A stretch of 59,342 bases of DNA from positions 1 through 59,342 of IMG/VR virus record IMGVR_UViG_3300030419_004548; one strand, written 5' to 3'. The stretch's first letter is position 1; the number at the start of each line of letters is the position of its first letter. The translations under genes were made by a program, and so were the position numbers. The notes under the pieces were generated by a model, which did not search any database, had not been told where the DNA came from, and worked only from the letters and a program-made list of their open reading frames with translations. The stretch is from a virus. Positions 1 to 59,342 of this stretch are shown here, one piece after another.

Positions 1-29
1 ATTTGAGGTTTGTCAAAAATAACAAAAAA

Positions 30-767
30 TTAGAACTTCTTAGGTATACTGATATCTCCCCAATTAAACTCTTCTACTTTAGTTTTAATCTCTTTCTTAT
101 CTTGTTCTTCTATCTGCTTGTCTATCTCTTCTGTCTTCTCGTTTAGTATCTCTTCGAACTTATCAGTATAGTGTTCAATCGAGGCTTCCATTCTCTTTTG
201 TTTAGTCATTTTATACATTGGTCTATCTAAAAGAAAATAACAATTATAACATAACATACGTAAGTTATCTATTGAATGATTGTGATGGTCTTTATCTAAG
301 AAATCTATCAGTAAACTTATCTTGTTATCCCGGACACGTTTCTTACTATAGTTACATTCATAACAAACGTCTATTAACTTCTTTTCTCTAAGTAATAGCC
401 ATTGTAGTTTCTGTATAGAATAATTTGGGTGCTTGCCATCTAATATATCGTTAGCTCGTTGATTCCAATCGAAGTGTAATACTTGTTTCGAGGGGCCACT
501 ATGTTTAGCTACTTTGAACAGATTATATTGTGTAGCATACTTTTTGAAAGTGTTGTAACTTATATTAAGTAAACGAGCAGCTTGTGTCATAGACTCTGTG
601 TTATGAATGGCCCATTCTATTCGTGACTTAGATAACTGAAGCCCCTTGTAAGTAGGCACTTTAAGAATACGATAGTCTTTTGTCATCTTTAACACTTTTG
701 TTCTATCAAAAGTCTCAGATTTTTCTTGACTTTCGTCAGGAATGGAGGTATTAGTATTTTCACTCAT
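30..767 (-). CDS. HTH-HNH domain protein
   Basis: A 245-residue protein. Residues about 57-81 read as a helix-turn-helix (TQAARLLNISYNTFKKYA). Residues 135-176 carry a zinc-finger HNH pattern: C135-x2-C138, then DHHNH around 160-164, N168 and C173-x2-C176. HNH proteins of this type are usually nicking or homing endonucleases, sometimes DNA-binding regulators. The C-terminus (about 195-235) is a charged probable coiled coil. It is the last gene of the window and follows a 160-base non-coding stretch with a promoter-like sequence, so it is probably transcribed on its own. Whether it cuts DNA is not evident; the HTH would give target recognition. Confidence 0.7.
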   Translation of the reverse strand: MSENTNTSIPDESQEKSETFDRTKVLKMTKDYRILKVPTYKGLQLSKSRIEWAIHNTESMTQAARLLNISYNTFKKYATQYNLFKVAKHSGPSKQVLHFDWNQRANDILDGKHPNYSIQKLQWLLLREKKLIDVCYECNYSKKRVRDNKISLLIDFLDKDHHNHSIDNLRMLCYNCYFLLDRPMYKMTKQKRMEASIEHYTDKFEEILNEKTEEIDKQIEEQDKKEIKTKVEEFNWGDISIPKKF

Positions 768-789
768 ATATAGTATCTGTTTTCTTAGT

Positions 790-799
790 TATATAAATA
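790..799 (-). promoter_or_regulatory. TATTTATATA element
   Basis: On the coding (minus) strand this reads TATTTATATA and ends 22 nt before the ATG at 767. Identical decamers lie 21 and 22 nt before two other genes (22260-22269, 57491-57500) and 59 nt before the gp32-like gene (42238-42247). It may be a phage-specific -10-like (late promoter) element. The T4 late consensus TATAAATA is present only on the opposite strand, so function and orientation are uncertain. Confidence 0.4.
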
Positions 800-815
800 A
801 ATAGATATGTAACTA

Positions 816-844
816 ATAATATTGATACTTTTATGATATATCAA
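816..844 (-). promoter_or_regulatory. sigma70-like promoter TTGATA-N17-TATTAT
   Basis: Minus-strand -35 TTGATA (844-839), a 17-base spacer, and -10 TATTAT (821-816). The -35 and a TATCAA within the spacer form an inverted repeat that could be an operator. A start near 809 would give a leader of about 40 nt for the HTH-HNH gene at 767. Confidence 0.45.
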
Positions 845-881
845 GTTTAAGACTATTATATAAGAGTTGGCTAATCGTCAG

Positions 882-897
882 TTGTGCTTTAGCACAA
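882..897. other. short hairpin
   Basis: TTGTGC-TTTA-GCACAA, a perfect 6-bp stem with a 4-base loop, lies in the non-coding stretch 768-926, 30 nt downstream of the stop of the small membrane-protein gene. No T-tract follows on either strand, so it is not a clear intrinsic terminator. It could be a weak terminator or an mRNA 3'-end hairpin. Confidence 0.35.
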
Positions 898-926
898 AAG
901 GTGCTATATCAAAGAGTTAGACGTAC

Positions 927-1079
927 TCAATGTATATCAGATATAGTATATCCTAATACTACAAAATACAGATATAAAATACTCACGAACACAAAACAAG
1001 CAGTCTTGAAGTATATCCAATTTATATCAGATTGAGTTACTTGTTTCTTTCTCTTTTCTACTTTATCCCAATTATTCAT
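927..1079 (-). CDS. 50-aa single-helix membrane peptide
   Basis: ATG at 1079 and TGA at 927-929 encode 50 residues. A basic N-terminus (MNNWDKVEKRKKQ) is followed by one strong hydrophobic segment at about residues 21-46, predicting an inner-membrane anchor with the N-terminus inside. The start overlaps the end of the upstream 37-codon ORF by 8 bases, suggesting translational coupling. It is the last gene of a chain of small overlapping ORFs. No family is recognised. Small membrane peptides in such positions can be holins, antiholins or superinfection-immunity factors, but nothing here decides between them. Confidence 0.5.
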   Translation of the reverse strand: MNNWDKVEKRKKQVTQSDINWIYFKTACFVFVSILYLYFVVLGYTISDIH

Positions 1080-1185
1080 TTTTCATCTTTTCTCTTTTTA
1101 CTTGAAGTTCATTAATCAAAAACTTAATTGCTTCTTGTACATCTGAATCAAGTGACTTGAATCGTTTTGTTATTTTCTTATTCAT
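1072..1185 (-). CDS. 37-aa small basic protein
   Basis: ATG at 1185 overlaps the stop of the preceding ORF as TAATG, and the stop lies at 1072. The product is a charged, probably helical peptide with no membrane segment. No function is recognised. Support comes from the tight coupling on both sides and from the absence of any competing frame here. Confidence 0.4.
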   Translation of the reverse strand: MNKKITKRFKSLDSDVQEAIKFLINELQVKREKMKNE

Positions 1186-1286
1186 TATAAATACATCACA
1201 TACATTGATATCATATAGCCTACTGATATGCCTATCGCAATTCCCATTATCATATAATGTATGTTATCTTTTTGATTATCACTCAT
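1185..1286 (-). CDS. 33-aa membrane peptide
   Basis: ATG at 1286 overlaps the upstream stop as ATGA. The product has a short polar N-terminus (MSDNQKDNIHY) followed by one glycine-containing hydrophobic helix of about 20 residues running nearly to the end (MIMGIAIGISVGYMISMYVM). The GxxxG-like spacing in the helix suggests self-association. No family is recognised. Confidence 0.45.
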   Translation of the reverse strand: MSDNQKDNIHYMIMGIAIGISVGYMISMYVMYL

Positions 1287-1450
1287 AGTTTCTTAATACA
1301 ACGTTGAAATCTTTTTAGCACCTTTTTTATTATATGTTTCTTACTTGTGTTTCTATTAATCAGTAACATAGTTTGACTTCTTATGAGAGCTTCCTCTTGT
1401 TCACTCTGATGTGTTTTTGTTATAGTATCTAATATAATCATACTATTCAT
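1283..1450 (-). CDS. 55-aa hypothetical protein
   Basis: ATG at 1450 is preceded by a good ribosome binding site (GGGAG, 5-6 nt before the start). The product is amphipathic with a lysine/arginine-rich C-terminal third. Its stop overlaps the start of the next small gene (ATGA). No function is recognised; the ribosome binding site makes translation credible. Confidence 0.5.
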   Translation of the reverse strand: MNSMIILDTITKTHQSEQEEALIRSQTMLLINRNTSKKHIIKKVLKRFQRCIKKL

Positions 1451-1590
1451 TTTACTCTCCCTTTTTCACTAAATAACAATTTAGGAGGGCCAACTCTTCG
1501 TTTGAGTTCTAAGAGAGTTATCTCGATGTCTTTTTCGTCAAGTTTGATGTTTGGGATTATCTTTATTATCTCTTTTATTTTCTTTGTCAC
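1447..1590 (-). CDS. 47-aa hypothetical protein (GTG start)
   Basis: A GTG at 1590 has GGAG seven bases upstream, and the frame ends at 1447, overlapping the next ATG as ATGA. The ORF overlaps the 3' end of the preceding gene by about 50 bases in another frame. The sequence has ordinary composition (LDEKDIEITLLELKRR) but no recognised family. The start is less certain than for its neighbours because it lies inside another gene. Confidence 0.4.
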   Translation of the reverse strand: MTKKIKEIIKIIPNIKLDEKDIEITLLELKRRVGPPKLLFSEKGRVK

Positions 1591-1855
1591 TTTGTTTCTC
1601 CAAGTGTTTCATTTCGATTAAATACATTTTATCATCAATGTATATCCAACATGGAGCCACGATTTTCTCTTGTGTAATCTTGTTCTTGATTTTGATTAAC
1701 TCTTCTTTTGATAATTCAATATCACTTGAGAGTATGAAATCATTTTGAGATGTCTTCGAGAGTAGTGGATTGAAAGAAAACATTATTGTGTATAAGGACA
1801 CACATAACACTTTGAAAAGTATTTTTTTCGTAGTTAAGCTTCGTAGTTTCGTCAA
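1538..1855 (-). CDS. signal-anchored hypothetical protein
   Basis: The frame is open from 1921, but the upstream gene ends at 1852. The likeliest start is therefore the TTG at 1855, overlapping its TGA, which gives 105 residues. From there the N-terminus is a positive region (TKLRSLTTKK) followed by a hydrophobic stretch (ILFKVLCVSLYTIMFSF), a signal peptide or anchor. The rest is a charged exported domain with a very hydrophilic C-terminus. An alternative ATG lies at 1783. The order (coiled-coil tail-anchored protein, then exported protein) resembles lysis-accessory pairs, but no spanin lipobox is present. Unrecognised family. Confidence 0.45.
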   Translation of the reverse strand: MTKLRSLTTKKILFKVLCVSLYTIMFSFNPLLSKTSQNDFILSSDIELSKEELIKIKNKITQEKIVAPCWIYIDDKMYLIEMKHLEKQSDKENKRDNKDNPKHQT

Positions 1856-2133
1856 CCAAGTATGTCGTAGACCCACTTGCCAAAAACAGCTACTAAAGCT
1901 GATGTAATCATTGTTCTCCATTTCTTTGTATCTTCTCTGAATTGTGTATTTAATTTAGTCTCTGCCCATAAACCTTCGTGTGGATTGAATAAACTTTCTT
2001 TGATAAACTTTAAGTTCTCATCTGTTTTTTGATGAGCATTATTCATAGACTGCTTTAGTTCTTCGATATCTTCTTTGATAGTATCTATCTTAGTATGAAT
2101 GATATCAAATTCTTTTCTGTCCGCCTGATTCAT
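1852..2133 (-). CDS. XhlA-like coiled-coil, tail-anchored protein
   Basis: A 93-residue protein. Residues about 1-60 form a heptad-rich charged coiled coil (EFDIIHTKIDTIKEDIEELKQ). After a tryptophan-containing hinge, residues about 73-92 form a hydrophobic C-terminal helix. This matches the plan of XhlA/haemolysin-type phage proteins (coiled coil plus C-terminal membrane helix) that accompany holins. The assignment rests on architecture only. A ribosome binding site (AAGGG) precedes the start. Confidence 0.45.
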   Translation of the reverse strand: MNQADRKEFDIIHTKIDTIKEDIEELKQSMNNAHQKTDENLKFIKESLFNPHEGLWAETKLNTQFREDTKKWRTMITSALVAVFGKWVYDILG

Positions 2134-2181
2134 TTATTTCCCTTACGTTAGTTTCAATGTCTGTTGACAATAAATATAAAA

Positions 2182-2394
2182 CTAATTAGAAACTACATCA
2201 ACTATTTTAGATTTTTTTGAAGAAACTACTTCATAGCTGTACGGACTCTCACTTAAAAAGTCATATGTCATAGCTTCTGATGCTGTAACACTCTGTGCTT
2301 GTACTAAATACTTTCTTCTTACTTTTCTTATTTTGATGCCACTCTTTGTTGATACTTCTTCTTCAAAAACTACATCGACTTCATAGTATTCCAT
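2182..2394 (-). CDS. DUF4494-like small protein
   Basis: A 70-residue protein of beta-rich pattern. The run KVRRKYLVQAQSVTASEAM resembles DUF4494 proteins, which I know mainly from Bacteroidota and their phages (KKVxExYLVDALSFTEAEA). Function of that family is unknown. The gene sits between other small genes with short spacings. If the family match holds, it supports an FCB-group host. Confidence 0.45.
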   Translation of the reverse strand: MEYYEVDVVFEEEVSTKSGIKIRKVRRKYLVQAQSVTASEAMTYDFLSESPYSYEVVSSKKSKIVDVVSN

Positions 2395-2397
2395 TTT

Positions 2398-2667
2398 CTA
2401 TTCTCCTGATTTAGTTATCGGGGCTTCTACGTCAAGATATGTCTCTTCTTCTTTCCACCACTCGTATTGTTTATTTTCTCTATTAGCTAATTCTAATTCT
2501 CTGTGATATTGTTCTTGACTTTTTACTTTCCAAAGTTTGTCAAAAGACTTTTCATCTATTTGTTTTCTTTTTCTAAAATAAGTTTTAGCGCCTGAGACAC
2601 CCACGCCGGAAGCTATTTCAACTACATCAACTACTTCATCTGTTTTATTAATTAAGACCCATTTCAT
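2398..2667 (-). CDS. 89-aa hypothetical protein
   Basis: The ATG at 2667 overlaps the upstream stop as TGATG; a TTG three bases earlier is less likely. The product starts with a beta-strand-like segment (MKWVLINKTDEVVDVVEIA) and then becomes charged and tryptophan-rich (YEWWKEEETYLDVEAP). No family recognised. Similar small genes are common in the accessory regions of T4-like marine phages. Confidence 0.5.
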   Translation of the reverse strand: MKWVLINKTDEVVDVVEIASGVGVSGAKTYFRKRKQIDEKSFDKLWKVKSQEQYHRELELANRENKQYEWWKEEETYLDVEAPITKSGE

Positions 2668-2819
2668 CAAACTCTCCCTTGACCTCTGTATTTCTTCTTG
2701 AATCTTTTCGAATTTACTCTTGTACTAAACTTAGTGCCTCGTCCCTGTCCTTGTCGTGTCTTCTTACGAGCTTTTGTTTCTTTGCCTACTCTAACATTTA
2801 TACTTTTTGCTTTTGCCAT
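2667..2819 (-). CDS. 50-aa very basic protein
   Basis: ATG at 2819, stop overlapping the next start. About 20 of 50 residues are Lys or Arg, with motifs RQGQGRGTKF and KKKYRGQGRV. There is no acidic tail and no membrane segment. Its composition suggests a nucleic-acid-binding peptide. Short basic proteins ending in a KYRGQG-like motif are, as I recall, frequent in marine T4-like phages and have no known function. Confidence 0.55.
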   Translation of the reverse strand: MAKAKSINVRVGKETKARKKTRQGQGRGTKFSTRVNSKRFKKKYRGQGRV

Positions 2820-2822
2820 CTT

Positions 2823-3371
2823 TTACTCCAAACTTATTTTTATTGTATCTATCAACCCTTCTACATCATATGTACTAACATACACATCATATACTAAAAT
2901 TAAAGTGTCTCCTATCATAGATTGAACAGGAGCTATCATATTTCTTGTCGTGCCATCTTCATCTGTCAAACTGCTGTAGTTTGTTGTAGGCACTAAATCG
3001 TGTAGACTTCCACCTATTACATAACTTGTATCGTATGTATTATATGTCATATTATCAGTTAGCCATCTATGTGTGAAATAGCCTATTGTATCATTTAAAC
3101 TCCAAAATAAATTAGACTTAAAATCAATATCAGCATACTCTACAAGATGTCCATCTACTTTTACTAAAAAATCTATAGGATGTATTGTTTGCCAATTTTC
3201 TCTATTCATCTGAAGTTCATAAACTCCATCGTTGTCAATATCAGGCATATTACAATATGGCTCTACTTCTAATACAGATTGATTCATTTCTACATCTGCA
3301 CATCCTATCATAAATAAGATTGGAAGACTAATTATGCTTTTTACGAATGCCAAAATCTTTTGATTTCTCAT
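2823..3371 (-). CDS. phage-encoded lipoprotein
   Basis: A 182-residue protein with a classical lipoprotein signal: basic N-terminus, hydrophobic core, and lipobox-like MIGC with Cys24, followed by Ala-Asp. The mature part is acidic and tyrosine-rich, without a recognised domain, and probably beta-structured. An AAGGA ribosome binding site precedes the ATG. Asp at +2 after Ala does not clearly decide between inner and outer membrane retention in FCB bacteria. Phage lipoproteins are typically superinfection-exclusion factors or host-derived surface proteins. It overlaps the small upstream gene by 44 bases. Confidence 0.7.
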   Translation of the reverse strand: MRNQKILAFVKSIISLPILFMIGCADVEMNQSVLEVEPYCNMPDIDNDGVYELQMNRENWQTIHPIDFLVKVDGHLVEYADIDFKSNLFWSLNDTIGYFTHRWLTDNMTYNTYDTSYVIGGSLHDLVPTTNYSSLTDEDGTTRNMIAPVQSMIGDTLILVYDVYVSTYDVEGLIDTIKISLE

Positions 3372-3480
3372 TTTTCTTTTCCTTTTGTTTTTTCTTAGTT
3401 TTATGTTTGACTTTAATATTTTGTCTGAATGAGTCTTCCATCATTTCATCTTCATATTTTTCCCAATCTATATTAGCCAT
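3328..3480 (-). CDS. 50-aa lysine-rich protein
   Basis: ATG at 3480, TAG at 3328-3330. The acidic N-terminus (MANIDWEKYEDEMMEDSF) is followed by a lysine-dominated tail. The start overlaps the end of the upstream gene by 8 bases, and the tail overlaps the first 44 bases of the lipoprotein gene in another frame. No function recognised. Confidence 0.45.
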   Translation of the reverse strand: MANIDWEKYEDEMMEDSFRQNIKVKHKTKKKQKEKKNEKSKDFGIRKKHN

Positions 3481-3733
3481 TTTCTACTACCTCTATGTCA
3501 GTTATGTATGTAATAAAATCATCAGCAGTATACTCTGAGCCCTGGTCATCTCTTATTCGAATCTGTCTGATGAGTTCAGGCTTTTTTTCACATATCATTA
3601 GAAAATTATGTAACATTTGTAATCCTCCATATGAATAGAATTTGCCAAATGATAATTCACCCATTTCTATCCAATCTTTATCTTCTGTCAATTTCATATA
3701 GAAAGAGGCTGATATGTTCTTAGCGTCACTCAT
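3473..3733 (-). CDS. 86-aa hypothetical protein
   Basis: A small acidic soluble protein starting ATG at 3733, overlapping the end of the glycosyltransferase gene. No signal or membrane helix. The pattern (LMICEKKPELIRQIRIRDDQG then DDFITYITDIEVV) suggests a compact alpha/beta fold, but no family is recognised. It marks the downstream end of the sugar island. Confidence 0.5.
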   Translation of the reverse strand: MSDAKNISASFYMKLTEDKDWIEMGELSFGKFYSYGGLQMLHNFLMICEKKPELIRQIRIRDDQGSEYTADDFITYITDIEVVENG

Positions 3734-4947
3734 TTACATACTGAATTTACTAACGTATCCACCTGATTGTCAAGTGTTTTTGTTTTTATTTTAAAAATAT
3801 CTAATATAAAATCAGAATCAGGTTCTCCACTTTCTTGTAAGATATTGGGTAGCTGTAGAAATATCTGTGTAAAGTTTGTATTGTTTAACATACTAACATC
3901 AAACTCTATTAATACATCATTGAATGGTTTGACTTCAAATGTTGCTAATTTAGAACCCAAATCGTAATTAGTATCAGGCTGTTCTTTCTCAATATAATCT
4001 TTAAATAAAGAATCATCTTTTAGATATACGTGATTACAATATGGCTCTAACTCATACAATAATGGAGCTGTACAATTATGTAAGATGAATCCAATATCAT
4101 ACTTAGGAGGTATAATAGGCTTTAATAAATTAGTATGATTAACCATCGAGCCCCATTTTCTAATAAAGTTTCTTGTACTTCTTAGATTCTGTTTTAGCCA
4201 TTCTACAGACTCTCTGTTTTTCATAAAGACTTGACCATCAGGATTTCTCTTAGCGCCATCTTTGAATCGTGAGCCTCTACAAGTCATATGATATACATAG
4301 CCTTGCCAAGTCTGTATAAACTCATATCCTGCTAACATAAATCTGTTGAATATGTCTGAGTCTTCTTTTGATTGAGGAGCGAACAGAGGGTCGTGTCCAT
4401 GTATTCGTGTAAAGTCATCTTTCATTATACACCAAGGAGCAAAGATGCCATCAGTATATTTTTCATCTGAATAATCAGCATCGTCTTGTAGCCATTTTAA
4501 TAATTCTTCTTCTTTAAACTCTTCAGGCTCGATGCCAAAATCTACTAATACTTTCTCAGGCCCATCAGGATGAAGAGGAGGTTCAATTCTTGTAAGTGAA
4601 ACTACTCTACCTGGCTCTAATAATTTATCTATTTCATTGTCAGCATTAGGACATAAGTACATATCTGCGTGAAATATCATTACTCTATCGTGAGTAGCAT
4701 ATTCGTAAACTAATGTATCATATAGAATAGTGTGTCCAAGTCTTTCAGGACCTTCGTTGATGTGAAGTTTTACATTCTCATCTTCTTTCATTATCTCTTG
4801 TACCCATTCAACCGTTCCATCTGTACTTGCATCTGATGCTATACAAATCTCGTGTTGATGTTCAGAGTTTTCTCTGATACTTCGATATGCTTGTTTTAAA
4901 TATTTTAAATTGTTTCTACTTGGTAGAATAAAACTTATTAAATTCAT
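3730..4947 (-). CDS. family 2 glycosyltransferase with C-terminal extension
   Basis: A 405-residue protein. The N-terminal 240 residues are a GT-A fold of family 2: FILPSRNN start, ASDASTDGT nucleotide-binding strand, and an H-A-D-M motif in the DxD position. Residues after about 275 form a separate unrecognised domain. It is clearly paralogous to the enzyme at 9889-10797: both share the HxDMxxxPN motif, a K/WEDxDxFxRxxLxGY segment and an RGSxFxDxAK segment. It transfers a sugar from a nucleotide donor to a surface glycan or protein; donor and acceptor are unknown. The stop overlaps the next gene by 4 bases. Confidence 0.85.
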   Translation of the reverse strand: MNLISFILPSRNNLKYLKQAYRSIRENSEHQHEICIASDASTDGTVEWVQEIMKEDENVKLHINEGPERLGHTILYDTLVYEYATHDRVMIFHADMYLCPNADNEIDKLLEPGRVVSLTRIEPPLHPDGPEKVLVDFGIEPEEFKEEELLKWLQDDADYSDEKYTDGIFAPWCIMKDDFTRIHGHDPLFAPQSKEDSDIFNRFMLAGYEFIQTWQGYVYHMTCRGSRFKDGAKRNPDGQVFMKNRESVEWLKQNLRSTRNFIRKWGSMVNHTNLLKPIIPPKYDIGFILHNCTAPLLYELEPYCNHVYLKDDSLFKDYIEKEQPDTNYDLGSKLATFEVKPFNDVLIEFDVSMLNNTNFTQIFLQLPNILQESGEPDSDFILDIFKIKTKTLDNQVDTLVNSVCK

Positions 4948-5843
4948 TATGGTCTAATCTCCTCTACTACTCTATGCCAAGGATAAAGTTGATTTTCATC
5001 TTTTTTAACTACTGCACGTCCTTCCATCTCTTCCCAATCTCTTTTTATTCGTACTTCATCGTTAGTATCTTTAGCACCTCGTAATACGTGATTAGGAGTC
5101 TGTAACTCTTCTGTCAAAGATATCATAGCTCTTATATCTTTAGGAAAACAATGTCCTCCATAGCCAAAATCTTCATCAGGGCCTGGGACTTGCCAATGTG
5201 AAGGCCCTAATCTTTCATCAAGTGTAGCATACTCAACTATTTTGTCATAATCTATTTGTAGTCTTTCACATACTTTATACATTTCATTTGCAAATGCTAC
5301 TTTGACGGTTAGAAAATTATTAGTAAGATACTTTATCATCTCAGCATATGTTGCATCTGTTTTGATTATATGTGCTGTAGGAAATGCTTTACTAAACATA
5401 ACTCTTAATTTATCAGTTCCATTTCTATCACCGCCTAATATAATTCGTGTTTGATTTTTGAAATCTTCTATTGAATTTGCTTCAGTAAGAAACTCAGGAC
5501 TAAATATTATTGTATTGTTTTTATATTGATAATTTAAAAATGATGTAGTTCCCGGCGGTATCGTAGACTTTATAACTACTATCTTGTTGTTAGTATATTC
5601 ATCAAGTTCTTTTACAACTTCTTCTACATAGCCTGTGTGACACGTGCCATCTTCTTTCATCGGTGTAGGAACACATACAAAAATAATTTCAGAATACTCT
5701 GCTAATATTTGTAAATTAGCAACACCGAGTCTCTTTACATTTACTTGAGTGTCTTTATCATAACAGAATAATTTGTGATGTTTTTTAAGACCCTCGAAGA
5801 CAGCAGTTCCTACGAATCCCTGTCCAACTACTCCTACTTTCAC
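4947..5843 (-). CDS. UDP-glucose/GDP-mannose dehydrogenase-like protein, short form
   Basis: A 298-residue NAD-dependent nucleotide-sugar dehydrogenase. It has the N-terminal Rossmann motif GVVGQGFVG, the PTPMKEDG loop, KSTIPPGTT, and the catalytic cysteine in GYGGHCFPKD (C232). Family members normally run about 400-450 residues; this one lacks the C-terminal UDP-binding domain, as do several phage versions. It would oxidise C6 of a nucleotide hexose to a uronic acid in two steps. If truncation prevents substrate binding it may depend on a partner or have changed specificity. It sits among glycosyltransferases in the sugar island. Confidence 0.82.
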   Translation of the reverse strand: MKVGVVGQGFVGTAVFEGLKKHHKLFCYDKDTQVNVKRLGVANLQILAEYSEIIFVCVPTPMKEDGTCHTGYVEEVVKELDEYTNNKIVVIKSTIPPGTTSFLNYQYKNNTIIFSPEFLTEANSIEDFKNQTRIILGGDRNGTDKLRVMFSKAFPTAHIIKTDATYAEMIKYLTNNFLTVKVAFANEMYKVCERLQIDYDKIVEYATLDERLGPSHWQVPGPDEDFGYGGHCFPKDIRAMISLTEELQTPNHVLRGAKDTNDEVRIKRDWEEMEGRAVVKKDENQLYPWHRVVEEIRP

Positions 5844-6622
5844 GATTTCATATCCTCCATCATAACTAACTTTGCAACTTTGTTATAACTGAAAGTTTCA
5901 TTATTATCAAAATGTTCAGTAGCATACTTCTCAAAATCTGCATCATATTTTGAATCATAATAAATATTAGACTCCCAATACGTTTTCAAATCTTCGTATG
6001 TTGGCAAAGTTATTGTATTTATAAAGTCATTGGTTGTAACATAATGATAATTGTCATATGCAAACTTTCTAACATCATCCATAAAAGAATAAGAAGATTT
6101 CATTATAGAATCATCTAACTCTACATACTGATTTAAGAATTTGAACCAATCTTTATTATTGTCGCCATATGGTCCAATGATTGCAATTCTTCCATTCTCT
6201 TTTATTCTTTTCTTCAATAACTCTAATAAACTAATCGAATCTTTTGAATAGTAAAAAGCATATAGTGAATAAATAAGATTAAATTTATCACCACCGATTG
6301 GTGCAGAAGGTGTGTTTATTTCATCCATACTAAAATGATGATAACTCAAATTATCAGCTACATTTACTTTTGATTTTTGAATCATTTTCTCATCATAATC
6401 AATCCCTACACATTGTCCACTTGTCATTGAAGATATTTCTTTTAGATGTCTACCATCTCCACAGCCTATATCTAAAACATCTTCAGAATCTTTTACTTTT
6501 AATTGTTTCATTAACCAAGATTGTAAATCATTATTTCCGTATCCATTATTGATATTCAATCTGTTAGTCAATCCATCAATATTATCTTTAAAGTCTTTAC
6601 ACTCTTTTTGTTCTTTACTCAT
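5840..6622 (-). CDS. SAM-dependent methyltransferase
   Basis: A 260-residue class I methyltransferase. Motif I is VLDIGCGDGRHL near residues 50-60, followed by GIDYDEKMI (motif II, acidic residue binding the ribose) and a UbiE/type-11 style core. The start overlaps the end of the upstream gene by one base. The acceptor cannot be read from the sequence. By context it methylates a sugar or a glycan intermediate in the island. Confidence 0.8.
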   Translation of the reverse strand: MSKEQKECKDFKDNIDGLTNRLNINNGYGNNDLQSWLMKQLKVKDSEDVLDIGCGDGRHLKEISSMTSGQCVGIDYDEKMIQKSKVNVADNLSYHHFSMDEINTPSAPIGGDKFNLIYSLYAFYYSKDSISLLELLKKRIKENGRIAIIGPYGDNNKDWFKFLNQYVELDDSIMKSSYSFMDDVRKFAYDNYHYVTTNDFINTITLPTYEDLKTYWESNIYYDSKYDADFEKYATEHFDNNETFSYNKVAKLVMMEDMKS

Positions 6623-7284
6623 TATATCTCCATATCTTTTAAGAAATTAATTACATATTTTGTTAGTTCTCTCACTTGAGGTCTCATTAATTCGTATTCG
6701 TGTGTCATCACACATACCGGTTTATTAGAAGTCACTAATTCTACTAATTTATCTGCAACTTCCCAAGGTTCCAATCCAACTAAATTTTCTGTACGAAGTG
6801 ATGTTCTTACAAAGTTAAGTCCTTGATAATTACATTGACCTTTTTCACTCATCGACTCTTTTAATTCAATAGGTAGTCTCCATAATAATGCGTCTTTGTC
6901 TGTAGTAAATAACGTATCTACACCTCTCTGTAAAAAATAATCAGATAGTTCATATGATTCAGAAAAATAATGTAAACGTGTTTGATTACTTCTTTCATAT
7001 CCAATTCTTTGAAACTCATAATAAATGTCATTAAAAACAGATTTCTGTTCTTCAGGAACTTGTACATATGGCGGAGTCTCTCTATCTAATCCGTGTACAT
7101 TAAATTCAACGTGACCATTAAAATGATTGTTAGTAATATCACATAAAGTTTTCTCACCATCTTGATAGAAACAATACAAGTCTACAGGATGTACAACATC
7201 CATTTCATTTACAAACTGAACCAACGGATGTGTTTCATCGAACAATGAATCAAATACATCGTCTACTGAAAAGTGAAAGTCCAT
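6622..7284 (-). CDS. possible WbmS-like polysaccharide deacetylase family protein
   Basis: A 220-residue protein beginning MDFHFSVDDV, which resembles the first metal-binding aspartate motif of divergent NodB/WbmS-type deacetylases. A later segment (NGHVEFNVHGLD) matches the H-x-G/A-rich second motif. Those enzymes remove acetyl groups from sugar residues of O-antigen. The remaining catalytic residues are not confidently placed, so activity is uncertain. Alternatively it is an unrelated sugar-island protein. The start is the ATG that overlaps the previous stop. Confidence 0.45.
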   Translation of the reverse strand: MDFHFSVDDVFDSLFDETHPLVQFVNEMDVVHPVDLYCFYQDGEKTLCDITNNHFNGHVEFNVHGLDRETPPYVQVPEEQKSVFNDIYYEFQRIGYERSNQTRLHYFSESYELSDYFLQRGVDTLFTTDKDALLWRLPIELKESMSEKGQCNYQGLNFVRTSLRTENLVGLEPWEVADKLVELVTSNKPVCVMTHEYELMRPQVRELTKYVINFLKDMEI

Positions 7285-8216
7285 TAAAATATTTCTCTCA
7301 TATGTTGTAACACTTTGCTATAGTCTTGATAACCTCTCTGTAAAATATCATCTCTTAAATCTACTACAGGATGTATAGTCGCATCTGATAATTGATTGAA
7401 ATATGAATTTTCATCAAAGTATCCTGGTCTTGTATCTCCTGATGCATTTATGTAAATAATCACAGGCTTTCCGAAGTAACTACATAGTATACTCGAACCA
7501 CCTCCACGTGAAAAGAACCCTTCTGCTCTGCTAAATATTTTAAGTTGAGATTCATTGTAACTTTTGTTTATATTAATAATTATATCGTCAATCTTGTAAA
7601 CGTTAGAATAATGTTCACATAATTCAAAATCTGTCATTTTTCCAAAGCCATCTACATCAGCTGATATATCTCTACCTTGCCATTCATTCATATCTATAAC
7701 AAATTCAGTATTTCTTGGTCTTTTGTATATTACCGAATATCCTTTATCTGTAAGATAATTAAATATTTCATACAAACACTTGATATCGAAATAACCGATT
7801 GGTTTTTCTCCATGTTCTAAATTATAACTATTTTGTACAACTATAAACTTTTCGGGTAAATCTAAATCTGCATCGTAATAATGTTCTTTGTATGGTGGCG
7901 GTGTCCACTCTGAATAATCTAACCATGCATTTGCTTTCATTTTTTCTTCTTCAGTAAGTTCACTATACTTTTTGCCAAAGTGTGCTTGTGTATTGTGATG
8001 TATCCATTTGTTGGGTAAATTCTGTACACCATTTGTTCTGTTGTCTACACTTCTTTCATTATATCGTTCTTCTACATCATCACAAAAATAGTAAAAAGGT
8101 TTCATTCCTTTTGGAATAATACATTTTTCTAATTTACCTTTTGTATGTAAATAATAAGCATATGGAATAGAACAAGCTAACTCATATCCAAATTCAGGTT
8201 TGACATCAATTATCAT
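7284..8216 (-). CDS. putative GT-B type glycosyltransferase
   Basis: A 310-residue protein of unassigned family. The C-terminal half has a GT-B-like donor region: AEGFFSRGGGSSILCSYFGKPVIIY resembles the segment where such enzymes bind the nucleotide and monitor an allowed surface. The N-terminal half (YELACSIPYAYYLHTKGKLEKC) looks like the acceptor domain found near fucosyltransferase-like phage proteins. It overlaps the reductase upstream by 11 bases. Substrate unknown. Confidence 0.5.
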   Translation of the reverse strand: MIIDVKPEFGYELACSIPYAYYLHTKGKLEKCIIPKGMKPFYYFCDDVEERYNERSVDNRTNGVQNLPNKWIHHNTQAHFGKKYSELTEEEKMKANAWLDYSEWTPPPYKEHYYDADLDLPEKFIVVQNSYNLEHGEKPIGYFDIKCLYEIFNYLTDKGYSVIYKRPRNTEFVIDMNEWQGRDISADVDGFGKMTDFELCEHYSNVYKIDDIIININKSYNESQLKIFSRAEGFFSRGGGSSILCSYFGKPVIIYINASGDTRPGYFDENSYFNQLSDATIHPVVDLRDDILQRGYQDYSKVLQHMREIF

Positions 8217-8952
8217 AAAACTCTCTCAACTCTTTTAACTGCTCATATATCGGTTTCATATCATAACCACCTGTCAAGCATTTATTAGGCATATCTTTAT
8301 CATTACGTTTTACTTCAATCTCTTTATCATATGCTCTGTTTATCTCTAACAATAACTCATACTTAGAAATACATTGTGAGTGTAATACATTCTCTATTGG
8401 ATACAAATCTAAATCATCAATCATTAGTTGCTCACAAAACTTAGCCCACTCTAAAGTAGTATTTCCATTCCACAGAGCTTGTGAAAATCCATATACAGAT
8501 TCTTCATTCAAAAACCATCCTAATAAACTATTTGTTTGTCCATTTAATTCGTGTCCAATAATAGAAGTTTTAATTATTATAGTTCTTCGACCATGAGCTT
8601 TTATATAATCAGATGCTATCTTTTTTGACTTACCATAGAAGTCATCATCCATTTCACAATCAGTTCCTGGATGTATTATTCTCACCCATTGTTTCCATTC
8701 ATATGTATCTAACCAAATAGGTAGTTCATAATTTATTCTCAAATCAGATGTTTCTTCTGCTACGTGTTTTTGTGGTATATGTCCAATACAATTTACTACA
8801 AAATTACCATCAAAAGCTCCTATCTTTTCTTTAAATTCAGGTGATGGCCAATGTTCTTCAATATGTACAATTTTGTGATTCAAAGAATTACTCAGATATT
8901 TTGATACAGCATTACCCAACATCCCTTTATGTCCTAATACTAATATTTTCAC
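8206..8952 (-). CDS. RmlD/CapF-like NAD(P)-dependent sugar reductase
   Basis: A 248-residue SDR protein beginning KILVLGHKGMLG, typical of dTDP-4-dehydrorhamnose reductase (RmlD) and of the N-terminal part of CapF. A Y-x3-K pair is present in FYGKSKK. It directly follows, with a 4-base overlap, the CapD/PseB-like dehydratase. The pair therefore resembles dehydratase plus reductase steps in synthesis of a 6-deoxy amino sugar such as an FucNAc-type residue. The exact product is inference. Slightly shorter than RmlD (about 290). Confidence 0.75.
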   Translation of the reverse strand: MKILVLGHKGMLGNAVSKYLSNSLNHKIVHIEEHWPSPEFKEKIGAFDGNFVVNCIGHIPQKHVAEETSDLRINYELPIWLDTYEWKQWVRIIHPGTDCEMDDDFYGKSKKIASDYIKAHGRRTIIIKTSIIGHELNGQTNSLLGWFLNEESVYGFSQALWNGNTTLEWAKFCEQLMIDDLDLYPIENVLHSQCISKYELLLEINRAYDKEIEVKRNDKDMPNKCLTGGYDMKPIYEQLKELREFYDN

Positions 8953-9899
8953 TTTGTTACTCCGTGTTCAGTTAAAAAATCATATACATCTTCTGAATCT
9001 ATTAATGAATCTAAAGAATTATAAGTTTTCATTTCTTCATTTATAAAGTCATCTGTAATTAAAAAGAAATTATCAAGTTCTTCAACTCTTCTCCATTCTT
9101 CAGCTGATACCATCTCTTCGTGTAATTTTTCACCAGGTCTGATTCCAATCGGAATCAATCCAACTTTACCTGTTTTGTCATACATATAAATTAGTGACTT
9201 TGCTATATCTGTGACTTTTACAGATTTGACTTTAGGAACTGCAATCTTTCCGTGTGAGTTTTCATTGTAATAAGTCCAATTGATTAAGTCTACAGCATCA
9301 TCTAAAGTCAATACAAATCTTGTCATACGAACATCTGTAATTGGAAGATTATCAACTCCATCATTCAATAGTTTTTTAAAGAATGGAATAACCGAACCTG
9401 TAGATTCTAAAACGTTACCATATCTAACTACCATCACTTTCATATCTTTTTGTTGTTTAGCATACTCAATATAAAGTCTCTCTGATATTGACTTACACAT
9501 ACCATACACGTTTATAGGATTACAAGCTTTGTCTGTCGATACAAATATTAAATCTTTTACGTTACCAACTTCAGTTACAGCCTCTATAACATTTTGATGT
9601 CCTACTATGTTTGTCTTTACACTTTCGAAAGGGTCATCTTCACATATAGGAACGTGTTTTAGTGCGGCCGCATTTATTACAACTCCAGGATTGAATCTTA
9701 TCAAACAATTTTTGATAGAATTTTTATCTTTTATGTCACCAATCATATTCTTGATATCAGGATATACTTGTTTTAGACTATGATGTTTATGTTCATCTCG
9801 TGACAAAACAATCACATCATTATTATCATAATATCGTTTAACAAGTGTTCTACCCAATGCACCTGTACCACCTATTATTAATATTCTTTTATTCTTCAT
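8949..9899 (-). CDS. UDP-GlcNAc 4,6-dehydratase-like (CapD/PseB family)
   Basis: A 316-residue extended SDR of the polysaccharide biosynthesis protein CapD group. It has a Rossmann motif ILIIGGTGALGR, the AALKHVPICE signature near the substrate pocket, a STDKA segment, and MCKS in place of the usual Y-x3-K tyrosine region (the sequence reads NVYGMCKS, so Y-G-M-C-K is the Y-x3-K). Members dehydrate UDP-GlcNAc at C4/C6, with or without C5 inversion, at the start of FucNAc, QuiNAc or pseudaminic acid pathways. Lacks the membrane domain of WbpM-type relatives. Overlaps both neighbours. Confidence 0.85.
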   Translation of the reverse strand: MKNKRILIIGGTGALGRTLVKRYYDNNDVIVLSRDEHKHHSLKQVYPDIKNMIGDIKDKNSIKNCLIRFNPGVVINAAALKHVPICEDDPFESVKTNIVGHQNVIEAVTEVGNVKDLIFVSTDKACNPINVYGMCKSISERLYIEYAKQQKDMKVMVVRYGNVLESTGSVIPFFKKLLNDGVDNLPITDVRMTRFVLTLDDAVDLINWTYYNENSHGKIAVPKVKSVKVTDIAKSLIYMYDKTGKVGLIPIGIRPGEKLHEEMVSAEEWRRVEELDNFFLITDDFINEEMKTYNSLDSLIDSEDVYDFLTEHGVTK

Positions 9900-10797
9900 A
9901 TGTTTTCCACTCTATTCTTGTCGGCACGTTTGTACCTTCTATTGGTTTGACAAAAGTTGCTTCATCTTCTTCAGGTAACTTTCCCCACTTATTCACGAAT
10001 TTCTGTATATTAACTTGTTCTGCTTCTTGTTGTCTTTTTGACTTCATATAAAATTTATCTTTTGCTTCATCTCTAAAGTGACTACCACGAGCAGAGAAAT
10101 GCCATAGAACTGATTGAGGTACCATTCTGAACTTATAACCTTCTAACTGCATACGAATAAACAAATCTTTATCTTCCCACGATGCGGGTCTAAACAAATC
10201 ATCATTACCGCCTATCCATTTATAGTCTTCTACTTTACAAAAGAATCCCGCTCCTCCTGCTTTGACAACTTCTAATGAATCATTCATCTTAGAAAATTCT
10301 GTAGCCCATTGGTCAAACGAACTCCCATCAAAGTTTTCAGCATATGCTCCAAACTCGTCAACATCTACAAATACCGTTCCTGGTCTGTAGTCAGGGTCGT
10401 TTGTAAATATTTTTGGTTGTATTCTAAATGATGATGCTATCAATCTTTCATCCGGTTTCAAGTTATCGTATAATTTCAACAACTCTAAATCTTGATTAGG
10501 TGCTATCCACATATCTGAATGAATAATATTCACAAATTCTGTCTTCACTTTATCAACACAAAAATTCATACCGCCACCGATTCCTTTTGGGTCATCATTG
10601 TGGTCAATATAATATTCTATATCTAATTTTCTATAGTTAGAATCTAACCAATTATCAGTTCCATCATTACAATTTTCAGCGTGTACTATTATAGGCATAT
10701 CTTTATAATAGGCATTTTGTCGTATTGACTTAACGGCTAACTTTAAGTAATCTAAATTATTATTCGTAGAAATTGTAGTAGTTATTTTATGCTCCAT
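9889..10797 (-). CDS. family 2 glycosyltransferase
   Basis: The ATG at 10797 is chosen because AGGAG lies 8 bases upstream; the frame is open to 10824, but that would start inside the dehydratase gene. The 302-residue GT-A protein has HAENCNDGTDNW and the metal-site motif IIHSDMW, followed by a WEDKDLFIRMQ segment. It is a paralogue of the glycosyltransferase at 3730-4947, sharing the HxDM motif and the RGSxFRDEAK segment, but lacks its C-terminal extension. Role: sugar transfer in the surface-glycan pathway. Confidence 0.85.
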   Translation of the reverse strand: MEHKITTTISTNNNLDYLKLAVKSIRQNAYYKDMPIIVHAENCNDGTDNWLDSNYRKLDIEYYIDHNDDPKGIGGGMNFCVDKVKTEFVNIIHSDMWIAPNQDLELLKLYDNLKPDERLIASSFRIQPKIFTNDPDYRPGTVFVDVDEFGAYAENFDGSSFDQWATEFSKMNDSLEVVKAGGAGFFCKVEDYKWIGGNDDLFRPASWEDKDLFIRMQLEGYKFRMVPQSVLWHFSARGSHFRDEAKDKFYMKSKRQQEAEQVNIQKFVNKWGKLPEEDEATFVKPIEGTNVPTRIEWKTYEE

Positions 10798-11755
10798 TTT
10801 GTAGTCTCCTAACGTCATTGTCAACCATTCTTGTTACCATATCTTCAAAAGAAGTCTTTGGTTGCCAATCTAATAAATAACGTGCTTTTGAAGAGTCACC
10901 TCTCAACACATCTACTTCAGCAGGTCTCATAAATCTCGGGTCTTGTTTGATATGTTTTTGCCAACTATCTATACCAACCCATCTAAAAGCTATATCTAAA
11001 AAGTCTCTTATACTATGAGCAGTTCCTGTTGCTACTACAAAATCTGTAGGCGAATCGTGTTGCATCATTTTCCACATTGACTCAACATAGTCAGGTGCAT
11101 ATCCCCAATCTCTTAACGAATCTAAATTACCTAAACTTATATGGTCTGTATGTCCTAAGTATATTTTTGCAACTCCATTAGTAATCTTTCTTGTTACAAA
11201 TTCAACACCTCTTCGTTCTGATTCGTGATTAAATAATATACCACTTACATTAAACATATCGTAAGACTCTCTATAGTTTTTAGTCATCCAATGAGCATAT
11301 AGTTTTGCAACACCATACGGTGAACGTGGATAAAAAGGAGTGTCTTCGTTAGCAGGATTCTCTATCATCTTACCAAACATTTCAGATGTAGATGCTTGAT
11401 AGAATTTGACATCTTTGCCATACTCTCTGATTGCTTCTAACATTCTCAATGCACCCATTCCTGTAACATCACTTGTTTGTTCAGGTGTGTTCCAACTCTC
11501 ACCTACAAATGATTGCGCACCTAAGTTATAAACTTCATCAGGATTTGATTCTCTTAGACATCTAACTAATGAATTTTGGTCTGTCAAATCACCATTGACA
11601 AATGTTATCTCATTTTCTAAATGTCTTGTATTAGTTCTGTTAGGACTTGAAGTTCTTCTCTCCATCCCAAATACTTTATAATTCTTTTTTAATAAAAAGT
11701 CAGCTAAGTGACTTCCATCCATTCCATTAATACCTGTGATTAATGCTCGTTTCAT
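10787..11755 (-). CDS. gmd: GDP-mannose 4,6-dehydratase
   Basis: A 322-residue SDR with all features of Gmd: ALITGINGMDGSHLADFLL, FGMERRTS, YNLGAQSFVGESW, the QASTSEMFG catalytic threonine/serine region, and YGVAKLYAHW carrying the Y-x3-K pair. It converts GDP-D-mannose to GDP-4-keto-6-deoxymannose, precursor of GDP-fucose, GDP-rhamnose or GDP-perosamine. Family length about 320-370, so this is complete. Gmd is a known auxiliary gene of marine T4-like phages. No GDP-fucose synthase was identified; the RmlD-like reductase at 8206-8952 could take that role. Confidence 0.93.
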   Translation of the reverse strand: MKRALITGINGMDGSHLADFLLKKNYKVFGMERRTSSPNRTNTRHLENEITFVNGDLTDQNSLVRCLRESNPDEVYNLGAQSFVGESWNTPEQTSDVTGMGALRMLEAIREYGKDVKFYQASTSEMFGKMIENPANEDTPFYPRSPYGVAKLYAHWMTKNYRESYDMFNVSGILFNHESERRGVEFVTRKITNGVAKIYLGHTDHISLGNLDSLRDWGYAPDYVESMWKMMQHDSPTDFVVATGTAHSIRDFLDIAFRWVGIDSWQKHIKQDPRFMRPAEVDVLRGDSSKARYLLDWQPKTSFEDMVTRMVDNDVRRLQNGA

Positions 11756-12741
11756 TTCGACTCCTGTTTTTCTACTTCACTCCAAACATCGTCCCAAGTG
11801 TACCATTTAAAATTAGGATTAAAAATATTTGCATCATTTACTTTACACATCTCATTAGCAATGTGATACCAATTCTGTCCTTTAAGTCTTTTATCATCTA
11901 TGTATTCTATGTCAGCCTCATCCAATACCCAAGAACGTTTCTTAGGATGTTTTCTATTATGTACAATTAATATATTTTTAAAATGATATTGTGGCATATC
12001 AGGTAATACTCTTTTTGCCATCTGACCTAATGCTGTATCATCAATAAAGAATGTTCCTTTAGGTATGTTAACACCTGCCTTAACTGCTTCTGAACTTATT
12101 ATAAATCCACAACCATTAAACTTATGTGGTTTGATATTAGTAACTTGTAAATCTTCTACCTTATCATTGAAAGCATCCATCTCTTCTATATTCATTGTGT
12201 AAGGTATACTCCACCAATTTTTTGTATCTGCTTCTATGAATGGTTTGTCTGTAAACTCTACGTGTTCTAATGGTTTCCAAGAATCATCCCACATCTTATT
12301 TATACCAAATGTAGAAATGTATTTAGGAGTTTGGTCTTTAACTTGTTGATGTAAAGAATCTAATATTGTAAACATTGACTTAGGCATAAGTGCATCAGTT
12401 TCACCCTGTATAAGAACTTCAGCTTTATCACAATATTCTTCTAAGAACCATCTTCTGTAATATGCTATAGTAGTAAAATCTTCATTTATTTCATAAGTAA
12501 GATAACAATTCAACTCTTGGAACTCACTCATCATATCTTCAAATCGTTCTACTAATTTATCAATCGTCATCAATGAAGTATCTATCTTTTCTAACTTCTG
12601 ATTGATATTAAAAGTAAAGTGTACATCAACAGGTTCTCCGTCTTGATGATTCAAACATCTTTTTAAACTTTCTATATACTCTCCAACTATCTCTATCTCA
12701 TACCATTGTACAAGACACCCTATCGCAAATTTAGTTTTCAT
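11752..12741 (-). CDS. putative glycosyltransferase (GT-A-like)
   Basis: A 329-residue protein with a GT-A-like layout: N-terminal strand MKTKFAIGCLVQWYE, a Y-Y-R-R-W-F-L segment, then EVLIQGETDALMP, which places an acidic ExD motif at the expected metal site. A later SSEAVKAG...FFIDDTALGQ segment fits the acceptor side. I do not recognise a CAZy family. It starts 10 bases before the end of the upstream glycosyltransferase gene. Confidence 0.55.
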   Translation of the reverse strand: MKTKFAIGCLVQWYEIEIVGEYIESLKRCLNHQDGEPVDVHFTFNINQKLEKIDTSLMTIDKLVERFEDMMSEFQELNCYLTYEINEDFTTIAYYRRWFLEEYCDKAEVLIQGETDALMPKSMFTILDSLHQQVKDQTPKYISTFGINKMWDDSWKPLEHVEFTDKPFIEADTKNWWSIPYTMNIEEMDAFNDKVEDLQVTNIKPHKFNGCGFIISSEAVKAGVNIPKGTFFIDDTALGQMAKRVLPDMPQYHFKNILIVHNRKHPKKRSWVLDEADIEYIDDKRLKGQNWYHIANEMCKVNDANIFNPNFKWYTWDDVWSEVEKQESK

Positions 12742-13465
12742 AATTATTTTTTATCCTGTTCCAAGTCTCTTCCATTAAACCATAACGCATAGACTTATCA
12801 AATCCATTAAAGTGCCAAACATATCCAGCATCAACAAACATAAAATCTTTTAACAACTCTTTCCTGTAAAGATGGGTAAGGTTGTATTTCTTAGGTAAGA
12901 ATTTAACACTATTATTTATTCTTGTCAAGTAATTTATTGGTGTTTGGTCAGTTCCTTTACTAATTGTATTTTGTAGATTAATAAGTTCTTCTCTGTTTTG
13001 AGATTCAAATTCTATGAACTTATCACATAATGATTTATGCTCTTTGGTCATAACAATAAATCCACAATTAAAATACTCTTCCCAATCTAACTCTCTATCA
13101 AAAAACTTTTTATATCCTTGTATACTTTCTTGTACCCAACCAATATTATCATTATCAGGACAGGCACTAAATGAATCAACTAAATCAAAGAAGTTTGGTG
13201 CGTTCCATTTGACCATAGTATCAACATCAACTAAAGCAACTTTATCATATTCCAAATCACTATTTTCTAATATCTTCCAAATGTACCATCGTTGCCAAGT
13301 AGGTTTCAATATAGTAGTATCCATTAATGGTTCTTCTAATACCATCAAGTCTACATTGTTTTTATTACACCAATAATTCCAAGTGTTTAAACAGAAGGGT
13401 TTGTAGTCAATATCTACAAGACCTTTCATTGCTGTAATTACAACTACATTTTTATTCATAGACAT
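12731..13465 (-). CDS. putative glycosyltransferase (GT8/GT-A-like)
   Basis: A 244-residue protein with VALVDVDTMVKWNAPNFFDL, a DxD motif in the setting typical of GT8-like and related nucleotide-diphospho-sugar transferases, and YFNCGFIVMTKEHK, the usual following segment. Two start codons (ATG at 13465 and 13459) are possible. Role inferred as sugar transfer in the glycan island; donor unknown. Confidence 0.65.
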   Translation of the reverse strand: MSMNKNVVVITAMKGLVDIDYKPFCLNTWNYWCNKNNVDLMVLEEPLMDTTILKPTWQRWYIWKILENSDLEYDKVALVDVDTMVKWNAPNFFDLVDSFSACPDNDNIGWVQESIQGYKKFFDRELDWEEYFNCGFIVMTKEHKSLCDKFIEFESQNREELINLQNTISKGTDQTPINYLTRINNSVKFLPKKYNLTHLYRKELLKDFMFVDAGYVWHFNGFDKSMRYGLMEETWNRIKNNYEN

Positions 13466-14207
13466 AGTTTGCTGATAACTCTCTAAACTCTAAAAACTTT
13501 TCCATCAATCCGTTAGACTGCATATATCCAAACATTCCTTGTTCAGCATTTTGACAATAAGTTTGTAAATCTAAATCACTAACACCACTTTTGTAAGTAT
13601 GTGCTGAATGATGTATTAACGGACATCTATCTACTACTCCAACTTTCCATCCTTGTTTTTCACATAAGATACCTGATAAAACATCTTGACCCCAACCATA
13701 AACTAACTCATCAGGAAACTGAGGATACACTCTAATAAAATCTTTGTGTATTAATGGTGCTTGAAAGTCTACCCATTTTACTTGTCGAATCTCATTACTA
13801 TTCCAACAATGCATATATTTCCATTTACATTGATTCTCAACTTGTAGAACAGAAGGAGATATTATTTTATAAGTCAATGAGTCTTTGTAAAACATTTCTT
13901 CTCTGAGTGTTCTTACAAAGTTATTTCCTTGAAGGACTAAGTCATTGTTCAATGATAAAAGACTATCGTATTGTTCAGACATTGTGAAGAAATCTAATGC
14001 TATATTTAGAGCACCACCAAAGTATGTATTCTGACCTGTTTCGTGTGTTGTATACTTTGACTTACCATCTTCACGAGAACCATTATCAATCAGAATTAAA
14101 TCATAATCATCTCTTTCATATGGTTTTAATTCTTCCCATAATTTATCTGTCATCTCGGGAAGATTGTGATTGTATATAACTGCTAATGTTTTAGTTGGTA
14201 GGCTCAT
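13452..14207 (-). CDS. family 2 glycosyltransferase
   Basis: A 251-residue protein with a family 2 start (TLAVIYNHNLPEM), a nucleotide-binding LILIDNGS segment, and SLNNDLVL as the DxD-equivalent site in the rhamnosyltransferase-like subgroup. YGWGQDVL provides the catalytic-base region. It overlaps neighbours by about 15 bases on each side. Likely a transferase in the same glycan assembly. Confidence 0.75.
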   Translation of the reverse strand: MSLPTKTLAVIYNHNLPEMTDKLWEELKPYERDDYDLILIDNGSREDGKSKYTTHETGQNTYFGGALNIALDFFTMSEQYDSLLSLNNDLVLQGNNFVRTLREEMFYKDSLTYKIISPSVLQVENQCKWKYMHCWNSNEIRQVKWVDFQAPLIHKDFIRVYPQFPDELVYGWGQDVLSGILCEKQGWKVGVVDRCPLIHHSAHTYKSGVSDLDLQTYCQNAEQGMFGYMQSNGLMEKFLEFRELSANYVYE

Positions 14208-14874
14208 ATCTATGACCTTCTAATTTAAAATTAATAAATGGATTTAAAGAATGTATATTACATCCATAAACCTCTTGTATTCTATTTTTAATATCTATCG
14301 TGTTTTGGTCAGTTAGATAAAGCCAACGTTCTATTCCACTCCAATTACTTGCATCAGGCCAATGTGGTTTAACGTAACCATCATAATATAATTTTCCGTC
14401 AATCTTACCAACATCATTTCCACAAACAATTATATTCTTAGCGCCCATATAAGCAGCGATGTTCATACAAGTGTTTATAGTAGTCCTAATACAAATCATT
14501 AAGTCTGTTCCTATATTATCAAGTGTCGATTGTTCATTAGCGGGTCCGTTTTCCCACATATAAAAATTATCACCATCCGGACACTCGTTCTCACCTTTGT
14601 CTACATAACCTTTAAAGTATTTACTATATAAAAATTTAATCTTTGGATGATTGTGTAAATCTACAATAGTTTTATCCCATCGTACTTTTACGTTTAAATC
14701 TTTTCCGGCAATATAATCACAAGGATATTTTTCATAAGTTTGATTAACTCCCATTGTTATTTTGTTTTCAAAGAAAGAAGGGTCTACAAAATTCATAGAA
14801 GAGCCACCACCAACTATCCAAATGTCTTCACCTGAATGTACATCTTTTAATTCTTTCAATAACTTATTTGCCAT
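14191..14874 (-). CDS. DUF115-like Rossmann protein
   Basis: The start is set at ATG 14874 because GGAG lies 5 bases upstream; the frame is open to 14898. The 227-residue product has IWIVGGGSSM near its N-terminus and NIIVCGNDVG in the middle, the pattern of DUF115/MAF-type proteins and of related sialyltransferase-like folds. Such proteins sit beside NeuA-type genes in flagellin glycosylation and LPS loci. Directly downstream of the CMP-sugar synthetase, it could be the transferase that uses that activated sugar. This is inference. Confidence 0.55.
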   Translation of the reverse strand: MANKLLKELKDVHSGEDIWIVGGGSSMNFVDPSFFENKITMGVNQTYEKYPCDYIAGKDLNVKVRWDKTIVDLHNHPKIKFLYSKYFKGYVDKGENECPDGDNFYMWENGPANEQSTLDNIGTDLMICIRTTINTCMNIAAYMGAKNIIVCGNDVGKIDGKLYYDGYVKPHWPDASNWSGIERWLYLTDQNTIDIKNRIQEVYGCNIHSLNPFINFKLEGHRYEPTN

Positions 14875-15520
14875 ATTTTCTCCAAATGTGTTCTGCAATC
14901 ATAAAGTCAAATTCAGTATCTATATCTATTGATTCAACTTCATTCGTAACGTGAAACGTAGGTTCATCAGTTACTACATTTCTAAACTCGTGTAAGTCTT
15001 CACAAGATAGAATACAACATCCATAATTTACAGAATAAATATCAGGTAAATCTTGTGAGTTTGGTGCATCACTTGGATTGTAATTTAGTGGTTTCCCATC
15101 TAACCACATATGATGTTTTTGTGATGTTACCGTTACTATATTTCTTGCACCATTTCTAAATCTTGATACACATTCACTTATAGTTTCACTACTAAGTAAT
15201 GGTGATGTACAAGGAGAATACATAATGTATTCACTATCAACTGCAGTAGTTAAATTTACCATAAAATCACTATTGTTCACTTCACTACTCGCATAATAAT
15301 CTTCTCTACGATGTGCAGTTACATTATGTTTACGAGCTATGTCTAACATTTTGTCTGAATCACTCGTCACAACTATTTCATCCAACCCCGCAACTTTCTT
15401 CAGAGTTTCAATTTTTATGTCTAATAAAGTCGTGTTTGCAAATGGTTTTAAATTCTTATTTTTAACTCTTTGTGAACCTTTTCTAACCGGTATAACTGCT
15501 GTTAGTTTATTTGTTTTCAC
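14864..15520 (-). CDS. CMP-sugar synthetase (NeuA/KdsB-type cytidylyltransferase)
   Basis: A 218-residue cytidylyltransferase. The CTP-binding loop reads AVIPVRKGSQRVKNKNL, the classical NeuA signature, followed by VVTSDSDKMLDIA and a C-terminal VESIDIDTEFDF that supplies the metal-binding aspartates. Length matches single-domain NeuA (about 220-240). It activates a 2-keto acid sugar (sialic-, legionaminic-, pseudaminic- or KDO-like) as a CMP derivative. No obvious NeuB-type condensing enzyme is visible, so the sugar probably comes from the host or from a gene outside the window. Confidence 0.85.
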   Translation of the reverse strand: MKTNKLTAVIPVRKGSQRVKNKNLKPFANTTLLDIKIETLKKVAGLDEIVVTSDSDKMLDIARKHNVTAHRREDYYASSEVNNSDFMVNLTTAVDSEYIMYSPCTSPLLSSETISECVSRFRNGARNIVTVTSQKHHMWLDGKPLNYNPSDAPNSQDLPDIYSVNYGCCILSCEDLHEFRNVVTDEPTFHVTNEVESIDIDTEFDFMIAEHIWRKYGK

Positions 15521-16502
15521 TCATAACCTCCTGTAAAATAGCATTCCAATTATCTCTAAAAGTAATTCCTCTGTCATCAATATAGTATTCTGCTCTTGGT
15601 TTTTCCCAAGTAACATAATCTACATATTGTCTAACATCGTATTTTTCTAACCATTCTTCAACTAATTCAACTCCTGTTTTACCATTAACTAATGGTCTAT
15701 CAGGTCTTGCTTTTGCTGTGAATATTATTATATTCCATTTCTCTGATAATTCTTTTAGTGCTTCTAAACTACCACGTATTGGTTCACCATAACAAGTTCC
15801 ATCGTACCAACCTTTATCCATACTATGAATCACACCATCAAAATCTACAGCTATATTTTTCAATTCATTTTCAAATCCTGGTGGAACATTTAAATTAGAA
15901 ATATCTGTATTTACTTCTGATTCTATACCTAATTCTTCAAATCGTCTGTCTTGAGCTTTACCTGCTATTGTCGGACATTTAAATCCTGCTCCGTGTATCA
16001 ATTCATAAATCAATGCTAATGATATTATTTCTGATGTATGATAATTTATTACATCAAAACTAATAGGAATAATTCTTTCGTCTAATCCTTCTTTCGGTTG
16101 TGCGCTCCATAAACAACTATTAATATTATTGTCCACAGACCAATTTAGTCCATTTACTAATGAATTAGAAGACGCACCTGTTGTCGAACAACTTATACCT
16201 ATTGCCAAACATTTAGATTTATCTAATCCTCTACTACGTAACTCTAACCATTTTGATAGCCAAGTTTCAAAAGATTCATCTGAAATAATAGATGTAACTA
16301 AAGTACCACTACCCGGTGCAATTACATTCTTATCAGTTAGTCTTGACATATCAATAGCACCATGGTCTGCTACTCCAAGATTACCACCGTGTCCAAACAA
16401 GAATATATGTTCAGCTTCATTAAATGCTTTTTGTAGTTCTCTCCACTTAGCTGAGTTTCCTATTTGTCTAAATTTACTTTCAAAATTTTCTATACTAACC
16501 AT
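15507..16502 (-). CDS. SIS-HAD fusion: sugar-phosphate isomerase plus HAD hydrolase
   Basis: Start at ATG 16502 with AGGAG upstream; a TTG one codon earlier is unlikely. Residues about 1-200 form a SIS (GmhA-like) domain: IFLFGHGGNLGVADHGA and CLAIGISCSTTGASSNS are the two phosphosugar-binding loops. Residues about 210-331 form a HAD-type domain: IAVDFDGVIH (motif I with two Asp), IIFTAKARPD (motif II) and YYIDDRGITF (motif IV). The fused pair could isomerise a sugar phosphate and then remove or handle the phosphate. It overlaps the cytidylyltransferase gene, so all three may act on one sugar. Substrate unknown. Confidence 0.8.
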   Translation of the reverse strand: MVSIENFESKFRQIGNSAKWRELQKAFNEAEHIFLFGHGGNLGVADHGAIDMSRLTDKNVIAPGSGTLVTSIISDESFETWLSKWLELRSRGLDKSKCLAIGISCSTTGASSNSLVNGLNWSVDNNINSCLWSAQPKEGLDERIIPISFDVINYHTSEIISLALIYELIHGAGFKCPTIAGKAQDRRFEELGIESEVNTDISNLNVPPGFENELKNIAVDFDGVIHSMDKGWYDGTCYGEPIRGSLEALKELSEKWNIIIFTAKARPDRPLVNGKTGVELVEEWLEKYDVRQYVDYVTWEKPRAEYYIDDRGITFRDNWNAILQEVMSENK

Positions 16503-16514
16503 CAAAGTCTCCTA

Positions 16515-17504
16515 CTAATTTTTCCAAAAATCATAAATGCCTTTTTCGACCTCATAGATTTCCCAAGATTGTCTTTTTCTATTTGGTTGTTCTTGTGCCC
16601 AAGACCACATATTACTTAGACCAAGTTCTAAGTCTGTAGTGTCTTTGTAGTCAAGAAGTTCCATAGACTTTTCCCACGTAGGATGTGCGTTCTTTACTTC
16701 GTGTCTCGGTTCAAGATGAACTGATTTACCACCTTGAATAACATCCATCAATACATTGTTTGCTTCATTAATAGTATAGAACGTACCACTACCAAGATTA
16801 ATTATCTCTTTAGATGCTCTTTCATCTACTCCTGCTTTATATAAAGGTTCTAAACAATCACCGATATAACTAAATGCTCTCTTTTGTTCACCATCTCCAA
16901 AAATAGTCATAGGTTGGTCATTCATATATTGATACATCCAAATACCTAATACGTTTCTGTACCTATCCCAAATGTTTTGTTTCTCACCATACACATTATG
17001 TGGTCTAATAATACACCAATCTAATCCGTGTTGTTCACCTGCGATTTGAATATCCATTTCACAAGCATACTTTGCTACACCATAAGGGTCTATTGGAGTA
17101 GGAGTATGTGATTCATCAAACGGAGGATTTCCGTGTCCGTAAACTGCCATCGTAGAAGTAAAAACGAGTCTCTGTACATCATAATTTATACAAGCATTTA
17201 TTACTTTTGATGTAGACATCAAATTATTTTTATAATTAAAAGACCTCATAAAAGGACTCAATCCTTCTGCGGCATATGCGGCAAAGTGATAAACTATATC
17301 AGGTCTTGCTGTTTCGAATAACTTTTCTAACTTACTATTATCTGCTAAATCAAATTGATGAAATTGAACTTCTCTATGTACATTATCAATGTAACCACCA
17401 CTCAAGTCATCAACACCTATGATTATATCATCTGTATTAGTTGCGAACCAATCAGCTAATCTACTACCAAGTAAACCTGCTACTCCTGTTATTAATATTC
17501 TCAT
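16515..17504 (-). CDS. NAD-dependent nucleotide-sugar epimerase
   Basis: A 329-residue extended SDR: Rossmann motif ILITGVAGLLGSRLADW, YHFAAYAAE, a TSTMAVYG serine/threonine region and DPYGVAKY containing Y-x3-K. The pattern fits the UDP-glucose 4-epimerase/dehydratase group. Substrate cannot be fixed. It overlaps the glycosyltransferase upstream by 4 bases. Confidence 0.82.
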   Translation of the reverse strand: MRILITGVAGLLGSRLADWFATNTDDIIIGVDDLSGGYIDNVHREVQFHQFDLADNSKLEKLFETARPDIVYHFAAYAAEGLSPFMRSFNYKNNLMSTSKVINACINYDVQRLVFTSTMAVYGHGNPPFDESHTPTPIDPYGVAKYACEMDIQIAGEQHGLDWCIIRPHNVYGEKQNIWDRYRNVLGIWMYQYMNDQPMTIFGDGEQKRAFSYIGDCLEPLYKAGVDERASKEIINLGSGTFYTINEANNVLMDVIQGGKSVHLEPRHEVKNAHPTWEKSMELLDYKDTTDLELGLSNMWSWAQEQPNRKRQSWEIYEVEKGIYDFWKN

Positions 17505-18139
17505 ACTTTTATTCCACTTATCTCCTCGTTATAGAATTTATTTTGTTGTTCTTGTTTTTCAATAGTCTTTGTATGTAATAAACAAAACTCATCTTCAAAT
17601 GGTAATGCTGTAGTTACCTTCGCACCTGTCAGTATTTCGTGTACAGGTTTTACCCATTTAATTCTTTTATCATTCTTGTATAATCTTGCTTGTGGGTCAG
17701 GAAAATTTATCCTACCCTTCTCATCTAATCTATATCCATATCTTTTACAATGCTCTTCTGTTATTCCTTCTACGGTATTTATTCTCGGTATCCAAAACAT
17801 CTCTACCGTAGGATTAGCATTTATCAAAGCCTTGATATTTCCTATTAGTGTGTCTTGAGGTATCTCATCTGCATCTAATTGAAAAATATAGTCTTTTGTA
17901 CATAGAGAATTTAAGTAATTTTTATGAGAAGCAAAATCTTTTTTTAATTTTTTTTGTTCAAATTTATCTATAAATCCACAATCAATATAAGGTTTCAACA
18001 TATCCAAGTGACTATCATAGCTGAAGTCATCAAGTACAACTACTTCATCTTCATCTTGAATTTTCCAATTCATTAACTCATCAAGCAATCTTTTTAATTC
18101 ATAAGTCTCGTTGTGAGATGTTATCGCATAACTAATCAT
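17501..18139 (-). CDS. family 2 glycosyltransferase, small
   Basis: A 212-residue protein beginning ISYAITSHNETYELKRLL with VVVLDDFSYD and a metal-site motif LDADEIPQD. WIPRINTVEG and the late WVKPVHEIL segment are typical of the WaaE/KdtX-like family 2 enzymes that modify LPS cores. Complete by length for this subgroup (210-260). Confidence 0.8.
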   Translation of the reverse strand: MISYAITSHNETYELKRLLDELMNWKIQDEDEVVVLDDFSYDSHLDMLKPYIDCGFIDKFEQKKLKKDFASHKNYLNSLCTKDYIFQLDADEIPQDTLIGNIKALINANPTVEMFWIPRINTVEGITEEHCKRYGYRLDEKGRINFPDPQARLYKNDKRIKWVKPVHEILTGAKVTTALPFEDEFCLLHTKTIEKQEQQNKFYNEEISGIKV

Positions 18140-18567
18140 AATATCGCATCCAATACTTCAGGTTCTATTTTTACGGGTTCGAGAAAGACTTGACCTCGTG
18201 ATGCTCTATCATAATAATATGTTCTGTAAATCCCATATTTCTTAATCAAAGCTCGTGTTCTTGAGTACACTTGAGGACTTCTTCCTTCAACTAAAATCTT
18301 TATAATATTATCTTTTTTATCTACTTCTTTTATAGTACCAATCTTTTCAAATAAATCTATCAATGCAGATTCAGAACGAATAGCAGGAACATTTCTTACA
18401 TCTAATTGGTATCCGTGTAGTAAGAGGTTCTTTGAATTAGGATGTTTCAATCTCTTTTCAAGTACAATAACACTTCGTTTTGTAGAACGACCATCACTAC
18501 CTTGATATCTGAAAGATACTATATCTCCTCTTTCAACTTTACCCCAACTATATGGTTGTCTTGCCAT
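18136..18567 (-). CDS. 143-aa conserved phage protein, SH3-like start
   Basis: A basic protein whose N-terminal half (VERGDIVSFRYQG, RSVIVLEKRL) looks like a small beta barrel and whose C-terminal half has a helix-rich RTRALIKKYGIYRTYYYDRA segment. I do not recognise a function; similar proteins occur in T4-like marine phages in my recollection. Its ATG overlaps the last 20 bases of the zinc-ribbon gene. Confidence 0.5.
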   Translation of the reverse strand: MARQPYSWGKVERGDIVSFRYQGSDGRSTKRSVIVLEKRLKHPNSKNLLLHGYQLDVRNVPAIRSESALIDLFEKIGTIKEVDKKDNIIKILVEGRSPQVYSRTRALIKKYGIYRTYYYDRASRGQVFLEPVKIEPEVLDAIL

Positions 18568-19027
18568 TTGATTTATCTACGTGTTGTGTTATTCCTAATG
18601 ATTTACAAGCATCAAGAAATTCATATTTACTAAATGATTCTGCACCATCGACATCAAGAAACGTTTCATAGTAACCACCATCAGGTTTAGGATAGTTCTT
18701 TCTTTGGTCTTTTGGTATCTCTTTTACTTTGGCAACTTTGTAGTACCATAACTCAGGTTCACCTTCAGGATAAATCATACCCATAGCTCCCATATTAATT
18801 AAAGAAGGATACCATTCTAATCCTCGTTCTCTGTCTTCTATTTTTAATTGTTTTACCAATGATGTATAATTTTGTGTCTCTTCATCACACTCATTTAATT
18901 TAAGTGCTGAGTTAGAAGTATAACCACAATCAAAACAAATATAAGATTCGAATCCTTCGTCCGTAACTTCTACAAAACAAGAATGATTATCACCATTGAA
19001 AGTAGGACAAGTTGTTTTCTTTTCCAT
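18548..19027 (-). CDS. zinc-ribbon hypothetical protein
   Basis: A 159-residue protein with an N-terminal zinc-ribbon: C7, C16, then C31-x2-C34 in YICFDCGY. The rest is an unrecognised alpha/beta domain (LEWYPSLINMGAMGMIYPEG). Such ribbon proteins are common as uncharacterised genes in T4-like marine phages. It may bind nucleic acid or the transcription machinery; no direct evidence. Confidence 0.55.
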   Translation of the reverse strand: MEKKTTCPTFNGDNHSCFVEVTDEGFESYICFDCGYTSNSALKLNECDEETQNYTSLVKQLKIEDRERGLEWYPSLINMGAMGMIYPEGEPELWYYKVAKVKEIPKDQRKNYPKPDGGYYETFLDVDGAESFSKYEFLDACKSLGITQHVDKSNGKTTI

Positions 19028-19030
19028 TTA

Positions 19031-20341
19031 CTATTTCACCTTTTTAAGTTTAGGTAATTTCACACTATTTTCTTTTTTCTGTAACTTGGGTAAATTAACT
19101 GCTACGTGTTCAGGTATGTTTTCTACGTAAGGTTTAATTATCTTAGCCAACTTTTCTGTCATACCGTTTAGTGTAAATTGTTCATTAGCAATCTTCTGAG
19201 CATATGATTTTGTTAACCACTTATCATAGTTAGTAAATATGTCTTTTAGAAAATGAGAACCTGCCGCAAAATCTACCTGAAACCATTGTGCACCTTCAAA
19301 CATATAATCTTTAGGTATAGAATCTTTATGCACATCAACTAAAGCTCCTGGCAACATAGCAGACATTTCTTTATCAAGAAAATCTACGTGACCTGAAAAA
19401 TTAGGTGCTATGATAGGTTTACCTGTAGTACTAAACTCTAATAAGGGTCTACCAAATCCTTCACCTTTAGTAAAACTAACCATAGATTTTATTTTAGGGT
19501 GATTATATAATTCATTCATTTGTGTATCAGACAACTCTCCGTGTAATAAATAAATAGAAGGAGCTTTCTTATACACACATTGTTCTTTTACTTCTTTAAT
19601 GCTGTTCATTAAATCATATTTGTCTATAGGACTATGTGTGCCTCTTGAAGTTTTCAATACTAATGCGGGTGCATTATCAGTATTCTTAAACGTTTCTATA
19701 AAAGTCTTGACTAAACTTGCAACATCTTTTCTATCGTGTCCAAATGGACCAGGTAACCAATGTCCTGTAAATAGATATGCAAAATCTTCTTTTATAGAAC
19801 CAAGTTCATTTGCTATGCTTTCACTATACTCATCCGTCTTCTTGTATATAGTTTCATCATATCCTTCAAATAAAACTTCGATAGGTTTACTACATTTAAT
19901 TGTACCTGCTTTGTTTCCCTTCTCATCTTTTTTATCAAATGAAGATGAACCCATAACCGTCTTAACAAATTCAGAAGGGACTATATTCAAGTCCATTCTA
20001 TTCATCGCATCTACCCAATTAGGATGAGGTAGTGTCCATTCAACTCCGGCAGTAACACCTATATTAACTTTACCAATATTTTGAAATTCAGTTGGTACAC
20101 TAACGTGAAAATGTATATCAGGCTGTCTTTCGATACGACCATCTATAGACAATGTTTCTATGATTCTTTTATCTCTTTCATCATCTGAATTAAGAGCATT
20201 TTGAGGAGTGTTGCCCCATCTGATAGGTAATGTCTTTACTTGGTAACCTAAATCTAAAAGTGAAATTACTATATCTCTTGCGTGTGAACCATAACCACTA
20301 CGAGTACCTACAGGTCCTATAACTGAAACTAATTTACTCAT
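19031..20341 (-). CDS. GT4-like (GT-B) glycosyltransferase
   Basis: A 436-residue GT-B enzyme. The N-terminus begins SVIGPVGTRSGYGSHARD (glycine-rich acceptor-side loop). The donor region near residues 285-320 has FTKGEGFGRPLLEFSTTGKPIIAP with the E-x7-E pattern of family 4. The C-terminal tail is lysine-rich and ends in KLPKLKKVK, sharing KLPKLKKV with the N-terminus of the neighbouring transferase. It follows that gene after one base, so the two are probably co-translated and may work together on one glycan. Confidence 0.85.
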   Translation of the reverse strand: MSKLVSVIGPVGTRSGYGSHARDIVISLLDLGYQVKTLPIRWGNTPQNALNSDDERDKRIIETLSIDGRIERQPDIHFHVSVPTEFQNIGKVNIGVTAGVEWTLPHPNWVDAMNRMDLNIVPSEFVKTVMGSSSFDKKDEKGNKAGTIKCSKPIEVLFEGYDETIYKKTDEYSESIANELGSIKEDFAYLFTGHWLPGPFGHDRKDVASLVKTFIETFKNTDNAPALVLKTSRGTHSPIDKYDLMNSIKEVKEQCVYKKAPSIYLLHGELSDTQMNELYNHPKIKSMVSFTKGEGFGRPLLEFSTTGKPIIAPNFSGHVDFLDKEMSAMLPGALVDVHKDSIPKDYMFEGAQWFQVDFAAGSHFLKDIFTNYDKWLTKSYAQKIANEQFTLNGMTEKLAKIIKPYVENIPEHVAVNLPKLQKKENSVKLPKLKKVK

Positions 20342-20342
20342 C

Positions 20343-21806
20343 TTAAACCTCGTATAACTGAAATTGTTTAATCGGCTTCCACTCTTTAAATGTAGTGTCT
20401 ATCGATTCTATAAAAGCTTTTCCCATATTCTTTGCTGATAAAGAAGTCTCAGGTAACAAACAATATTCTCTTCCTGCTTTACCTGCTTTCTGTCTGTATT
20501 CAGCTGAATGCTTATACCACTCATATAGTCTATCACCCGCATCTTCCCATTTAGGTCTGTCATCAAATATGTATGGTGTCTGTGGTGAACCTTGTAATGA
20601 ACGAGATGCAGGCCAAACAGGCTTTACCCATTCACCGTGTTCTGTATATCTACCATCGTGATTAGAACCCCACTCTTTTGTATAATCTTCTTTCATTAAA
20701 AGTGAACCATCTTCTTTTCTAAATCCACATTGGTCTTGCATTCCACCTGTAACGTTAACAACAATCGGTGTTCCTGCCATTAATGATTCTGCTGTACCAA
20801 GTCCGAATCCTTCATTAGATGCTATGTTAATTGTAACATCAGATATATTGTAAAGTATATTCATATCATCTTCATCTAATCTTTGTGGTATAAACATAAC
20901 TTCAGCGTTTGGACAATTATGTCTAACGACCTCTACTAAATCTGTACCGTTATTATCAACAGGTGCTGTTTTCATTATCAACAAACAATCTTTTCTTTCT
21001 TCGTCTGATAATTTATTTAACATATGTGCATATGCTAATACTACATCACCTGGCAGTTTTCTACGTATGTTTCTATTATTCCACAACACAACAAATTTAG
21101 TATTTTTATTTCTGATATTGTCGTCTTTCCATTTCATCATTTTATCATACGATTCTTTGTTTTTAGAATCAATAGGAAAGAATACTTTTTCATTAATACC
21201 ATGAGGTACAAGTGTATTCTGCCAATCTTTTACAGGAACATTCTTTCTAACGTTACGTACAATATTCCAAGTTTGTTTTGTTATGTTCATCAAACAATCT
21301 ACTGATTCATAGAAAGGTTCATTCCACATTGGATATGGTAAGTCATCCCAAATATTATAATAAAGAATTGGAATTCTTGAACGAATCTCGTGACTCATAT
21401 CAAACATAAATCTCCAAAATCTTGGGTCAGTATAAATTATTATAGCATCGGGATGATAATGATTCATCAGTTCTCTAACTAAAGTATCACTTCCGTATCC
21501 TGATATAGGATGTACAATTAGATTAGCATCTTCTACACCTGTTTTTGTTCTCAAGTCGTCAGAGCAATTAAATATTTGACCTTCTTCAGGATGTTTAATA
21601 GCACCACCTGCTTGTATCCAATCATACTTGTGACAAGTTTGTCTTATCATTTCTAAAGACATAACTCCTACACCTGATGCCATTCTACAATCATCAGAAA
21701 ATAATAATATCTTTTTCTTACCTGATGGACTCTTTCCTCTTAAATCAGATAACGGTTCTGCTTTAGCAGATACCTTTTTTAATTTAGGTAATTTTATATC
21801 AGCCAT
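20343..21806 (-). CDS. GT4-like (GT-B) glycosyltransferase with KLPKLKKV tail
   Basis: A 487-residue GT-B protein. After an N-terminal lysine-rich extension (residues 1-30, containing KLPKLKKV), the acceptor domain starts KILLFSDDCRMASGVGVMS. The donor domain has NIASNEGFGLGTAESLMAGTPIVV, the E-x7-E family 4 signature. A C-terminal segment of about 60 residues follows. Likely partner of the transferase immediately downstream. Overlaps the small upstream gene by 8 bases. Confidence 0.85.
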   Translation of the reverse strand: MADIKLPKLKKVSAKAEPLSDLRGKSPSGKKKILLFSDDCRMASGVGVMSLEMIRQTCHKYDWIQAGGAIKHPEEGQIFNCSDDLRTKTGVEDANLIVHPISGYGSDTLVRELMNHYHPDAIIIYTDPRFWRFMFDMSHEIRSRIPILYYNIWDDLPYPMWNEPFYESVDCLMNITKQTWNIVRNVRKNVPVKDWQNTLVPHGINEKVFFPIDSKNKESYDKMMKWKDDNIRNKNTKFVVLWNNRNIRRKLPGDVVLAYAHMLNKLSDEERKDCLLIMKTAPVDNNGTDLVEVVRHNCPNAEVMFIPQRLDEDDMNILYNISDVTINIASNEGFGLGTAESLMAGTPIVVNVTGGMQDQCGFRKEDGSLLMKEDYTKEWGSNHDGRYTEHGEWVKPVWPASRSLQGSPQTPYIFDDRPKWEDAGDRLYEWYKHSAEYRQKAGKAGREYCLLPETSLSAKNMGKAFIESIDTTFKEWKPIKQFQLYEV

Positions 21807-22038
21807 TTATAACCTCTTTATCATTCATCTTTTTATTAAGTGGAAAAAACTTTTCTAAGATTTCCAACTTGTCATTGTATTCAGACATAACATCAATTTC
21901 TTTTTCAATAGTTTCCATTATATCAGGATGTTCGGCAACTCCTGCGGGATTATTTAAAAGATTTTCTACGTTCATTCTGTGTCTTTCTATATGTGCTTTA
22001 AATTGTAAAGCACTCGCCTGTATTAATTCATCTCTCAT
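21799..22038 (-). CDS. 79-aa helical protein
   Basis: A small, mostly helical, charged protein without cysteine or membrane segments (ALQFKAHIERHRMNVENLLNN then IMETIEKEIDVMSEYNDKLEILEKF, listed in parts). The pattern suggests a two-helix coiled coil. It is coupled to the ribbon-helix-helix protein upstream (4-base overlap) and to the transferase downstream. Function unknown. Confidence 0.5.
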   Translation of the reverse strand: MRDELIQASALQFKAHIERHRMNVENLLNNPAGVAEHPDIMETIEKEIDVMSEYNDKLEILEKFFPLNKKMNDKEVING

Positions 22039-22238
22039 AGATTTCTACTCCCTGATACTGCTAAGTTATTATATTCAAATATTTTTTCTTTAAAGGAATT
22101 GTCGCTCATATATAAATCCATACATCTGTTTACAAGTTTTTGTAAAGTGAACTCATCATCCATTGCTTTTACTTTGAATTTATGATAAAGTGGTTTGTAT
22201 ATTTTGACCGAGGTTAATTTTAATTCAGATTTTTGCAT
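22035..22238 (-). CDS. ribbon-helix-helix-like DNA-binding protein
   Basis: A 67-residue protein with the Arc/MetJ plan: a short beta strand (LKLTSVKIYKPLY) followed by two helices (HKFKVKAMDDE; TLQKLVNRCMDLYMS). Such proteins are dimeric repressors. It is the first gene after a TATTTATATA element located 21 nt upstream, and it opens the run that leads into the sugar island, so it could regulate that run. An operator has not been identified, although short palindromes exist elsewhere (see 31879-31890). Confidence 0.5.
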   Translation of the reverse strand: MQKSELKLTSVKIYKPLYHKFKVKAMDDEFTLQKLVNRCMDLYMSDNSFKEKIFEYNNLAVSGSRNL

Positions 22239-22259
22239 AACATTTCTCTCATATATCTA

Positions 22260-22269
22260 TATATAAATA
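22260..22269 (-). promoter_or_regulatory. TATTTATATA element
   Basis: Coding-strand TATTTATATA in the 35-base gap between the SLOG-like gene and the ribbon-helix-helix gene, ending 21 nt before the ATG at 22238. Same decamer and nearly the same distance as at 790-799 and 57491-57500. Candidate promoter for the sugar island. Confidence 0.4.
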
Positions 22270-22273
22270 TATG

Positions 22274-22684
22274 TTAACCCGAGATTATTACAAAACTTTT
22301 TTCTAATTCTTCAGCATACTTTAAAGCAGATTTTGTTCCGTTAGTTACATTCGTAGGAACAAATGCTATTACCATATCTGAATGTTCAACTAACTTTTTA
22401 TTACGACTATGATAGTTACCAACGTTATATGGTCTACCATAATAAAATCTTTCTAATACACAATGTAAATTATATGGTTCGTGATATGGTGGAAACTCGT
22501 GATACTCTAAATCAAAATCTAAAGCATATCTCTTTGCATATTTATCAGCACCATACTTTGCACCGCCTGAAACAATTATAACTTCTCCATTATACTTTTC
22601 TTTTAGTTTATAAATAAACTCTTGTATCTTTCTTTTGTTTGTGTATTCTCTGCTACCAATAATAGCACACTTAATCTTTGACAT
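22274..22684 (-). CDS. SLOG/YAcAr-like nucleotide-binding protein (DUF2493-like)
   Basis: A 136-residue Rossmannoid protein: CAIIGSREYTNKRKI at the start, VIIVSGGAKYGADKYAKRYA in the middle and MVIAFVPTNVTNGTKSALKYA at the end. This is the three-part SLOG pattern (G-S-R; GGAxGAD; GT-x). These proteins bind nucleotides or nucleotide-derived signals and occur in phages and near defence systems. Family known, substrate unknown. It overlaps the upstream gene by 14 bases. Confidence 0.72.
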   Translation of the reverse strand: MSKIKCAIIGSREYTNKRKIQEFIYKLKEKYNGEVIIVSGGAKYGADKYAKRYALDFDLEYHEFPPYHEPYNLHCVLERFYYGRPYNVGNYHSRNKKLVEHSDMVIAFVPTNVTNGTKSALKYAEELEKSFVIISG

Positions 22685-23087
22685 TTTTCTCCGGCTTTGG
22701 TGATGTTACAAAAACGGCCGCATCGTTGAATGCTTTCAAGCCAACAAATATATCTGCAGGTTCTTTATAATAAGAAGCATATGTATATTGACCTAAGTCT
22801 CTATGTTTTTCAGGTAATAAATTCATCCATATATGGTCTTGCGGTCTAACTTTTTCTATAGGTATTATCTCTGTTTTATGTGTTAATTTATCTGTTATAA
22901 AATCAGAAAATTCTTTGACTTTTATTGTTTCAACTTTATCATATACAAAAACGTGATGTACTCTTAACTTTAAAGTTTGTTCTACTTTTTGTAAATAGTA
23001 AATAACATAATCTCTGAGTGGTTTTGAATCATCAATAAAGTCATCTAAAAACATTCTGATACTAACTTTAACATCTCTATACTGCAT
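22671..23087 (-). CDS. 138-aa hypothetical protein
   Basis: The start is set at ATG 23087, with GGAGAAG upstream, rather than at 23180, which would lie deep inside the methyltransferase gene. The product is soluble and alpha/beta (VHHVFVYDKVETIKVKEF). No family recognised. It sits between an FkbM methyltransferase and a SLOG-like protein. Confidence 0.5.
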   Translation of the reverse strand: MQYRDVKVSIRMFLDDFIDDSKPLRDYVIYYLQKVEQTLKLRVHHVFVYDKVETIKVKEFSDFITDKLTHKTEIIPIEKVRPQDHIWMNLLPEKHRDLGQYTYASYYKEPADIFVGLKAFNDAAVFVTSPKPEKNVKD

Positions 23088-23883
23088 AATCTTCTCCGTA
23101 AAATATATAGTTTCTCTGACCTTTAAACCTTGAATTAGGTCTGTCCATACGTTTTGCTGATACTTCATATAATTCTTCATCTAATACCATACCCATAGAT
23201 TTTATATCTTCTATTATTTGCTGATGTTGTTTTCTGTATCTATAATATGAAGAATTTTTATGTTGAGGGTTAGGGAACAACTCAATTAATAGTGACTTCA
23301 AATTAGGTATAGTTTCTAAAGCACCTGCTACTACATCAGGTTCAGCACCATCAACGTCTACTTTCAAGTGTGTTGGATATGTCAAACCTTGTTTTACTAA
23401 ATTATCGATACTATCAACTACACATCCCGATTTATACCAAACACCTAATCTATGTTTAGACATTGCACTTACTTCTATTTCATTGGCACTACTTCCTGGG
23501 TCTGCATTATTTAAATGATTTAGAGTAGTGTAAGCAAACTCACTACCTATCCCCATAGGAAAAGATGTAATCTTATCAGATACTTTATTTAAAAGTATAT
23601 TCTGTTCTAAAACATTAATGTTATAACTTGCGGGTTCAAATGCTACAACTTGTACACCTCTTCTAACTGCAGCATAAATACTATAACTTCCGACACAAGC
23701 TCCAACATCCCACAACACATCGTCTTCTTCCATTCTATCTAACCAAGTAATAGTTTCAGGTTCCTTAGTCATCAGAGTTTTTGCTCGCATACCTAAGAAA
23801 GAGTCTTCATTATCTATTATAAAGTAAATAACATCACCATTAATAAATGTTCGTTTATTAGTCTTAAATTTTGTTTTAATCAT
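23077..23883 (-). CDS. FkbM family methyltransferase
   Basis: A 268-residue SAM-dependent methyltransferase of the FkbM group. Motif I reads VLWDVGACVGSYSIYAA near residues 56-72, VVAFEPASYN gives the acidic ribose ligand, and LKVDVDGAEPDVVAGA is the FkbM-specific motif. FkbM proteins O-methylate sugars or small molecules and are frequent in marine phages. The acceptor is unknown; it may cap sugars assembled by the island just downstream. Confidence 0.85.
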   Translation of the reverse strand: MIKTKFKTNKRTFINGDVIYFIIDNEDSFLGMRAKTLMTKEPETITWLDRMEEDDVLWDVGACVGSYSIYAAVRRGVQVVAFEPASYNINVLEQNILLNKVSDKITSFPMGIGSEFAYTTLNHLNNADPGSSANEIEVSAMSKHRLGVWYKSGCVVDSIDNLVKQGLTYPTHLKVDVDGAEPDVVAGALETIPNLKSLLIELFPNPQHKNSSYYRYRKQHQQIIEDIKSMGMVLDEELYEVSAKRMDRPNSRFKGQRNYIFYGEDYAV

Positions 23884-24716
23884 AAATCTTTACACTTTGT
23901 AAATGCTTTACATTTTCCTACACATTTTTTGTATTCTATGTTTTTAACCTGCCCGGACTCATCATAACAAGAATCTAAGAACTCTTCAAATCTTGCTCTC
24001 ATCTTATTCATACTTGGAGTACCATTAGCAGGAACGTGTCTTTGTATTCTCTTCTGAGGAAAGTCTAAATTCTCATACAACTTTCTTTTGAAGATTAAAA
24101 ACTCGATATCAATCATTTCTACAGGAACGTTATGTTTTTTCGAATAGTATTCTTTGTACAATAATAATTGGTCACTCTTTACAGCATTTGCTTTCTGATA
24201 TTTATTCCAACCCATTGTTGCTGTCTTGATGTCAATGATTTTTATCTTACCACTTATCTCATCTTTCATTACTACATCAAGAAATCCAAGAAAGTGTAAA
24301 TCACCACGTATAGGTATAGCCAATCTTTCTTCTATGCCAAGAAGTGTCCAATTTCTTTTACTGAAGTATTGGTTACGTTTCTTTCTGAACCAATCTATTA
24401 TCTCTAATCCTTGTTCATAAAACTCAACCATATCTTCTCTTTTTACTAAGTGTAACTTTTCAGTTTCTACTATTTCTTTATCGTAAAACTCTTTCATTTT
24501 ACGTCTTAGTAAATCTTCTAAGTTTTGTTGGTCTGCTTCTTTAGCAGTAAAGTTATACATACAACCAAGATAAAGTTGAATTACTTCGTGCATAGCACTA
24601 CCAAAGATAGTGTGTATCGAAGGTTCACTTGTTTTAATCTTGTCTACGTATTGTAACTTCCACTGATAAGGACATTGATTCCAAAGTGAATATTGACTAT
24701 AACTTACTTGTCTCAT
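23880..24716 (-). CDS. PD-(D/E)XK nuclease, Cas4/RecB-like with cysteine cluster
   Basis: A 278-residue RecB/Cas4-type exonuclease. It starts with the family box SYSQYSLWNQCPYQW (C15), has an early HEVIQ-type histidine region and the core GFLDVVMKD...IIDIKTA, giving D and D-x-K. The C-terminal C265, C269 and C275, together with C15, match the four cysteines that hold a 4Fe-4S cluster in Cas4 and AddB. No CRISPR or cas genes are present, so it probably serves phage recombination or degradation of host DNA. Its ATG overlaps the upstream small gene. Confidence 0.8.
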   Translation of the reverse strand: MRQVSYSQYSLWNQCPYQWKLQYVDKIKTSEPSIHTIFGSAMHEVIQLYLGCMYNFTAKEADQQNLEDLLRRKMKEFYDKEIVETEKLHLVKREDMVEFYEQGLEIIDWFRKKRNQYFSKRNWTLLGIEERLAIPIRGDLHFLGFLDVVMKDEISGKIKIIDIKTATMGWNKYQKANAVKSDQLLLYKEYYSKKHNVPVEMIDIEFLIFKRKLYENLDFPQKRIQRHVPANGTPSMNKMRARFEEFLDSCYDESGQVKNIEYKKCVGKCKAFTKCKDL

Positions 24717-24826
24717 TTGTTTTTGAATCTTTCTTCAAGTTTATCTGCTAACCAATCTACTATATCAGTAGACCATACTAAAAACATTATAGCTAAAAAT
24801 GTGCCCCACGATTCTAATGTACTCAT
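24713..24826 (-). CDS. 37-aa membrane peptide
   Basis: ATG at 24826 overlaps the upstream stop (TAATG) and the stop overlaps the next ATG (ATGA), so it is coupled on both sides. One hydrophobic helix (SWGTFLAIMFLVWSTDIVDWL) is followed by a charged tail. No family known. Too short for automatic gene finding, but the double coupling is good evidence for translation. Confidence 0.5.
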   Translation of the reverse strand: MSTLESWGTFLAIMFLVWSTDIVDWLADKLEERFKNK

Positions 24827-25221
24827 TACTTACCCCACTTTCCACGACCAACAAGTGTCGCCATTATTCCATAGTTTGAAACATCAAGATAAGCATCTTC
24901 AAGAGGTTCATCTTTTACTGCTGAATCACGACCTGTCATTATAAGAGTTTTAACTCTCTGTAGTTTGTCGTTCATACGAAACCAAAGACCTGTAAGTGAT
25001 AACTTTATTTCTTCAGGTGTTTTTAATTGTGTACCAACTGAAATATTACCCGGACCATAATCGTGTTGTTTGTGACAAAACAATTCATATTGTTCTCTCT
25101 GTAATTTTTTGAACTCAGCAGTCATCTCAGGCCATTCTTTTTCCATTAGTGTCACAATATCACTATCTGATTTATCTTTATACACTTTTTTAGTGCTAGC
25201 TTCTTTTATTGTTTTAGGCAT
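24826..25221 (-). CDS. Nmad1-like (DUF1599) protein
   Basis: Start placed at ATG 25221, with GGAG 5 bases upstream; an earlier in-frame ATG at 25251 lies inside the oxygenase gene. The 131-residue product has KQHDYGPGNIS, GLWFRMNDKLQRVKTL and EPLEDAYLDVSNYGIMA, matching DUF1599 (nucleotide modification associated domain 1). This all-alpha group resembles MazG-type NTP pyrophosphatases and is linked in phages to modified-nucleotide metabolism. Its neighbour is a 2OG oxygenase, another modification-type enzyme. Confidence 0.7.
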   Translation of the reverse strand: MPKTIKEASTKKVYKDKSDSDIVTLMEKEWPEMTAEFKKLQREQYELFCHKQHDYGPGNISVGTQLKTPEEIKLSLTGLWFRMNDKLQRVKTLIMTGRDSAVKDEPLEDAYLDVSNYGIMATLVGRGKWGK

Positions 25222-25231
25222 ATTAACTCCA

Positions 25232-25840
25232 TTACTTTTTAAATTTTTCATCTTTATAAGGGAAAGGTTCTTTTAATTTTTCTACTCTTGAATCATCTTG
25301 AAACCAAGCTACAATACTATATTTTGTACCACTCACTAAAGGACTTACTTGATGTGTAGAATGTCCTGAATATGCGACACCATCACCCATTCCTAATTTT
25401 AAATTTGGGTCAGATTTAAGTTGAAAGTCTGCACCATCGTGTTCATCAGAGTCACTTAAATTAATAGAAAATGATACAAAACTAATTCTACCTTCTGCGT
25501 GCCACGAGAGTCCATCACCCGGTCTTCTGTATTTCATTATGTGCCAATACCGTGGTTTATGAATATTTGTTTCGTAGTAAAATTCTAACTTTTTTCTTAG
25601 TTTTTCAAAAAAGTGAGGGAACTCTTTAAATGACCAATATTGTCTATCAACTTCATACAAGCCTTTGTCAGGTCTTCGTAACTTGACGAGGTCTGCACCT
25701 CCACCATCAGGAAATATTTCTGTTAACCTACGTATTTCCATACACTCTTCTCTACTCAAAATATTCTTAATATGTAAGTCAGGTTGAGTAGGATATACTA
25801 ATGGTACTCCTGCAGAATTTTTTATGATTCGTTGTGTCAT
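25232..25840 (-). CDS. 2-oxoglutarate/Fe(II) oxygenase, PKHD-like
   Basis: A 202-residue double-stranded beta-helix dioxygenase. Metal ligands appear to be H114 and E116 (WHAE, so H-x-E rather than the usual H-x-D) and H163 (STHQV). The co-substrate base is K173 in GTKYSIVAWF, where many relatives have arginine. 2OG oxygenases are among the most common auxiliary genes of marine T4-like phages; roles proposed include DNA, protein or metabolite hydroxylation. Located beside the Nmad1-like gene and ClpP. Confidence 0.82.
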   Translation of the reverse strand: MTQRIIKNSAGVPLVYPTQPDLHIKNILSREECMEIRRLTEIFPDGGGADLVKLRRPDKGLYEVDRQYWSFKEFPHFFEKLRKKLEFYYETNIHKPRYWHIMKYRRPGDGLSWHAEGRISFVSFSINLSDSDEHDGADFQLKSDPNLKLGMGDGVAYSGHSTHQVSPLVSGTKYSIVAWFQDDSRVEKLKEPFPYKDEKFKK

Positions 25841-26424
25841 ATTATCTCGTCAATTATTCCTACTTCAAGTGCCTGTTCGGCGGTCAAGTAACTATCAAAT
25901 TTATTAATATTTTCCCAATATTCAAAGTCTTTTTTTGTAACTTCTGCCATTAATTTATTACATCTATCCGTTAAGTCCTTGAAGTGTTCTGATGCTCTTT
26001 GAAAGTCAGCTACTTTTTCTTGTATACCAATCTGACCATCGTGAACCATTATACTTGAATGTTTATGTGCTTGTCGTTTCCCTGTTCCTGAAGCAAGTAT
26101 TACTGCTCCTGCACTCATACAAGTACCAAGACAAATAGTATTTACCTTTACAGGTAAACTTCTCATCTTATCTATAAGTCCAAACATAGCATATGTATCA
26201 CCACCAAATGAATTGATGTTTAGATTTATATCTGCTTTAGGATTAAATCTATGTAATATGTCCATATGTATCGCACCTGAATGTAAAGTCTCTCCACCTA
26301 TATCACCTGCCAAGTATAAAGTGTTTGTATCTGTATTGATTCCCCACTCTAACTCTTTCATCAACATTTCGTGAAAGTTTCTGTAACCTTCATTTGCTTG
26401 TAAATTTCTAAGATTCATAATCAT
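25837..26424 (-). CDS. ClpP-like serine protease
   Basis: A 195-residue ClpP-fold protein with an intact catalytic triad: S104 in TCMSAGAV, H128 in IMVHDGQ and D177 in FDSYLTAEQA. INSFGGDTYAMFGL is the oxyanion strand region. It has no ATPase partner in the window. Phage ClpP proteins may serve as head-maturation proteases or act with host ClpX. Here it lies between clamp-loader and modification genes, away from the visible structural genes. Start at 26424, or the ATG two codons later at 26418. Confidence 0.88.
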   Translation of the reverse strand: MIMNLRNLQANEGYRNFHEMLMKELEWGINTDTNTLYLAGDIGGETLHSGAIHMDILHRFNPKADINLNINSFGGDTYAMFGLIDKMRSLPVKVNTICLGTCMSAGAVILASGTGKRQAHKHSSIMVHDGQIGIQEKVADFQRASEHFKDLTDRCNKLMAEVTKKDFEYWENINKFDSYLTAEQALEVGIIDEII

Positions 26425-26875
26425 ATACCTTACGTATGTCTTTCGCGGCTATGCCGTATCTTGTTAGTACTTCATATAGTTCTAATTTACCACCTTCAGA
26501 TACCATATACATTTCCATAGCATCGTGTGCTTCTGTCATAGAAATCTCAAAGTGTTTAGATACTATCTCTATCCATTGTTTAGGCCAATTCATACTTTTA
26601 TCCTTACCTATGTATTTAAAAAAAATTGATTTGTTCGGCAACAACTCTGACCACAATAAAAAGTGATACTTGTCTTTTAGTTTTGACGAACCTTGCATTA
26701 TTTGTATGTCATTTACTAATGTGATAAAGTCGGGCTCCATAGATAAGTACCGATTTATCATATATTGACTATACTTTTTTTTAGTGTCATCAAGTGAGTT
26801 CCAAAAGTTTTCATTATGATGATAACCAAACTTTGTTAATCGTTTCAAAAAGTCATAAAAACTTTTGACCGTCAC
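26408..26875 (-). CDS. 62: clamp loader small subunit (gp62-like)
   Basis: A 155-residue protein directly downstream of the gp44-like subunit, as in T4. It starts with GTG at 26875 with GGAG 7 bases upstream, overlapping the gp44-like stop as GTGA. The sequence (FYDFLKRLTKFGYHHN ... YHFLLWSELLPNKS) is weakly conserved, as gp62 usually is. The assignment rests on gene order, size and a gp62-like pattern. It would hold one position in the pentameric gp44/62 clamp loader. Confidence 0.72.
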   Translation of the reverse strand: MTVKSFYDFLKRLTKFGYHHNENFWNSLDDTKKKYSQYMINRYLSMEPDFITLVNDIQIMQGSSKLKDKYHFLLWSELLPNKSIFFKYIGKDKSMNWPKQWIEIVSKHFEISMTEAHDAMEMYMVSEGGKLELYEVLTRYGIAAKDIRKVYDYES

Positions 26876-27810
26876 TTCAACACTCCCAACATTTCTACAA
26901 ACATAGCCATTATATTAATTTCTTTATCAACTGCCATACTATCCATATTCTGATAACGTGCTAATAATAAAATCAACTCAGCTTTCTTGCCATTCTCGTT
27001 TGTCAACTTATCCAATCTATCATACAACAAACTAAACAACGGAGTAAAGTCTCTAACTTTATTCTTCATTAATAATTTACGTATAGATACAAAGGCATCT
27101 TTTTTGTTCTGTGATTTATCACCTAACAATTCAACGAGTTTCAACTTGTAATCTGAATCTTGTAATTCTTCTACATCTGAATTTAACTTACCATCAATAG
27201 ATTGTTTCTGAAGATAGTTAATTACTCTTCTGATATCAGGATAACAAGCATCTATGATTGTAGCAATAGTTTCTACATCGTATTCTACGTTTTCTTGTTC
27301 AAGAACTTGTACACAATGTTTACCGACTTCAGACCTGTTGGGTGGAATCAATTCATAATCTTGACATCTACTTTGTAAAGGGTCAATTACTTTTTCTTTA
27401 TAGTTACAAGTCAAGATGAATTTACAATGAGCCGAATAAGACTCCATTAGATTCCTCAACGCCGCTTGTGCATTAACAGACATAAAATCACACTCATCTA
27501 ATATTACAATTTTAATATTAGATATTGCTGTAGAATATGTCATAGCAAAACCTTTAACTTTAGTTCTGATATTATCTACATTGTTCTCATCTGAAGCATT
27601 GATGTATAAATAATCACAATCAATATTCTTTACAAGAATCTTTGCAAGTGTAGTTTTACCTGTACCTGCTTGTCCGTGAAACAAATAATGAGGCAAGTCG
27701 CCTTCTTCTATGTTTTTAGATATCTGTTTCTTGAGATGTTCATTCCCAATGTAATTATCAAGAACATCAGGACGATATTTCTCAACCCAAAGTGTGTTTG
27801 TTTTAGCCAT
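26872..27810 (-). CDS. 44: clamp loader large subunit (gp44-like AAA+ ATPase)
   Basis: A 312-residue AAA+ protein. WVEKYRPDVLDNYIGNEH opens the clamp-loader signature, Walker A is GQAGTGKTT (46-54), Walker B is VILDECDFM, and the arginine-finger SRC motif occurs in LQSRCQDYEL. It loads the sliding clamp onto primer-template with gp62. Length matches T4 gp44 (319). One-base overlap with the clamp gene. Confidence 0.93.
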   Translation of the reverse strand: MAKTNTLWVEKYRPDVLDNYIGNEHLKKQISKNIEEGDLPHYLFHGQAGTGKTTLAKILVKNIDCDYLYINASDENNVDNIRTKVKGFAMTYSTAISNIKIVILDECDFMSVNAQAALRNLMESYSAHCKFILTCNYKEKVIDPLQSRCQDYELIPPNRSEVGKHCVQVLEQENVEYDVETIATIIDACYPDIRRVINYLQKQSIDGKLNSDVEELQDSDYKLKLVELLGDKSQNKKDAFVSIRKLLMKNKVRDFTPLFSLLYDRLDKLTNENGKKAELILLLARYQNMDSMAVDKEINIMAMFVEMLGVLK

Positions 27811-28514
27811 TACTTATCCAAAGCCACGAGATAATATTCTGAAGTATATTCTTTAGATGTAAATATACATCTCATAAGTCCCGCATTACTAACTGCAACA
27901 GAAATGCTGTCAGCATCTTTATTAGCAGATATTATTTTACTCATATGTTCAGATGAAAATGATTTTTCTTCTGCTTCAATTCCACTAACAACTTTTACAG
28001 GAACTCTTATCATATCTACGTTTTTAGTTTTATCATAATTGATGATAAATTCACTACCCACAATCGTAAAATGATTACTTTCTGAAATAGCATTACACCC
28101 TGTAACAAAAGAAGATGCTGAATCTTTACTAACATCTATTGTAAGTTCAAACTCAGGTACCTGTTTCAAACTTGATTGTTGAGGAAACACACTCAAATCA
28201 CCAAGAGTAAATTTAACTTCAGCATTTGAATCTTTCATCATTACAGATACTATTCTGTCATCTACTTTTTGATATTGTAAATTACAATCACCACTCAATA
28301 CTGATAACATTCTAACTAATCTCTCTGTATCGATGATGCCTAACTCTGCATCCGGTTCTTTAAAATCATTGAATTTTACCGTACCCAACATTTCTTTACC
28401 GTCAGTAGTAAAAGTAGTACTCAATGTATTATCTTTTATTTTCCAAATAGTATTTGAAATCAATCCACCAAGATGGTATTTTGATATAAAACTATCTAAG
28501 TATGTTATGTTCAT
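27810..28514 (-). CDS. 45: sliding clamp (gp45-like)
   Basis: A 234-residue protein in the gp45 position and of matching size (T4 gp45 is 228). Beta-rich with repeated strand patterns (LSTTFTTDGKEMLGTVKF; RMLSVLSGDCNLQYQ). It forms the trimeric processivity ring for the phage polymerase and, in T4, activates late transcription. Sequence similarity is modest, so the call leans on context immediately before gp44 and gp62. Confidence 0.85.
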   Translation of the reverse strand: MNITYLDSFISKYHLGGLISNTIWKIKDNTLSTTFTTDGKEMLGTVKFNDFKEPDAELGIIDTERLVRMLSVLSGDCNLQYQKVDDRIVSVMMKDSNAEVKFTLGDLSVFPQQSSLKQVPEFELTIDVSKDSASSFVTGCNAISESNHFTIVGSEFIINYDKTKNVDMIRVPVKVVSGIEAEEKSFSSEHMSKIISANKDADSISVAVSNAGLMRCIFTSKEYTSEYYLVALDK

Positions 28515-28530
28515 TTATAACCTCTTTCGT

Positions 28531-28806
28531 TTAATTTAATTGTCGTAAATATTCTAAAACTTCAAATTCTGTTTCTGTAGATGGAAACCCTGTAAATCCG
28601 TTTTCATCATTAATCATTACAAAAGGAAGTATTCCGATATCTTCTTTAAGTTCGTGTAAAGTGTCTTCTGCTTTCTGATACTCTTCGTTGTTTTCAGGTT
28701 GAGATATATCAATCGTTTTATATTCAAACTTATATCTTTCCATAAAAGAAACAGCATATTGACAATGCTTACAAGCTATCATTGAATTATAAAATATCTT
28801 AATCAA
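28531..28806 (-). CDS. glutaredoxin-like protein
   Basis: A 91-residue thioredoxin-fold protein with the redox motif C12-K-H-C15 and the cis-proline segment ILPFVMIND, followed by a TETEFEVLEYLRQL C-terminal helix. T4-like phages carry glutaredoxins to reduce ribonucleotide reductase; the B12-dependent reductase in this genome needs a thiol donor, so the match is plausible. Overlaps the polymerase stop. Confidence 0.85.
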   Translation of the reverse strand: MIKIFYNSMIACKHCQYAVSFMERYKFEYKTIDISQPENNEEYQKAEDTLHELKEDIGILPFVMINDENGFTGFPSTETEFEVLEYLRQLN

Positions 28807-31319
28807 AAGAACCTCTCTAATGTAAATTTTTTATCTACAGGTTTTGACCAACCCATTGCTTCATAAAACATCATAATTTTACGATGAAGATTTTTGTCGT
28901 ACATTTTATCGTAATCTATATAATCTCGAATGTATTGAAGAATTTCTTTTGGGTCTTCATAACCTTTGTATGCTAAACTTTCGATACCTAATGGATTCTT
29001 TGTGAGATAAACCCATTTGATTTTTTCAGCTGAACTTATATATAAATATTGCTTAGAAACCTCAAAATGTAATAATAAATCATTATAATTAACAGCAGAC
29101 TTAACGTGTACAGGTGCACCTGATTTGAAAGTAGTAAACTTGTCATCTTCTAATTTACGTTCTACGTATTTAGATAAATTCTTAACACCTGTAGGCATTG
29201 ATATACCATCTATAGGCATCGTATTCATAGAAGATTTAAACTTTAATATTCTTTCATCTATTTTTTCTTTAGGAACATTCGCAAGAACATCATCAAGTAC
29301 CTCTTTCAAAAGTTTACCACAAGCAGGTGGGAAGTTTGAACGTACCGTATCGATACCTTTAACTAACATCTTGTTCACTTCAACACCATTGTCATTAATA
29401 ATCTTCATACCATATCGTTTCTTTGCAATAAACAATCCTGATATACCTATCACTTCTTGTTTAATTTCAAATCTATGGTCTTCTATATTACAAAACTTCT
29501 GTGCAAAATAATCATAACTATTATTCAAATAATCTTGAAGTTCTGATGCGATACTAAGAATACGTTTAGTCATCATAGGTTTTGAATTTACATTCTCATT
29601 AGGATATCTATGTTTTACTAAAGGTAATGCTGATGCGAAGATTGAATCTGTATCAATATAAATCACGTGGTCATCATCTGTTCCCAATTCATTATTGTAA
29701 AAATGATTTGTAATCGTTCTACTAAACTTAATTAATGATTGACCGGTTAGTGTAGTAGCCTCTGCATTATCAATATCATAAAATCTAAATACAGATAGAC
29801 CAAGAACACCATACAAACTATTCAACATAATCTTTTGAATCAACTGCCTTCTATCAAAATATTCATAACGTTCTGTATTACCATCGTTACCAAACTTCTT
29901 TGCTAATTTTCTATACTCTACTCTTTCATCAAACCACTTTGAAAGTATAGCAGGAATCAACCCTGCTTTATCATTACGATATAAAACTCCATTTGCTGAT
30001 ATAGAAATTTTGTTGTCAGTAACATAACTTTTAAAGTCTTCATAATTCATTGATGCTACTTGAGTACCATTGTCATCTTTGATTATATAAGTTTTCTCAA
30101 CTTCACGAATGAAATCTTCAGGCTCCCACTCTTCTAATTTACCAAGTTTAGTTTCCGGACTAATATTCAAAGACATAATAACTGAAGGATACATAGATGT
30201 TACGTCTAAATCAAATACCCAATCGTGTTTACCTTTTTGAGGGTCAGCAACATATGCACCTGCAAACTGAAAGTCTTCTGCTACTTTAGGTTTAGGCTTT
30301 TTGTCAGGAGCTACAATTCCTAAATTTCTTAGATAAACTAATATAGCACCTTCAAGATATCGAGAGGATGTAAATACATTTTCATAAGGAACGTGGCCTG
30401 AGTGACATAACGCTTGTGTAATACTAATAAAATCTAATTTCTTATCAAGTTCATCTACAATTCTAACGTCTTGTACATTATATAAAACAAACTTTGTTCT
30501 ATCATTATCATATAAATCATTAAGTGTTCCATCATATTCTACTTTCTTTTCACCAAGTTCTTCTTCAGCAATAGCATCTAATCGATAACTTGACTTTTCT
30601 GTATATGTAAATTTTCTATACAAAAATAAATAATCTAAATGTGATACACCTGCTATCTTGTGTTTCTCTTTAAACGTAGACCATTGTACAACTCCTATAG
30701 GACTCAACATAGATGCTACTTTTTTACCTACAACTTTACAAGCACGATTATATAGATACGGAACATCAAACTTTTCTGTATTCCATCCTGATACGATAGT
30801 AGGATTTATCTCTTTCCATCTTGAAAGAAATCTTTGTAACATATCAAATTCTGTTTTGAAACGTTCTACTTTAAAATTATTTCTTAGTATGTCGGGATGA
30901 TTTAAATCAACTTTGTTGTCAGAGTCTAACACTAAACAATGATATGTACCATCTGTACAATCATTAAAACCTATAGATGTTATTTCATTAGGTGCTTCAT
31001 TAGGGTCAGGAAATCCTTCTGTTACCTTTACCTCAATATCAAAAAATAGTTTTCTATGATTTGTTGATACGTCATCAGAGTCTGCATATCTATCAACTAA
31101 CACACGAGTTTCTACAGGAACATCTGATTCAAATAGTCCTCGTTCTTTAGGGTCATACTCATATACCTTTGTTAGTTTGTCTCCAAATAACGAAGTGTAG
31201 TTACCTGTAGGAGACTTCTTATATGCATATGGTTTAAACTTGAAAGTTTCATAACCTTTTACATCATCCCAAAGATGAACTTTTTTAGTTTTTATATCGA
31301 AGTAAATATTTTGATACAT
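28803..31319 (-). CDS. 43: family B DNA polymerase (gp43-like)
   Basis: An 838-residue replicative polymerase. The 3'-5' exonuclease motif I is FFDIEVK (D94, E96), Exo II is SGWNTEKFDVPY, motif A is DVTSMYPSVI (D372), motif B is KIMLNSLYG (496-504) and motif C is YIDTDSI (D556, D558). All catalytic residues are present. Close in length to T4 gp43 (898). It starts one base before the dUTPase stop ends. It is the genome's complete replicative polymerase, in contrast to the family A-like protein at 44751-46022. Confidence 0.95.
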   Translation of the reverse strand: MYQNIYFDIKTKKVHLWDDVKGYETFKFKPYAYKKSPTGNYTSLFGDKLTKVYEYDPKERGLFESDVPVETRVLVDRYADSDDVSTNHRKLFFDIEVKVTEGFPDPNEAPNEITSIGFNDCTDGTYHCLVLDSDNKVDLNHPDILRNNFKVERFKTEFDMLQRFLSRWKEINPTIVSGWNTEKFDVPYLYNRACKVVGKKVASMLSPIGVVQWSTFKEKHKIAGVSHLDYLFLYRKFTYTEKSSYRLDAIAEEELGEKKVEYDGTLNDLYDNDRTKFVLYNVQDVRIVDELDKKLDFISITQALCHSGHVPYENVFTSSRYLEGAILVYLRNLGIVAPDKKPKPKVAEDFQFAGAYVADPQKGKHDWVFDLDVTSMYPSVIMSLNISPETKLGKLEEWEPEDFIREVEKTYIIKDDNGTQVASMNYEDFKSYVTDNKISISANGVLYRNDKAGLIPAILSKWFDERVEYRKLAKKFGNDGNTERYEYFDRRQLIQKIMLNSLYGVLGLSVFRFYDIDNAEATTLTGQSLIKFSRTITNHFYNNELGTDDDHVIYIDTDSIFASALPLVKHRYPNENVNSKPMMTKRILSIASELQDYLNNSYDYFAQKFCNIEDHRFEIKQEVIGISGLFIAKKRYGMKIINDNGVEVNKMLVKGIDTVRSNFPPACGKLLKEVLDDVLANVPKEKIDERILKFKSSMNTMPIDGISMPTGVKNLSKYVERKLEDDKFTTFKSGAPVHVKSAVNYNDLLLHFEVSKQYLYISSAEKIKWVYLTKNPLGIESLAYKGYEDPKEILQYIRDYIDYDKMYDKNLHRKIMMFYEAMGWSKPVDKKFTLERFF

Positions 31320-31837
31320 TAAATACCTGTAGAGCCAAATCCACCTGAACCACGTTCAGAGTCAGATAAATTATCAACAATTTCTAATTTGATTTCTCCT
31401 AACATTGGAGATACAACTTGAAATAATCTTGTATGTTTTTCAATTATAAACTCTTCATCTGATAAATTATCAATAGGAACCATAAACTCTCCACGATAAC
31501 CTGAATCCATAATTCCAACACTATTAGACATTCTCAAAGGAGTTTTTGATATTGAAGAACGTGGTGTGACCATATAAGATATATTCGTATCTTGTATAGA
31601 ACCTCCAAACATATTTTCTATCATCTCTTTAGGTATATTATCTGTTAAATGATTTGAAACTACTTGTACCATTTCTCCTTTAATTCCTAACGGAACAATC
31701 ATTCCTAATTCTTTTGCAGGTATAGTTACTTCTTCAGGAAAATATAAATCAACTCCTGCATCACCTTCTACATTGACTCTCTTTTTATATAGAGATTTCA
31801 ATGATTCATCTAAGATTTCTATTCTTAGTGTATTCAT
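31319..31837 (-). CDS. dut: dUTPase
   Basis: A 172-residue trimeric-type dUTP pyrophosphatase. The five motifs can be followed: DAGVDLY, PRSSISKTPL, NSVGIMDSGYRGE, a hydrophobic RLFQVV region, and C-terminal RGSGGFGSTGI. It hydrolyses dUTP to dUMP, limiting uracil in DNA and supplying dTMP synthesis. An insertion of about 25 residues lies between motifs 1 and 2. The start has a GAGGGAG ribosome binding site and a promoter-like sequence 27 nt upstream. Confidence 0.95.
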   Translation of the reverse strand: MNTLRIEILDESLKSLYKKRVNVEGDAGVDLYFPEEVTIPAKELGMIVPLGIKGEMVQVVSNHLTDNIPKEMIENMFGGSIQDTNISYMVTPRSSISKTPLRMSNSVGIMDSGYRGEFMVPIDNLSDEEFIIEKHTRLFQVVSPMLGEIKLEIVDNLSDSERGSGGFGSTGI

Positions 31838-31864
31838 AGTTATACTCCCTCAATTTACGTTTAA

Positions 31865-31893
31865 AGTTACGAAAAAAACCTTTAAAGGTCAAG
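31865..31893 (-). promoter_or_regulatory. promoter-like TTGACC-N17-TAACTT with palindrome
   Basis: Minus-strand -35 TTGACC (31893-31888), 17-base spacer, -10-like TAACTT (31870-31865), ending 27 nt before the dUTPase start. A perfect 12-bp palindrome ACCTTTAAAGGT (31879-31890) overlaps the -35 end and spacer and could be an operator. It lies just after the receptor's terminator, so it would restart transcription for the replication run. The -10 is weak for sigma70. Confidence 0.45.
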
Positions 31894-31912
31894 CACTTTT
31901 TTGAAATAAATG

Positions 31913-31932
31913 GGGGGAAATTAATCCCCCCG
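31913..31932 (-). terminator. intrinsic terminator after TonB-dependent receptor
   Basis: A GGGGGG/CCCCCC stem (7 bp with the next A-T pair) and a 6-base loop begin 11 bases after the receptor stop codon. Minus strand continues ATTTATTTC, and the plus strand also has a T-rich run, so it could act in both directions. It is the most GC-rich hairpin seen in the window and isolates the receptor gene from the dUTPase run. Confidence 0.75.
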
Positions 31933-31942
31933 ATTTATTATT

Positions 31943-34672
31943 TTAGAAATTGACCGATAGGCCAAGGTTGAAGCTTCTTGGAGTTCCAAGAAAGACTTCA
32001 GCATTATGAGCTAAGTGCATTTTATCACCATACCCATTATACTTTGAGTTATCAACTGCGTCTTGGATGTAAACATCATCAAGTGCGTTGAATAGATGAC
32101 CATGTAAAGTCATATCAAGTCCTGCAATTTCAGGTAATTTATAAGATAGATGTAAGTCTAACTTACCATAAGATGGAGTTTTCCATACTTGCGCTCTATC
32201 TGCATCACCGTCTACTTCACGACTATCAGGACTCCAATCAGCATAGTGATTGTCATACCATCTGTAAAGTCCTTGAACACTTAGACCTTCAATAGGCTTT
32301 AGTGTAAGACCACCAACATATGATGTCTGTGGCATATCACCGACTTTAAGATTATTAAGAGCATATTCATACTCTGTAGATGTTTGACCAATGATTTGAT
32401 TATCATCATTGTATTCCATCTCTGTATAATCACCATTGGCATCGCCATCGAAATACCAATCACCGACACTTACAGCAATATCTAAATCAACCATTTCGTG
32501 AAGGGCTACTTTAGATTCAATCTCTACACCTGAGTGTGATTGATTTACACCTGTAAGATAAATGATGTCAGTATCACCTGAGTCACCTTGTCCTGTAGTA
32601 ACAGACTTAGTAAGGTTTCTATCCTTCCATTGTGTGTTATAGTAACTACCTTTGATAGCAACTAAACCACTTTTATATTCACCGCCAATTTCCATTGATG
32701 TGAATTTTTCGTTGTCAGGATTTGTAGATACGTTACCATCATAATCAATAACGTTATCTAAGATTGGTGGTTTCTGTACATATCCAAGATTAGCAAATGC
32801 TGATAGTCTATCATCAAGATTATATCTACCACCACCTTTAACTTGGAATGTTGTGATGTTGTCAGCAGTAACTTTAGAAGCATCAACTGCAAAATGGTCT
32901 AAGTAAGAATATCCAATAGTAGATATACCACCCATACCATAAAGACTAAACTTCTCAACATCATACTTACCTTGTAAGAAAGCACCGAACCAATCAACCG
33001 TTGTTTCGTTGTGATATGCGATAATGTCACCTAAACGAACCACTTTACCATCAGCGGCATTATCATCAGCGTAGTCTACATAGTAGTCTCCACCAAGTAA
33101 ATCACGAACTTCACGCGCGTGTTCTATACCAGCAGTTCTCCAATCAATACCGACTTGAACTTCAAGTGCATCTGAAACATCATAGTTTAATTTAGAAATC
33201 AAACCATAAGTGTTTTGTCTATTGATTGAATTACGAAGGATACCTGTTGAACGATTTTCAACATCAGACCAAGCAGAATCTACATTAGCAGAGTTCTGTT
33301 CAATCTCAGCATTCCAATCCCAAGTCCAAGGCGAACTTGCATACCAAGCATTTCCTTCTATCGCGGGTTGTCTACTTACGCTACCATAAGTTCCTGTTCC
33401 TCCACCTGAACCACCTGACCAATACAGAACAGAACTTAACCTCATTTGGTCATTCAAATCATAAAAATGATTTAAGTTGACAAGAGGCTTGTGAAAAAAG
33501 TTCTCTCTTTCATTTAGAAAGTTAGAACTATATCTATCGGTTGTACGCGCTCCGTACATATACCAATATTGTTGACCTTTATATGAAGGGTCAACGGGTG
33601 CCACGTTTTGATTGAAGAATCTACCTGCTTCGTGTTCAAACTTTTCGCCTGAAACATAAGCAGAGTCATTATACCCATCAATACTACCTGCTAACTCTTG
33701 TGAGTAAGTGGCAATATTTTGTTTGTATAGATTCTGTCCGTGACGTTGTGGTGCACCGATTGCATACAACTCAAAACGTTGGTCATCACTTACAGCATAA
33801 CTCGCTCCCGCGTAATATGCCCAAGCATCTGTCCAAGTTCCATCAATGAATCCGTCACCTGTTTTACGAACTATAGTTCCACTCAAAGCTAACTTATCTT
33901 TGATAAGACCTGAGTTATAGTTCAGAGTGGTTTTAAGAAATCCACCCTCACCAACTTCCTGCTTTAACTTACCGCCCTTCTCTTGAGCCGCAGGGTCAGT
34001 TATTATGTTCATAGTTCCACCAATTGATGGTGTTGCGAGATTCACGGCTGATAGACCTCTTTGCATCTGAATTGAAGAAGTAGCATCTCCTACTCCATCC
34101 CAATTAGACCAATAGACCCATCCGTTCTCCATATCATTCTGAGGAACTCCGTTTATCATCACAGCAACATTTCTTTGGTTAAAACCACGTACATTGATAC
34201 GAGCATCACCCGCACCACCACCTTGTTGAGTTGCATATACTGAAGGTGTAGTGTTAAGAATCATTGGAATGTCTTGAGAACCTAATCTCACTTCCATCTC
34301 TTCTTTACTAACATTCGTATAAGCAACAGGTGTTGTTTCATCAGCACGTGAAGCCAAGACTTCTAATGCTGATAGTGCTACAACGTCAGCTACTAAATTG
34401 AAGCTAACTGAAGCAACTATATCGCCTACCTCCACGCTTTGGGTTTGGGCGATGTACCCGATGTACGATGCAGTAATATCAAAAGTACCTGAACCGGTTT
34501 CGATAACAAATTTACCAGCGTCATCACTAACGCCACCAAGTTCAGTTCCTTCAACAACTACATTCGCTCCAACGAGTGGACCATCTTCAGTACCAACATA
34601 TCCTGTAACAGCTTGTCCGAAAACAAGACTAAAAGACATTGCTAATACTGAGATTAGATTACGATAATTCAT
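31943..34672 (-). CDS. TonB-dependent outer-membrane receptor
   Basis: Start at ATG 34672 with AGGAG 7-8 bases upstream; the frame is open to 34708. The 909-residue protein has a signal peptide (residues 1-19/20, ending VFGQ), a CarboxypepD-regulatory-like domain at about 21-95 (GYVGTEDGPLVGANVVVEGT), a plug domain at about 115-235 (INVRGFNQRNVAVMINGVP) and a 22-strand barrel ending in a terminal Phe (LGLSVNF), the signal for outer-membrane assembly. It imports a ligand with TonB energy in bacteria. Its GC is higher than the surrounding genes (28/60 in 33961-34020 versus 15/60 in 6001-6060). It has its own terminator, so it looks like a host-derived moron. Confidence 0.93.
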   Translation of the reverse strand: MNYRNLISVLAMSFSLVFGQAVTGYVGTEDGPLVGANVVVEGTELGGVSDDAGKFVIETGSGTFDITASYIGYIAQTQSVEVGDIVASVSFNLVADVVALSALEVLASRADETTPVAYTNVSKEEMEVRLGSQDIPMILNTTPSVYATQQGGGAGDARINVRGFNQRNVAVMINGVPQNDMENGWVYWSNWDGVGDATSSIQMQRGLSAVNLATPSIGGTMNIITDPAAQEKGGKLKQEVGEGGFLKTTLNYNSGLIKDKLALSGTIVRKTGDGFIDGTWTDAWAYYAGASYAVSDDQRFELYAIGAPQRHGQNLYKQNIATYSQELAGSIDGYNDSAYVSGEKFEHEAGRFFNQNVAPVDPSYKGQQYWYMYGARTTDRYSSNFLNERENFFHKPLVNLNHFYDLNDQMRLSSVLYWSGGSGGGTGTYGSVSRQPAIEGNAWYASSPWTWDWNAEIEQNSANVDSAWSDVENRSTGILRNSINRQNTYGLISKLNYDVSDALEVQVGIDWRTAGIEHAREVRDLLGGDYYVDYADDNAADGKVVRLGDIIAYHNETTVDWFGAFLQGKYDVEKFSLYGMGGISTIGYSYLDHFAVDASKVTADNITTFQVKGGGRYNLDDRLSAFANLGYVQKPPILDNVIDYDGNVSTNPDNEKFTSMEIGGEYKSGLVAIKGSYYNTQWKDRNLTKSVTTGQGDSGDTDIIYLTGVNQSHSGVEIESKVALHEMVDLDIAVSVGDWYFDGDANGDYTEMEYNDDNQIIGQTSTEYEYALNNLKVGDMPQTSYVGGLTLKPIEGLSVQGLYRWYDNHYADWSPDSREVDGDADRAQVWKTPSYGKLDLHLSYKLPEIAGLDMTLHGHLFNALDDVYIQDAVDNSKYNGYGDKMHLAHNAEVFLGTPRSFNLGLSVNF

Positions 34673-34748
34673 AATCATTCTCCTATTGTTGTGTTTGAAC
34701 ATTGACACATTTTTCTACAGGTGTGTCGTCTGCCTGTCCGCTTTTGTG

Positions 34749-36758
34749 TTAATTTGCATAATCCTGGTCATCATTGTCACCTGTCATCGGTATAATTTCA
34801 CACGAATCATTATTACAGAATTTATCTACTTCTGCTTCTTCGTGTTTAATCACACCAAATGTCAGACGACCAAGTTTTGAAACCTGTTTCTGATAAGTCT
34901 TCTCATCAATAGCTTCGTAAGGCATCTGTGGATAAGCACCATAATCGTGTCTTGGCAACAGACTTATTCCTTTTAAGTGATATTGATAATAATTCAATGC
35001 GGGTGCAATCTGTTCTGATTCAATTTCAGGATTGAACGTTACCGTACAACTAACTTGATTATCAGCCCAATGTCTTTGCATAAATGCCGCTAAACTAAAT
35101 TGTTCCCATATTGAAAGTTCTCCTGCAGTTCTGATGCCTTCTCCTACATCTACAGGAACTTCTACAACCATTGTTGTGTCTTCAGAACCAAACGCAGGTT
35201 CTACTTTATATCCTGCTTTTTTCATTGGTTCTAATAAATCTGAATGTTTTGAAACTCTAATTCTTCTAATATAAAATCTTGATTCAGGATAATGGAGACC
35301 AGGTGTCGCACCTGCTAATAGAGATACCGTTCCACTTGGTTTAACTGATGTTGTTTTTATAGAACGAGGAACAGCCATCCAATCTGAATATTGTTTATCC
35401 CAATCTTGAATAACATCGTATCCATCATTCAACCATTTTTTCAATTCACCTAATCCACGATTAGTAATGAACTGAGCAACACCACTAACACTACAACCAA
35501 TTCTTCTGTTTCTTAACATCACTCTATTTGTATCACTCCAATGAGTTCTACCTAACGTAACCGTCTTAGCATAAAGATACGCATATTTAAGAGTACGTGC
35601 ATAATCTTCAAAACTTTCGTGATTCTCAGGAAACGTTTCTACTAAACAGCATAACTCGTAAGACTCAAGCGTCTGCTCTAAACAAGGGTTGCCTCCCATA
35701 GCTCTGTGGTCTTTGTTGTCTCCCCCATTTTTCATTCTTGAGTACTTTCTCATATTGTCCAACCAAGCAAATCCTGGTTCTCCATTATCATTTATTCTCT
35801 TCGCGGCCTCTGAATAATCCATTCCTAACTCAGCAAATATACTATTGTTAGATGTCCAACCATATTGGTCACGATGAGGATTGACTTTATAATTTTTTAA
35901 ATCTAAATATTCTTCATTATCAGGTTCACCAAATACAATCTCTGCAGTTCTTCTTACATTACCCGCTACAACACATTTACCAATTAGATTCATTATGTCT
36001 ACGATTGTTGTTATTGTGATTGGTTCTCCACTATTCTTTTCAAGTACTTTTCTAATGTCTTCGTGTACTTCTAATAATGGTTCGTGACCACTTGCTACAC
36101 CACCAAATCCACTGATAGGTTCACCTGCAGGTCTTATCTTTGTATAGTCAAACTCAACAGGTGCTTGTCCGTGAAAGTAACTCTCTAATAATAGTTTCAT
36201 TGATTCTACCCAACCTTCTCTTGTATCGGGTATCTCATAAACTTGTTCTTCTCTATCTTTTTCTATACCTTTAACTATTATTTCTCCTGCACCTTTTGTA
36301 TCAAAACCAACACCAACACCTAACATACTCGCATCCATTAAGAAACAGAATGGCTTAGCATAATCTTCTTTAAGTGTTTTTGTTGATACAAAGGCACAAT
36401 TATTTAGGGCGGCATATAATCCTTTTTCTTCTGTGATTGGTGTACCCATAGCCCACAGACCGCGTCCAGGAGGCAAAAACTTCATTTGAAATATACGCTC
36501 ATACATATCTTGAGCAGACTTTTGAGCTTGCCACGCATTCCACCCTAATTGGTGTGATTCAATCCAATTCTTTTGCATATTGTAAGTTCCCTCTACAACA
36601 CGTTGAACCGTCTCCCACCATCGTTCATTCTTCCCATCTGCTTTAATTCGTGAGTAGGTTCTCATATAAACTAATTCTCCCAATCCATTAAAACCAAAAG
36701 GTGCTTTTTTCCGTTTATAACCATTAATAAAATTATCTGAGAGTTTAAATTTTTCCAT
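34749..36758 (-). CDS. nrdJ: adenosylcobalamin-dependent ribonucleotide reductase (class II)
   Basis: A 669-residue monomeric class II reductase of the RtpR type. The redox pair cysteine C121 lies in ALNNCAFVS; the radical site has C359 and E361 (NPCLEQ); C370 in ELCCLVE is the partner; C648 and C653 form the C-terminal shuttle pair. It reduces ribonucleotides to deoxyribonucleotides and uses vitamin B12 coenzyme, which must come from the host. Complete by length. An AAGGA ribosome binding site precedes the start. Confidence 0.93.
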   Translation of the reverse strand: MEKFKLSDNFINGYKRKKAPFGFNGLGELVYMRTYSRIKADGKNERWWETVQRVVEGTYNMQKNWIESHQLGWNAWQAQKSAQDMYERIFQMKFLPPGRGLWAMGTPITEEKGLYAALNNCAFVSTKTLKEDYAKPFCFLMDASMLGVGVGFDTKGAGEIIVKGIEKDREEQVYEIPDTREGWVESMKLLLESYFHGQAPVEFDYTKIRPAGEPISGFGGVASGHEPLLEVHEDIRKVLEKNSGEPITITTIVDIMNLIGKCVVAGNVRRTAEIVFGEPDNEEYLDLKNYKVNPHRDQYGWTSNNSIFAELGMDYSEAAKRINDNGEPGFAWLDNMRKYSRMKNGGDNKDHRAMGGNPCLEQTLESYELCCLVETFPENHESFEDYARTLKYAYLYAKTVTLGRTHWSDTNRVMLRNRRIGCSVSGVAQFITNRGLGELKKWLNDGYDVIQDWDKQYSDWMAVPRSIKTTSVKPSGTVSLLAGATPGLHYPESRFYIRRIRVSKHSDLLEPMKKAGYKVEPAFGSEDTTMVVEVPVDVGEGIRTAGELSIWEQFSLAAFMQRHWADNQVSCTVTFNPEIESEQIAPALNYYQYHLKGISLLPRHDYGAYPQMPYEAIDEKTYQKQVSKLGRLTFGVIKHEEAEVDKFCNNDSCEIIPMTGDNDDQDYAN

Positions 36759-36816
36759 TTCGTATCCTTATTTGTAGTCTGCCTTGTAACATTTATAATT
36801 AGAATATATACACATT

Positions 36817-38199
36817 TTAATCAAACCCTTCCATCTCTTTATTATTAGTTTTATAATCTTTATATTTTTGTCCGAGAGTTTTTCTTAAAAATTCATCGTG
36901 ATTATTCATCTTACCTTGCACACTCTGTCCTTGTTGTGTCTGTTTATCGAATATTTGTATGTGTCCTGTATTAGTATTTATTGTTGCCGGAAATGTAATA
37001 CCATCAACACCAAATCTATTTTTGATTACGTGAAATCTACCTGTGTTTGCTATCTTGTCTTCTACTTTACGACTCATACTCATAACAAAGTCAGCAGTCA
37101 TCACCTTACTATAATCTTCAGCTACTTTACTTGCATCAATCACATCCTCTTCAAGTGCTGAACGATTTGCTTGAGAAGCAGTCCAAATAGGAATATCATA
37201 TTCACCTGCCATACCTCTCAAGTCTTCATATATGTTACCAAGTTGATGTCTTCGTTCTGTAAAATTACCAATAGGTTTTAGTATGTCAGCATAATCTACA
37301 AGAATCATATCAGGAAGATTGCCTTGTAATTCCATCTGCTTGATATGTGCTGAAAGTGTTTGTACAGATGCTGTTCTTGTAGGATAATATTTTATTAACA
37401 AATAACCTTCTAATGCTGATAATTTCTTTTGAACATCTTCTTGATAAAATTTTAAATTACCTGTTGGAACTCCTGAGAATATTGTATCATATCTTAATCC
37501 AACATATTCAGAATTTAATTCTAAAGTGTAGTGTGCTACTTTTAATCCATTACGAACACAATTAGCACCTAACGCTTGTAGTGTCCAAGACTTACCGATA
37601 CCTGCAGGTGCTACAACAACACCTAATTCTCCACCTGCTAAACCACCATCCATAACTTCATCAATAGTATCCCAACCGGTTTTTATAGTATCACGAGCTG
37701 ATTGATTTAATCGTTCTTCAAGAGAAATTAAATATTCGTGACCAAGATTTCTGTCACTACCTGCACGTAAAGCATCATCAATAATTCTTTTTATATTGTC
37801 ATAGTCTTTACTCTCAAGTAAATCAACACTCTCTATAATAGCATTCTTTAGTGTTTGATTCTTACAAAAACCAAGTACTTGTTCTTTTACAAAATCTAAA
37901 TCTGTAGCTTCTATATGTCTCCAAGATTCTTTTAAACTTTCTACTACTGCTACTTTTAAAACATCATTTTGTATTTCATCTGTTTTAACTTTTAATACTT
38001 CAAGTGTAGGAGCAGTTTTATATTCTACAAAATACTGCATTATAGTTTTTACTAAAAATTTATTAGAATCTGATTCAAAATAATCAGGATTCATAATGTC
38101 TGAAATCTGTGCTGTAAATGTATTATCACTTAATAAAGAAGACACTACTTTAGATTGAAACGTAGGACTATATTGATTTAAGTTTTCTTTATTCGCCAT
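36817..38199 (-). CDS. 41: DnaB-type replicative helicase (gp41-like)
   Basis: A 460-residue protein. The N-terminal 150 residues are a DnaB-N-like helical domain. Walker A is APAGIGKS (197-204), Walker B is MILVDYADIL, and a later IWTASQANRS segment contains motif H3-type residues. It unwinds the lagging-strand template and in T4 partners with primase gp61, which was not seen here. Overlaps the small gene upstream. Confidence 0.9.
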   Translation of the reverse strand: MANKENLNQYSPTFQSKVVSSLLSDNTFTAQISDIMNPDYFESDSNKFLVKTIMQYFVEYKTAPTLEVLKVKTDEIQNDVLKVAVVESLKESWRHIEATDLDFVKEQVLGFCKNQTLKNAIIESVDLLESKDYDNIKRIIDDALRAGSDRNLGHEYLISLEERLNQSARDTIKTGWDTIDEVMDGGLAGGELGVVVAPAGIGKSWTLQALGANCVRNGLKVAHYTLELNSEYVGLRYDTIFSGVPTGNLKFYQEDVQKKLSALEGYLLIKYYPTRTASVQTLSAHIKQMELQGNLPDMILVDYADILKPIGNFTERRHQLGNIYEDLRGMAGEYDIPIWTASQANRSALEEDVIDASKVAEDYSKVMTADFVMSMSRKVEDKIANTGRFHVIKNRFGVDGITFPATINTNTGHIQIFDKQTQQGQSVQGKMNNHDEFLRKTLGQKYKDYKTNNKEMEGFD

Positions 38200-38356
38200 A
38201 GAGTTCCTTCTTTAACTTTTCACTTTTTTTATTCAAATATCTTTTACGTGCTTTATCTAAAACACGTTGTCTATTTTTAAGATAATAATTTTGAGACCAC
38301 TTTAATTGTGCTACTCTTTTTTCTTCTTCAGTTTTATATTTTACTTTTCTACCCAT
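38189..38356 (-). CDS. 55-aa basic hypothetical protein
   Basis: ATG at 38356 overlaps the exonuclease end, and the stop overlaps the helicase start by 11 bases. The peptide is lysine/arginine-rich and helical (NYYLKNRQRVLDKARKRYL). No family recognised. Its location between exonuclease and helicase and its basic charge suggest nucleic-acid binding, which is inference. Confidence 0.5.
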   Translation of the reverse strand: MGRKVKYKTEEEKRVAQLKWSQNYYLKNRQRVLDKARKRYLNKKSEKLKKELYGE

Positions 38357-39353
38357 TACGTGTAAGTGTATCCAAGGTTGACCAACTTTCTCTCAACCAC
38401 ACTTCTAAATTTTGAATCTCATTTGAGAATCCGTCTTCTAAATACATTTGACGAAATTTGAAACTATTTAAAGAGTTTGGCTTGTTATCAACAAAATCAA
38501 GAACTTTTTGTTTCGCATTACCACTTATAATTATCTCCTTCAAATCCATTAATTCAAAATTTCTTTTTAAAATATCTAAATTATCTGATAACCTATTATC
38601 TCTACTAACTAATTCTTTTAGACTTATAGGCTCTGTAGAAATTTCAGGATATAATTTAATCAAAGTCTTTAGACCTATTCCTTTAACACCTGGAATATTA
38701 TCAGACTTATCACCATCTACCATTCTGTACATCAAAAAGTTTTCAGGATGTATATCATACTCTTCCATCAAAGTTTCAGTATTATATAACTTTTTCTTAG
38801 ATGGACTATATACATTTATCCTATCATCTACTAATTGTAGAAAGTCTTTGTCTGTAGACATTATGGTGCAACGGGTAAACTTTCCCTTATTTGCTACGTA
38901 TGAAATTACATCATCTGCCTCCACATTGTCAAGCGAAAAAGTTTGAACAGGTAAACATTCTAAGTACTCCATCAATCGTGACATCTGTTGTACCATAGAA
39001 GTGTGTTCATCACCTTCTTTACTAAACTCTACTCTTCTATTTAATTTAGATTTAAAGGCACGACCTGCTTTATAATCAGGAAATAATTTCTTACGTTTTT
39101 GTGAGCCACCTTTACCATCAAAGACGATTAGGATTCTTGTAGGCCTAATAAGTTTTATTATATAACTTAGTGACCTCAAGAATCCTATCAATCCTCCTAT
39201 GTGATAACCATTGTCACTCATCATAGGTATAGCACTAAAACATCTGATAAAGTTATTTAGACCATCTATTACTAACACATGGTCATTTAACTTCAATGGC
39301 TTTGATGGATTATTTTTTATCTCATCAAGCAAACTCAGATATCGTTTTTTCAT
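38349..39353 (-). CDS. 5'-3' exonuclease / RNase H-like (FEN family)
   Basis: A 334-residue PIN-domain nuclease. HVLVIDGLNNFIR and ILIVFDGKGGSQKR carry the first acidic residues, DNVEADDVISYVA and IMSTDKDFLQLV the next ones, and MVDGDKSDNIPGVKGIGLKT is the H3TH DNA-binding motif. It corresponds to T4 RNase H (rnh, 305 aa), which removes RNA primers. An AAAGGA ribosome binding site fits the ATG at 39353, which lies inside the last 29 bases of the epimerase gene. Confidence 0.9.
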   Translation of the reverse strand: MKKRYLSLLDEIKNNPSKPLKLNDHVLVIDGLNNFIRCFSAIPMMSDNGYHIGGLIGFLRSLSYIIKLIRPTRILIVFDGKGGSQKRKKLFPDYKAGRAFKSKLNRRVEFSKEGDEHTSMVQQMSRLMEYLECLPVQTFSLDNVEADDVISYVANKGKFTRCTIMSTDKDFLQLVDDRINVYSPSKKKLYNTETLMEEYDIHPENFLMYRMVDGDKSDNIPGVKGIGLKTLIKLYPEISTEPISLKELVSRDNRLSDNLDILKRNFELMDLKEIIISGNAKQKVLDFVDNKPNSLNSFKFRQMYLEDGFSNEIQNLEVWLRESWSTLDTLTRNG

Positions 39354-40251
39354 CGTATTCCTTTACTTTTTGTGCTATGTATTCTTCAAGTGTATGTGTA
39401 GGTTTCCAACCTAAGAGTTCGTATGCTTTCGTGTCTGTACATAGAGTCTCTCGCATTTCTCCAGGTCTCGGTCCTATATTTACACTATCAGATTTATATA
39501 GTTTAACAACCTCATTTATACTATAGTTCTTACCTGTACCTAATTCAAAGTACTCTGCTCTTAAATCAGCAATCTTATCTTGACAATCAATCAATGCACT
39601 ACATATATCTAATACGTGAGTAAAGTCTCTTCGTTGTTCACCATCATTAGTAATTGTCAATGGTTCACCTCGTTCTTTCAACTCATCAAATATAGAAAGA
39701 ACCGTTGCATATGCACTTTCTGCTGGTATCATATAATCACCATACACGTTATAGAATCGTGTTATTATTGTAGGTAAGTCATAAACCTTAGAATATAACT
39801 CACATAACAATTCACCACTATACTTGTAAAAAGTATAAGGATTGGCATAATGGTCGCCGTGAATAGAACTTGAACCTGCGTATACTACAGGAATATTTCC
39901 ATTAACTCTTGCCCACTCTAAAATATTTTGTGTTCCAACTACATTAGCTGCGAACGTATTTTGAGGGTCTGTGAAAGATGGTTGTATCCTTGCTAAAGCA
40001 GCGAGATGATATATCATATCAGGTTTCCAATCACCCTCACCTACTACTACTTCGTGAAGATGTTTATCAAAGAAATAATCTGTAAGGTCAAACTCGTGAT
40101 ATGTTACTCTGTCATTATCAATAATATTCAAAGGAGAACCTGTTGAGTAATTATCTAAAACTTGAATGTAAGTGCTAGGTTGTTCTTTTAAGATTTTACT
40201 AATTAAATTAGTACCTACAAAGCCCGCACCGCCTGTAATCAATATCTTCAT
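39325..40251 (-). CDS. NAD-dependent sugar epimerase in replication module
   Basis: A 308-residue extended SDR: ILITGGAGFVGTNLISKIL, MIYHLAALARI, VVYAGSSSIHG and NPYTFYKYSGE with Y-x3-K. UDP-glucose 4-epimerase-like. It is separated from the sugar island by nearly 18 kb and embedded between recA/uvsX and the exonuclease with overlaps on both sides. It is therefore an expected-to-be-early-expressed sugar enzyme. Substrate unknown. Confidence 0.85.
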   Translation of the reverse strand: MKILITGGAGFVGTNLISKILKEQPSTYIQVLDNYSTGSPLNIIDNDRVTYHEFDLTDYFFDKHLHEVVVGEGDWKPDMIYHLAALARIQPSFTDPQNTFAANVVGTQNILEWARVNGNIPVVYAGSSSIHGDHYANPYTFYKYSGELLCELYSKVYDLPTIITRFYNVYGDYMIPAESAYATVLSIFDELKERGEPLTITNDGEQRRDFTHVLDICSALIDCQDKIADLRAEYFELGTGKNYSINEVVKLYKSDSVNIGPRPGEMRETLCTDTKAYELLGWKPTHTLEEYIAQKVKEYDEKTISEFA

Positions 40252-41363
40252 TATAATTCGTCTATATCGTCTACAGGTTTATCAGTTTCTACAACATCAT
40301 CTAATCCAAGAGCAGAAGTATCATACTTTAAAATCAAAACATTACAAATTTCATTATATAACTTTTCTTCAAGTCCATCGTGTTCTCCTAATATAGATTC
40401 GAAGTCTTTTGATTGAAATTTAATGTCTTGTCCGTTATGTTCTAAAGTATACCAAGCTCCTGTTTGTTTAACAAGTTTGTATTCTTTCATCACTTGTAAC
40501 CAAGATGCTTTATCATCGATACCTCTATCAAAGTACAAAGGAAAGTCTGCTCTTCTTAAAGGCGGACCTAATCGATTCTTTATAACTTGTGAAGTTATAG
40601 TCATACCAATAGTATTCTTTTGTGCATCTTTAATTTGACCTTTGTTCTTCAAACGAAGTCTTGTTGAAGCGTGAAAAGGAAGTGCCTTACCGCCTGATGT
40701 TGTGTAAGGGTCTCCGAACATAACACCAAGTTTTTGTCTTAACTGATTAGTAAATACAAGTGCTACACGTTGTCTACCAATCATTTGAGTAATCTTACGA
40801 AGTGCTTTAGATATGATGATTGCTTTATGTGTCGCATATCCATCTTTATCAAAGTCTGCTTCAATCTCAAATTTCGTAGATGCCGCAGCAACTGAATCAA
40901 CTAATATAGTTACTAATCTATTCCTATCACTTTCACGAACTTTAGTGACAATCTCTTCAATAGCTTCAAAAATATCTTCTACCGTTTCTAAATGTAGATA
41001 TAACATTTTCTTACTATCGACACCAATCACTTGTAAAAACTCTTCACTAACTGCTGTTTCAGTATCTATGTAAACTGCAACACCATCTTTCTTTTGAGTT
41101 TCTGCAAGTATGTGAGCACCAAGTAAAGATTTACCACTCGATTCTAATCCATTGATTTCAGTTATACGACCAACAGCAATACCACCATTAGGTCTGTTTG
41201 AAATAGCTAAATCTAATATACTCGAACCGGTAGATAAAAACTCTCTTATATCTGTAGGTGTCGTATCTGAACCATCAAGAAAGTATGCTACTTTGTAATT
41301 TTTAAATTTTTTATTTAAACCATCAGCTAAGATATTAGCTAGGTCGTCTTTAGTTTTACCCAT
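40251..41363 (-). CDS. uvsX: RecA/UvsX recombinase
   Basis: A 370-residue RecA-fold protein. Walker A is GLESSGKS (72-79), Walker B TILVDSVAAAS, loop L2-like GVMFGDPYTTSGGKALPFHAS. It forms filaments on ssDNA for strand exchange and recombination-dependent replication. The sequence is closer in pattern to bacterial RecA than to T4 UvsX, but context matches UvsX. The C-terminus is acidic (ETDKPVDDIDEL), typical of RecA regulation. Confidence 0.92.
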   Translation of the reverse strand: MGKTKDDLANILADGLNKKFKNYKVAYFLDGSDTTPTDIREFLSTGSSILDLAISNRPNGGIAVGRITEINGLESSGKSLLGAHILAETQKKDGVAVYIDTETAVSEEFLQVIGVDSKKMLYLHLETVEDIFEAIEEIVTKVRESDRNRLVTILVDSVAAASTKFEIEADFDKDGYATHKAIIISKALRKITQMIGRQRVALVFTNQLRQKLGVMFGDPYTTSGGKALPFHASTRLRLKNKGQIKDAQKNTIGMTITSQVIKNRLGPPLRRADFPLYFDRGIDDKASWLQVMKEYKLVKQTGAWYTLEHNGQDIKFQSKDFESILGEHDGLEEKLYNEICNVLILKYDTSALGLDDVVETDKPVDDIDEL

Positions 41364-41380
41364 ACATATCCCTTACAATA

Positions 41381-41417
41381 GAGGTGGTCCCGTTATTTGA
41401 GACCACCTCGTTTTTTT
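41381..41417. terminator. hairpin between gp32-like and uvsX genes
   Basis: A perfect 9-bp stem GAGGTGGTC/GACCACCTC (41381-41389 and 41401-41409) with an 11-base loop. On the plus strand it is followed by G and seven T, a strong intrinsic terminator shape. On the minus strand, which carries the genes, only TATTGT follows, so readthrough is likely. It may stop antisense transcription or stabilise the 3' end of the gp32 mRNA. Confidence 0.6.
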
Positions 41418-41422
41418 ATTGA

Positions 41423-42178
41423 TTACTTATTGAAGAGTTGGTCGAATGCTTCAGAAGTATCTTTTACGGTTTTCTGTGAAAGAACTTCAGAAGTTACAGA
41501 CTCATCTTTTTTATCAGAACTCTCATCCTCAGAAGGAGTCAACCAATTGTTGAGAACTTCTGTTAAATCATCATAAGAACGTTCCTGATACATCTCTTGC
41601 ATATTAGGTTGTTCATTTAACAATTTATCAAGAAGTTTGTCATCTTCTGTGATTGGAGTTTGATTAGGCTTAACCCTAATGTTAGTAACAGGAAAATTCT
41701 TTCCTGCTTCTTCAGCAGAAATAAATTCTACCGTTACGTCACGACCATTCATTGAATCTGTGATATCACCATAGTCAGGGTCTGCTATTACAGATAGAAG
41801 CTCTTGATAAACCATTTTACCAAAGCCCCAAAAACGAACACCTTCAGACTCTTCACCTCTAACGATTACAGGAGCGAATGTTCTCATCTTTGCCATAAGT
41901 TTTTTCGCTATCTGATAATCATCTTTGTTACCACTTGAACGAAGTTTTTGTGCAAACTCTTCAATCGGGTCAGGGCGACCATAAGTGATTGGAGACAAGT
42001 AAGTCTTACCACCTAAATCATAATGAAAGAACATTTCCAAAAAAGGATTTTCTTTATTATGTTGATAAGGCACTATACGTACTACTTGTTTTCCGGGTTG
42101 TGGTTTCCAAAGATTTGATGTCTTGGTGTTAGAAGTTTGAAGTTGTTCTAACCTTTTACGAATTGCTGTAATATCCAT
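41423..42178 (-). CDS. 32: single-stranded DNA-binding protein (gp32-like)
   Basis: A 251-residue protein with a gp32-like plan: basic N-terminal cooperativity region (MDITAIRKRLEQL), OB-fold core (VVRIVPYQHNKENPFLEMFF; GVRFWGFGKMVYQEL), and an acidic flexible tail ending in SEAFDQLFNK. The four zinc-binding residues of T4 gp32 are not visible, as in many marine relatives. It protects ssDNA and organises the replisome. Its leader looks autoregulatory. A strong ribosome binding site (AGGAG) precedes the ATG. Confidence 0.85.
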   Translation of the reverse strand: MDITAIRKRLEQLQTSNTKTSNLWKPQPGKQVVRIVPYQHNKENPFLEMFFHYDLGGKTYLSPITYGRPDPIEEFAQKLRSSGNKDDYQIAKKLMAKMRTFAPVIVRGEESEGVRFWGFGKMVYQELLSVIADPDYGDITDSMNGRDVTVEFISAEEAGKNFPVTNIRVKPNQTPITEDDKLLDKLLNEQPNMQEMYQERSYDDLTEVLNNWLTPSEDESSDKKDESVTSEVLSQKTVKDTSEAFDQLFNK

Positions 42179-42185
42179 TTGCTAT

Positions 42186-42231
42186 TCTCCTATTAGTTAA
42201 TTATTAATTTGTTAATTGTTACTTTTGTAAC
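42186..42231 (-). promoter_or_regulatory. putative autogenous translational operator of gp32-like gene
   Basis: In mRNA sense: hairpin GTTAC-AAAA-GTAAC (42231-42218), then about 25 bases made almost only of A and T with repeated ATTAA units, then AATAGGAG and the start. T4 gene 32 mRNA has the same order: a structured 5' element (a pseudoknot) followed by an AU-rich UUAAA-repeat region and the ribosome binding site, where gp32 binds and represses its own translation. The analogy is inference. Confidence 0.55.
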
Positions 42232-42237
42232 CATTCA

Positions 42238-42247
42238 TATATAAATA
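42238..42247 (-). promoter_or_regulatory. TATTTATATA element
   Basis: Coding-strand TATTTATATA flanked as CATATTTATATATG, 59 nt upstream of the gp32-like start and just before the leader hairpin. It could be the promoter from which the regulated leader begins. Confidence 0.4.
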
Positions 42248-42272
42248 TGAACTTAAATCTGAAAACGTTAAT

Positions 42273-42671
42273 TTATTTTTCTAAATCGATGATTTCTTTT
42301 AGTCTTGTGTGTATAATGTTTAAACCATCTTTGTTTGTTAATAAAATAGAATTACGATAGTTATCCCATTGTAATCTGTATGATTTATCTAAGATTCCGT
42401 TGTTAGCATCTTTAATAATATGATTAACTGCATTGATTGTATACAATGTATTTGTCTCTTTTTTTCTATGTAAAAGAATTGTATTAGGAAGAAATCCGGA
42501 TACTTCAGATTTCAACACATTGTATGTCACCATTAATTCATTAGGGTTATCTATTTTCTGTAGAACATATAATTTCTTCATAGAAAGAGGTGCAGAATCT
42601 TTAATAAGTAGAACCATTTCGGTAAGTTCTTTCTTGTTAGAGAAAGTGCAAAGTAGTTGTGAATCTATCAT
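42273..42671 (-). CDS. 132-aa hypothetical protein
   Basis: A small soluble alpha/beta protein (SMKKLYVLQKIDNPNELMVTYNVL). No family recognised; I recall similar NPNELMxTYNV segments in uncharacterised proteins of marine T4-like phages. It is coupled by one base to the 697-residue gene and ends before the gp32 leader, so it is the last gene of the structural-side run. Confidence 0.5.
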   Translation of the reverse strand: MIDSQLLCTFSNKKELTEMVLLIKDSAPLSMKKLYVLQKIDNPNELMVTYNVLKSEVSGFLPNTILLHRKKETNTLYTINAVNHIIKDANNGILDKSYRLQWDNYRNSILLTNKDGLNIIHTRLKEIIDLEK

Positions 42672-44764
42672 TACTTAGGTTCTTTATACTTTAATGCTGT
42701 ATTTGCTTTTTGATATTTTGCTCTTGATACGTGAGTAGTTCCATCATCACATTTGTCTTTTGATTCATTATCAGGCACTCCTTGATAACCTTTATCGTGT
42801 ATTTGCATATTAGATGTTTTATGCTCGCCTTCTTTTTCTTCTACTACAAGGTCTCCGTTAACATTTCTAACTTCAGCATATGTAACACCTAATTCTAAAT
42901 CAAGTTCATTCAAAGTCTTTTTTGTTTTTTCTTGTGCATACATTCTAAATACTTTTTCCATCAACGCTTTAGCATATACTTTTGGTTCTGCGGGTTCTAA
43001 ACCAACCGAATCCATATACTTTTCCATACTCTTCTTTATTTTTTCTACTGCCTTAGGACCATCTGTTACTTTAGATAGTATTTTTTCTGCTTCTGCATAT
43101 AATTCATCCCAAGTTGCACCATCATCACATACTTTATCTAATTTATCTATTTCAGCTAAATCAGCTTGTGTTTCTTCATCAAGATTTTCTCTCTTAACTC
43201 TTGATATTTCACCACGATGTAAATTTTCTATATTGTCAAATTTGTCTTTATGTTCAGGATACACATTTGCAAAATGTTTACAAAATTCAGAAGCTGAAGA
43301 ACCTGGTATATTAGTTCCTTTAGTAGCTGATTTTACACTTACAGAATTTATAGATATTACTTTTCCTGAACCATCACGTTCTAATACTAACACATCAGCT
43401 ATTGGAAAGTTTCCTGATGCTGGCATATATGCTTCTTTCTTTTGACATCTATATTTTAACAAGACCGTTACTTCTGCAAAATCTTTTAAAACAGATGCTT
43501 GTTCTTTAGGGTCAAGTTTACCTGCTTCATCATACATTTCTTTTTGTATTTTACCTAATTCACTCTCAAGTTTAGCTAATTTTTCATCCTCACTTAAACT
43601 ATCATCTTCAAGTATATCCATAACTCGTTTATGTGCTTTTTCAATATACTTCTGTGAAGACTCATCAGCTCGACTTCTTGATGTTTCAAGTATTTCATCC
43701 ATAACAGATTTAACAGAATCTACAAAATCTTTAGAATTTGGTGGTGGGTTATTTGGGTCTCCTATTGGACCGCCTAACATCTCGTCTTCGTCTTTCATCC
43801 CACTTTCGGTTAAAATATTTTTTACTCCAGGTGGTAAGTCTGAAACTTTACTTCTCGATTTTATTATTTGATTAGGTTTAAAGTTTGAGTTTTTATGTCC
43901 TGTCATAGCTGATGCGGGTGGGTTATCCATCTTACCTAATGGTGATTTAAATTTAGGTGGAGTCAAACCCTGCTCTTCCATCTTTTCTTTTAGTTTTGGC
44001 CATCTCTCATAAAAACTATTTTTGTCATTAACTCGTCCTTGATAAGCGCCTGAATCCTTATATTTTTTTATACCGGGAACAATAGATACTCCTGCAGAAG
44101 TATCAGTACGTTCTCCAAAAAATATTTGACCTGAATCAGTATTAGAACTTATTGTTAGAAATTGAAGATTATTTTTGTCTGCTTCAGTAAATTCAACATC
44201 TTGACCATTAGCTAATAATTGTAGTTTTCCAAATAATCTTCTCGCTACAGCTTCTCTTTGTTTCTTTTCACCAAAATCAGGAGGGTCTAATTTAACATTA
44301 CCCTCTTCATTATTAGCCGCATCTTCATATGCTTCCATGCCTTCTTCAGAAATTTCTAACTTATAAGGTTCTTTATCTTTTGGTTCATCTTTTGGTTCAT
44401 CTTTTGGTTCATCTGTTGGCTGTTCTCCATCTCTACTAAAGTCAGTAACTTTATCACTTTTCTTCTTCTCAACATCATCACCATCAATAGCTACATAGTT
44501 ATCACCATCTTTTTTATATTTTTTTGCGTTGTCATTATCTTTATCAGAAGTTTTGACATATATTCCACGACCTTTGTGAGTATACTCTTTTTCTTCTTTT
44601 TCTCCAATAAATCTTTCAGATAATTCTATAACATCAGAGTGTGGAAATCCTATAGATAGTAAATAATCGTATAACGCTTCTCTATCTTCTTTTATACTGA
44701 AATCAGGATATCCTTTATCATATAACCAAGATATGTTGGTAAGCAGTTTATCAAATGAGTTCAT
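42671..44764 (-). CDS. large acidic protein with DEPK repeats, possible nuclease-like core
   Basis: A 697-residue very acidic protein. Residues about 115-135 contain DEPK units from a 12-bp tandem repeat. A central segment has PIADVLVLERDG followed 11 residues later by SVSVKSA, a spacing reminiscent of PD-(D/E)XK nucleases, though with Ser in place of the usual Glu/Asp. Much of the rest is charged coil. It overlaps the family A polymerase-like gene by 14 bases. Function unknown; a DNA-handling or scaffold role is possible. Confidence 0.5.
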   Translation of the reverse strand: MNSFDKLLTNISWLYDKGYPDFSIKEDREALYDYLLSIGFPHSDVIELSERFIGEKEEKEYTHKGRGIYVKTSDKDNDNAKKYKKDGDNYVAIDGDDVEKKKSDKVTDFSRDGEQPTDEPKDEPKDEPKDKEPYKLEISEEGMEAYEDAANNEEGNVKLDPPDFGEKKQREAVARRLFGKLQLLANGQDVEFTEADKNNLQFLTISSNTDSGQIFFGERTDTSAGVSIVPGIKKYKDSGAYQGRVNDKNSFYERWPKLKEKMEEQGLTPPKFKSPLGKMDNPPASAMTGHKNSNFKPNQIIKSRSKVSDLPPGVKNILTESGMKDEDEMLGGPIGDPNNPPPNSKDFVDSVKSVMDEILETSRSRADESSQKYIEKAHKRVMDILEDDSLSEDEKLAKLESELGKIQKEMYDEAGKLDPKEQASVLKDFAEVTVLLKYRCQKKEAYMPASGNFPIADVLVLERDGSGKVISINSVSVKSATKGTNIPGSSASEFCKHFANVYPEHKDKFDNIENLHRGEISRVKRENLDEETQADLAEIDKLDKVCDDGATWDELYAEAEKILSKVTDGPKAVEKIKKSMEKYMDSVGLEPAEPKVYAKALMEKVFRMYAQEKTKKTLNELDLELGVTYAEVRNVNGDLVVEEKEGEHKTSNMQIHDKGYQGVPDNESKDKCDDGTTHVSRAKYQKANTALKYKEPK
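44378..44413. repeat. 12-bp tandem repeat, three exact copies
   Basis: TTTTGGTTCATC is repeated three times without gap (44378-44389, 44390-44401, 44402-44413), with partial copies flanking. It encodes (DEPK)n on the minus strand. The copies are identical at DNA level, so the repeat number probably varies between related genomes. Confidence 0.85.
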
Positions 44765-46022
44765 CGTAGTTCTTACCTCTTTTCATCTTGACAGGGAATC
44801 CATCTCTCTGTAACTCTTTTTGGACAATTTCAACAAATTTATCTCCATCGTTTTTATTGTAATCAAACAAAAAACTATCATAATGATATAATACTAATTT
44901 ACTTTCAAAGTCTTTTGTTGCGTTCAACAAACTTTTTAATATCAATATATTTCGTTCTGTTTCTAAACTTTGTATCATATAATTAAAAAGTTTTGAAGGA
45001 TAAAAGTCTTTTACATCTAACGTTATTCTTCTTTTATAAATATCAGTTACTAAAACTTTATCTCTGTTAAAACGTGACCATAAATTAGTATAATAATCTT
45101 TAACTTTACCAAAAAATTCGTGTGTTTTAGCTATATCATCAGGAACACCACCATATAAATACTTAAAAGTCATAGACTTTGAATCTTCATAAGATACATT
45201 ATATAGTTTACTGAAATGTTCGTGTACACTTTCATCACCAAAATCATATCCAATAATCTTACCAATTAATCTTACGTGATATGCATCAAAGTCAAATTCA
45301 ATTAATTCATCGTATCTACTCCTTATCATTTTACGTGAACCATCACTTTTATTTAAAGCCGCAAAGTTAATTCCATCATAAGCATTACTCGGTCTACCTG
45401 TAGGAGTCAATACATTATAATTAGTAAACATCAAATGTTCTTTTGATATATTATCTGATTGTCCAATTGGAACATATAAAGGAGTTACACGTAAACCTGC
45501 TCTTTCAACCTCTGCAAATACTTCATTCGCATCACGATAAAAATCATTATATTCATTTCCTATATTTTCTTTATAGTTCGTGAATAAATCTTGGCAATAC
45601 TCTAAATGTTTCATTAATGGAATAACATAGTTATTCATTCCTTTAGAATGAAAATATCTATGTGGTGTAGTTAAGAATATTTGATTATCAACTAAATTTC
45701 CTTGTTTCTGAAACTCTGCTTGTTGTAAATCAATTACATTACTAAAGTTAGCAAAGTGACAAACTGCTTTAATATCTGCTACATATTTAGGAATGTCATT
45801 ATCTAAATGTAATAAACAATCTAAAGTAAGTTCAGGAGCTTCATCGTGATTAAATGATAACACATACTCACTATCTTTAGATGTCCGTACGTATAGCATC
45901 AACGGATAATCGTTTAATGGATGTTTATTTTTACTTCCTATGAAATGTAAGAACACCCAATCAGAAGAACGATATTCTTCCACAAAGTCTTCAAATTGGT
46001 TGTACTTCTCTATTATAACCAC
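44751..46022 (-). CDS. family A DNA polymerase-like protein with altered motifs
   Basis: A 423-residue PolA-fold protein. T208-G-R210 matches the TGR motif; motif A EFDFDAYHVRL keeps the first Asp (D244, E. coli D705), but E710 is H249. Motif B has K282, F286, Y290 and G291 (E. coli K758, F762, Y766, G767), but R754 is Y278. N347 and Q351 match N845 and Q849. Motif C is Y381-D382-S383 (E. coli H-D-E). Both catalytic aspartates remain. The N-terminal 150 residues look like a decayed 3'-5' exonuclease domain without D-x-E. GTG start, five bases after a strong -10. Activity unknown. Confidence 0.75.
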   Translation of the reverse strand: MVIIEKYNQFEDFVEEYRSSDWVFLHFIGSKNKHPLNDYPLMLYVRTSKDSEYVLSFNHDEAPELTLDCLLHLDNDIPKYVADIKAVCHFANFSNVIDLQQAEFQKQGNLVDNQIFLTTPHRYFHSKGMNNYVIPLMKHLEYCQDLFTNYKENIGNEYNDFYRDANEVFAEVERAGLRVTPLYVPIGQSDNISKEHLMFTNYNVLTPTGRPSNAYDGINFAALNKSDGSRKMIRSRYDELIEFDFDAYHVRLIGKIIGYDFGDESVHEHFSKLYNVSYEDSKSMTFKYLYGGVPDDIAKTHEFFGKVKDYYTNLWSRFNRDKVLVTDIYKRRITLDVKDFYPSKLFNYMIQSLETERNILILKSLLNATKDFESKLVLYHYDSFLFDYNKNDGDKFVEIVQKELQRDGFPVKMKRGKNYDELI

Positions 46023-46027
46023 GTGTT

Positions 46028-46056
46028 AATATATAACCTTTTATTGATAATGTCAA
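46028..46056 (-). promoter_or_regulatory. sigma70-like promoter TTGACA-N17-TATATT
   Basis: Minus-strand -35 TTGACA (46056-46051) is perfect, the spacer is 17 bases, and the -10 is TATATT (46033-46028). It is the best promoter match in the window. The GTG start of the polymerase-like gene begins only five bases after the -10, so transcription would start at about the start codon (leaderless), or translation starts elsewhere. Confidence 0.6.
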
Positions 46057-46064
46057 GTGTTTTT

Positions 46065-46886
46065 TTAGTAGCCTCCGCCACCTCCGCCTGAGCCACCGCC
46101 TCCTGCACCATACTTAGCTAATCCTTTTTTGTTAATTTTCATCTTACCAATACCGCCTCCTTTTTTAGGACCTTTCATTTTAAACTTACCAGGTCCTTCA
46201 TCCAAACTCATCTTTACAGGCGGTGTCATAGCTTCAGGATTAAATACAATATTTCCTTGTTCATCTTGTGGTATTTCTGCTATACCCAATCTTCTTTTAA
46301 TATCTAATTGAGTACTAATTTCAGGTATTCTTGCATACTCATACGGATTAGATAAAAGTCTCGCAACTTTAGGATTACGACTTTGTAATCCTAATATAAT
46401 TAAACTATTTTGTCTATATATTTTTTTGAAAGAGCCACGTATATACCATTTTGTAGTTATCACACGATATAAAGGACTTGAAAACTTAGCGTTTACTTCT
46501 ACAACAGGTTCTGATTCATCATTTAATTTTTGTGCAAAATATCGAGTAAATTGTCCGTTAACGTAATCCGCAGTTTTTGGTACTCCACGAATCATTTTTG
46601 GTTTAAGTAAATCATATTTTTTACCTCTATTTTCTGCGTATCTTTCATAATCTCCTTTATTATTAGATATAGGTCTTATTATTCTTGAAGTAATTTGATG
46701 TTTCGCACCTGTCATATAAACTTCTTTAAAATCTGTAGTATAGTGTATATGATAAGCTGTTCCTTTCTTTACAGGTGTGCTATTTGACTTATATAGAAAA
46801 GACGAATTATCAGGCACTATTCCTGCGTCAGTAACTATTCTTACCGTCTTACTATGTACATCTCTTATTTCATCATAATCTATCAT
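46065..46886 (-). CDS. structural-region protein with glycine-rich C-terminus
   Basis: A 273-residue protein. The first 200 residues are a mixed alpha/beta domain (VRIVTDAGIVPDNSSFLYKS); the last 30 are glycine-rich (YGAGGGGSGGGGGGY) after a lysine-rich linker. Glycine-rich ends are common in phage tail and fibre proteins. It lies directly downstream of the large baseplate gene, so a baseplate or tail role is likely. Unrecognised family. Confidence 0.5.
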   Translation of the reverse strand: MIDYDEIRDVHSKTVRIVTDAGIVPDNSSFLYKSNSTPVKKGTAYHIHYTTDFKEVYMTGAKHQITSRIIRPISNNKGDYERYAENRGKKYDLLKPKMIRGVPKTADYVNGQFTRYFAQKLNDESEPVVEVNAKFSSPLYRVITTKWYIRGSFKKIYRQNSLIILGLQSRNPKVARLLSNPYEYARIPEISTQLDIKRRLGIAEIPQDEQGNIVFNPEAMTPPVKMSLDEGPGKFKMKGPKKGGGIGKMKINKKGLAKYGAGGGGSGGGGGGY

Positions 46887-49800
46887 TATTCAGTCCTCTC
46901 GACTTCAAATGCTTTAAATCCTGCTATGCCTTTACCGTAAAAATCTAATTTTTTTGCATATGCCTTTGCCGCTCTGTCATTAGCTTTGTCATAACCTGCA
47001 GGTATTTCATTTAATGGTACCCAAGATTGACCAGGTCTTGGTCTTCTAAACTCACCTGATTGTATTAATTCTTTAACTCTTTTTTGTACTTTTAACTCAT
47101 CACTTATACCGCCTGGAGTAGGTGCTTCTATCATTTGATTCCAAAAGTCTTGTCTTATCTTAAATTTAACAGAATCTTTTACGCCTTCACCATAAAATGA
47201 TTGTGTTTTAACCACTTTCTTACCACTCTTAGGTCTCCACCCATTCATATCACCCATCACTCTATATAAGTATTGGCTGTTTTGTGATAATTTCTCACTT
47301 GTACTCATTCTATAACTTTGATAGGTAGACAAAATTGGTTCTACAGGAGGGTCAGGTATTGGTGTTGTTTTTTTCTTTTCAGGTACAGGGTCTACGGGTG
47401 CTTTTACAACAGGATTTATTACAGGGTCTTTAGGCTTGTCTTCGTCTTCTGTAATAGTTTCACTTTCTTTTTCGTCTTTAACCTCTTCTTCAATATCCGG
47501 TTCTATGTGTTCGATTACCGTAAGTCTTGTTCTCTGTGGTTGTTCTAAAATTCTATGTAAAATATCATCAACATAAAAGTTAGGAGAAGGGTTTTGGTCG
47601 TTTGGATTTGCTTCGACATCATTACCAATAACTTTAGTATCTTCTATCATCTGTTCAATATATTGCCCTATAGTAAAAGTTGCATCTCCTCCTACATTTC
47701 GATTGGCAACATAAAACTTTATTCCAGCTTGGGTATCCCAACTTCCGTAGTTAGCGTCATCAGTTCTTGGTGGCCCTTCTACAATATACTCTTCATACAT
47801 TTGTCCTAATGTATTTCTTATATTACCCGAGTCCATAAATGAACTACCAGCTAAGTGACCAAAAGATGCTTCATATGTTTCTATGATATTATTATATTCA
47901 GTTTCACTTAAAATATCTGTAACACCTAATGTAAATGATATAGGAGCATTGTTTTTATTTCCTTTAGGCCATACTTTAATAAGTTGTTGTTCATCATCTC
48001 CTGGTGTAGTTTTTACGGTTGCTTGACCATCTGTCCAAGATAAAACTATTTCAGCTTGTGGTGACTCTGAAATTTCATAAGGTATAAAAGGTTGTGGTGG
48101 TGGCGGGTCATCAAAATTAAAATCATCAAATTCTAATACATCTAATGTCACATCATCTGCAATATCTTCATCATCTGAAGGAACAGGGATTGAAGGTCTC
48201 GTAGGCTTGTATGCACTTACTTGGTCTCGCTGTGTACCTGCAGGGTCAGGGTCTCCGAGATTAGATGTAAAAGGAACATTATCTCCTTGGTCATATAGTG
48301 ACTTAGTATCAATTGGAGGTACTTCTTTCTTTTTATCTTCTCTTCTAAATTTGTTTATTCCAATTACTAAAGTTTTCCTGTCTTTAATTACAGAATATTT
48401 TCTTCTTTGTAAAGCAGTTATAGTTGTAGTCCAACCATCAGCACTACACGTTTGTTCTACATTCTTTACTATAAAATAAAAATAGTCTTTTATTAAATCA
48501 GGTAGATAACTTATAGTAAATGCTTCTCCTGGTAAAATGCCTGATATTCCGTCTATTGTAAACGTAAGTTCAAAATAACTTATTGTTCCATTCAATGCTT
48601 GTAAAGATTGTGATTCATCTTGATATATTAAATAATCTAAATATGCTTGATAATCAGAATGTGTACCAAATTCTAAAATTTGTGAACCTCGTTGTCCAGG
48701 TGCATTACTTGTTATCGAACCAAAAGTAGTAGTAAAACTTATCAGAGGATTACTTTTTTCAGGAGTTTGAATTAATCCTGTTACATTTCCATTTTGAAGA
48801 TTTACAGATACTTTTCTTTTTTCTGTTTCACCTGTTTCTTCATTAAAAACGTCTATTTCTGTTTCCGAAGTAGTTGTTTTAATCTTACCGGCTTTATCTA
48901 TTCTAAAAATATCAGTTAGAGTATCTCCTAATTGAGCAAATTGTGCGTTTATATTTGGATATAACTTTCTTATAAGTTCTTCATCATCTTTACTTTCATC
49001 TATCATAGACTCTAAACTACCTGCTATAACAGCCGGAGAGATTCCCATTAAAGGATACGATGTCCCTTTACCTGCTTTTACTTTTAATTCTTTAAGTGTT
49101 CTTGAATTTTTAATTCCTTGTCTATTTCCAAGTTCTTCAGCGTTAACTAAAATTGTCTGTTCTTCTCCCGCCGCTTGTATATTACGTGATACTCTTGTGC
49201 TTGAGCCTGCATTTGCATTCAATTCTAAGTATTCATCATTTTCTCCCATAGTTGCCTGTACTCCTTGAAGTTGCTCAAGAAATGCCGCAGCATCGACTGC
49301 GGGTTCTTCTGCTTCCGTTCTTAGAGTATCTCCATCATCAGTAGATGTTTCAGTACTTGGTGTATTGTCTACAGGAGATGCGGTTGTTACTTCCATTCCA
49401 AGAGATAGTTGTTTCATTCGAGCAACATACTCTGAATCTTCAAATGATACAGCACCGATAATATTACTATAATTTGTTGGTTTTACTATATCTTTATTTT
49501 GTAATAAATCCATAGCTAATTCTTCTTTTAGTCCGCCTTCATTTCCACCAAGTAAAGAATCAAAATCAAAAGTAGTGCTGGCTCCGAAAGTAGCGGCTAA
49601 TTGAACCGTAGTAGGAACTTGACTATTAAACTCTAAAGACTTTATGATAGAGTCTTTATTGAAAACATCAAACTCATAATATTCATTTGCTTTAGTAAAT
49701 CTCAAATCATATACCTGTAAAAAATTAGGTAAATGAATATTAGCACCAACTTCAAAATTAGGAAAATTATGAAAGTTTGAAGCAATTTGATTCCACATAT

Positions 49801-51769
49801 TATATAGACCTTCTCTGAGTGTCTTTACACAAGAAGCTTTATTAAACTTGATGTCTTTATCTGCGAAATAAGTATAAACTTCATCATCACCAATATCTCT
49901 ATCAAAATATTGATTTCTATCATCTCCTGAAGTTGGGAAGTAATTTCTATTAAAAAAATCAAGATTTTCTGCACCTAAAAATGCTTCTTGAACTACTTCA
50001 ATATTAACATACATATTTCTCATTAATGCAGAAACGTGTTTTGGATTTTTTATCTCATCATCTGTTTCTGTAGATGATTTAGCATCTTCACTTTTATCTA
50101 TAAATGGCAACCCATATTTATATAATGTTTGACCTAAGTTTTTTGTAAATTGTTTATATCGAAATTGAGTCCAACCTGTATCTTCTGCTTCAGGAGTGTC
50201 TGATTTAAACATTCCTGTAGGGCCACGTTGTAGTACAGAAGACATAGCGTCACTACCTATCAAGACTTGATTAAAATTTTTAGGAATTAAAAACTCGTGA
50301 GTTAACATTTTGTTACTTTTAAAAACACCTTTAGGTAAAGAATAATCAATATTTTTTGGTACATATATAGAACGTATTCCAGCAGTTATCGTTCCACTCT
50401 TTTCATTAACGACACCAAAAAGTCTTGATAATAAACCGTCTTCAATATAACGAACAGAGCAATAATAATTTATTTTATATCCCATAAAAGTTCGGTCATC
50501 TGTATCATCACTACCTTCTTCTTTTTCACCTGTTGATGAATCTACTTCATATGTTGTAGCTGTTACTTCAGCCTCACCAATATAAGTTAGAGTTATTATT
50601 AAATCTGAAGTATCTTTATGTATAGCTGTAAGATGCCACGGTTCTGTCGCATCGGCTTTTACTATGAAGCCTTTTTTCTCCAATGCTGATATTACTACTT
50701 CAAATTTATCTTTAAGATTGGTATAATTTCTCCCAACCATAGAAACATATATAAAAGATGGTGATTCAAAATCAACTTCACCTTCTACGCCTACTTGAAA
50801 TCGAGTACCTGAAAAAGTTGTAGTCAAAGCATCTTTAATATCAAAATCTTCTTGAATAATTAACTTAGCTTTTGACATCATTATAGGTGCACTTCTTTCA
50901 TCCATATTATGTTTGAACTTGTCACCGTCTAACGGATTACCATCTTTATCTACACCATCAGTAGCTATTTTAATGTTTGTTCTTGAATCAGCATATGTTG
51001 GTGAATGATACATAGAGTGACCTGTAGTTTTTAGTGAAATATTTATTTCAAATCCACCGTCTTCTTGCATTTTAGCATCATAGTTAGTAACCGTTCCTAC
51101 AAATAAATCACTATTTCCTCTTGTATTTATTGCAAACTCATCAGGATATTGTTGTACCTGTTCGAGGTCCATCGTTATTATAGGTTCGCCGTCTTGTAAC
51201 TCTACATTTAAAAAGTTTCGAGGGTATGCTTGTTGTTTATCTAATTCAAGTTTTGGATTAGTCCATCCATATTCAAGATATAAAATAGTTCCTATTCTAA
51301 CAAAATATGGTACTATTATATTGTATTGGTCTAAACTATATAAACGTAGAGTGATGTCTGCTTCTTTAATAGTATTAATAGTAGCACCTTCACCTGCATA
51401 AGCAGTTCTAATACTTGTTATACCTGGTGGTGGAACATAACCACGTTGGTCGCCTGTAGTATTCCAATACTCATTTTCAAAATTTCTACCAGCTTCAAAT
51501 TTGTCGTCTACTCCTAAAGCTGTAGATGCTAATAACCTCCCTTTTACTTCGAGTAGTGAGCCTTTTTTATTTTTATACTTAGGACTAACAAGTCTTGCAT
51601 AAGTAGTTTTAACCATCATCTCTGAAAAATTATATTCAGGGGCACCTGTTGTGGGTGAAGTCGGTGTACGTTCTCCACCGAATTGGTCATTATAATCTAA
51701 TCTATCTAAAGCTCGTTTTCTACGTTCTAATTCCGCAGTTACATTTTCGTTTAACCTTTTGCCAAACAT
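46886..51769 (-). CDS. very large baseplate structural protein
   Basis: A 1627-residue protein, the largest gene here. The N-terminal part (SEMMVKTTYARLVSPKYKNK ... IVPYFVRIGTILYLEYGWTNP) is the pattern I associate with baseplate hub or wedge proteins of marine T4-like phages. The middle has long beta-rich segments, and residues about 1400-1480 are a proline/acid-rich linker (EKKKTTPIPDPPVEPI). The C-terminal 130 residues form a separate charged domain. No lysozyme motif was found. One-base overlap with the LysM-like gene supports a shared baseplate function. Confidence 0.65.
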   Translation of the reverse strand: MFGKRLNENVTAELERRKRALDRLDYNDQFGGERTPTSPTTGAPEYNFSEMMVKTTYARLVSPKYKNKKGSLLEVKGRLLASTALGVDDKFEAGRNFENEYWNTTGDQRGYVPPPGITSIRTAYAGEGATINTIKEADITLRLYSLDQYNIIVPYFVRIGTILYLEYGWTNPKLELDKQQAYPRNFLNVELQDGEPIITMDLEQVQQYPDEFAINTRGNSDLFVGTVTNYDAKMQEDGGFEINISLKTTGHSMYHSPTYADSRTNIKIATDGVDKDGNPLDGDKFKHNMDERSAPIMMSKAKLIIQEDFDIKDALTTTFSGTRFQVGVEGEVDFESPSFIYVSMVGRNYTNLKDKFEVVISALEKKGFIVKADATEPWHLTAIHKDTSDLIITLTYIGEAEVTATTYEVDSSTGEKEEGSDDTDDRTFMGYKINYYCSVRYIEDGLLSRLFGVVNEKSGTITAGIRSIYVPKNIDYSLPKGVFKSNKMLTHEFLIPKNFNQVLIGSDAMSSVLQRGPTGMFKSDTPEAEDTGWTQFRYKQFTKNLGQTLYKYGLPFIDKSEDAKSSTETDDEIKNPKHVSALMRNMYVNIEVVQEAFLGAENLDFFNRNYFPTSGDDRNQYFDRDIGDDEVYTYFADKDIKFNKASCVKTLREGLYNMWNQIASNFHNFPNFEVGANIHLPNFLQVYDLRFTKANEYYEFDVFNKDSIIKSLEFNSQVPTTVQLAATFGASTTFDFDSLLGGNEGGLKEELAMDLLQNKDIVKPTNYSNIIGAVSFEDSEYVARMKQLSLGMEVTTASPVDNTPSTETSTDDGDTLRTEAEEPAVDAAAFLEQLQGVQATMGENDEYLELNANAGSSTRVSRNIQAAGEEQTILVNAEELGNRQGIKNSRTLKELKVKAGKGTSYPLMGISPAVIAGSLESMIDESKDDEELIRKLYPNINAQFAQLGDTLTDIFRIDKAGKIKTTTSETEIDVFNEETGETEKRKVSVNLQNGNVTGLIQTPEKSNPLISFTTTFGSITSNAPGQRGSQILEFGTHSDYQAYLDYLIYQDESQSLQALNGTISYFELTFTIDGISGILPGEAFTISYLPDLIKDYFYFIVKNVEQTCSADGWTTTITALQRRKYSVIKDRKTLVIGINKFRREDKKKEVPPIDTKSLYDQGDNVPFTSNLGDPDPAGTQRDQVSAYKPTRPSIPVPSDDEDIADDVTLDVLEFDDFNFDDPPPPQPFIPYEISESPQAEIVLSWTDGQATVKTTPGDDEQQLIKVWPKGNKNNAPISFTLGVTDILSETEYNNIIETYEASFGHLAGSSFMDSGNIRNTLGQMYEEYIVEGPPRTDDANYGSWDTQAGIKFYVANRNVGGDATFTIGQYIEQMIEDTKVIGNDVEANPNDQNPSPNFYVDDILHRILEQPQRTRLTVIEHIEPDIEEEVKDEKESETITEDEDKPKDPVINPVVKAPVDPVPEKKKTTPIPDPPVEPILSTYQSYRMSTSEKLSQNSQYLYRVMGDMNGWRPKSGKKVVKTQSFYGEGVKDSVKFKIRQDFWNQMIEAPTPGGISDELKVQKRVKELIQSGEFRRPRPGQSWVPLNEIPAGYDKANDRAAKAYAKKLDFYGKGIAGFKAFEVERTE

Positions 51770-52068
51770 TATCTTTTCCTATTTAGGTCATTAAACTCTG
51801 ATAGTATTGGTGAAATATTTATCGGTATTCTATATGTTTTTGAAGGGTCTAATTGTATCTCTGCTCCTGAAAGATTGTTTGCTTTAGATATAATCCACCA
51901 AAGTGTTTGGTCTCCGTAATATTGGTCAGCTAATGTATCTAATCGTTGTCCGCGAGTGACTGCAATAAATTTATCTGAATCTTGTAAAGGTATCGTTGGA
52001 TAAAAAGTAGTTCCAAAAACTCTATTACCTTCTCTATCGATTATTACTTTTGTATTCTTGTATCTCAT
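51769..52068 (-). CDS. LysM-like baseplate wedge protein (gp53-like)
   Basis: A 99-residue protein containing a LysM-like motif: RGQRLDTLADQYYGDQTLWWIISKANN, listed here as RLDTLADQYYG and TLWWIISKANN. T4 gp53 has the same YGNxxLYW pattern, and tail protein X and other LysM baseplate proteins use it to bind other proteins. It would be a wedge or hub connector. Flanked directly by the two large baseplate genes. Confidence 0.72.
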   Translation of the reverse strand: MRYKNTKVIIDREGNRVFGTTFYPTIPLQDSDKFIAVTRGQRLDTLADQYYGDQTLWWIISKANNLSGAEIQLDPSKTYRIPINISPILSEFNDLNRKR

Positions 52069-52073
52069 ATTAT

Positions 52074-55000
52074 TTAATCACTTGTTGCTGCGGGATTAGG
52101 GTCTGCCGCAGGTACTTCTTCTTTTGCTTCTTTAGGAATATTGACACCAAGTGCTTCTTGCATTTTTGTAAGTTCTTTTCCGCCAGGAGATAATTCAGGT
52201 CCACCGCTCCTACTTCTGTTTACAGCATGGTCTTTATCTGATACCGTTGAACCAAGATTTCCAGGATTTGTTGTATCTATACCAAGCCAAGGTAAGTCAT
52301 AATGTTTACCAAATTTGTGTGGTAAATACTTACCTATATATCTATATGTTAAAGAACAAGTGATATGTTTTGGGAATTTAAACATATCAAATTCCCAAGT
52401 TGTATTTTCTTGTACATTAACTTGTAAAGAAGAAATATAACCCGGTGCATCATCATACATATTACCTAAAGTAAATCTTGTATAAGGTGCTATCATAAAA
52501 CCTGATGTATTATACTCCGGATAACAAAGTCCTACGAGATAATTTAATTTTTCTATTAAAAAAGGAAATTCTGTTGCTGTTTTTGGATACAAAGTAAAAT
52601 CTAAACTTATATCTCTGTCAACACCTGAGTATGTGTAATATTTATCAGGTCTTCCCAAATATTTTTGTTCATTATATTCAGGAGAAATGCTTTCATTTAA
52701 ACTATTTATCGATGCTCTAAATTGTAAATGTCGAGTCCGAGTTTTATTTGCTGAAGTTTGTTGTGTAGAGAAAGATAATTGTACCCAATCTATTAGTTCA
52801 TCTTCATCGTAATCAGAAAGTGAAAGTGCATTTACTTCATCTCCAAATTTGCCTTTCGCATTAGAATTGTCCATAATTCTTGCAATATCCATTCGAGAAA
52901 GGTCTTGAACATTGTCAAGAAGGTTCAATACCTCTCCTGTTTTTTCTTTGCTCCAAGCATTAGCTTGACCAGGACTATTTCCCGTATAAGAATTATTCTG
53001 ATTTGCTAAGTCATCTTTTATGATACTTTCGTATTCTTCGTTTTTGTCATTTGCTACGCTTTTGATTTGACCATAAGACAAATATCTATAATCCAACCCT
53101 TGTCTGTTTAATTCTTTTTCAGAAAATGTATGTGTAGTATGTAAAGTTTTATTATCAGCTCCTGTTTTTAATCTATTTTCAAGATTGGTTACATCTTCAT
53201 CAGAACCATCAGCGCTTTTATATGGGTCAAAAGGAAATTTAAGTCTAAACCAATGATTTGGATTACTTCTAATTAATGAAAATTTACTTAGTGCAGCAGC
53301 TTTACCAGCTAATGTTTTTTCTTTAATTTTCTCTGCAGCTGTAGACTCTTTATTTGATGCTTTATCTTCAGGACTTTTTACATTAGCACGCCATTTAGAT
53401 TGATATTGGTTCCTGCCGTCAGGTGTAATCTTATTATTTTCAGGTTCTTTAAGAAAACGTTGTAAGAATGAAGGCAATTTCTTTTTAAGAGCTGATATCG
53501 GGTCTGATAGTGCATCTTCATATGTTAATCCGCCTAAATGTCTTTTGATATGTATAAAATCATTACTTGCTAATGATAGTGGATTCCACATTCTTGTTTC
53601 TATAGTTCTATTCTGTAATTGTAAAAATAATTGTCCTAATCCAAAAGCAAGTCCATCTGTTGAAAGAAGCCACTTACCTTTACGTTGTACATCTGCTAAT
53701 TCTCTACCAAGTCTACCCATAATTGAATCATTAGGCGAACCTGTAGTTCTAACAAAACCGCCTACAAATTCTCCAATAAAATTACCCGAACCATCATCTG
53801 ATGAGCCCCAATGGTCATCTATCTTACGAACAATAAATGGTTGATTTTTACCTGGACTCATTTCTTGTATATAATTTGTATAAGTGTCTGCTCCTTTACG
53901 ACCTTGGTCTTTTGGTGATAAAAATTTAAATTGAGTTTTATTAGCACTTATTGCTTTGCCATCATCATCTACAGCAATAAACATACTTTTGTTTTCGTCT
54001 TTAAAATAATCGTCTGCAAATTCTTTTAATCTGTTAGGTTTTACTAATACTTCGTCATCTATGCCATCAAGACCGCCTTCTAAAATAAGACCTTCTTGAG
54101 TAATTTGTTTACCTGTGTAACTATTAGGATATTGCATAGATGTACGAGTTCCTGCAGGTATGTTTAAATTCGTGCCTTCTGAATCACGAGAAACATTTAC
54201 AACTTGGTCACGTACAAAATTTACTTCAGTAGCATCACCTGAATCAACATCAGTAGTAACAAAATTACTATCATCGATAGTCATATTTTCAATTCTACCA
54301 GCTTGTCGTCTGTAGTCTATTCCACCATATAATGATGTATCAGGTATAGCGAGTCTTGATTGAAATGTTATTGGGTCAGTAAGTGAACCTACATTTGAGA
54401 TATCAAGAAATTCAAGATTATTAAGATAATCAAAGTAATCTGTTGACCATAGATAAGAAGTAGAATTATATTGTCCGCCTTCTATAGAGTTAACAAGCAT
54501 TTTAGAAGAAACAGCAGGAACGTGAAATAGTGTAGAAGTTTGCATTTCTTTACTAAACCCTACAACGTGAGTATCAGAAAAGAAATTTACTGCATATGGC
54601 GAATTAAATGCCGGCCATTGATATGTTTGATTCGTAGAAACTTTTGGTATATAATCAAATACAGATTCTTCATCATTAATCTTTACAAATTGAGTACTTT
54701 GCATATTTGGAGTAAATCCTGTCGCAACATCATCTACTCTGCCATCACCAAAAAAGAAGTTTACACCACTTGGTGTGTCCCAAGCTGACCACTTATAAAC
54801 ATTACCACCAAAATCTTCCAATCGAGGTGTTACGGTATATGTATTTAAGTCATTATATAAAAATTTAAAATCTGATGTTCCTGGTCCATTACCTTGAAGT
54901 CCTTTATTTAAAATAAATCCATTTACAAATGGATGTTCGTCATCTTTATCAAAAAAGTTTACAGGACCTGGCCAAACACTATCGTTTGCTGTAGGAATAA

Positions 55001-55313
55001 AAGATGATTCATTTCCATCTATGAAAACAAAGTCAGTTTGTTTTTCTAATTTGTCTACTTCGAATCCCTTTGCGAATGAATCATCAAAAAAGTTAAAACC
55101 ACGATGGTCGCCTTGTAGAAAAATACTACCATTTCTAAGACCATATCCAAGTAATTGTTCTTGAACAGGTAATGGATTTTGTATAGGTCTATCAAATGAT
55201 TGTTTACCTGTTACAATCTTAGAATCTTGTGGATTTGCCTTATAAGATTGTGGCTTACCAACCTGATTATAATCAAACGATTGAATTTTATCTAATAAGT
55301 CTACTAATGCCAT
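52074..55313 (-). CDS. baseplate/tail-tube-associated protein with N-terminal repeats
   Basis: A 1079-residue protein. Residues about 60-265 hold four degenerate copies of a unit centred on NFF (residues 74, 119, 185, 243) followed by GF and a polar stretch. The last 300 residues (TRHLQFRASINSL, DRDISLDFTLYPKT, FPFLIEKLNYLVGLCYPEYN) form a tube/baseplate-type domain that resembles contractile-injection tube-initiator proteins such as gp48/gp54. No catalytic motif. It probably joins the tube to the baseplate, with the repeats as an added surface domain. Confidence 0.6.
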   Translation of the reverse strand: MALVDLLDKIQSFDYNQVGKPQSYKANPQDSKIVTGKQSFDRPIQNPLPVQEQLLGYGLRNGSIFLQGDHRGFNFFDDSFAKGFEVDKLEKQTDFVFIDGNESSFIPTANDSVWPGPVNFFDKDDEHPFVNGFILNKGLQGNGPGTSDFKFLYNDLNTYTVTPRLEDFGGNVYKWSAWDTPSGVNFFFGDGRVDDVATGFTPNMQSTQFVKINDEESVFDYIPKVSTNQTYQWPAFNSPYAVNFFSDTHVVGFSKEMQTSTLFHVPAVSSKMLVNSIEGGQYNSTSYLWSTDYFDYLNNLEFLDISNVGSLTDPITFQSRLAIPDTSLYGGIDYRRQAGRIENMTIDDSNFVTTDVDSGDATEVNFVRDQVVNVSRDSEGTNLNIPAGTRTSMQYPNSYTGKQITQEGLILEGGLDGIDDEVLVKPNRLKEFADDYFKDENKSMFIAVDDDGKAISANKTQFKFLSPKDQGRKGADTYTNYIQEMSPGKNQPFIVRKIDDHWGSSDDGSGNFIGEFVGGFVRTTGSPNDSIMGRLGRELADVQRKGKWLLSTDGLAFGLGQLFLQLQNRTIETRMWNPLSLASNDFIHIKRHLGGLTYEDALSDPISALKKKLPSFLQRFLKEPENNKITPDGRNQYQSKWRANVKSPEDKASNKESTAAEKIKEKTLAGKAAALSKFSLIRSNPNHWFRLKFPFDPYKSADGSDEDVTNLENRLKTGADNKTLHTTHTFSEKELNRQGLDYRYLSYGQIKSVANDKNEEYESIIKDDLANQNNSYTGNSPGQANAWSKEKTGEVLNLLDNVQDLSRMDIARIMDNSNAKGKFGDEVNALSLSDYDEDELIDWVQLSFSTQQTSANKTRTRHLQFRASINSLNESISPEYNEQKYLGRPDKYYTYSGVDRDISLDFTLYPKTATEFPFLIEKLNYLVGLCYPEYNTSGFMIAPYTRFTLGNMYDDAPGYISSLQVNVQENTTWEFDMFKFPKHITCSLTYRYIGKYLPHKFGKHYDLPWLGIDTTNPGNLGSTVSDKDHAVNRSRSGGPELSPGGKELTKMQEALGVNIPKEAKEEVPAADPNPAATSD

Positions 55314-57277
55314 TACATTATCTGCCTAACTGCTCTTGTTGTTTCTTCATTAGAAGATATTACTCTATTAAGTGTTTCTTTGTTATCTTTATTTCCTGAT
55401 TTCACTTCAGCAACTAATTCTTCTCTTATAACACTTACTAATTTACCCATTTCTAAGTTTATAGCATCTTGAGTTGACTTTGAAACGTTTATAGATGCGG
55501 CATCACCTAATGAAAATGTTGCGGCAGGTTCCATTGAACCAACTGATTTTCTTTCTATTGATGCGTCTTCCATTTTTGTTGCACCTAAAGCAAGTCCTCC
55601 TATTGTACCACCAACTCCTGCGCCTATAATAGCTCCTTTCGTACCCGCGCCTAAAGCCGCCCAAGTTACTCCTCCTGTAAATATTCCTAATGAACCTAAT
55701 ATAAAACCAATTGCTCCACCTAATGCTGTAGCAATACCTACGTACATTCCAATTTGTTTTAATAGTCCTTGATTTCCTTCTTCAGTTTTACTATTAAAAA
55801 TATCTTGTCCTTGTATAACTTTTTGTAATTGTTCTTGTGTCAATCCAAAAGCTTGTGTTAATGATTTAACCTGTGCCGCATTTGCTGTACTTAAATCAAA
55901 TTGACCTCCAAGTTGCATCTTAATTTCTTTTGCTAATGCAGCAGAATCTCTGTTAAATGCCGCTTCTCTTGCTTTATTTAAATTTATATTTTTACCAAAT
56001 AATAATTGTAATTCAAATTCTGAAGATATTGATGATTCTAAATCTAAAAGTGATTCTGCTAACGAATTTAATGCACTCGCTTCAATACCAAGTTTTCTCA
56101 TTTCAACCGCTGCTTTACCTATTTCTTCTGCACTCTTACCAAAGAATAAAGCTTGGTCTTTTGCGGCGTTAGCAACATCATCAAATACTTGACTTTTTAA
56201 GACTCCTTCTGATTCTGCTAATGCTTCTAAAGATGCTAAATCATCAATAGCCTTGTCAGCTGATATACCTTGTGATAATGCTTGTAATTCTACGATTGTA
56301 GCTAATGATTCTGCTGATGCTCCTGAAAGACTTGCTATCACACCAAATTGTGCTGCGCTCGTTGTAGATAACTGAGGAACTCTTCCCATAGACTCGGCTA
56401 AAGCTCTTACTGAAGCAGATGCTTTTTCAGCATCCCCACCAAATGCGGCTCCTGCTTTTGATGCTGCTTCCATATCCGCTGAAAGTGCTAAAGCACTACC
56501 TGCCGTAATACCTAATTCTTGACGAGCTTCTTTTGCCTGCATAACAAAGTCTGTTACTGCTTTTACTAATAAACCTACTGCGGCTAAAGCTATAGCAGGT
56601 CCACTCGTAAGTATAGCAGTAAAGTCTTCGGCTTTTTGTTTTAAATCATCTACCTTATCAAGAAATGGTATATTAGCGTTTAGAGCATTTGCAATACCCT
56701 CCGCATTTTTACCTGCACTTTCAAAACTATCTTTAAAGTTTTCAAATTGGTCTTCAGGTATTAAATCTTTATATTTGTCTTTTAACTCATCTACTTTACT
56801 ATTAAATTCTTCTTGAACAAAAGTCCCTTCTTCTAACTGAGATATAGCTTCTTGTCGAAGTGCTTCCATAGCATTAAAACCTTCCGCTTCTTCGTATTGT
56901 CCGGCTTTACGTGCCGCAGCTGCGGCTTTTACAAGTGATAAATCTTTTGCTTTTATACCAAGCATTTCTAATAAAGTAGATTTTGAAGAATTAGCTAGCT
57001 TATTCGCAGATTTAGCTAAATTTTGTCCTTTCTTAGAAACATCTATTCGTTTCTTTGATAATGCTATTCTTTCTTCTTCAGCTTTCTTTTGGTCAGCATC
57101 ACGTTTTTCTACGTATCTTTGATGCGCACGATATTGACGATAACTTCTTGTTTCACCTGCTTCTTTTGCTTTTAGATAATCAAGATAATTTTCATTCGCT
57201 TTTTGCCGTTTCTCGTCTAATCGAGCTTCTTCTCGTTTTGCTTCAAGCGAGGCTTTTTGTGCTTTACTTAGTGCCAT
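55313..57277 (-). CDS. tail tape-measure-like protein
   Basis: A 654-residue alpha-helical protein. The first 80 residues are a charged coiled coil (KAQKASLEAKREEARLDEKR). The middle is alanine-rich helices (EAASKAGAAFGGDAEKASAS), followed by a hydrophobic, glycine-rich membrane-like segment at about 510-570 (MYVGIATALGGAIGFILGSL). That order (coiled coil, helices, hydrophobic segment) is typical of tape-measure proteins, and the location after the gp26-like gene agrees. T4 gp29 is of similar size (590). The hydrophobic part may form the membrane channel during DNA ejection. Confidence 0.68.
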   Translation of the reverse strand: MALSKAQKASLEAKREEARLDEKRQKANENYLDYLKAKEAGETRSYRQYRAHQRYVEKRDADQKKAEEERIALSKKRIDVSKKGQNLAKSANKLANSSKSTLLEMLGIKAKDLSLVKAAAAARKAGQYEEAEGFNAMEALRQEAISQLEEGTFVQEEFNSKVDELKDKYKDLIPEDQFENFKDSFESAGKNAEGIANALNANIPFLDKVDDLKQKAEDFTAILTSGPAIALAAVGLLVKAVTDFVMQAKEARQELGITAGSALALSADMEAASKAGAAFGGDAEKASASVRALAESMGRVPQLSTTSAAQFGVIASLSGASAESLATIVELQALSQGISADKAIDDLASLEALAESEGVLKSQVFDDVANAAKDQALFFGKSAEEIGKAAVEMRKLGIEASALNSLAESLLDLESSISSEFELQLLFGKNINLNKAREAAFNRDSAALAKEIKMQLGGQFDLSTANAAQVKSLTQAFGLTQEQLQKVIQGQDIFNSKTEEGNQGLLKQIGMYVGIATALGGAIGFILGSLGIFTGGVTWAALGAGTKGAIIGAGVGGTIGGLALGATKMEDASIERKSVGSMEPAATFSLGDAASINVSKSTQDAINLEMGKLVSVIREELVAEVKSGNKDNKETLNRVISSNEETTRAVRQIM

Positions 57278-57468
57278 TAGATTCCAGCGTCAGGATATTT
57301 TTTTCTTAGATAATCTTGTAATTCTTTATTTGCGTCATTTGATTTCTTAATAGACTTAGCTAACGTAGGGTCGTCTTTCATCATTTTTTTAACTTTAGAG
57401 TCAATTCGACCTTTAGCTATCATACTAAAAAGTTTATCAATAAACCCTTCTTTAAGTTGATTTTTCAT
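57277..57468 (-). CDS. 63-aa helical protein
   Basis: A small basic helical protein (MKNQLKEGFIDKLFSMIAKG). A TATTTATATA element lies 22 nt upstream and GGAG precedes the start. No family recognised. Coupled to the tape-measure gene by one shared base, so it may be a tape-measure partner. Confidence 0.5.
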   Translation of the reverse strand: MKNQLKEGFIDKLFSMIAKGRIDSKVKKMMKDDPTLAKSIKKSNDANKELQDYLRKKYPDAGI

Positions 57469-57490
57469 AGAGATTCTCCGTTAAGACTCG

Positions 57491-57500
57491 TATATAAATA
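57491..57500 (-). promoter_or_regulatory. TATTTATATA element
   Basis: Coding-strand TATTTATATA (GATATTTATATACG) in the 42-base gap after the methyltransferase gene, 22 nt before the ATG at 57468. The following CGGAG is the ribosome binding site. Candidate promoter for the tape-measure and baseplate run. Confidence 0.42.
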
Positions 57501-57510
57501 TCAAGTTACC

Positions 57511-58116
57511 TTAAAATTCTTTTTTAGGCATATAATAAATTGAAATTTTTTCGTCAAAATAATCATTACTCACAGGTTCAATTCCTGTAACTTTTTGAAA
57601 AGAATAATCTTGAGGGAAAAATGGAAATTTGTTTTTTTCTGTTATATGACCATTCCACCAAGTAACACGAGTTCCTTCTCTTGTTAGTTGTGATAATGAT
57701 GAACTAAAATGTTGTGTATCAGATGTGAATCCTGCATCCCACCATATACCATCATATGTTTCTAACTTATCTAAATTACTATACCAACTACCTTCAACGA
57801 TTGTTACATTATGTTTGTCTTTGGCCCATTCATTTGCTTTTTCAATAATCTGAGGATGTATTTCACAAATAGTGTGAGATGAAATATCGTGTGATTGTAT
57901 GTAATCAGCACTTATACCCATTCCAAAACCAAACTCTAAAATGTCTCCTCCGTTCTCACAAACATATGCGGCTGAAGCAGACATTATAGGGTCTTCCCAT
58001 TTCATCATAACATTAATTAATTTGCCTTCAGTATTTATGTAAGTTATTCTATCATCTTCAAATGATAAAGATGCTGATAAGTAATTTGAAGTTGCTTGAT
58101 TTTTTTTACTTGGCAC
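57511..58116 (-). CDS. class I methyltransferase in tail module
   Basis: A 201-residue SAM-dependent methyltransferase-fold protein. Motif I is ILEFGFGMGISADYIQ, with CEIHPQII as the acidic ribose-binding strand and YDGIWWDAGF as motif IV. The pattern is like guanidinoacetate/arginine-type N-methyltransferases. The likely start is GTG at 58116 overlapping the preceding ORF; the next ATG is 36 codons further in. An unusual gene between the gp26-like and tape-measure genes. Confidence 0.65.
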   Translation of the reverse strand: MPSKKNQATSNYLSASLSFEDDRITYINTEGKLINVMMKWEDPIMSASAAYVCENGGDILEFGFGMGISADYIQSHDISSHTICEIHPQIIEKANEWAKDKHNVTIVEGSWYSNLDKLETYDGIWWDAGFTSDTQHFSSSLSQLTREGTRVTWWNGHITEKNKFPFFPQDYSFQKVTGIEPVSNDYFDEKISIYYMPKKEF

Positions 58117-58324
58117 GTGTGTACTTACTTGATGCTTTTTTCATTCTTTCGTTTTCTTCTTTTTTAGCTTTTACTAATCTTCTATAATACCACTCTCTCA
58201 TACCTAAGGGCATATTATATAATTCATCAAAACTATGAAAACCTTGGCTGTAATAGCCTAATTGGAATATTTGTTCGTAGACGCTTTCTCTATATTGTGG
58301 CGTTAGGCCAAAAAAATCGAACGG
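58106..58324 (-). CDS. start-less ORF after gp26-like gene, possible frameshift extension
   Basis: After a TGA at 58327-58325 the frame is open to TAA at 58106, with no ATG, GTG or TTG before the Met 33 codons after the slip site. The translated part begins FFGLTPQYRESVYEQIFQLG and has a helical basic C-terminus. From the T7 run at 58310-58316 it is 67 residues. Reached by a +1 or -2 shift from the gp26-like gene it would give a longer form of that protein. Many tail-assembly chaperones upstream of tape-measure genes are made this way. Confidence 0.55.
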   Translation of the reverse strand, partial: PFDFFGLTPQYRESVYEQIFQLGYYSQGFHSFDELYNMPLGMREWYYRRLVKAKKEENERMKKASSKYTRAK

Positions 58325-59027
58325 TCATTGGGACCGTTACCTCCTGCTCAAAACCATCTGATAATTTAACTTTTGCTGTGAAATCAATGTCAGGATTAAT
58401 TTCAGAAATATAGTCTCTAAAAGCTACAGAGTCTCTTGCCATAAACTTATTATCTACAAAGTCATCTATATCTTTTGTTTCTGATTTTCCATCTACTGAT
58501 TTGATAATCAATTTGTATCGATTTGTTAACTCTCTTGATTGACCTGCTTTTTCATATGCTTTATTCAAGTCTTCAAGTTGTTTTTCCATATGACCATCTA
58601 ATATAGAAAATACTATTTTATTTTTACCAACAGGTGTAGTGTACTTAAACTCATTCTTATGTTTTTCAACAAGATTTTTTTCATCTAACCAAATTTCTTT
58701 TAAAGAAGTTAAATCAACACTTACTTCTTCATCTGCAACCATAATAGGATAATCTTTACCATACCCAAGTATACGTGCTGATACTAATAGAGTATTTTTA
58801 TCACCAATAACAAAATCTTCTAACTTGACTCCTTCTGTAACAATAATACTTTCTAAAAGTTTATCTAATACAATACCTTTTTCGATAAGGTTAGGAGAAG
58901 TAAGAATATCTTCTTCTTTTGCTGTCATATATTTGATTTCAACTTGTCCACTCGATAGTGGATGTTCTTTTGGATACACTAATCCTTTTGAAGGTAAATC
59001 TATTACCTCAGTAGGAAATTTACTCAT
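58290..59027 (-). CDS. 26: gp26-like baseplate protein / tail-assembly protein
   Basis: A 245-residue protein of the T4_baseplate (gp26) group: FPTEVIDLPSKGLVYPKEHP at the start, IKYMTAKEEDILTSPNLIEKG and the LVSARILGYGKDYPIMV segment. T4 gp26 takes part in baseplate hub assembly; in marine relatives the gene lies before the tape-measure gene. The last 35 bases overlap a second frame. A good ribosome binding site (AGAGG) precedes the start. Confidence 0.8.
   Translation of the reverse strand: MSKFPTEVIDLPSKGLVYPKEHPLSSGQVEIKYMTAKEEDILTSPNLIEKGIVLDKLLESIIVTEGVKLEDFVIGDKNTLLVSARILGYGKDYPIMVADEEVSVDLTSLKEIWLDEKNLVEKHKNEFKYTTPVGKNKIVFSILDGHMEKQLEDLNKAYEKAGQSRELTNRYKLIIKSVDGKSETKDIDDFVDNKFMARDSVAFRDYISEINPDIDFTAKVKLSDGFEQEVTVPMTVRFFWPNATI
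58310..58338 (-). promoter_or_regulatory. hairpin plus T7 slip site
   Basis: Coding strand: AACGGTC-CCAAT-GACCGTT (7-bp stem, 58338-58320), then CGA and seven T (58316-58310). The run lies where the gp26-like frame overlaps the start-less ORF. It could be a frameshift site with an upstream structure, or an intrinsic terminator shape inside the gene. Confidence 0.5.
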
Positions 59028-59061
59028 AACAATTACCTCTTAATTAAGTTAAGAATTAAAA

Positions 59062-59274
59062 CTATTTATTTCGACTAAATTTTTCTGCTGCTGTTACGCC
59101 TAAGCCAACTATAGTAATATACATAAAGTTTTCAAGAATCATCTCTTTAATCTCGAACTGCCAAAATGTATTTGCTACCCAACTCGCTACAAGCATAACA
59201 AATGATGCGAAACCTATCGCCCGTTTAGACGATATCTTCGCATCACTTGAAAGCATTTCTCTTATAAAGTTCAT
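59062..59274 (-). CDS. two-helix membrane protein, possible holin
   Basis: ATG at 59274, two bases after the upstream stop codon; an earlier ATG at 59301 lies inside the upstream gene. The 70-residue product has a charged N-terminus and two hydrophobic helices (about residues 20-38 and 47-63, GFASFVMLVASWVANTFW and FMYITIVGLGVTAAEKF), with a short charged end. That size and plan fit class II holins. The location among tail genes is unusual for a holin, so the call is tentative. Confidence 0.4.
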   Translation of the reverse strand: MNFIREMLSSDAKISSKRAIGFASFVMLVASWVANTFWQFEIKEMILENFMYITIVGLGVTAAEKFSRNK

Positions 59275-59275
59275 A

Positions 59276-59342
59276 TTAGAATTGTAATACTGCGTAGTCA
59301 TAACGTAATGTACAAGTTATGTCTACAGGTTCACTAACTGAC
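59276..59342 (-). CDS. C-terminal end of tail-tube-like protein (partial)
   Basis: The frame runs in from the window edge and stops at TAA 59276-59278. The last 21 residues end DITCTLRYDYAVLQF. T4 gp19 (tail tube) and related tube proteins end in a similar F-x-V-T-x-RYDY pattern, as I recall. The assignment rests on this short piece and on the following gp26-like and tape-measure genes. Confidence 0.4.
   Translation of the reverse strand, partial: SVSEPVDITCTLRYDYAVLQF

Follow-up and report, generated by a model that had tools for sequence, protein, structure and literature searches.

A phage-encoded TonB-dependent receptor nested among those of Marinimicrobia, and the phage-only RNA pseudoknot in its leader

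The window analysed here, that is, the whole 59,342-nucleotide stretch of IMG/VR virus record IMGVR_UViG_3300030419_004548, carries on its minus strand a gene for a TonB-dependent receptor (TBDR) of 909 residues, which extends from an ATG at 34672 to a stop codon at 31943 and is recognized by Pfam and by a structure model. Starting instead at an in-frame GTG (34708) would lengthen the protein by 12 residues, but the ATG is preferred because the position of the Shine-Dalgarno sequence AGGAG (34680..34684, minus strand), identified by reading the sequence and from the start-site profile of related leaders, suits it. The domains CarbopepD_reg_2 (residues 22-100) and Plug (residues 112-220; 53.4 bits against a cut-off of 23.9) both score above their curated Pfam cut-offs; the Plug match identifies the protein as a TBDR, and the pair bears out the regulatory-like domain and plug described in an earlier note made from the letters of the window. 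Direct reading likewise agrees with that note on what looks like a hydrophobic, signal-peptide-like N-terminus and on a terminal Phe, and the terminator that it assigned to the gene corresponds to a terminator-like stem 3' of the TBDR (31912..31931, minus strand). The complete receptor that it proposed is hence real, while its span of 31865-34708 has to be narrowed to 31943-34672 on the minus strand, as it extended across the terminator at one end and into the leader at the other.

The long barrel noted earlier agrees with the structure model, which predicts a barrel of the TBDT type (mean pLDDT 70.8); the strands were set by eye from this model, and the loop borders, taken from its secondary structure, are approximate. 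The plug is modelled badly (pLDDT <50), and the ligand is therefore not readable from the model. Fold matches are generic, including Fiu, PqqU/YncD and FhuA and spanning siderophore, PQQ and copper receptors, with TM-scores by query length of 0.42-0.50 among the 50 fold matches listed, and no specific ligand was obtained from PDB sequence or fold comparison. By our reading, the segment SALEVLASRADE is the TonB box.

The gene order given in the earlier note, with the receptor between a B12-dependent ribonucleotide reductase and a dUTPase-polymerase run, is confirmed. The class II (B12-dependent) reductase (RNR2; 34749..36758, minus strand) is the usual upstream neighbour of the TBDR, and the dUTPase (31319..31837, minus strand) lies downstream, adjoining the TBDR only in the nearest relatives, whereas the DNA polymerase B gene (PolB; 28803..31319, minus strand) forms the far edge of a variable slot. 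The surrounding replication set comprises a DnaB-like helicase, a UvsX-like recombinase, a gp32-like protein, a 5'-3' exonuclease and a clamp loader; "T4-like" is our own label for this set. In the region 42671-59027, none of the eight proteins scanned matched a PHROG, and a Pfam scan of seven yielded a single match, a methyltransferase below cut-off for 57511-58116.

Six peptide words scanned against IMG/VR returned 346 stretches, 341 of which encode a relative of the TBDR, the best 80 of these 341 being 75-93% identical to it. Related phages thus keep the gene, and the RNR2-TBDR junction accounts for 86 of the 113 distinct RNR2 junctions; because this same junction recurs in many viral contigs, an assembly join is ruled out. 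The TBDR, which had been regarded as not a usual phage gene, is not rare within this phage group. Annotated phage records gave 13 matches, all below 60% identity, and of the 59 loci in bacterial genomes, 52 bear the title Marinimicrobia or Neomarinimicrobiota; two others, titled "Flavobacteriales" (L082) and "Euryarchaeota" (L127), are probably misbinned, as their gene order is phage-like.

Across these phages, the slot between RNR2 and PolB holds the TBDR, a glutamine synthetase, both, a 483-residue protein that has no Pfam match, or nothing. The glutamine synthetase was identified by Pfam on the copy from L021, which shares 54-57% identity with its counterparts in seven of eight Marinimicrobia genomes (hereafter the host genomes). 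On a tree of RNR2 with 81 rows, of which 71 have the TBDR and 10 lack it, at least six gains or losses are required, and the TBDR is therefore dispensable in some phages. One locus without it, L170, retains a scar with the apparent last TBDR codons and the terminator, including a stem similar to that of the window; in three more (L192, L195 and L199), the leader pseudoknot described below is retained without the TBDR, and pseudoknot, Shine-Dalgarno sequence and first codons precede the scar. L352, L365 and L378 were set aside as further scars, having the same sequences as these three. The phage probably infects Marinimicrobia, as judged from the sequences of the TBDR and the glutamine synthetase only; the phage RNR2 found no match in the eight host genomes in a search run without a positive control. 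Marinimicrobia are common marine bacteria, few of which have been cultured, and their phages are little known.

The 76-nucleotide gap between RNR2 and the TBDR holds an H-type RNA pseudoknot (34704..34737, minus strand), a feature absent from the earlier note. Its first stem (S1) pairs ACAGG (34737-34733) with CCTGT (34721-34717), its second (S2) pairs GACACA (34727-34722) with TGTGTC (34709-34704), and its third loop (34716-34710) is A-rich. A generic pseudoknot scan of both strands of the window had this pseudoknot as its single match and found none in 20 Markov windows. Among 81 distinct sequences, from which L061 was left out as a likely chance match, 97.1% of cells pair in the stems; double-change cells number 61 against 11.5 in shuffles, and the covariation score is 0.235 against 0.106, neither value being reached in 500 shuffles. 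Two of the five covariation measures fall within the shuffles, namely the number of pairs changed on both sides (6 of 11 against 4.1, a value reached in 32/500) and that of additional pair types (10 against 9.2, reached in 170/500), and the outermost S1 pair is unpaired in 19 of the 81. Shifting the stem partner collapses all measures, with the caveat that a structure drawn from the same sequences tends to win. Unpaired residues that never vary among the 81 sequences are the C and A following S1 and five As in the third loop; L048, which lies outside this set, has four As in a loop of 4 nucleotides. From the end of the pseudoknot to the AUG there are 24-39 nucleotides (median 29; 125 leaders).

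The presence of the pseudoknot tracks that of the receptor. The end of RNR2 can be read at 169 loci, several of them on the same contig; the pseudoknot was called at 131 of 132 of these where the TBDR comes next and at none of 11 where PolB does. A loose scan also gave chance pseudoknots at loci where the TBDR does not come next (L033, L039, L047, L073, L160, L169 and L179); closer reading located the true pseudoknot in each, save L160, which has none. Under a strict pattern, the 113 distinct junctions divide into those with the TBDR next (motif in 82/86), an insert first (7/7), PolB next (0/6), another gene and then PolB (2/5, L192 and L195) and nine that have no readable next gene (6/9). The four exceptions with the TBDR next are L024 and L079, which do show the pseudoknot (the region is clipped in the strict count), L048, and L183, a decayed form. 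A pattern scan of viral contigs returned at least 119 stretches; of the 115 examined, 99 have the TBDR next, three are scars and 13 are too short, and RNR2 lies upstream in 103, seven being too short and five having no RNR2. Matches to a looser pattern inside coding sequence (L043, L057, L120 and L276) are due to chance. The pseudoknot was also considered as the 3' end of RNR2; where a gene has been inserted, it stays by the TBDR (9/9 loci), and it therefore belongs to the TBDR, not to RNR2. The motif was found neither in 57 cell loci (48 with more than 150 nucleotides upstream of the receptor frame) nor in the eight host genomes. No Rfam family reaches its gathering score in the window, and the four matches near the leader (E 1.9 to 7.9) are all far below gathering scores. 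Within the loci and genomes examined, the pseudoknot is phage-only, tied to the TBDR and of no known Rfam family.

A second phage-only hairpin, with arms such as GATTA and TAATC (candidate at 34656..34680, minus strand), may enclose the start codon. In an arm-matching permutation test on 126 distinct leaders, which may include a few chance matches, pairing between the bases before the start and approximately codons 3-6 scored 11.83 against 10.80 in permutations that ignore relatedness (sd 0.15; 0/500 as high). No such excess was found in five control phage genes (100 permutations each) or at the starts of 34 host receptors (9.03 against 9.52). This hairpin is less firm, since the predicted fold places the AUG wholly in the loop in only 57 of the 126 leaders and since relatedness lies outside the test. 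Tentatively, the pseudoknot and hairpin together could represent a regulatory RNA of a new class in phages, perhaps a riboswitch, which would respond to the nutrient status of the infected cell or to a phage protein and adjust the amount of TBDR accordingly.

The divergence of the receptor itself was sampled in 900 pairs drawn at random among 90 loci, some on the same contig (400 pairs for UvsX and 476 for PolB). Mean pairwise identity is 85% for RNR2, 78% for the TBDR (lowest 62.8%), 75% for UvsX, 63% for DnaB and 57% for PolB, and the TBDR therefore changes less overall than DnaB or PolB; its median dN/dS of 0.136 (471 of the 900 pairs past the saturation filter) is nevertheless higher than those of RNR2 (0.082; 220 pairs) and DnaB (0.072; 82 pairs). 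The TBDR is under purifying selection. That it is a useless passenger kept by a hot recombination site, as might be supposed from a slot that also carries other genes and is often empty, is most improbable given this dN/dS, an identity above those of DnaB and PolB, and an RNA leader that is co-maintained through compensatory changes.

Trees place the viral receptors inside those of Marinimicrobia. In a FastTree of 120 rows, with copies more than 97% identical merged, 72 viral rows and one MAG row form one group (support 98), and an IQ-TREE of 54 rows agrees (SH-aLRT 96 for the viral group after re-rooting, which can move labels). The MAG row, L083, is a Marinimicrobia MAG contig that sits within the viral clade. 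Marinimicrobia orthologues are 55-69% identical to the TBDR (Marinimicrobia rows of alignment A1), and of the 6 to 17 matches in each of the eight host genomes a single one is a close orthologue, except in G004, which has two, one on a 10.9-kb contig. As the earlier note remarked, GC is higher than in the neighbourhood: the TBDR has a GC of 0.393 (GC3 0.252) against about 0.32 for the window, and viral copies exceed their contigs at 125 of 125 loci (mean 0.386 against 0.344), whereas host copies (mean 0.426) lie near theirs (0.415) and exceed them in 25 of 45. The excess fits a host origin but gives no date, because the TBDR is old in these phages, and a recent transfer argued from GC is not upheld. 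Several captures from hosts were likewise rejected, as the copies at 49-51% identity are truncated pieces at contig ends and the trees hold one viral clade. The description of the gene as a host-derived moron accordingly survives in part: it is phage-encoded, full-length and, by synteny and by the nesting of the viral clade in Marinimicrobia, host-derived, but a recent moron is unsupported because viral copies diverge to 62.8% identity. Its nesting among host orthologues and the purifying selection on it make the TBDR a candidate phage auxiliary metabolic gene (AMG) of host origin.

A comparison of 19 viral with 32 host sequences (the divergent or odd L083, L098, L128 and second L122 copy excluded) gives a virus-host identity of 90.8% in the plug, 65.7% in the strands, 61.3% in the extracellular loops and 42.1% in the N-terminal domain; the putative TonB box is kept with the host at 83.7%, and TonB_C occurs in all eight host genomes. 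A near-identical plug and TonB box region favours real transport. The earlier note had offered nutrient uptake, receptor replacement and masking as roles, which are not separable for certain, although the conserved plug and TonB box favour the first. Under receptor replacement or superinfection exclusion, the phage copy would displace, dilute or mask the host entry receptor of its own or competing phages. TBDRs can indeed serve phages as receptors (the structural matches include FhuA with T5 pb5), the phage took only one of the host's several receptors, and repeated gain and loss suits a contest gene; we nonetheless hold this explanation unlikely, as the loops show no special remodelling (61.3% virus-host, 61.6% host-host), only two columns are diagnostic of virus versus host at 80% and just one of them is in a loop, a mere mask would have no need of the conserved plug, and the gene sits within the replication set, its slot being one that a metabolic gene can also occupy.

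The surroundings of the host orthologue point to no particular substrate. No transport operon adjoins it in the seven loci read, one of which (L122) has a second receptor alongside, and its commonest adjoining gene encodes an SRAP protein (18 of 57 host loci). A gene for a UPF0014 membrane protein, which we take to be of the FetB kind, lies within 5 kb in five of the 57 (L088, L095, L100, L101 and L105; three confirmed by Pfam). Iron uptake is the commonest role of receptors with this fold, and import of siderophores or haem during infection, a special case of the nutrient-import reading preferred below, would accord with best fold matches that are mostly iron-siderophore receptors and, as a weak hint, with the UPF0014 genes. 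This too is a minority prospect, for the fold matches are generic and UPF0014 is adjacent in none of the five and absent from most loci, 34 of the 57 holding more than 5 kb upstream.

Cobalamin uptake feeding the phage's B12-dependent RNR2, a guess of the earlier note that the position of the TBDR directly after a class II reductase in 86 of 113 distinct junctions makes attractive, has fared worse and is now judged quite improbable. Each of the eight host genomes has a single cobalamin riboswitch, never at the TBDR orthologue, so the riboswitch control expected of a BtuB-type cobalamin receptor was not observed there; B12 as the regulated ligand is therefore disfavoured. The gene after the riboswitch is TBDR-like in six genomes, all six copies being incomplete at the stretch end (three judged by their first residues and three scanned with Pfam, of which L261 and L264 match Plug and L259 only CarbopepD_reg_2, below cut-off), and lipoprotein-like in two (one DUF5074 below cut-off, one without a match). 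Around the orthologue, Rfam returned only tRNAs in seven host loci, and in the window it has no match at gathering score; moreover, RNR2 persists without the TBDR in other phages.

The reading that we favour, and consider rather likely, is that the TBDR is a captured, RNA-regulated Marinimicrobia uptake gene that keeps one nutrient import going during infection. One particular outer-membrane receptor would have been acquired in a single ancient event and retained between RNR2 and PolB; its product would be exported, placed in the outer membrane and energised by the host's TonB, and import of one limiting nutrient would continue while the phage drains host pools for nucleotide and DNA synthesis. 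The pseudoknot and start-codon hairpin may govern translation by way of a ligand or of a protein of the phage; such control would allow the TBDR to be made at the right time or in the right amount. That this widespread phage receptor was picked from the 6-17 matches per host genome points to an import route that is important during infection, and the whole suggests a phage that keeps one such route open and regulated during takeover. The pseudoknot, for its part, offers a small, testable RNA switch, the ligand or binding protein of which could reveal the TBDR substrate.

Within a literature of largely openly accessible papers, no earlier report of this TBDR family or pseudoknot was found, and one clear case of a phage-encoded TonB receptor was encountered: the marine megaphage Mar_Mega_1 and LR745206 encode a SusC-like TBDR, proposed, as here, to be an AMG, in very large phages for which the available portions of the paper mention neither a fixed site nor a host clade nor an RNA leader (PMC9723777). 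LR745206 matches the window's TBDR over 20% of its length at 28% identity. The accessible text on a Lentisphaerae phage reports ExbB, not a receptor (PMC11361711), and PMC7785012 was discarded as a report of a phage SusC, since it contains no receptor and "SusC" there matched "susceptible". Two unannotated phage records, MT837399 and MT837128, share with the window a full-length receptor (99-100% of the TBDR covered) but differ in its sequence (29-30% identity) and in their habitat, human faeces. The orthologue of Marinimicrobia (Fidelibacterota) resembles the TBDR closely in the plug (about 91%) and at 55-69% overall, but it is chromosomal, with no pseudoknot found and no excess of start hairpins. 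Among RNAs, the manA, wcaG and PhotoRC-II motifs of marine cyanophages, tied to host-metabolism genes in the sections available (PMC2864571), are likewise structured marine-phage RNAs, although they are other motifs with other genes and the window's element falls outside Rfam. The T4/RB69 gene 32 operator is, in the accessible parts of its description, a pseudoknot of about 28 nucleotides that lies upstream of the ribosome-binding site, controls gp32 itself and is accompanied by a long unstructured UUAAA/UAAA stretch (PMC535899). The window likewise has a pseudoknot before a ribosome-binding site and encodes a gp32-like protein, the gene for which has an AU-rich leader without this pseudoknot. 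By comparison with the operator as described there, the window's pseudoknot precedes a receptor, at about 29 nucleotides and with a candidate start-codon hairpin, and the leader that follows it is short and may form a hairpin, where that of gene 32 is long and unstructured.

The variable slot between the class II (B12-dependent) ribonucleotide reductase and DNA polymerase B genes of related phages also holds a glutamine synthetase gene, recognized from sequence in L021, L179, L215, L244, L250, and L251 and assigned by length and place in L022, L073, L169, and L197. The L021 copy (L021:6561-7547), the only one submitted to Pfam, was identified as glutamine synthetase by that search and shares 54-57% identity with the copies of seven of the eight Marinimicrobia host genomes. 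The slot glutamine synthetase would be a second metabolic insert, predicted to serve nitrogen assimilation. A 483-aa protein (L192:8222-9673; also L010) occupies the slot both with and without the receptor; its L192 copy had no match in a Pfam search. In L047 (2789-6284), a 316-aa ORF interrupts the reductase gene itself and may mark an intron or homing element.

Elsewhere in the window, a long gene run (3730-21806) resembles sugar or glycan enzymes, as judged by eye from N-termini, and large proteins of 1627, 1079, and 654 aa are encoded at 46886-57277; all three lack PHROG matches, and a Pfam search of the two largest returned none.

Contigs binned as Flavobacteriales (L082) and Euryarchaeota (L127) share the gene order of these phages and are probably misbinned virus. 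A Marinimicrobia MAG contig (L083:986-4266) carries tandem receptor genes, the second cut off; the first groups within the viral receptor clade and lacks the pseudoknot found in viral receptor leaders, and may either have passed back from a phage to its host or belong to the donor lineage.

Lastly, five of 57 host loci (L088:5495-6295, L100:5990-6715, L101:6337-7062, L095, and L105) have a FetB-like UPF0014 gene less than 5 kb away from the receptor, weakly hinting at iron.

Follow-up and report, generated by a model that had tools for sequence, protein, structure and literature searches.

A putative divPolA1-type family A DNA polymerase with altered but conserved active-site residues at the tail/replication junction of a virus genome

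The sequence analysed, called the window, is the virus record IMGVR_UViG_3300030419_004548 (59,342 bp). The genes that concern us here are the following, given with their coordinates in the window and strand:

28803..31319, minus strand: regular family B DNA polymerase (PolB) with an exonuclease domain (Pfam E 5.1e-38, PHROG E 2e-186)
31943..34708, minus strand: TonB-dependent receptor, 921 aa (Plug and CarbopepD_reg_2), 40 bp after the RNR gene
34749..36758, minus strand: adenosylcobalamin-dependent (B12-dependent) ribonucleotide reductase, RNR (TIGR02505, 371.9 bits, cutoff 340)
36817..38199, minus strand: DnaB-like replicative helicase (phrog_19 E 5.8e-79)
38349..39353, minus strand: 5'-3' exonuclease, flap/RNase H type (Pfam 5_3_exonuc_N E 9.1e-33; phrog_107)
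39325..40251, minus strand: nucleotide-sugar epimerase, between UvsX and the 5'-3' exonuclease
40251..41363, minus strand: UvsX/RecA-like recombinase (phrog_97 E 1.2e-71)
41423..42178, minus strand: gp32-like single-strand DNA binding protein, SSB (phrog_1192 E 1.3e-18, phrog_224 E 6.1e-15)
42273..42671, minus strand: 132-aa conserved protein with an HRKKxTNTLYTINALN motif, a conserved neighbour of divPolA1
42671..44764, minus strand: 697-aa protein with a constant N-terminal domain of ~55 aa and a lineage-specific C-terminus; shares 14 nt with the end of the divPolA1 gene
44751..46022, minus strand: putative divPolA1-type family A DNA polymerase, 423 aa, GTG start (from profile, structure and the published family, PMC11348598)
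51769..52068, minus strand: gp25-like baseplate wedge subunit, marking the upstream tail module (phrog_7145 E 1.1e-9)

On the 3' side of divPolA1, genes on the same strand follow in the order 697-aa protein, 132-aa protein, SSB, UvsX, epimerase, 5'-3' exonuclease and DnaB. Among loci with enough flanking sequence, all 50 had a tail gene upstream of divPolA1; downstream, 52 of 54 had the 132-aa protein and 34 of 38 had SSB. divPolA1 sits at the junction between tail and replication genes and heads a conserved module of 132-aa protein, SSB, UvsX, exonuclease and DnaB. The original prediction had placed the gene among baseplate genes, which is true of its upstream side, where tail and baseplate genes lie, but not of its downstream side, which is a replication and recombination module.

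Several of the neighbouring genes have features of their own. The epimerase inside the replication module was seen in the window phage and its close relatives and is absent from Flavobacterium phage immuto. Members of the 697-aa gene family match in the N-terminus in 1358 of 2628 pairs and in the C-terminus in 217 of 2628; the C-termini form at least 9 mutually unrelated clusters, for which Pfam gave no convincing family. The ~55-aa N-terminal domain was present in one copy in 8 of 9 records searched. The 132-aa protein family has a mean column identity of 61% and a confident model (pLDDT 91.3), with no PDB sequence match below E 0.16 and no Foldseek match below E 0.1; the best structure comparison (Z 6.2, 61 residues) covered one half of the protein only and pointed to no clear known fold. 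The protein encoded upstream of divPolA1 (46065..46886, minus strand) has a glycine-rich C-terminal tail (GGGGSGGGGGGY).

The divPolA1 gene had initially been described as a second PolA-fold polymerase with altered motifs beside PolB, and its end had been set at 46056, which is slightly too far because an in-frame stop lies just upstream of the GTG start. Searches with the single sequence hardly recognise the protein, so that the gene reads as an orphan: in Pfam only DNA_pol_A appeared, at E 0.11, and there was no PHROG match and no relevant PDB match. Comparison of the family profile with a three-sequence PolA profile using hhalign gave a probability of 95.4% (E 1.7e-8), for an alignment spanning only residues 193-421 and leaving the exonuclease-like N-terminus outside. 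When the PDB was searched with a 30-sequence family profile, all 53 matches at E <= 0.1 were DNA polymerase I (best E 3.7e-5).

An AlphaFold2 model of the protein (mean pLDDT 89.9, pTM 0.88) matched Pol I large fragments at E 2.7e-16 with Foldseek, and VIA-align 2 aligned it to a Pol I large fragment with a Z of 27.7 and an rmsd of 3.7 over 397 residues at 16% identity. Superposition on the Bst and mycobacterial Pol I large fragments gave Z values of 26-27.7 over 397-402 residues. Because 397 of the 423 model residues align to a Pol I chain of 566 residues, the protein is short of residues relative to Pol I. The parts of the protein are an exonuclease-like N-terminus, a thumb region, palm and fingers; in the published family the N-terminus is without proofreading residues and the thumb is short (PMC11348598). 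The original prediction had proposed a PolA profile search and a structure prediction, and had named the lack of a palm, or homologues that are structural proteins, as grounds against it. The profile search returned significant family A homology, the homologues are polymerases rather than structural proteins, and the palm is present in the model, which removes that objection. Together, profiles and model identify the ORF as a family A (Pol I-type) polymerase.

The divPolA1 family was named in 2024 from 14 phages of 155-190 kb (PMC11348598; preprint PMC11188092). In these a regular DNA polymerase of family A, B or C is also present and replication genes lie downstream; the palm residues are kept and the thumb is truncated, and the authors infer retained polymerase activity and a role in replication (PMC11348598). 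The product of immuto gp001, annotated as 'DNA polymerase family A', is 35.3% identical to the window protein over residues 29-418 (tblastn, E 5e-60), which covers 92% of its length, and the family profile recovers gp001 at E 1.7e-136. With homology to gp001, an extra regular DNA polymerase, downstream replication genes and both palm aspartates, the window gene is, judged by sequence, a new member of this already described family. The original prediction had recognised a second PolA-like polymerase but overlooked both the published family and the position at the head of the module.

Relatives of divPolA1 are encoded in 386 IMG/VR stretches, the best 80 of which were kept (32-94% identity). Other matched phage records were Microcystis phage Mel-JY01 (PP395634) and the 484-kb uncultured phage LR756508, and each of the 10 records searched had divPolA1 once. 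One scan of cellular genomes found relatives in two MAG contigs only (L091 and L092). A cellular origin was considered and rejected: on L092 the gene is flanked by the tail and replication genes of a phage, and on the 4.1-kb L091 the 132-aa protein is its only such neighbour.

The family B polymerase that the original prediction placed at 28803..31319 is borne out by the Pfam and PHROG matches listed above. By Pfam, a regular DNA polymerase was found in 8 of 9 records, namely PolB in seven and PolA in immuto; G005, a 114-kb fragment, gave no match to any of the families A, B and C. A PolC-type regular polymerase was likewise considered, and none was present in the nine records. LR756508 has PolB matches, which lie at 260623-266900 of LR756508.1 and are spread over two open frames, of 1022 and 625 aa, with several kilobases between them; this is perhaps a split or interrupted polymerase. 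In the window, PolB has a clamp-loader gene nearby and belongs to a DnaB-RNR-receptor-PolB run that is conserved in relatives. Relatives of the TonB-dependent receptor occur in 328 IMG/VR stretches (the best 80 of 328 have at least 75% identity). Of 61 loci with sufficient flanking sequence, 56 have the RNR gene directly upstream of the receptor gene. The receptor may import cobalamin for the RNR.

Residue equivalences in the active site were taken from profile alignments to PolA/Pol I. With E. coli Pol I numbering on the right, they are D244=D705, H249=E710, Y278=R754, K282=K758, F286=F762 and Y290=Y766, and further R210=R668, N347=N845, Q351=Q849 and Y381-D382-S383=H881-D882-E883. These alignments agree with the original residue calls, in which the catalytic Asp residues, K758, Y766, N845 and Q849 are kept, His and Tyr stand at E710 and R754, and the HDE motif is YDS.

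We then counted conservation over 71 aligned near-full-length divPolA1 homologues. D705, D882, K758, F762, Y766, R668, N845 and Q849 are unchanged in 71 of 71, and four substitutions are just as constant (E710 to His, R754 to Tyr, H881 to Tyr and S707 to Asp, each 71 of 71). The original prediction had asked whether homologues share the His, Tyr and Ser changes; His and Tyr are universal, and the E883 position carries Ser in 58 homologues and Ala in the other 13. The classical family A active site (E710 as steric gate, R754 of RxxxK, the HDE of motif C) is thus absent, with His, Tyr and Y-D-S/A in its place in 71 of 71. Because the altered residues are equally fixed across the homologues, they are signatures of the lineage and not decay. 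The gene is also under strong purifying selection, with dN/dS values against six close relatives of 0.076-0.132 overall and 0.053-0.110 for the polymerase part only.

In Klenow, R754 contacts the triphosphate of the dNTP. E710 is the steric gate in PolA (PMC9324360, PMC4215692). A useful precedent is the PolA of Thermus phage Tt72, which naturally has Ser at the E883 position; with alanine in place of its E710 equivalent the enzyme retains 35% activity, and with alanine in place of this Ser 76%, against 4% when either catalytic Asp is mutated (PMC9324360). A literature search for mutants of R754, K758, H881 or E883 found none, and in the papers examined the R754 change has no precedent of the Tt72 kind. 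A term search of the main text of PMC11348598 found E710 and R754 nowhere mentioned. In that study the aspartates of the 3'-5' exonuclease are replaced across the divPolA1 family (PMC11348598).

We consider it probable, at roughly 60%, that divPolA1 is a catalytically active, proofreading-less, short auxiliary family A polymerase that works beside the regular replicase and serves the SSB-UvsX-exonuclease-DnaB module, catalysis and the step served being the inferred parts. The original prediction had left the choice between a specialised polymerase and a non-catalytic protein open; the invariant Asp and substrate residues, the fixed changes and the purifying selection tilt it towards the former. 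Such an enzyme would carry out short, distributive, template-directed synthesis, for example where the 5'-3' exonuclease has left gaps, at ends paired by UvsX, or on Okazaki fragments or stalled forks that need completing, and bulk replication would be left to PolB (or PolA). The probable effect of the His/Tyr/Tyr/Ser set is an altered dNTP pocket, with catalysis kept and incorporation slower and perhaps less sugar-selective. Position in the operon alone does not reveal which of these steps divPolA1 serves.

With Tyr at R754 in every member, and with E710 and H881 altered too, the enzyme could have lost much of its catalytic activity, and fixed residues under purifying selection would equally fit a non-catalytic structural role. 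A dead or nearly dead PolA fold could serve as a scaffold that binds primer-template or as a subunit of the replisome, which would agree with the reported inactivity of the exonuclease (PMC11348598) and with the regular replicase found in 8 of the 9 records tested. We regard this as unlikely, since invariant catalytic aspartates, K758, Y766, N845, Q849 and R668 (71 of 71) are not expected of a dead enzyme, and the E710 and E883 substitutions are compatible with catalysis in Tt72 PolA (PMC9324360).

A distinctly unlikely alternative is that divPolA1 is a primase or ribonucleotide-accepting polymerase that makes primers near SSB and DnaB, as SCCmec CcPol does. Use of rNTPs is suggested by the loss of the steric-gate Glu to His in all 71 homologues; motif C ends in Asp-Ser, like the HDS of T7 RNA polymerase, and priming is known from other small polymerases of family A (PMC7581432, PMC10061031). 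However, His is bulky and F762 is kept in divPolA1, and CcPol retains both E710 and F762, so priming does not require their loss. Replacement of a missing primase was attractive because no primase is encoded in the 59,342 bp of the window. However, immuto gp091 is annotated as DnaG, and the Toprim matches in records G001, G002, G005 and LR756508 are homologues of it (33-41% identity, nearly full length). Mel-JY01 has a weak Toprim match, and the records without one are all shorter than 115 kb and probably fragments. With DnaG encoded in immuto and in four further relatives, it is unlikely that divPolA1 replaces an absent primase.

A further reading is a long shot: beside DnaG, a divPolA1 whose nucleotide pocket is remodelled by His in the steric-gate position and Tyr instead of the triphosphate-binding Arg might accept ribonucleotides or modified dNTPs and supply recombination-dependent replication with primers or patches of mixed RNA and DNA. 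It is very improbable that divPolA1 is the main replicative polymerase and the regular enzyme an accessory, even though divPolA1 is grouped with SSB, UvsX, exonuclease and DnaB and the regular polymerases are in variable contexts (PMC11348598) and swapped among families A, B and C, because the window PolB has an exonuclease domain and the clamp-loader and conserved-run context described above, whereas divPolA1 is small and without proofreading (PMC11348598).

Beyond the 14 phages of the 2024 report, we add relatives in some 386 IMG/VR stretches, a Microcystis phage and a 484-kb phage, the fixation rather than decay of the altered catalytic residues (71 of 71), and DnaG in four relatives besides the annotation in immuto. 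As a naturally occurring family A polymerase that lacks both E710 and R754, divPolA1 offers a ready test of how much of the Pol I active site can be dispensed with and of what determines sugar selection.

Among known systems, the Pol I large fragment (E. coli Klenow, Bst) shares with divPolA1 the fold over the whole length and the equivalents of D705, D882, R668, K758, F762, Y766, N845 and Q849. divPolA1 differs from it in the E710, R754 and HDE changes, and is ~160 residues shorter than the Bst fragment. T7 RNA polymerase, with 883 aa against 423 aa, has only the Asp-Ser of its motif C in common with divPolA1.

TV-Pol and CcPol-type primases (PMC2579912, PMC7581432, PMC10061031) are alike in being small PolA-fold proteins of mobile elements with a helicase and SSB nearby. 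The defining features of TV-Pols are RxxxK in the fingers and linkage or fusion to a D5-like helicase or a resolvase/integrase (PMC2579912). In contrast, divPolA1 has YxxxK in 71 of 71, no D5 helicase or recombinase matched among the scanned genes neighbouring it, the module helicase is of the DnaB type, and the phage group has DnaG in addition. SCCmec CcPol keeps E710 and F762, of which divPolA1 keeps only F762 and has His at E710. A CcPol-like primase works with a small OB-fold partner; divPolA1 has a gp32-like SSB encoded three genes downstream, with which it may interact.

divPolA2 of barbavirus and relatives is likewise an extra divergent PolA beside a regular DNA polymerase, with a variable context and an N-terminus different from that of divPolA1 (PMC11348598). 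Kinship between the two was considered and set aside, as the divPolA1 profile had no similarity to AUR84708, one distant sequence and a weak test.

The closest counterpart is the divPolA1 of immuto (PMC11348598), which likewise has a regular DNA polymerase beside it, the same downstream replication genes, the palm aspartates and a small size. Immuto has PolA as the regular polymerase where the window phage has PolB, and the window module differs in the insertion of the 697-aa modular gene and the epimerase gene and in a divPolA1 that is 35% identical to gp001.

What the first reader, a model, noticed from the sequence alone, without database searches (positions are those of the whole stretch)
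58106..58338. Possible programmed frameshift linking the gp26-like gene to a start-less ORF
A 67-residue coding-like frame begins at a run of seven T inside the last codons of the gp26-like gene and has no usable start before residue 33. A 7-bp hairpin lies just upstream of the run. Reading on needs +1 or -2. The position, just before the tape-measure module, is where tail-assembly chaperones use frameshifting in many phages (Xu, Hendrix and Duda described this as conserved). The terminator-like shape is an alternative explanation.
Basis: partly seen in the sequence, partly recalled or inferred. Interest (0 to 1): 0.72.

Follow-up and report, generated by a model that had tools for sequence, protein, structure and literature searches.

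The report
Ribosome frameshift builds phage tail chaperone
In this phage and its relatives the ribosome appears to skip one base at a fixed spot near the end of a tail-assembly gene, so that one gene yields a short and a long chaperone; the principle is known, but related phages seem to slip the opposite way at the same spot.

Summary
On the minus strand the gp26-like gene (58290-59027) runs through T7 (58310-58316); the +1 frame is open from there to 58106, without ATG/GTG/TTG before codon 35. The second frame is conserved: 85 of 85 loci first inspected have it. A UUU codon followed by a pyrimidine lies at the overlap in 116 of 116 nonredundant +1 loci; UUU_Y is an independently known +1-prone tetranucleotide (PMC5009743, passage). 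The base before the run avoids T (two-fold codons C 30: T 1, elsewhere 666: 2437), which blocks -1 slipping. In distant cyanophage-type relatives that base is T in 126 of 126 and the related second frame lies at -1. Two relatives whose second ORF has its own ATG have lost UUU_Y. The gene belongs to the T4 gp26 family (phrog_150, 55 of 56 members); its N-terminal fold resembles the HK97 tail assembly chaperone (Z 5.1). Best reading: programmed +1 frameshifting makes a 306-residue chaperone beside a 245-residue one. The kind is known; this +1 branch was not found in print, but the key paper could not be read. No experiment shows the product.

The parts
58290..59027 (-). 0-frame gene, T4 gp26 family; short tail assembly chaperone (G-like), 245 aa
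   Evidence: ORF; phrog_150 'baseplate hub' hit by 55 of 56 and Pfam T4_baseplate by 27 of 56 aligned members, though not by the window's own sequence at E<=0.01; model pLDDT 92; N-terminal fold like HK97 tail assembly chaperone 2ob9, Z 5.1
58310..58316 (-). slip site TTTTTTT (0-frame TTT TTT TGG); UUU followed by a pyrimidine
   Evidence: UUU_Y present in 116 of 116 nonredundant +1 loci, window included
58317..58317 (-). guard base before the slip codon (A here; almost never T in the +1 group)
   Evidence: 1 T in 70 representatives with TTT as first codon; two-fold codons C 30: T 1 against 666: 2437 elsewhere
58106..58315 (-). +1-frame second ORF (T-like domain, FFGL...TRAK, 69 aa, then stop), no ATG/GTG/TTG before its 35th codon
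   Evidence: related to the -1-frame T domain of cyanophage-type relatives, hhalign probability 92%
58106..59027 (-). inferred frameshift product, 306 aa
   Evidence: inference; reading TGGC as one step gives 305 residues over 58110-59027, plus the last Lys
58320..58338 (-). 7-bp hairpin AACGGTC-CCAAT-GACCGTT just upstream of the slip site; terminator-like
   Evidence: same register with at least 6 of 7 pairs in 13 of 73 representatives, with compensatory changes
58339..58345 (-). Shine-Dalgarno-like AGGAGGT ending about 23 nt before the slip codon, role unknown
   Evidence: core SD-like 5-mers at -38..-18 in 48 of 73 representatives, 0-8 of 73 in 25 control windows; Glu codons there GAG 90: GAA 36 against 269: 1121 elsewhere
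58290..58292 (-). 0-frame stop TAG that ends the short product
55313..57277 (-). 654-aa ORF in the position of the tape measure (inferred from synteny only)
   Evidence: no Pfam or PHROGs hit at E 0.1; tape measure annotated after the homologous gene in immuto and LIS04

Best explanation
The gene pair is the tail assembly chaperone of a T4-group phage. Most ribosomes read the gp26-like gene to its stop and make the short chaperone (245 aa). A minority, with tRNA-Phe on a UUU codon that is followed by U, slip forward one base (UUU to UUU), leave the 0 frame and continue through the start-less ORF, making a long chaperone (306 aa) whose extra domain is inferred to bring tail-tube protein to the tape measure, as in phage lambda G/GT. 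A non-T base before the run stops the tandem -1 slip that cyanophage-type relatives appear to use at the same Phe-Phe codons. Shown by sequence: two conserved overlapping frames, UUU_Y in every +1 locus, the guard base, and profile similarity of both domains to the -1 group. Inferred: that slipping happens, its rate, the exact slip codon, and the role in tail assembly.
For: Conserved second frame, 85 of 85 first loci. 9 of these 85 have no ATG/GTG/TTG in the +1 frame before the 40th codon after the slip, and L007 and L054 have none at all. Cognate +1 re-pairing in 116 of 116 nonredundant loci. In 20 of 116 the +1 frame opens only 2 nt before the slip codon, and the nearest 0-frame stop is 15 nt after its first base, which confines the event. 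Direction-specific choice of the base before the run: C 30: T 1 against 666: 2437 (Fisher p 4e-19; rows are related), and T in 126 of 126 in the -1 group. UUU_Y is absent in the two loci whose second ORF has its own start just after the stop (L258, L263). Cultured phages with the same +1 layout: SP-15, LIS04, vB_SagM-GXN1, RM378, immuto, Mel-JY01. Profile comparison of +1 with -1 group: G 95%, T 92%. UUU_Ynn is described as especially prone to +1 shifting in bacteria (PMC5009743, passage). HK97 chaperone fold.
Against: No protein or ribosome data. The slip codon is not the same in all: only the first codon fits in 13 loci, only the second in 14. No downstream structure stands out: mean z -0.8 in two downstream windows over 73 representatives; upstream -40..-1 -1.0. 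The SD-like element lies 23-25 nt away in most bearers, farther than SD stimulators that I recall, and it is kept in L258 and L263, which lack the shift layout. 42 of 85 loci have some ATG/GTG/TTG in the +1 frame at or before the slip. Direct profile comparison of the +1 G with T4 gp26 (0.5%) and gp51 (0.6%) and of the +1 T with the end of gp51 (5.9%) failed; the link runs through the -1 group. Foldseek alone gives the HK97 chaperone E 2.4, and Z 5.1 is middling by the tool's own note.
Confidence: 0.88

Rival explanations
1. The ribosome slips -2 rather than +1 at the same T run, adding one more Phe (as in phage Mu).
For: Same final frame; cognate -2 re-pairing of the second codon is possible in 89 of 116 loci, the window's TTT TTT TGG among them. 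PMC5009743 (passage) names -2 in Mu.
Against: Cognate -2 pairing fails in 27 of 116 loci (TTC TTT TGG, TTC TTT CGT, TTT with CTT, CTA or TTA), whereas +1 works in all 116. UUU_Y is a known +1 site.
Confidence: 0.1
2. The second ORF is translated on its own, by internal initiation or by coupled restart at the 0-frame stop.
For: Two +1-branch relatives have an ATG start for it just after the stop (L258, L263). The internal Met of VYNMP is common. An SD-like element lies 23-25 nt upstream of the run in 40 of 73 representatives. 42 of 85 loci have some start codon at or before the slip in frame.
Against: L007 and L054 have no ATG/GTG/TTG in the ORF, and 9 of 85 none before codon 40. Conservation covers the part before the internal Met. 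33 of 48 SD-bearing representatives have no in-frame start from -36 to the slip. It does not explain UUU_Y, the guard base, or FF shared by both frames.
Confidence: 0.05
3. RNA polymerase slips on the T run (transcriptional slippage) and produces a mixed mRNA.
For: The window has seven T, and 77 of 116 loci carry TTT TTT TGG CCT.
Against: 27 of 116 loci have the run broken (TTC TTT TGG, TTT CTT TGG, TTT TTA TGG and others) and still keep the second frame. Polymerase slippage would not be expected to depend on the base before the run.
Confidence: 0.03
4. Hairpin and T run are a transcription terminator; the second frame is incidental.
For: Stem of 7 pairs followed by T7 matches a terminator consensus.
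Against: The second frame is conserved protein in 85 of 85 loci and evolves under purifying selection near the window. A strong stem is present in 16 of 73 representatives (controls 1-5 of 73), while the slip codons stay. Further ORFs follow on the same strand.
Confidence: 0.02

Closest known systems
Lambda G/GT-type tail assembly chaperones (programmed frameshift; Xu, Hendrix and Duda papers seen only as cited in PMC5009743, passages)
   Same: Short and frameshift-extended product from one gene near the tape measure; second ORF without start; possibly a related fold (HK97 chaperone)
   Different: Lambda shifts -1; here +1 at UUU_Y, in a gp26-type protein
T4-group chaperones gp26/gp51 (Vladimirov, Gautam and Davidson 2022, paper not held; known from citing passages in PMC10885494, and PMC12846349; that the genes are 26 and 51 is my recall)
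   Same: G domain in the gp26 family; T domain linked to the C-terminus of gp51 through the -1 group
   Different: T4 carries gene 26 and a separate longer gene 51 (divergent); cyanophage-type relatives have T_TTT_TT[C/T/G] with the second frame at -1; here the frame is +1
UUU_Y +1 sites: influenza PA-X (UCC_UUU_CGU) and YopN-TyeA (PMC5009743, passages)
   Same: UUU followed by a pyrimidine, forward slip; phage vB_SagM-GXN1 even reads TTT CGT
   Different: Other genes and functions; here a guard base against -1 is conserved
HSTV-2 haloarchaeal myovirus G-T, 'very likely +1' (PMC5009743, passage)
   Same: +1 in a tail chaperone gene pair
   Different: Archaeal virus; its site and any homology to this family were not examined here

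Membership tests
Frameshifted tail assembly chaperone (lambda G/GT type) | second ORF overlaps the 3' end of the first in another frame and lacks its own start | tested here: met
   window; relatives: (42 of 85 have some start codon in frame at or before the slip); exceptions L258, L263
Frameshifted tail assembly chaperone (lambda G/GT type) | conserved slip site in the overlap | tested here: met
   UUU_Y in 116 of 116
Frameshifted tail assembly chaperone (lambda G/GT type) | gene lies between tail tube and tape measure genes | tested here: inconclusive
   LIS04: sheath, tube, hub, tape measure; SP-15: sheath, tube, hub, small ORF, putative tail protein; immuto: sheath, 'tail completion protein', hub, small ORF, tape measure. 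Not so in RM378, where sheath and tube follow. In the window the upstream side is cut off and two small ORFs precede the presumed tape measure
Frameshifted tail assembly chaperone (lambda G/GT type) | chaperone fold | tested here: inconclusive
   HK97 chaperone 2ob9 best, Z 5.1, rmsd 3.1, 77 aligned, next row Z 2.2; Foldseek E 2.4
Frameshifted tail assembly chaperone (lambda G/GT type) | long product made as a minor form and needed for tails | not testable with these tools
   needs proteomics or genetics
Canonical -1 tandem slip (X_XXY_YYZ) | base before the run identical to it and second ORF in the -1 frame | tested here: not met
   window base is A and the frame is +1; tandem -1 possible in 1 of 116 (L024)
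UUU_Y +1 shift sites | UUU codon followed by a pyrimidine where the frame changes | tested here: met
   literature passage
T4 gp26 family (phrog_150 / Pfam T4_baseplate) | profile match | tested here: met
   55 of 56 and 27 of 56 aligned members at E<=0.01; the window sequence itself does not match at 0.01; direct hhalign of +1 G against four gp26 proteins 0.5%, but +1 G with -1 G 95% and -1 G with gp26 99.6%

The most novel reading that the evidence does not exclude
Homologous chaperone genes of the T4 group split into two deep branches that slip in opposite directions at the same Phe-Phe codons. Direction is set by one guard base plus a relocated SD-like element (about -15 in the -1 branch, about -30 in the +1 branch, with an intervening hairpin in part of it), and T4 itself replaced slipping by gene duplication; so the direction of a programmed frameshift can be switched in evolution by very few base changes.
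Probability: 0.3. Interest if true: 0.75.

Novelty: new variant of a known kind. Interest (0 to 1): 0.6.

Why it matters
[quoted passage not shown] A later paper, known here only through citing passages, assigned T4-group chaperones and -1 poly-T signals. The present data add a large branch (116 nonredundant loci, plus SP-15, LIS04 and RM378) with the second frame at +1 behind UUU_Y in the same gene family, and show which single base guards the direction. That makes the choice of direction testable in an ordinary Bacillus subtilis reporter. It also bears on annotation: in public records the second ORF is a separate small hypothetical gene, left out, or called baseplate hub assembly catalyst or gp51 in the -1 branch.

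Tried and rejected
Tried without gain: Pfam and PHROGs on the window's own proteins gave no usable name for G or T; relatives had to be used. Downstream RNA structure: no convincing signal. Hairpin as a general stimulator: rejected as general, kept as lineage-specific. SD-like element as the start of the second ORF: rejected for most bearers (33 of 48 have no in-frame start nearby). SD as a frameshift stimulator: left open, because it is kept in the two loci without the shift layout, lies at other distances in SP-15 and Mel-JY01, and no core SD-like 5-mer was seen near there in LIS04, GXN1 or RM378. Weak T-domain match to DUF6760 (5 of 60, best E 1.5e-4) was followed by one search that rang nowhere, not even in controls, so it says nothing. 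A mixed alignment A4 for a fold of the fusion was poor and was not used. GeneTack paper (passage) reports 6-7% for HK97-type chaperones, not this family. Print searches; their listings and the passages read showed no +1 in this group, but the lists were capped and the key paper (Virology 566:9-15) is not held, so prior description cannot be excluded.

Rows and limits. Of the 80 loci only 19, on contigs that I judged new by eye from their names, were analysed; of 20 two cut-off ones (L266, L267) were left out; of 60 three (L273, L318, L328) were left out. The 116 count leaves out L258, L263 (own start), L268 (-1), L265 (cut by contig end) and 3 identical rows. SP-15, LIS04 and RM378 came later and are not in the 116; they do not carry the Pro codon that the other slip quartets share, and the second-frame proteins of GXN1 and RM378 are more diverged. 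LR756511 has its second frame at -1 with a different G end and was not classified. Pseudomonas phage Cygsa01 has no TTT TT run and an ATG that overlaps the stop, so it may start the second ORF separately; phiM9 and several other -1 loci also have an ATG, GTG or TTG near the stop, so the -1 reading of that branch rests on the conserved T_TTT_TT and frame, not on absence of starts. In one search the second ORF of L113 and L131 runs to the end of the stored DNA. The -1 motif was sought as TTT plus TT[ACGT]-type codon within 36 nt of the stop. The tree is a quick one with long branches (L268, L004, L090, L091), so the root of the +1 branch is unsure.

Full report
Observation. The window (an IMG/VR virus record) ends inside the tail module of a phage that also carries DNA polymerase, ribonucleotide reductase, DnaB-type helicase and UvsX-like genes. 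On the minus strand the gp26-like gene (58290-59027, 245 aa) ends ...CGA TTT TTT TGG CCT AAC GCC ACA ATA TAG. The +1 frame is open from a TGA that starts 11 nt before the run to 58106 and reads FFGLTPQYRESVYEQIFQLGYYSQGFHSFDELYNMPLGMREWYYRRLVKAKKEENERMKKASSKYTRAK from the run on. No ATG/GTG/TTG occurs before its 35th codon.

Conservation. In all 85 loci then inspected (80 IMG/VR, 4 records, the window) the +1 frame stays open 169-343 nt past the 0-frame stop. Sixty of these second-frame proteins were aligned: F1, Y33, P36 and R40 are invariant and the consensus runs FFGLTP.YR..LF.QIH.IVFHG.GG.....VYNMPIWLR. Nine of the 85 have no start codon before codon 40 after the slip, and L007 and L054 have none at all; 42 of 85 have some start codon in frame at or before the slip. 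Against its two near relatives (87-88% identical in G) the part beyond the 0-frame stop has dN/dS near 0.16 and 0.11; between those two it is near 0.40 on few differences.

Slip site. After adding 38 loci and removing exceptions, a truncated row and identical rows, 116 nonredundant +1 loci remain. Quartets: TTT TTT TGG CCT 77, TTC TTT TGG CCT 13, TTT CTT TGG CCT 9, others 17. The rule that fits all is a UUU codon followed by U or C; +1 slipping then keeps a cognate tRNA-Phe pair. It is possible in 116 of 116 loci, at the first codon only in 13 and at the second only in 14. Cognate -2 slipping is possible in 89 of 116, tandem -1 in one (L024). In 20 of 116 the +1 frame opens only two bases before the slip codon, and the nearest 0-frame stop starts 15 nt after it, so the event is confined to this spot. 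The tRNA reading rules in that script are simplified and from my own knowledge.

Direction guard. The codon before the Phe pair should follow ordinary codon use. It does not. In 70 representatives (under 80% identical) with TTT as first codon, two-fold codons end in C 30 times and T once, against 666 C and 2437 T elsewhere in the same genes; four-fold codons end in T in 0 of 27, against 2606 of 5700 elsewhere. A T there would allow the tandem -1 slip. In the distant relatives whose second frame lies at -1, the same base is T in 126 of 126. Rows are related, so the p values are indicative only.

The other branch. S-RIM8, P-SSM2, phiM9, OLIVR6, Aeromonas phage 65.2, Atu_ph07 and 80 cyanophage-like IMG/VR loci end gp26 with T TTT TT[C/G], and further IMG/VR loci with T TTT TTT; the second frame is at -1. 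In 81 of 81 cyanophage-type loci the -1 frame is the longer one. Profile comparison links the branches: G 95% and T 92% probability. A quick tree of 117 proteins needs one change between +1 and -1 rows; L268, an outlying relative at the base of the +1 side, has its second frame at -1, and long branches make the root unsure. T4 gp26 and gp51 (four phages each) match over 193 columns (98.5%), and the T domain of the -1 branch matches the end of gp51 (95%); the +1 domains do not match gp26 or gp51 directly (0.5%, 0.6%, 5.9%). So T4 seems to carry short and long chaperones as two genes; the PRFect paper says this of some T4-like phages, citing Vladimirov et al. (passage).

Natural control. L258 and L263 sit inside the +1 branch, but their second ORF starts with its own ATG just after the 0-frame stop, and their Phe/Leu codons are TTC TTG TAT and TTC CTT TGG, without UUU. 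Loss of the slip codon goes with gain of a start codon, perhaps in one event, since the two are sisters.

Function. Members hit phrog_150 'baseplate hub' (55 of 56) and Pfam T4_baseplate (27 of 56). The window protein's model (pLDDT 92) has HK97 tail assembly chaperone as best solved match (Z 5.1 over 77 residues, within residues 1-89; next 2.2), weak by Foldseek (E 2.4). In BFVD the matches include proteins named T4-like baseplate hub proteins. In LIS04 the gene lies between tube and tape measure, in SP-15 between tube and a putative tail protein, in immuto between a 'tail completion protein' and the tape measure; in RM378 the order differs. The role, short and long chaperone bridging tape measure and tube, is inferred from the lambda model as summarised in PMC5009743 (passages).

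Unexplained. An SD-like GAGGAGG occurs at -38 to -18 in 48 of 73 representatives, ending 23-25 nt before the run in 40 of them, and Glu codons there are GAG 90: GAA 36 against 269: 1121 elsewhere. In the -1 branch SD-like cores peak at -16 to -14. The +1 element seems too far for the known way of action (recalled), and it is kept in L258 and L263.

Verdict. A programmed frameshift by all sequence criteria tested, most likely +1 at UUU_Y; a new variant of a known kind, not a new kind. Unproved: the product, its rate, and +1 against -2 in the window itself. The central paper on T4-group chaperones could not be read, so first description cannot be claimed.

Noticed in passing
L258 and L263, just after the 0-frame stop: Two relatives inside the +1 branch give the second ORF its own ATG and have lost UUU_Y: frameshift apparently replaced by separate initiation.
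   Followed up: partly
window 58339-58345 and relatives: SD-like GAGGAGG ending mostly 23-25 nt before the slip codon, strong GAG codon bias, kept even without the shift layout; role unknown.
   Followed up: partly
window 57511-58116: Methyltransferase-like ORF (Pfam Methyltransf_25 E 1.1e-4, below the curated cut-off) overlapping the end of the second ORF, between chaperone and presumed tape measure.
   Followed up: no
T domain, alignment A1: 5 of 60 second-ORF proteins match DUF6760 (PF20546) weakly (best E 1.5e-4).
   Followed up: partly
window 4947-21806: Sugar-nucleotide and glycosyltransferase genes among those scanned (UDP-glucose/GDP-mannose dehydrogenase, polysaccharide biosynthesis epimerase, glycosyltransferases).
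   Followed up: no
window 22274-22684 and 23880-24716: YspA/SLOG-like small protein and a PD-(D/E)XK nuclease.
   Followed up: no
L335 (Rhodothermus phage RM378): Annotated second CDS begins inside the +1 ORF at a GTG; the +1 frame continues upstream to the FF of the hub-like gene, so the annotation may be truncated.
   Followed up: partly
L091 (Pseudomonas phage Cygsa01): gp26-like gene ends without a TTT TT run and the next ORF has an ATG overlapping the stop: another possible case of separate initiation.
   Followed up: no
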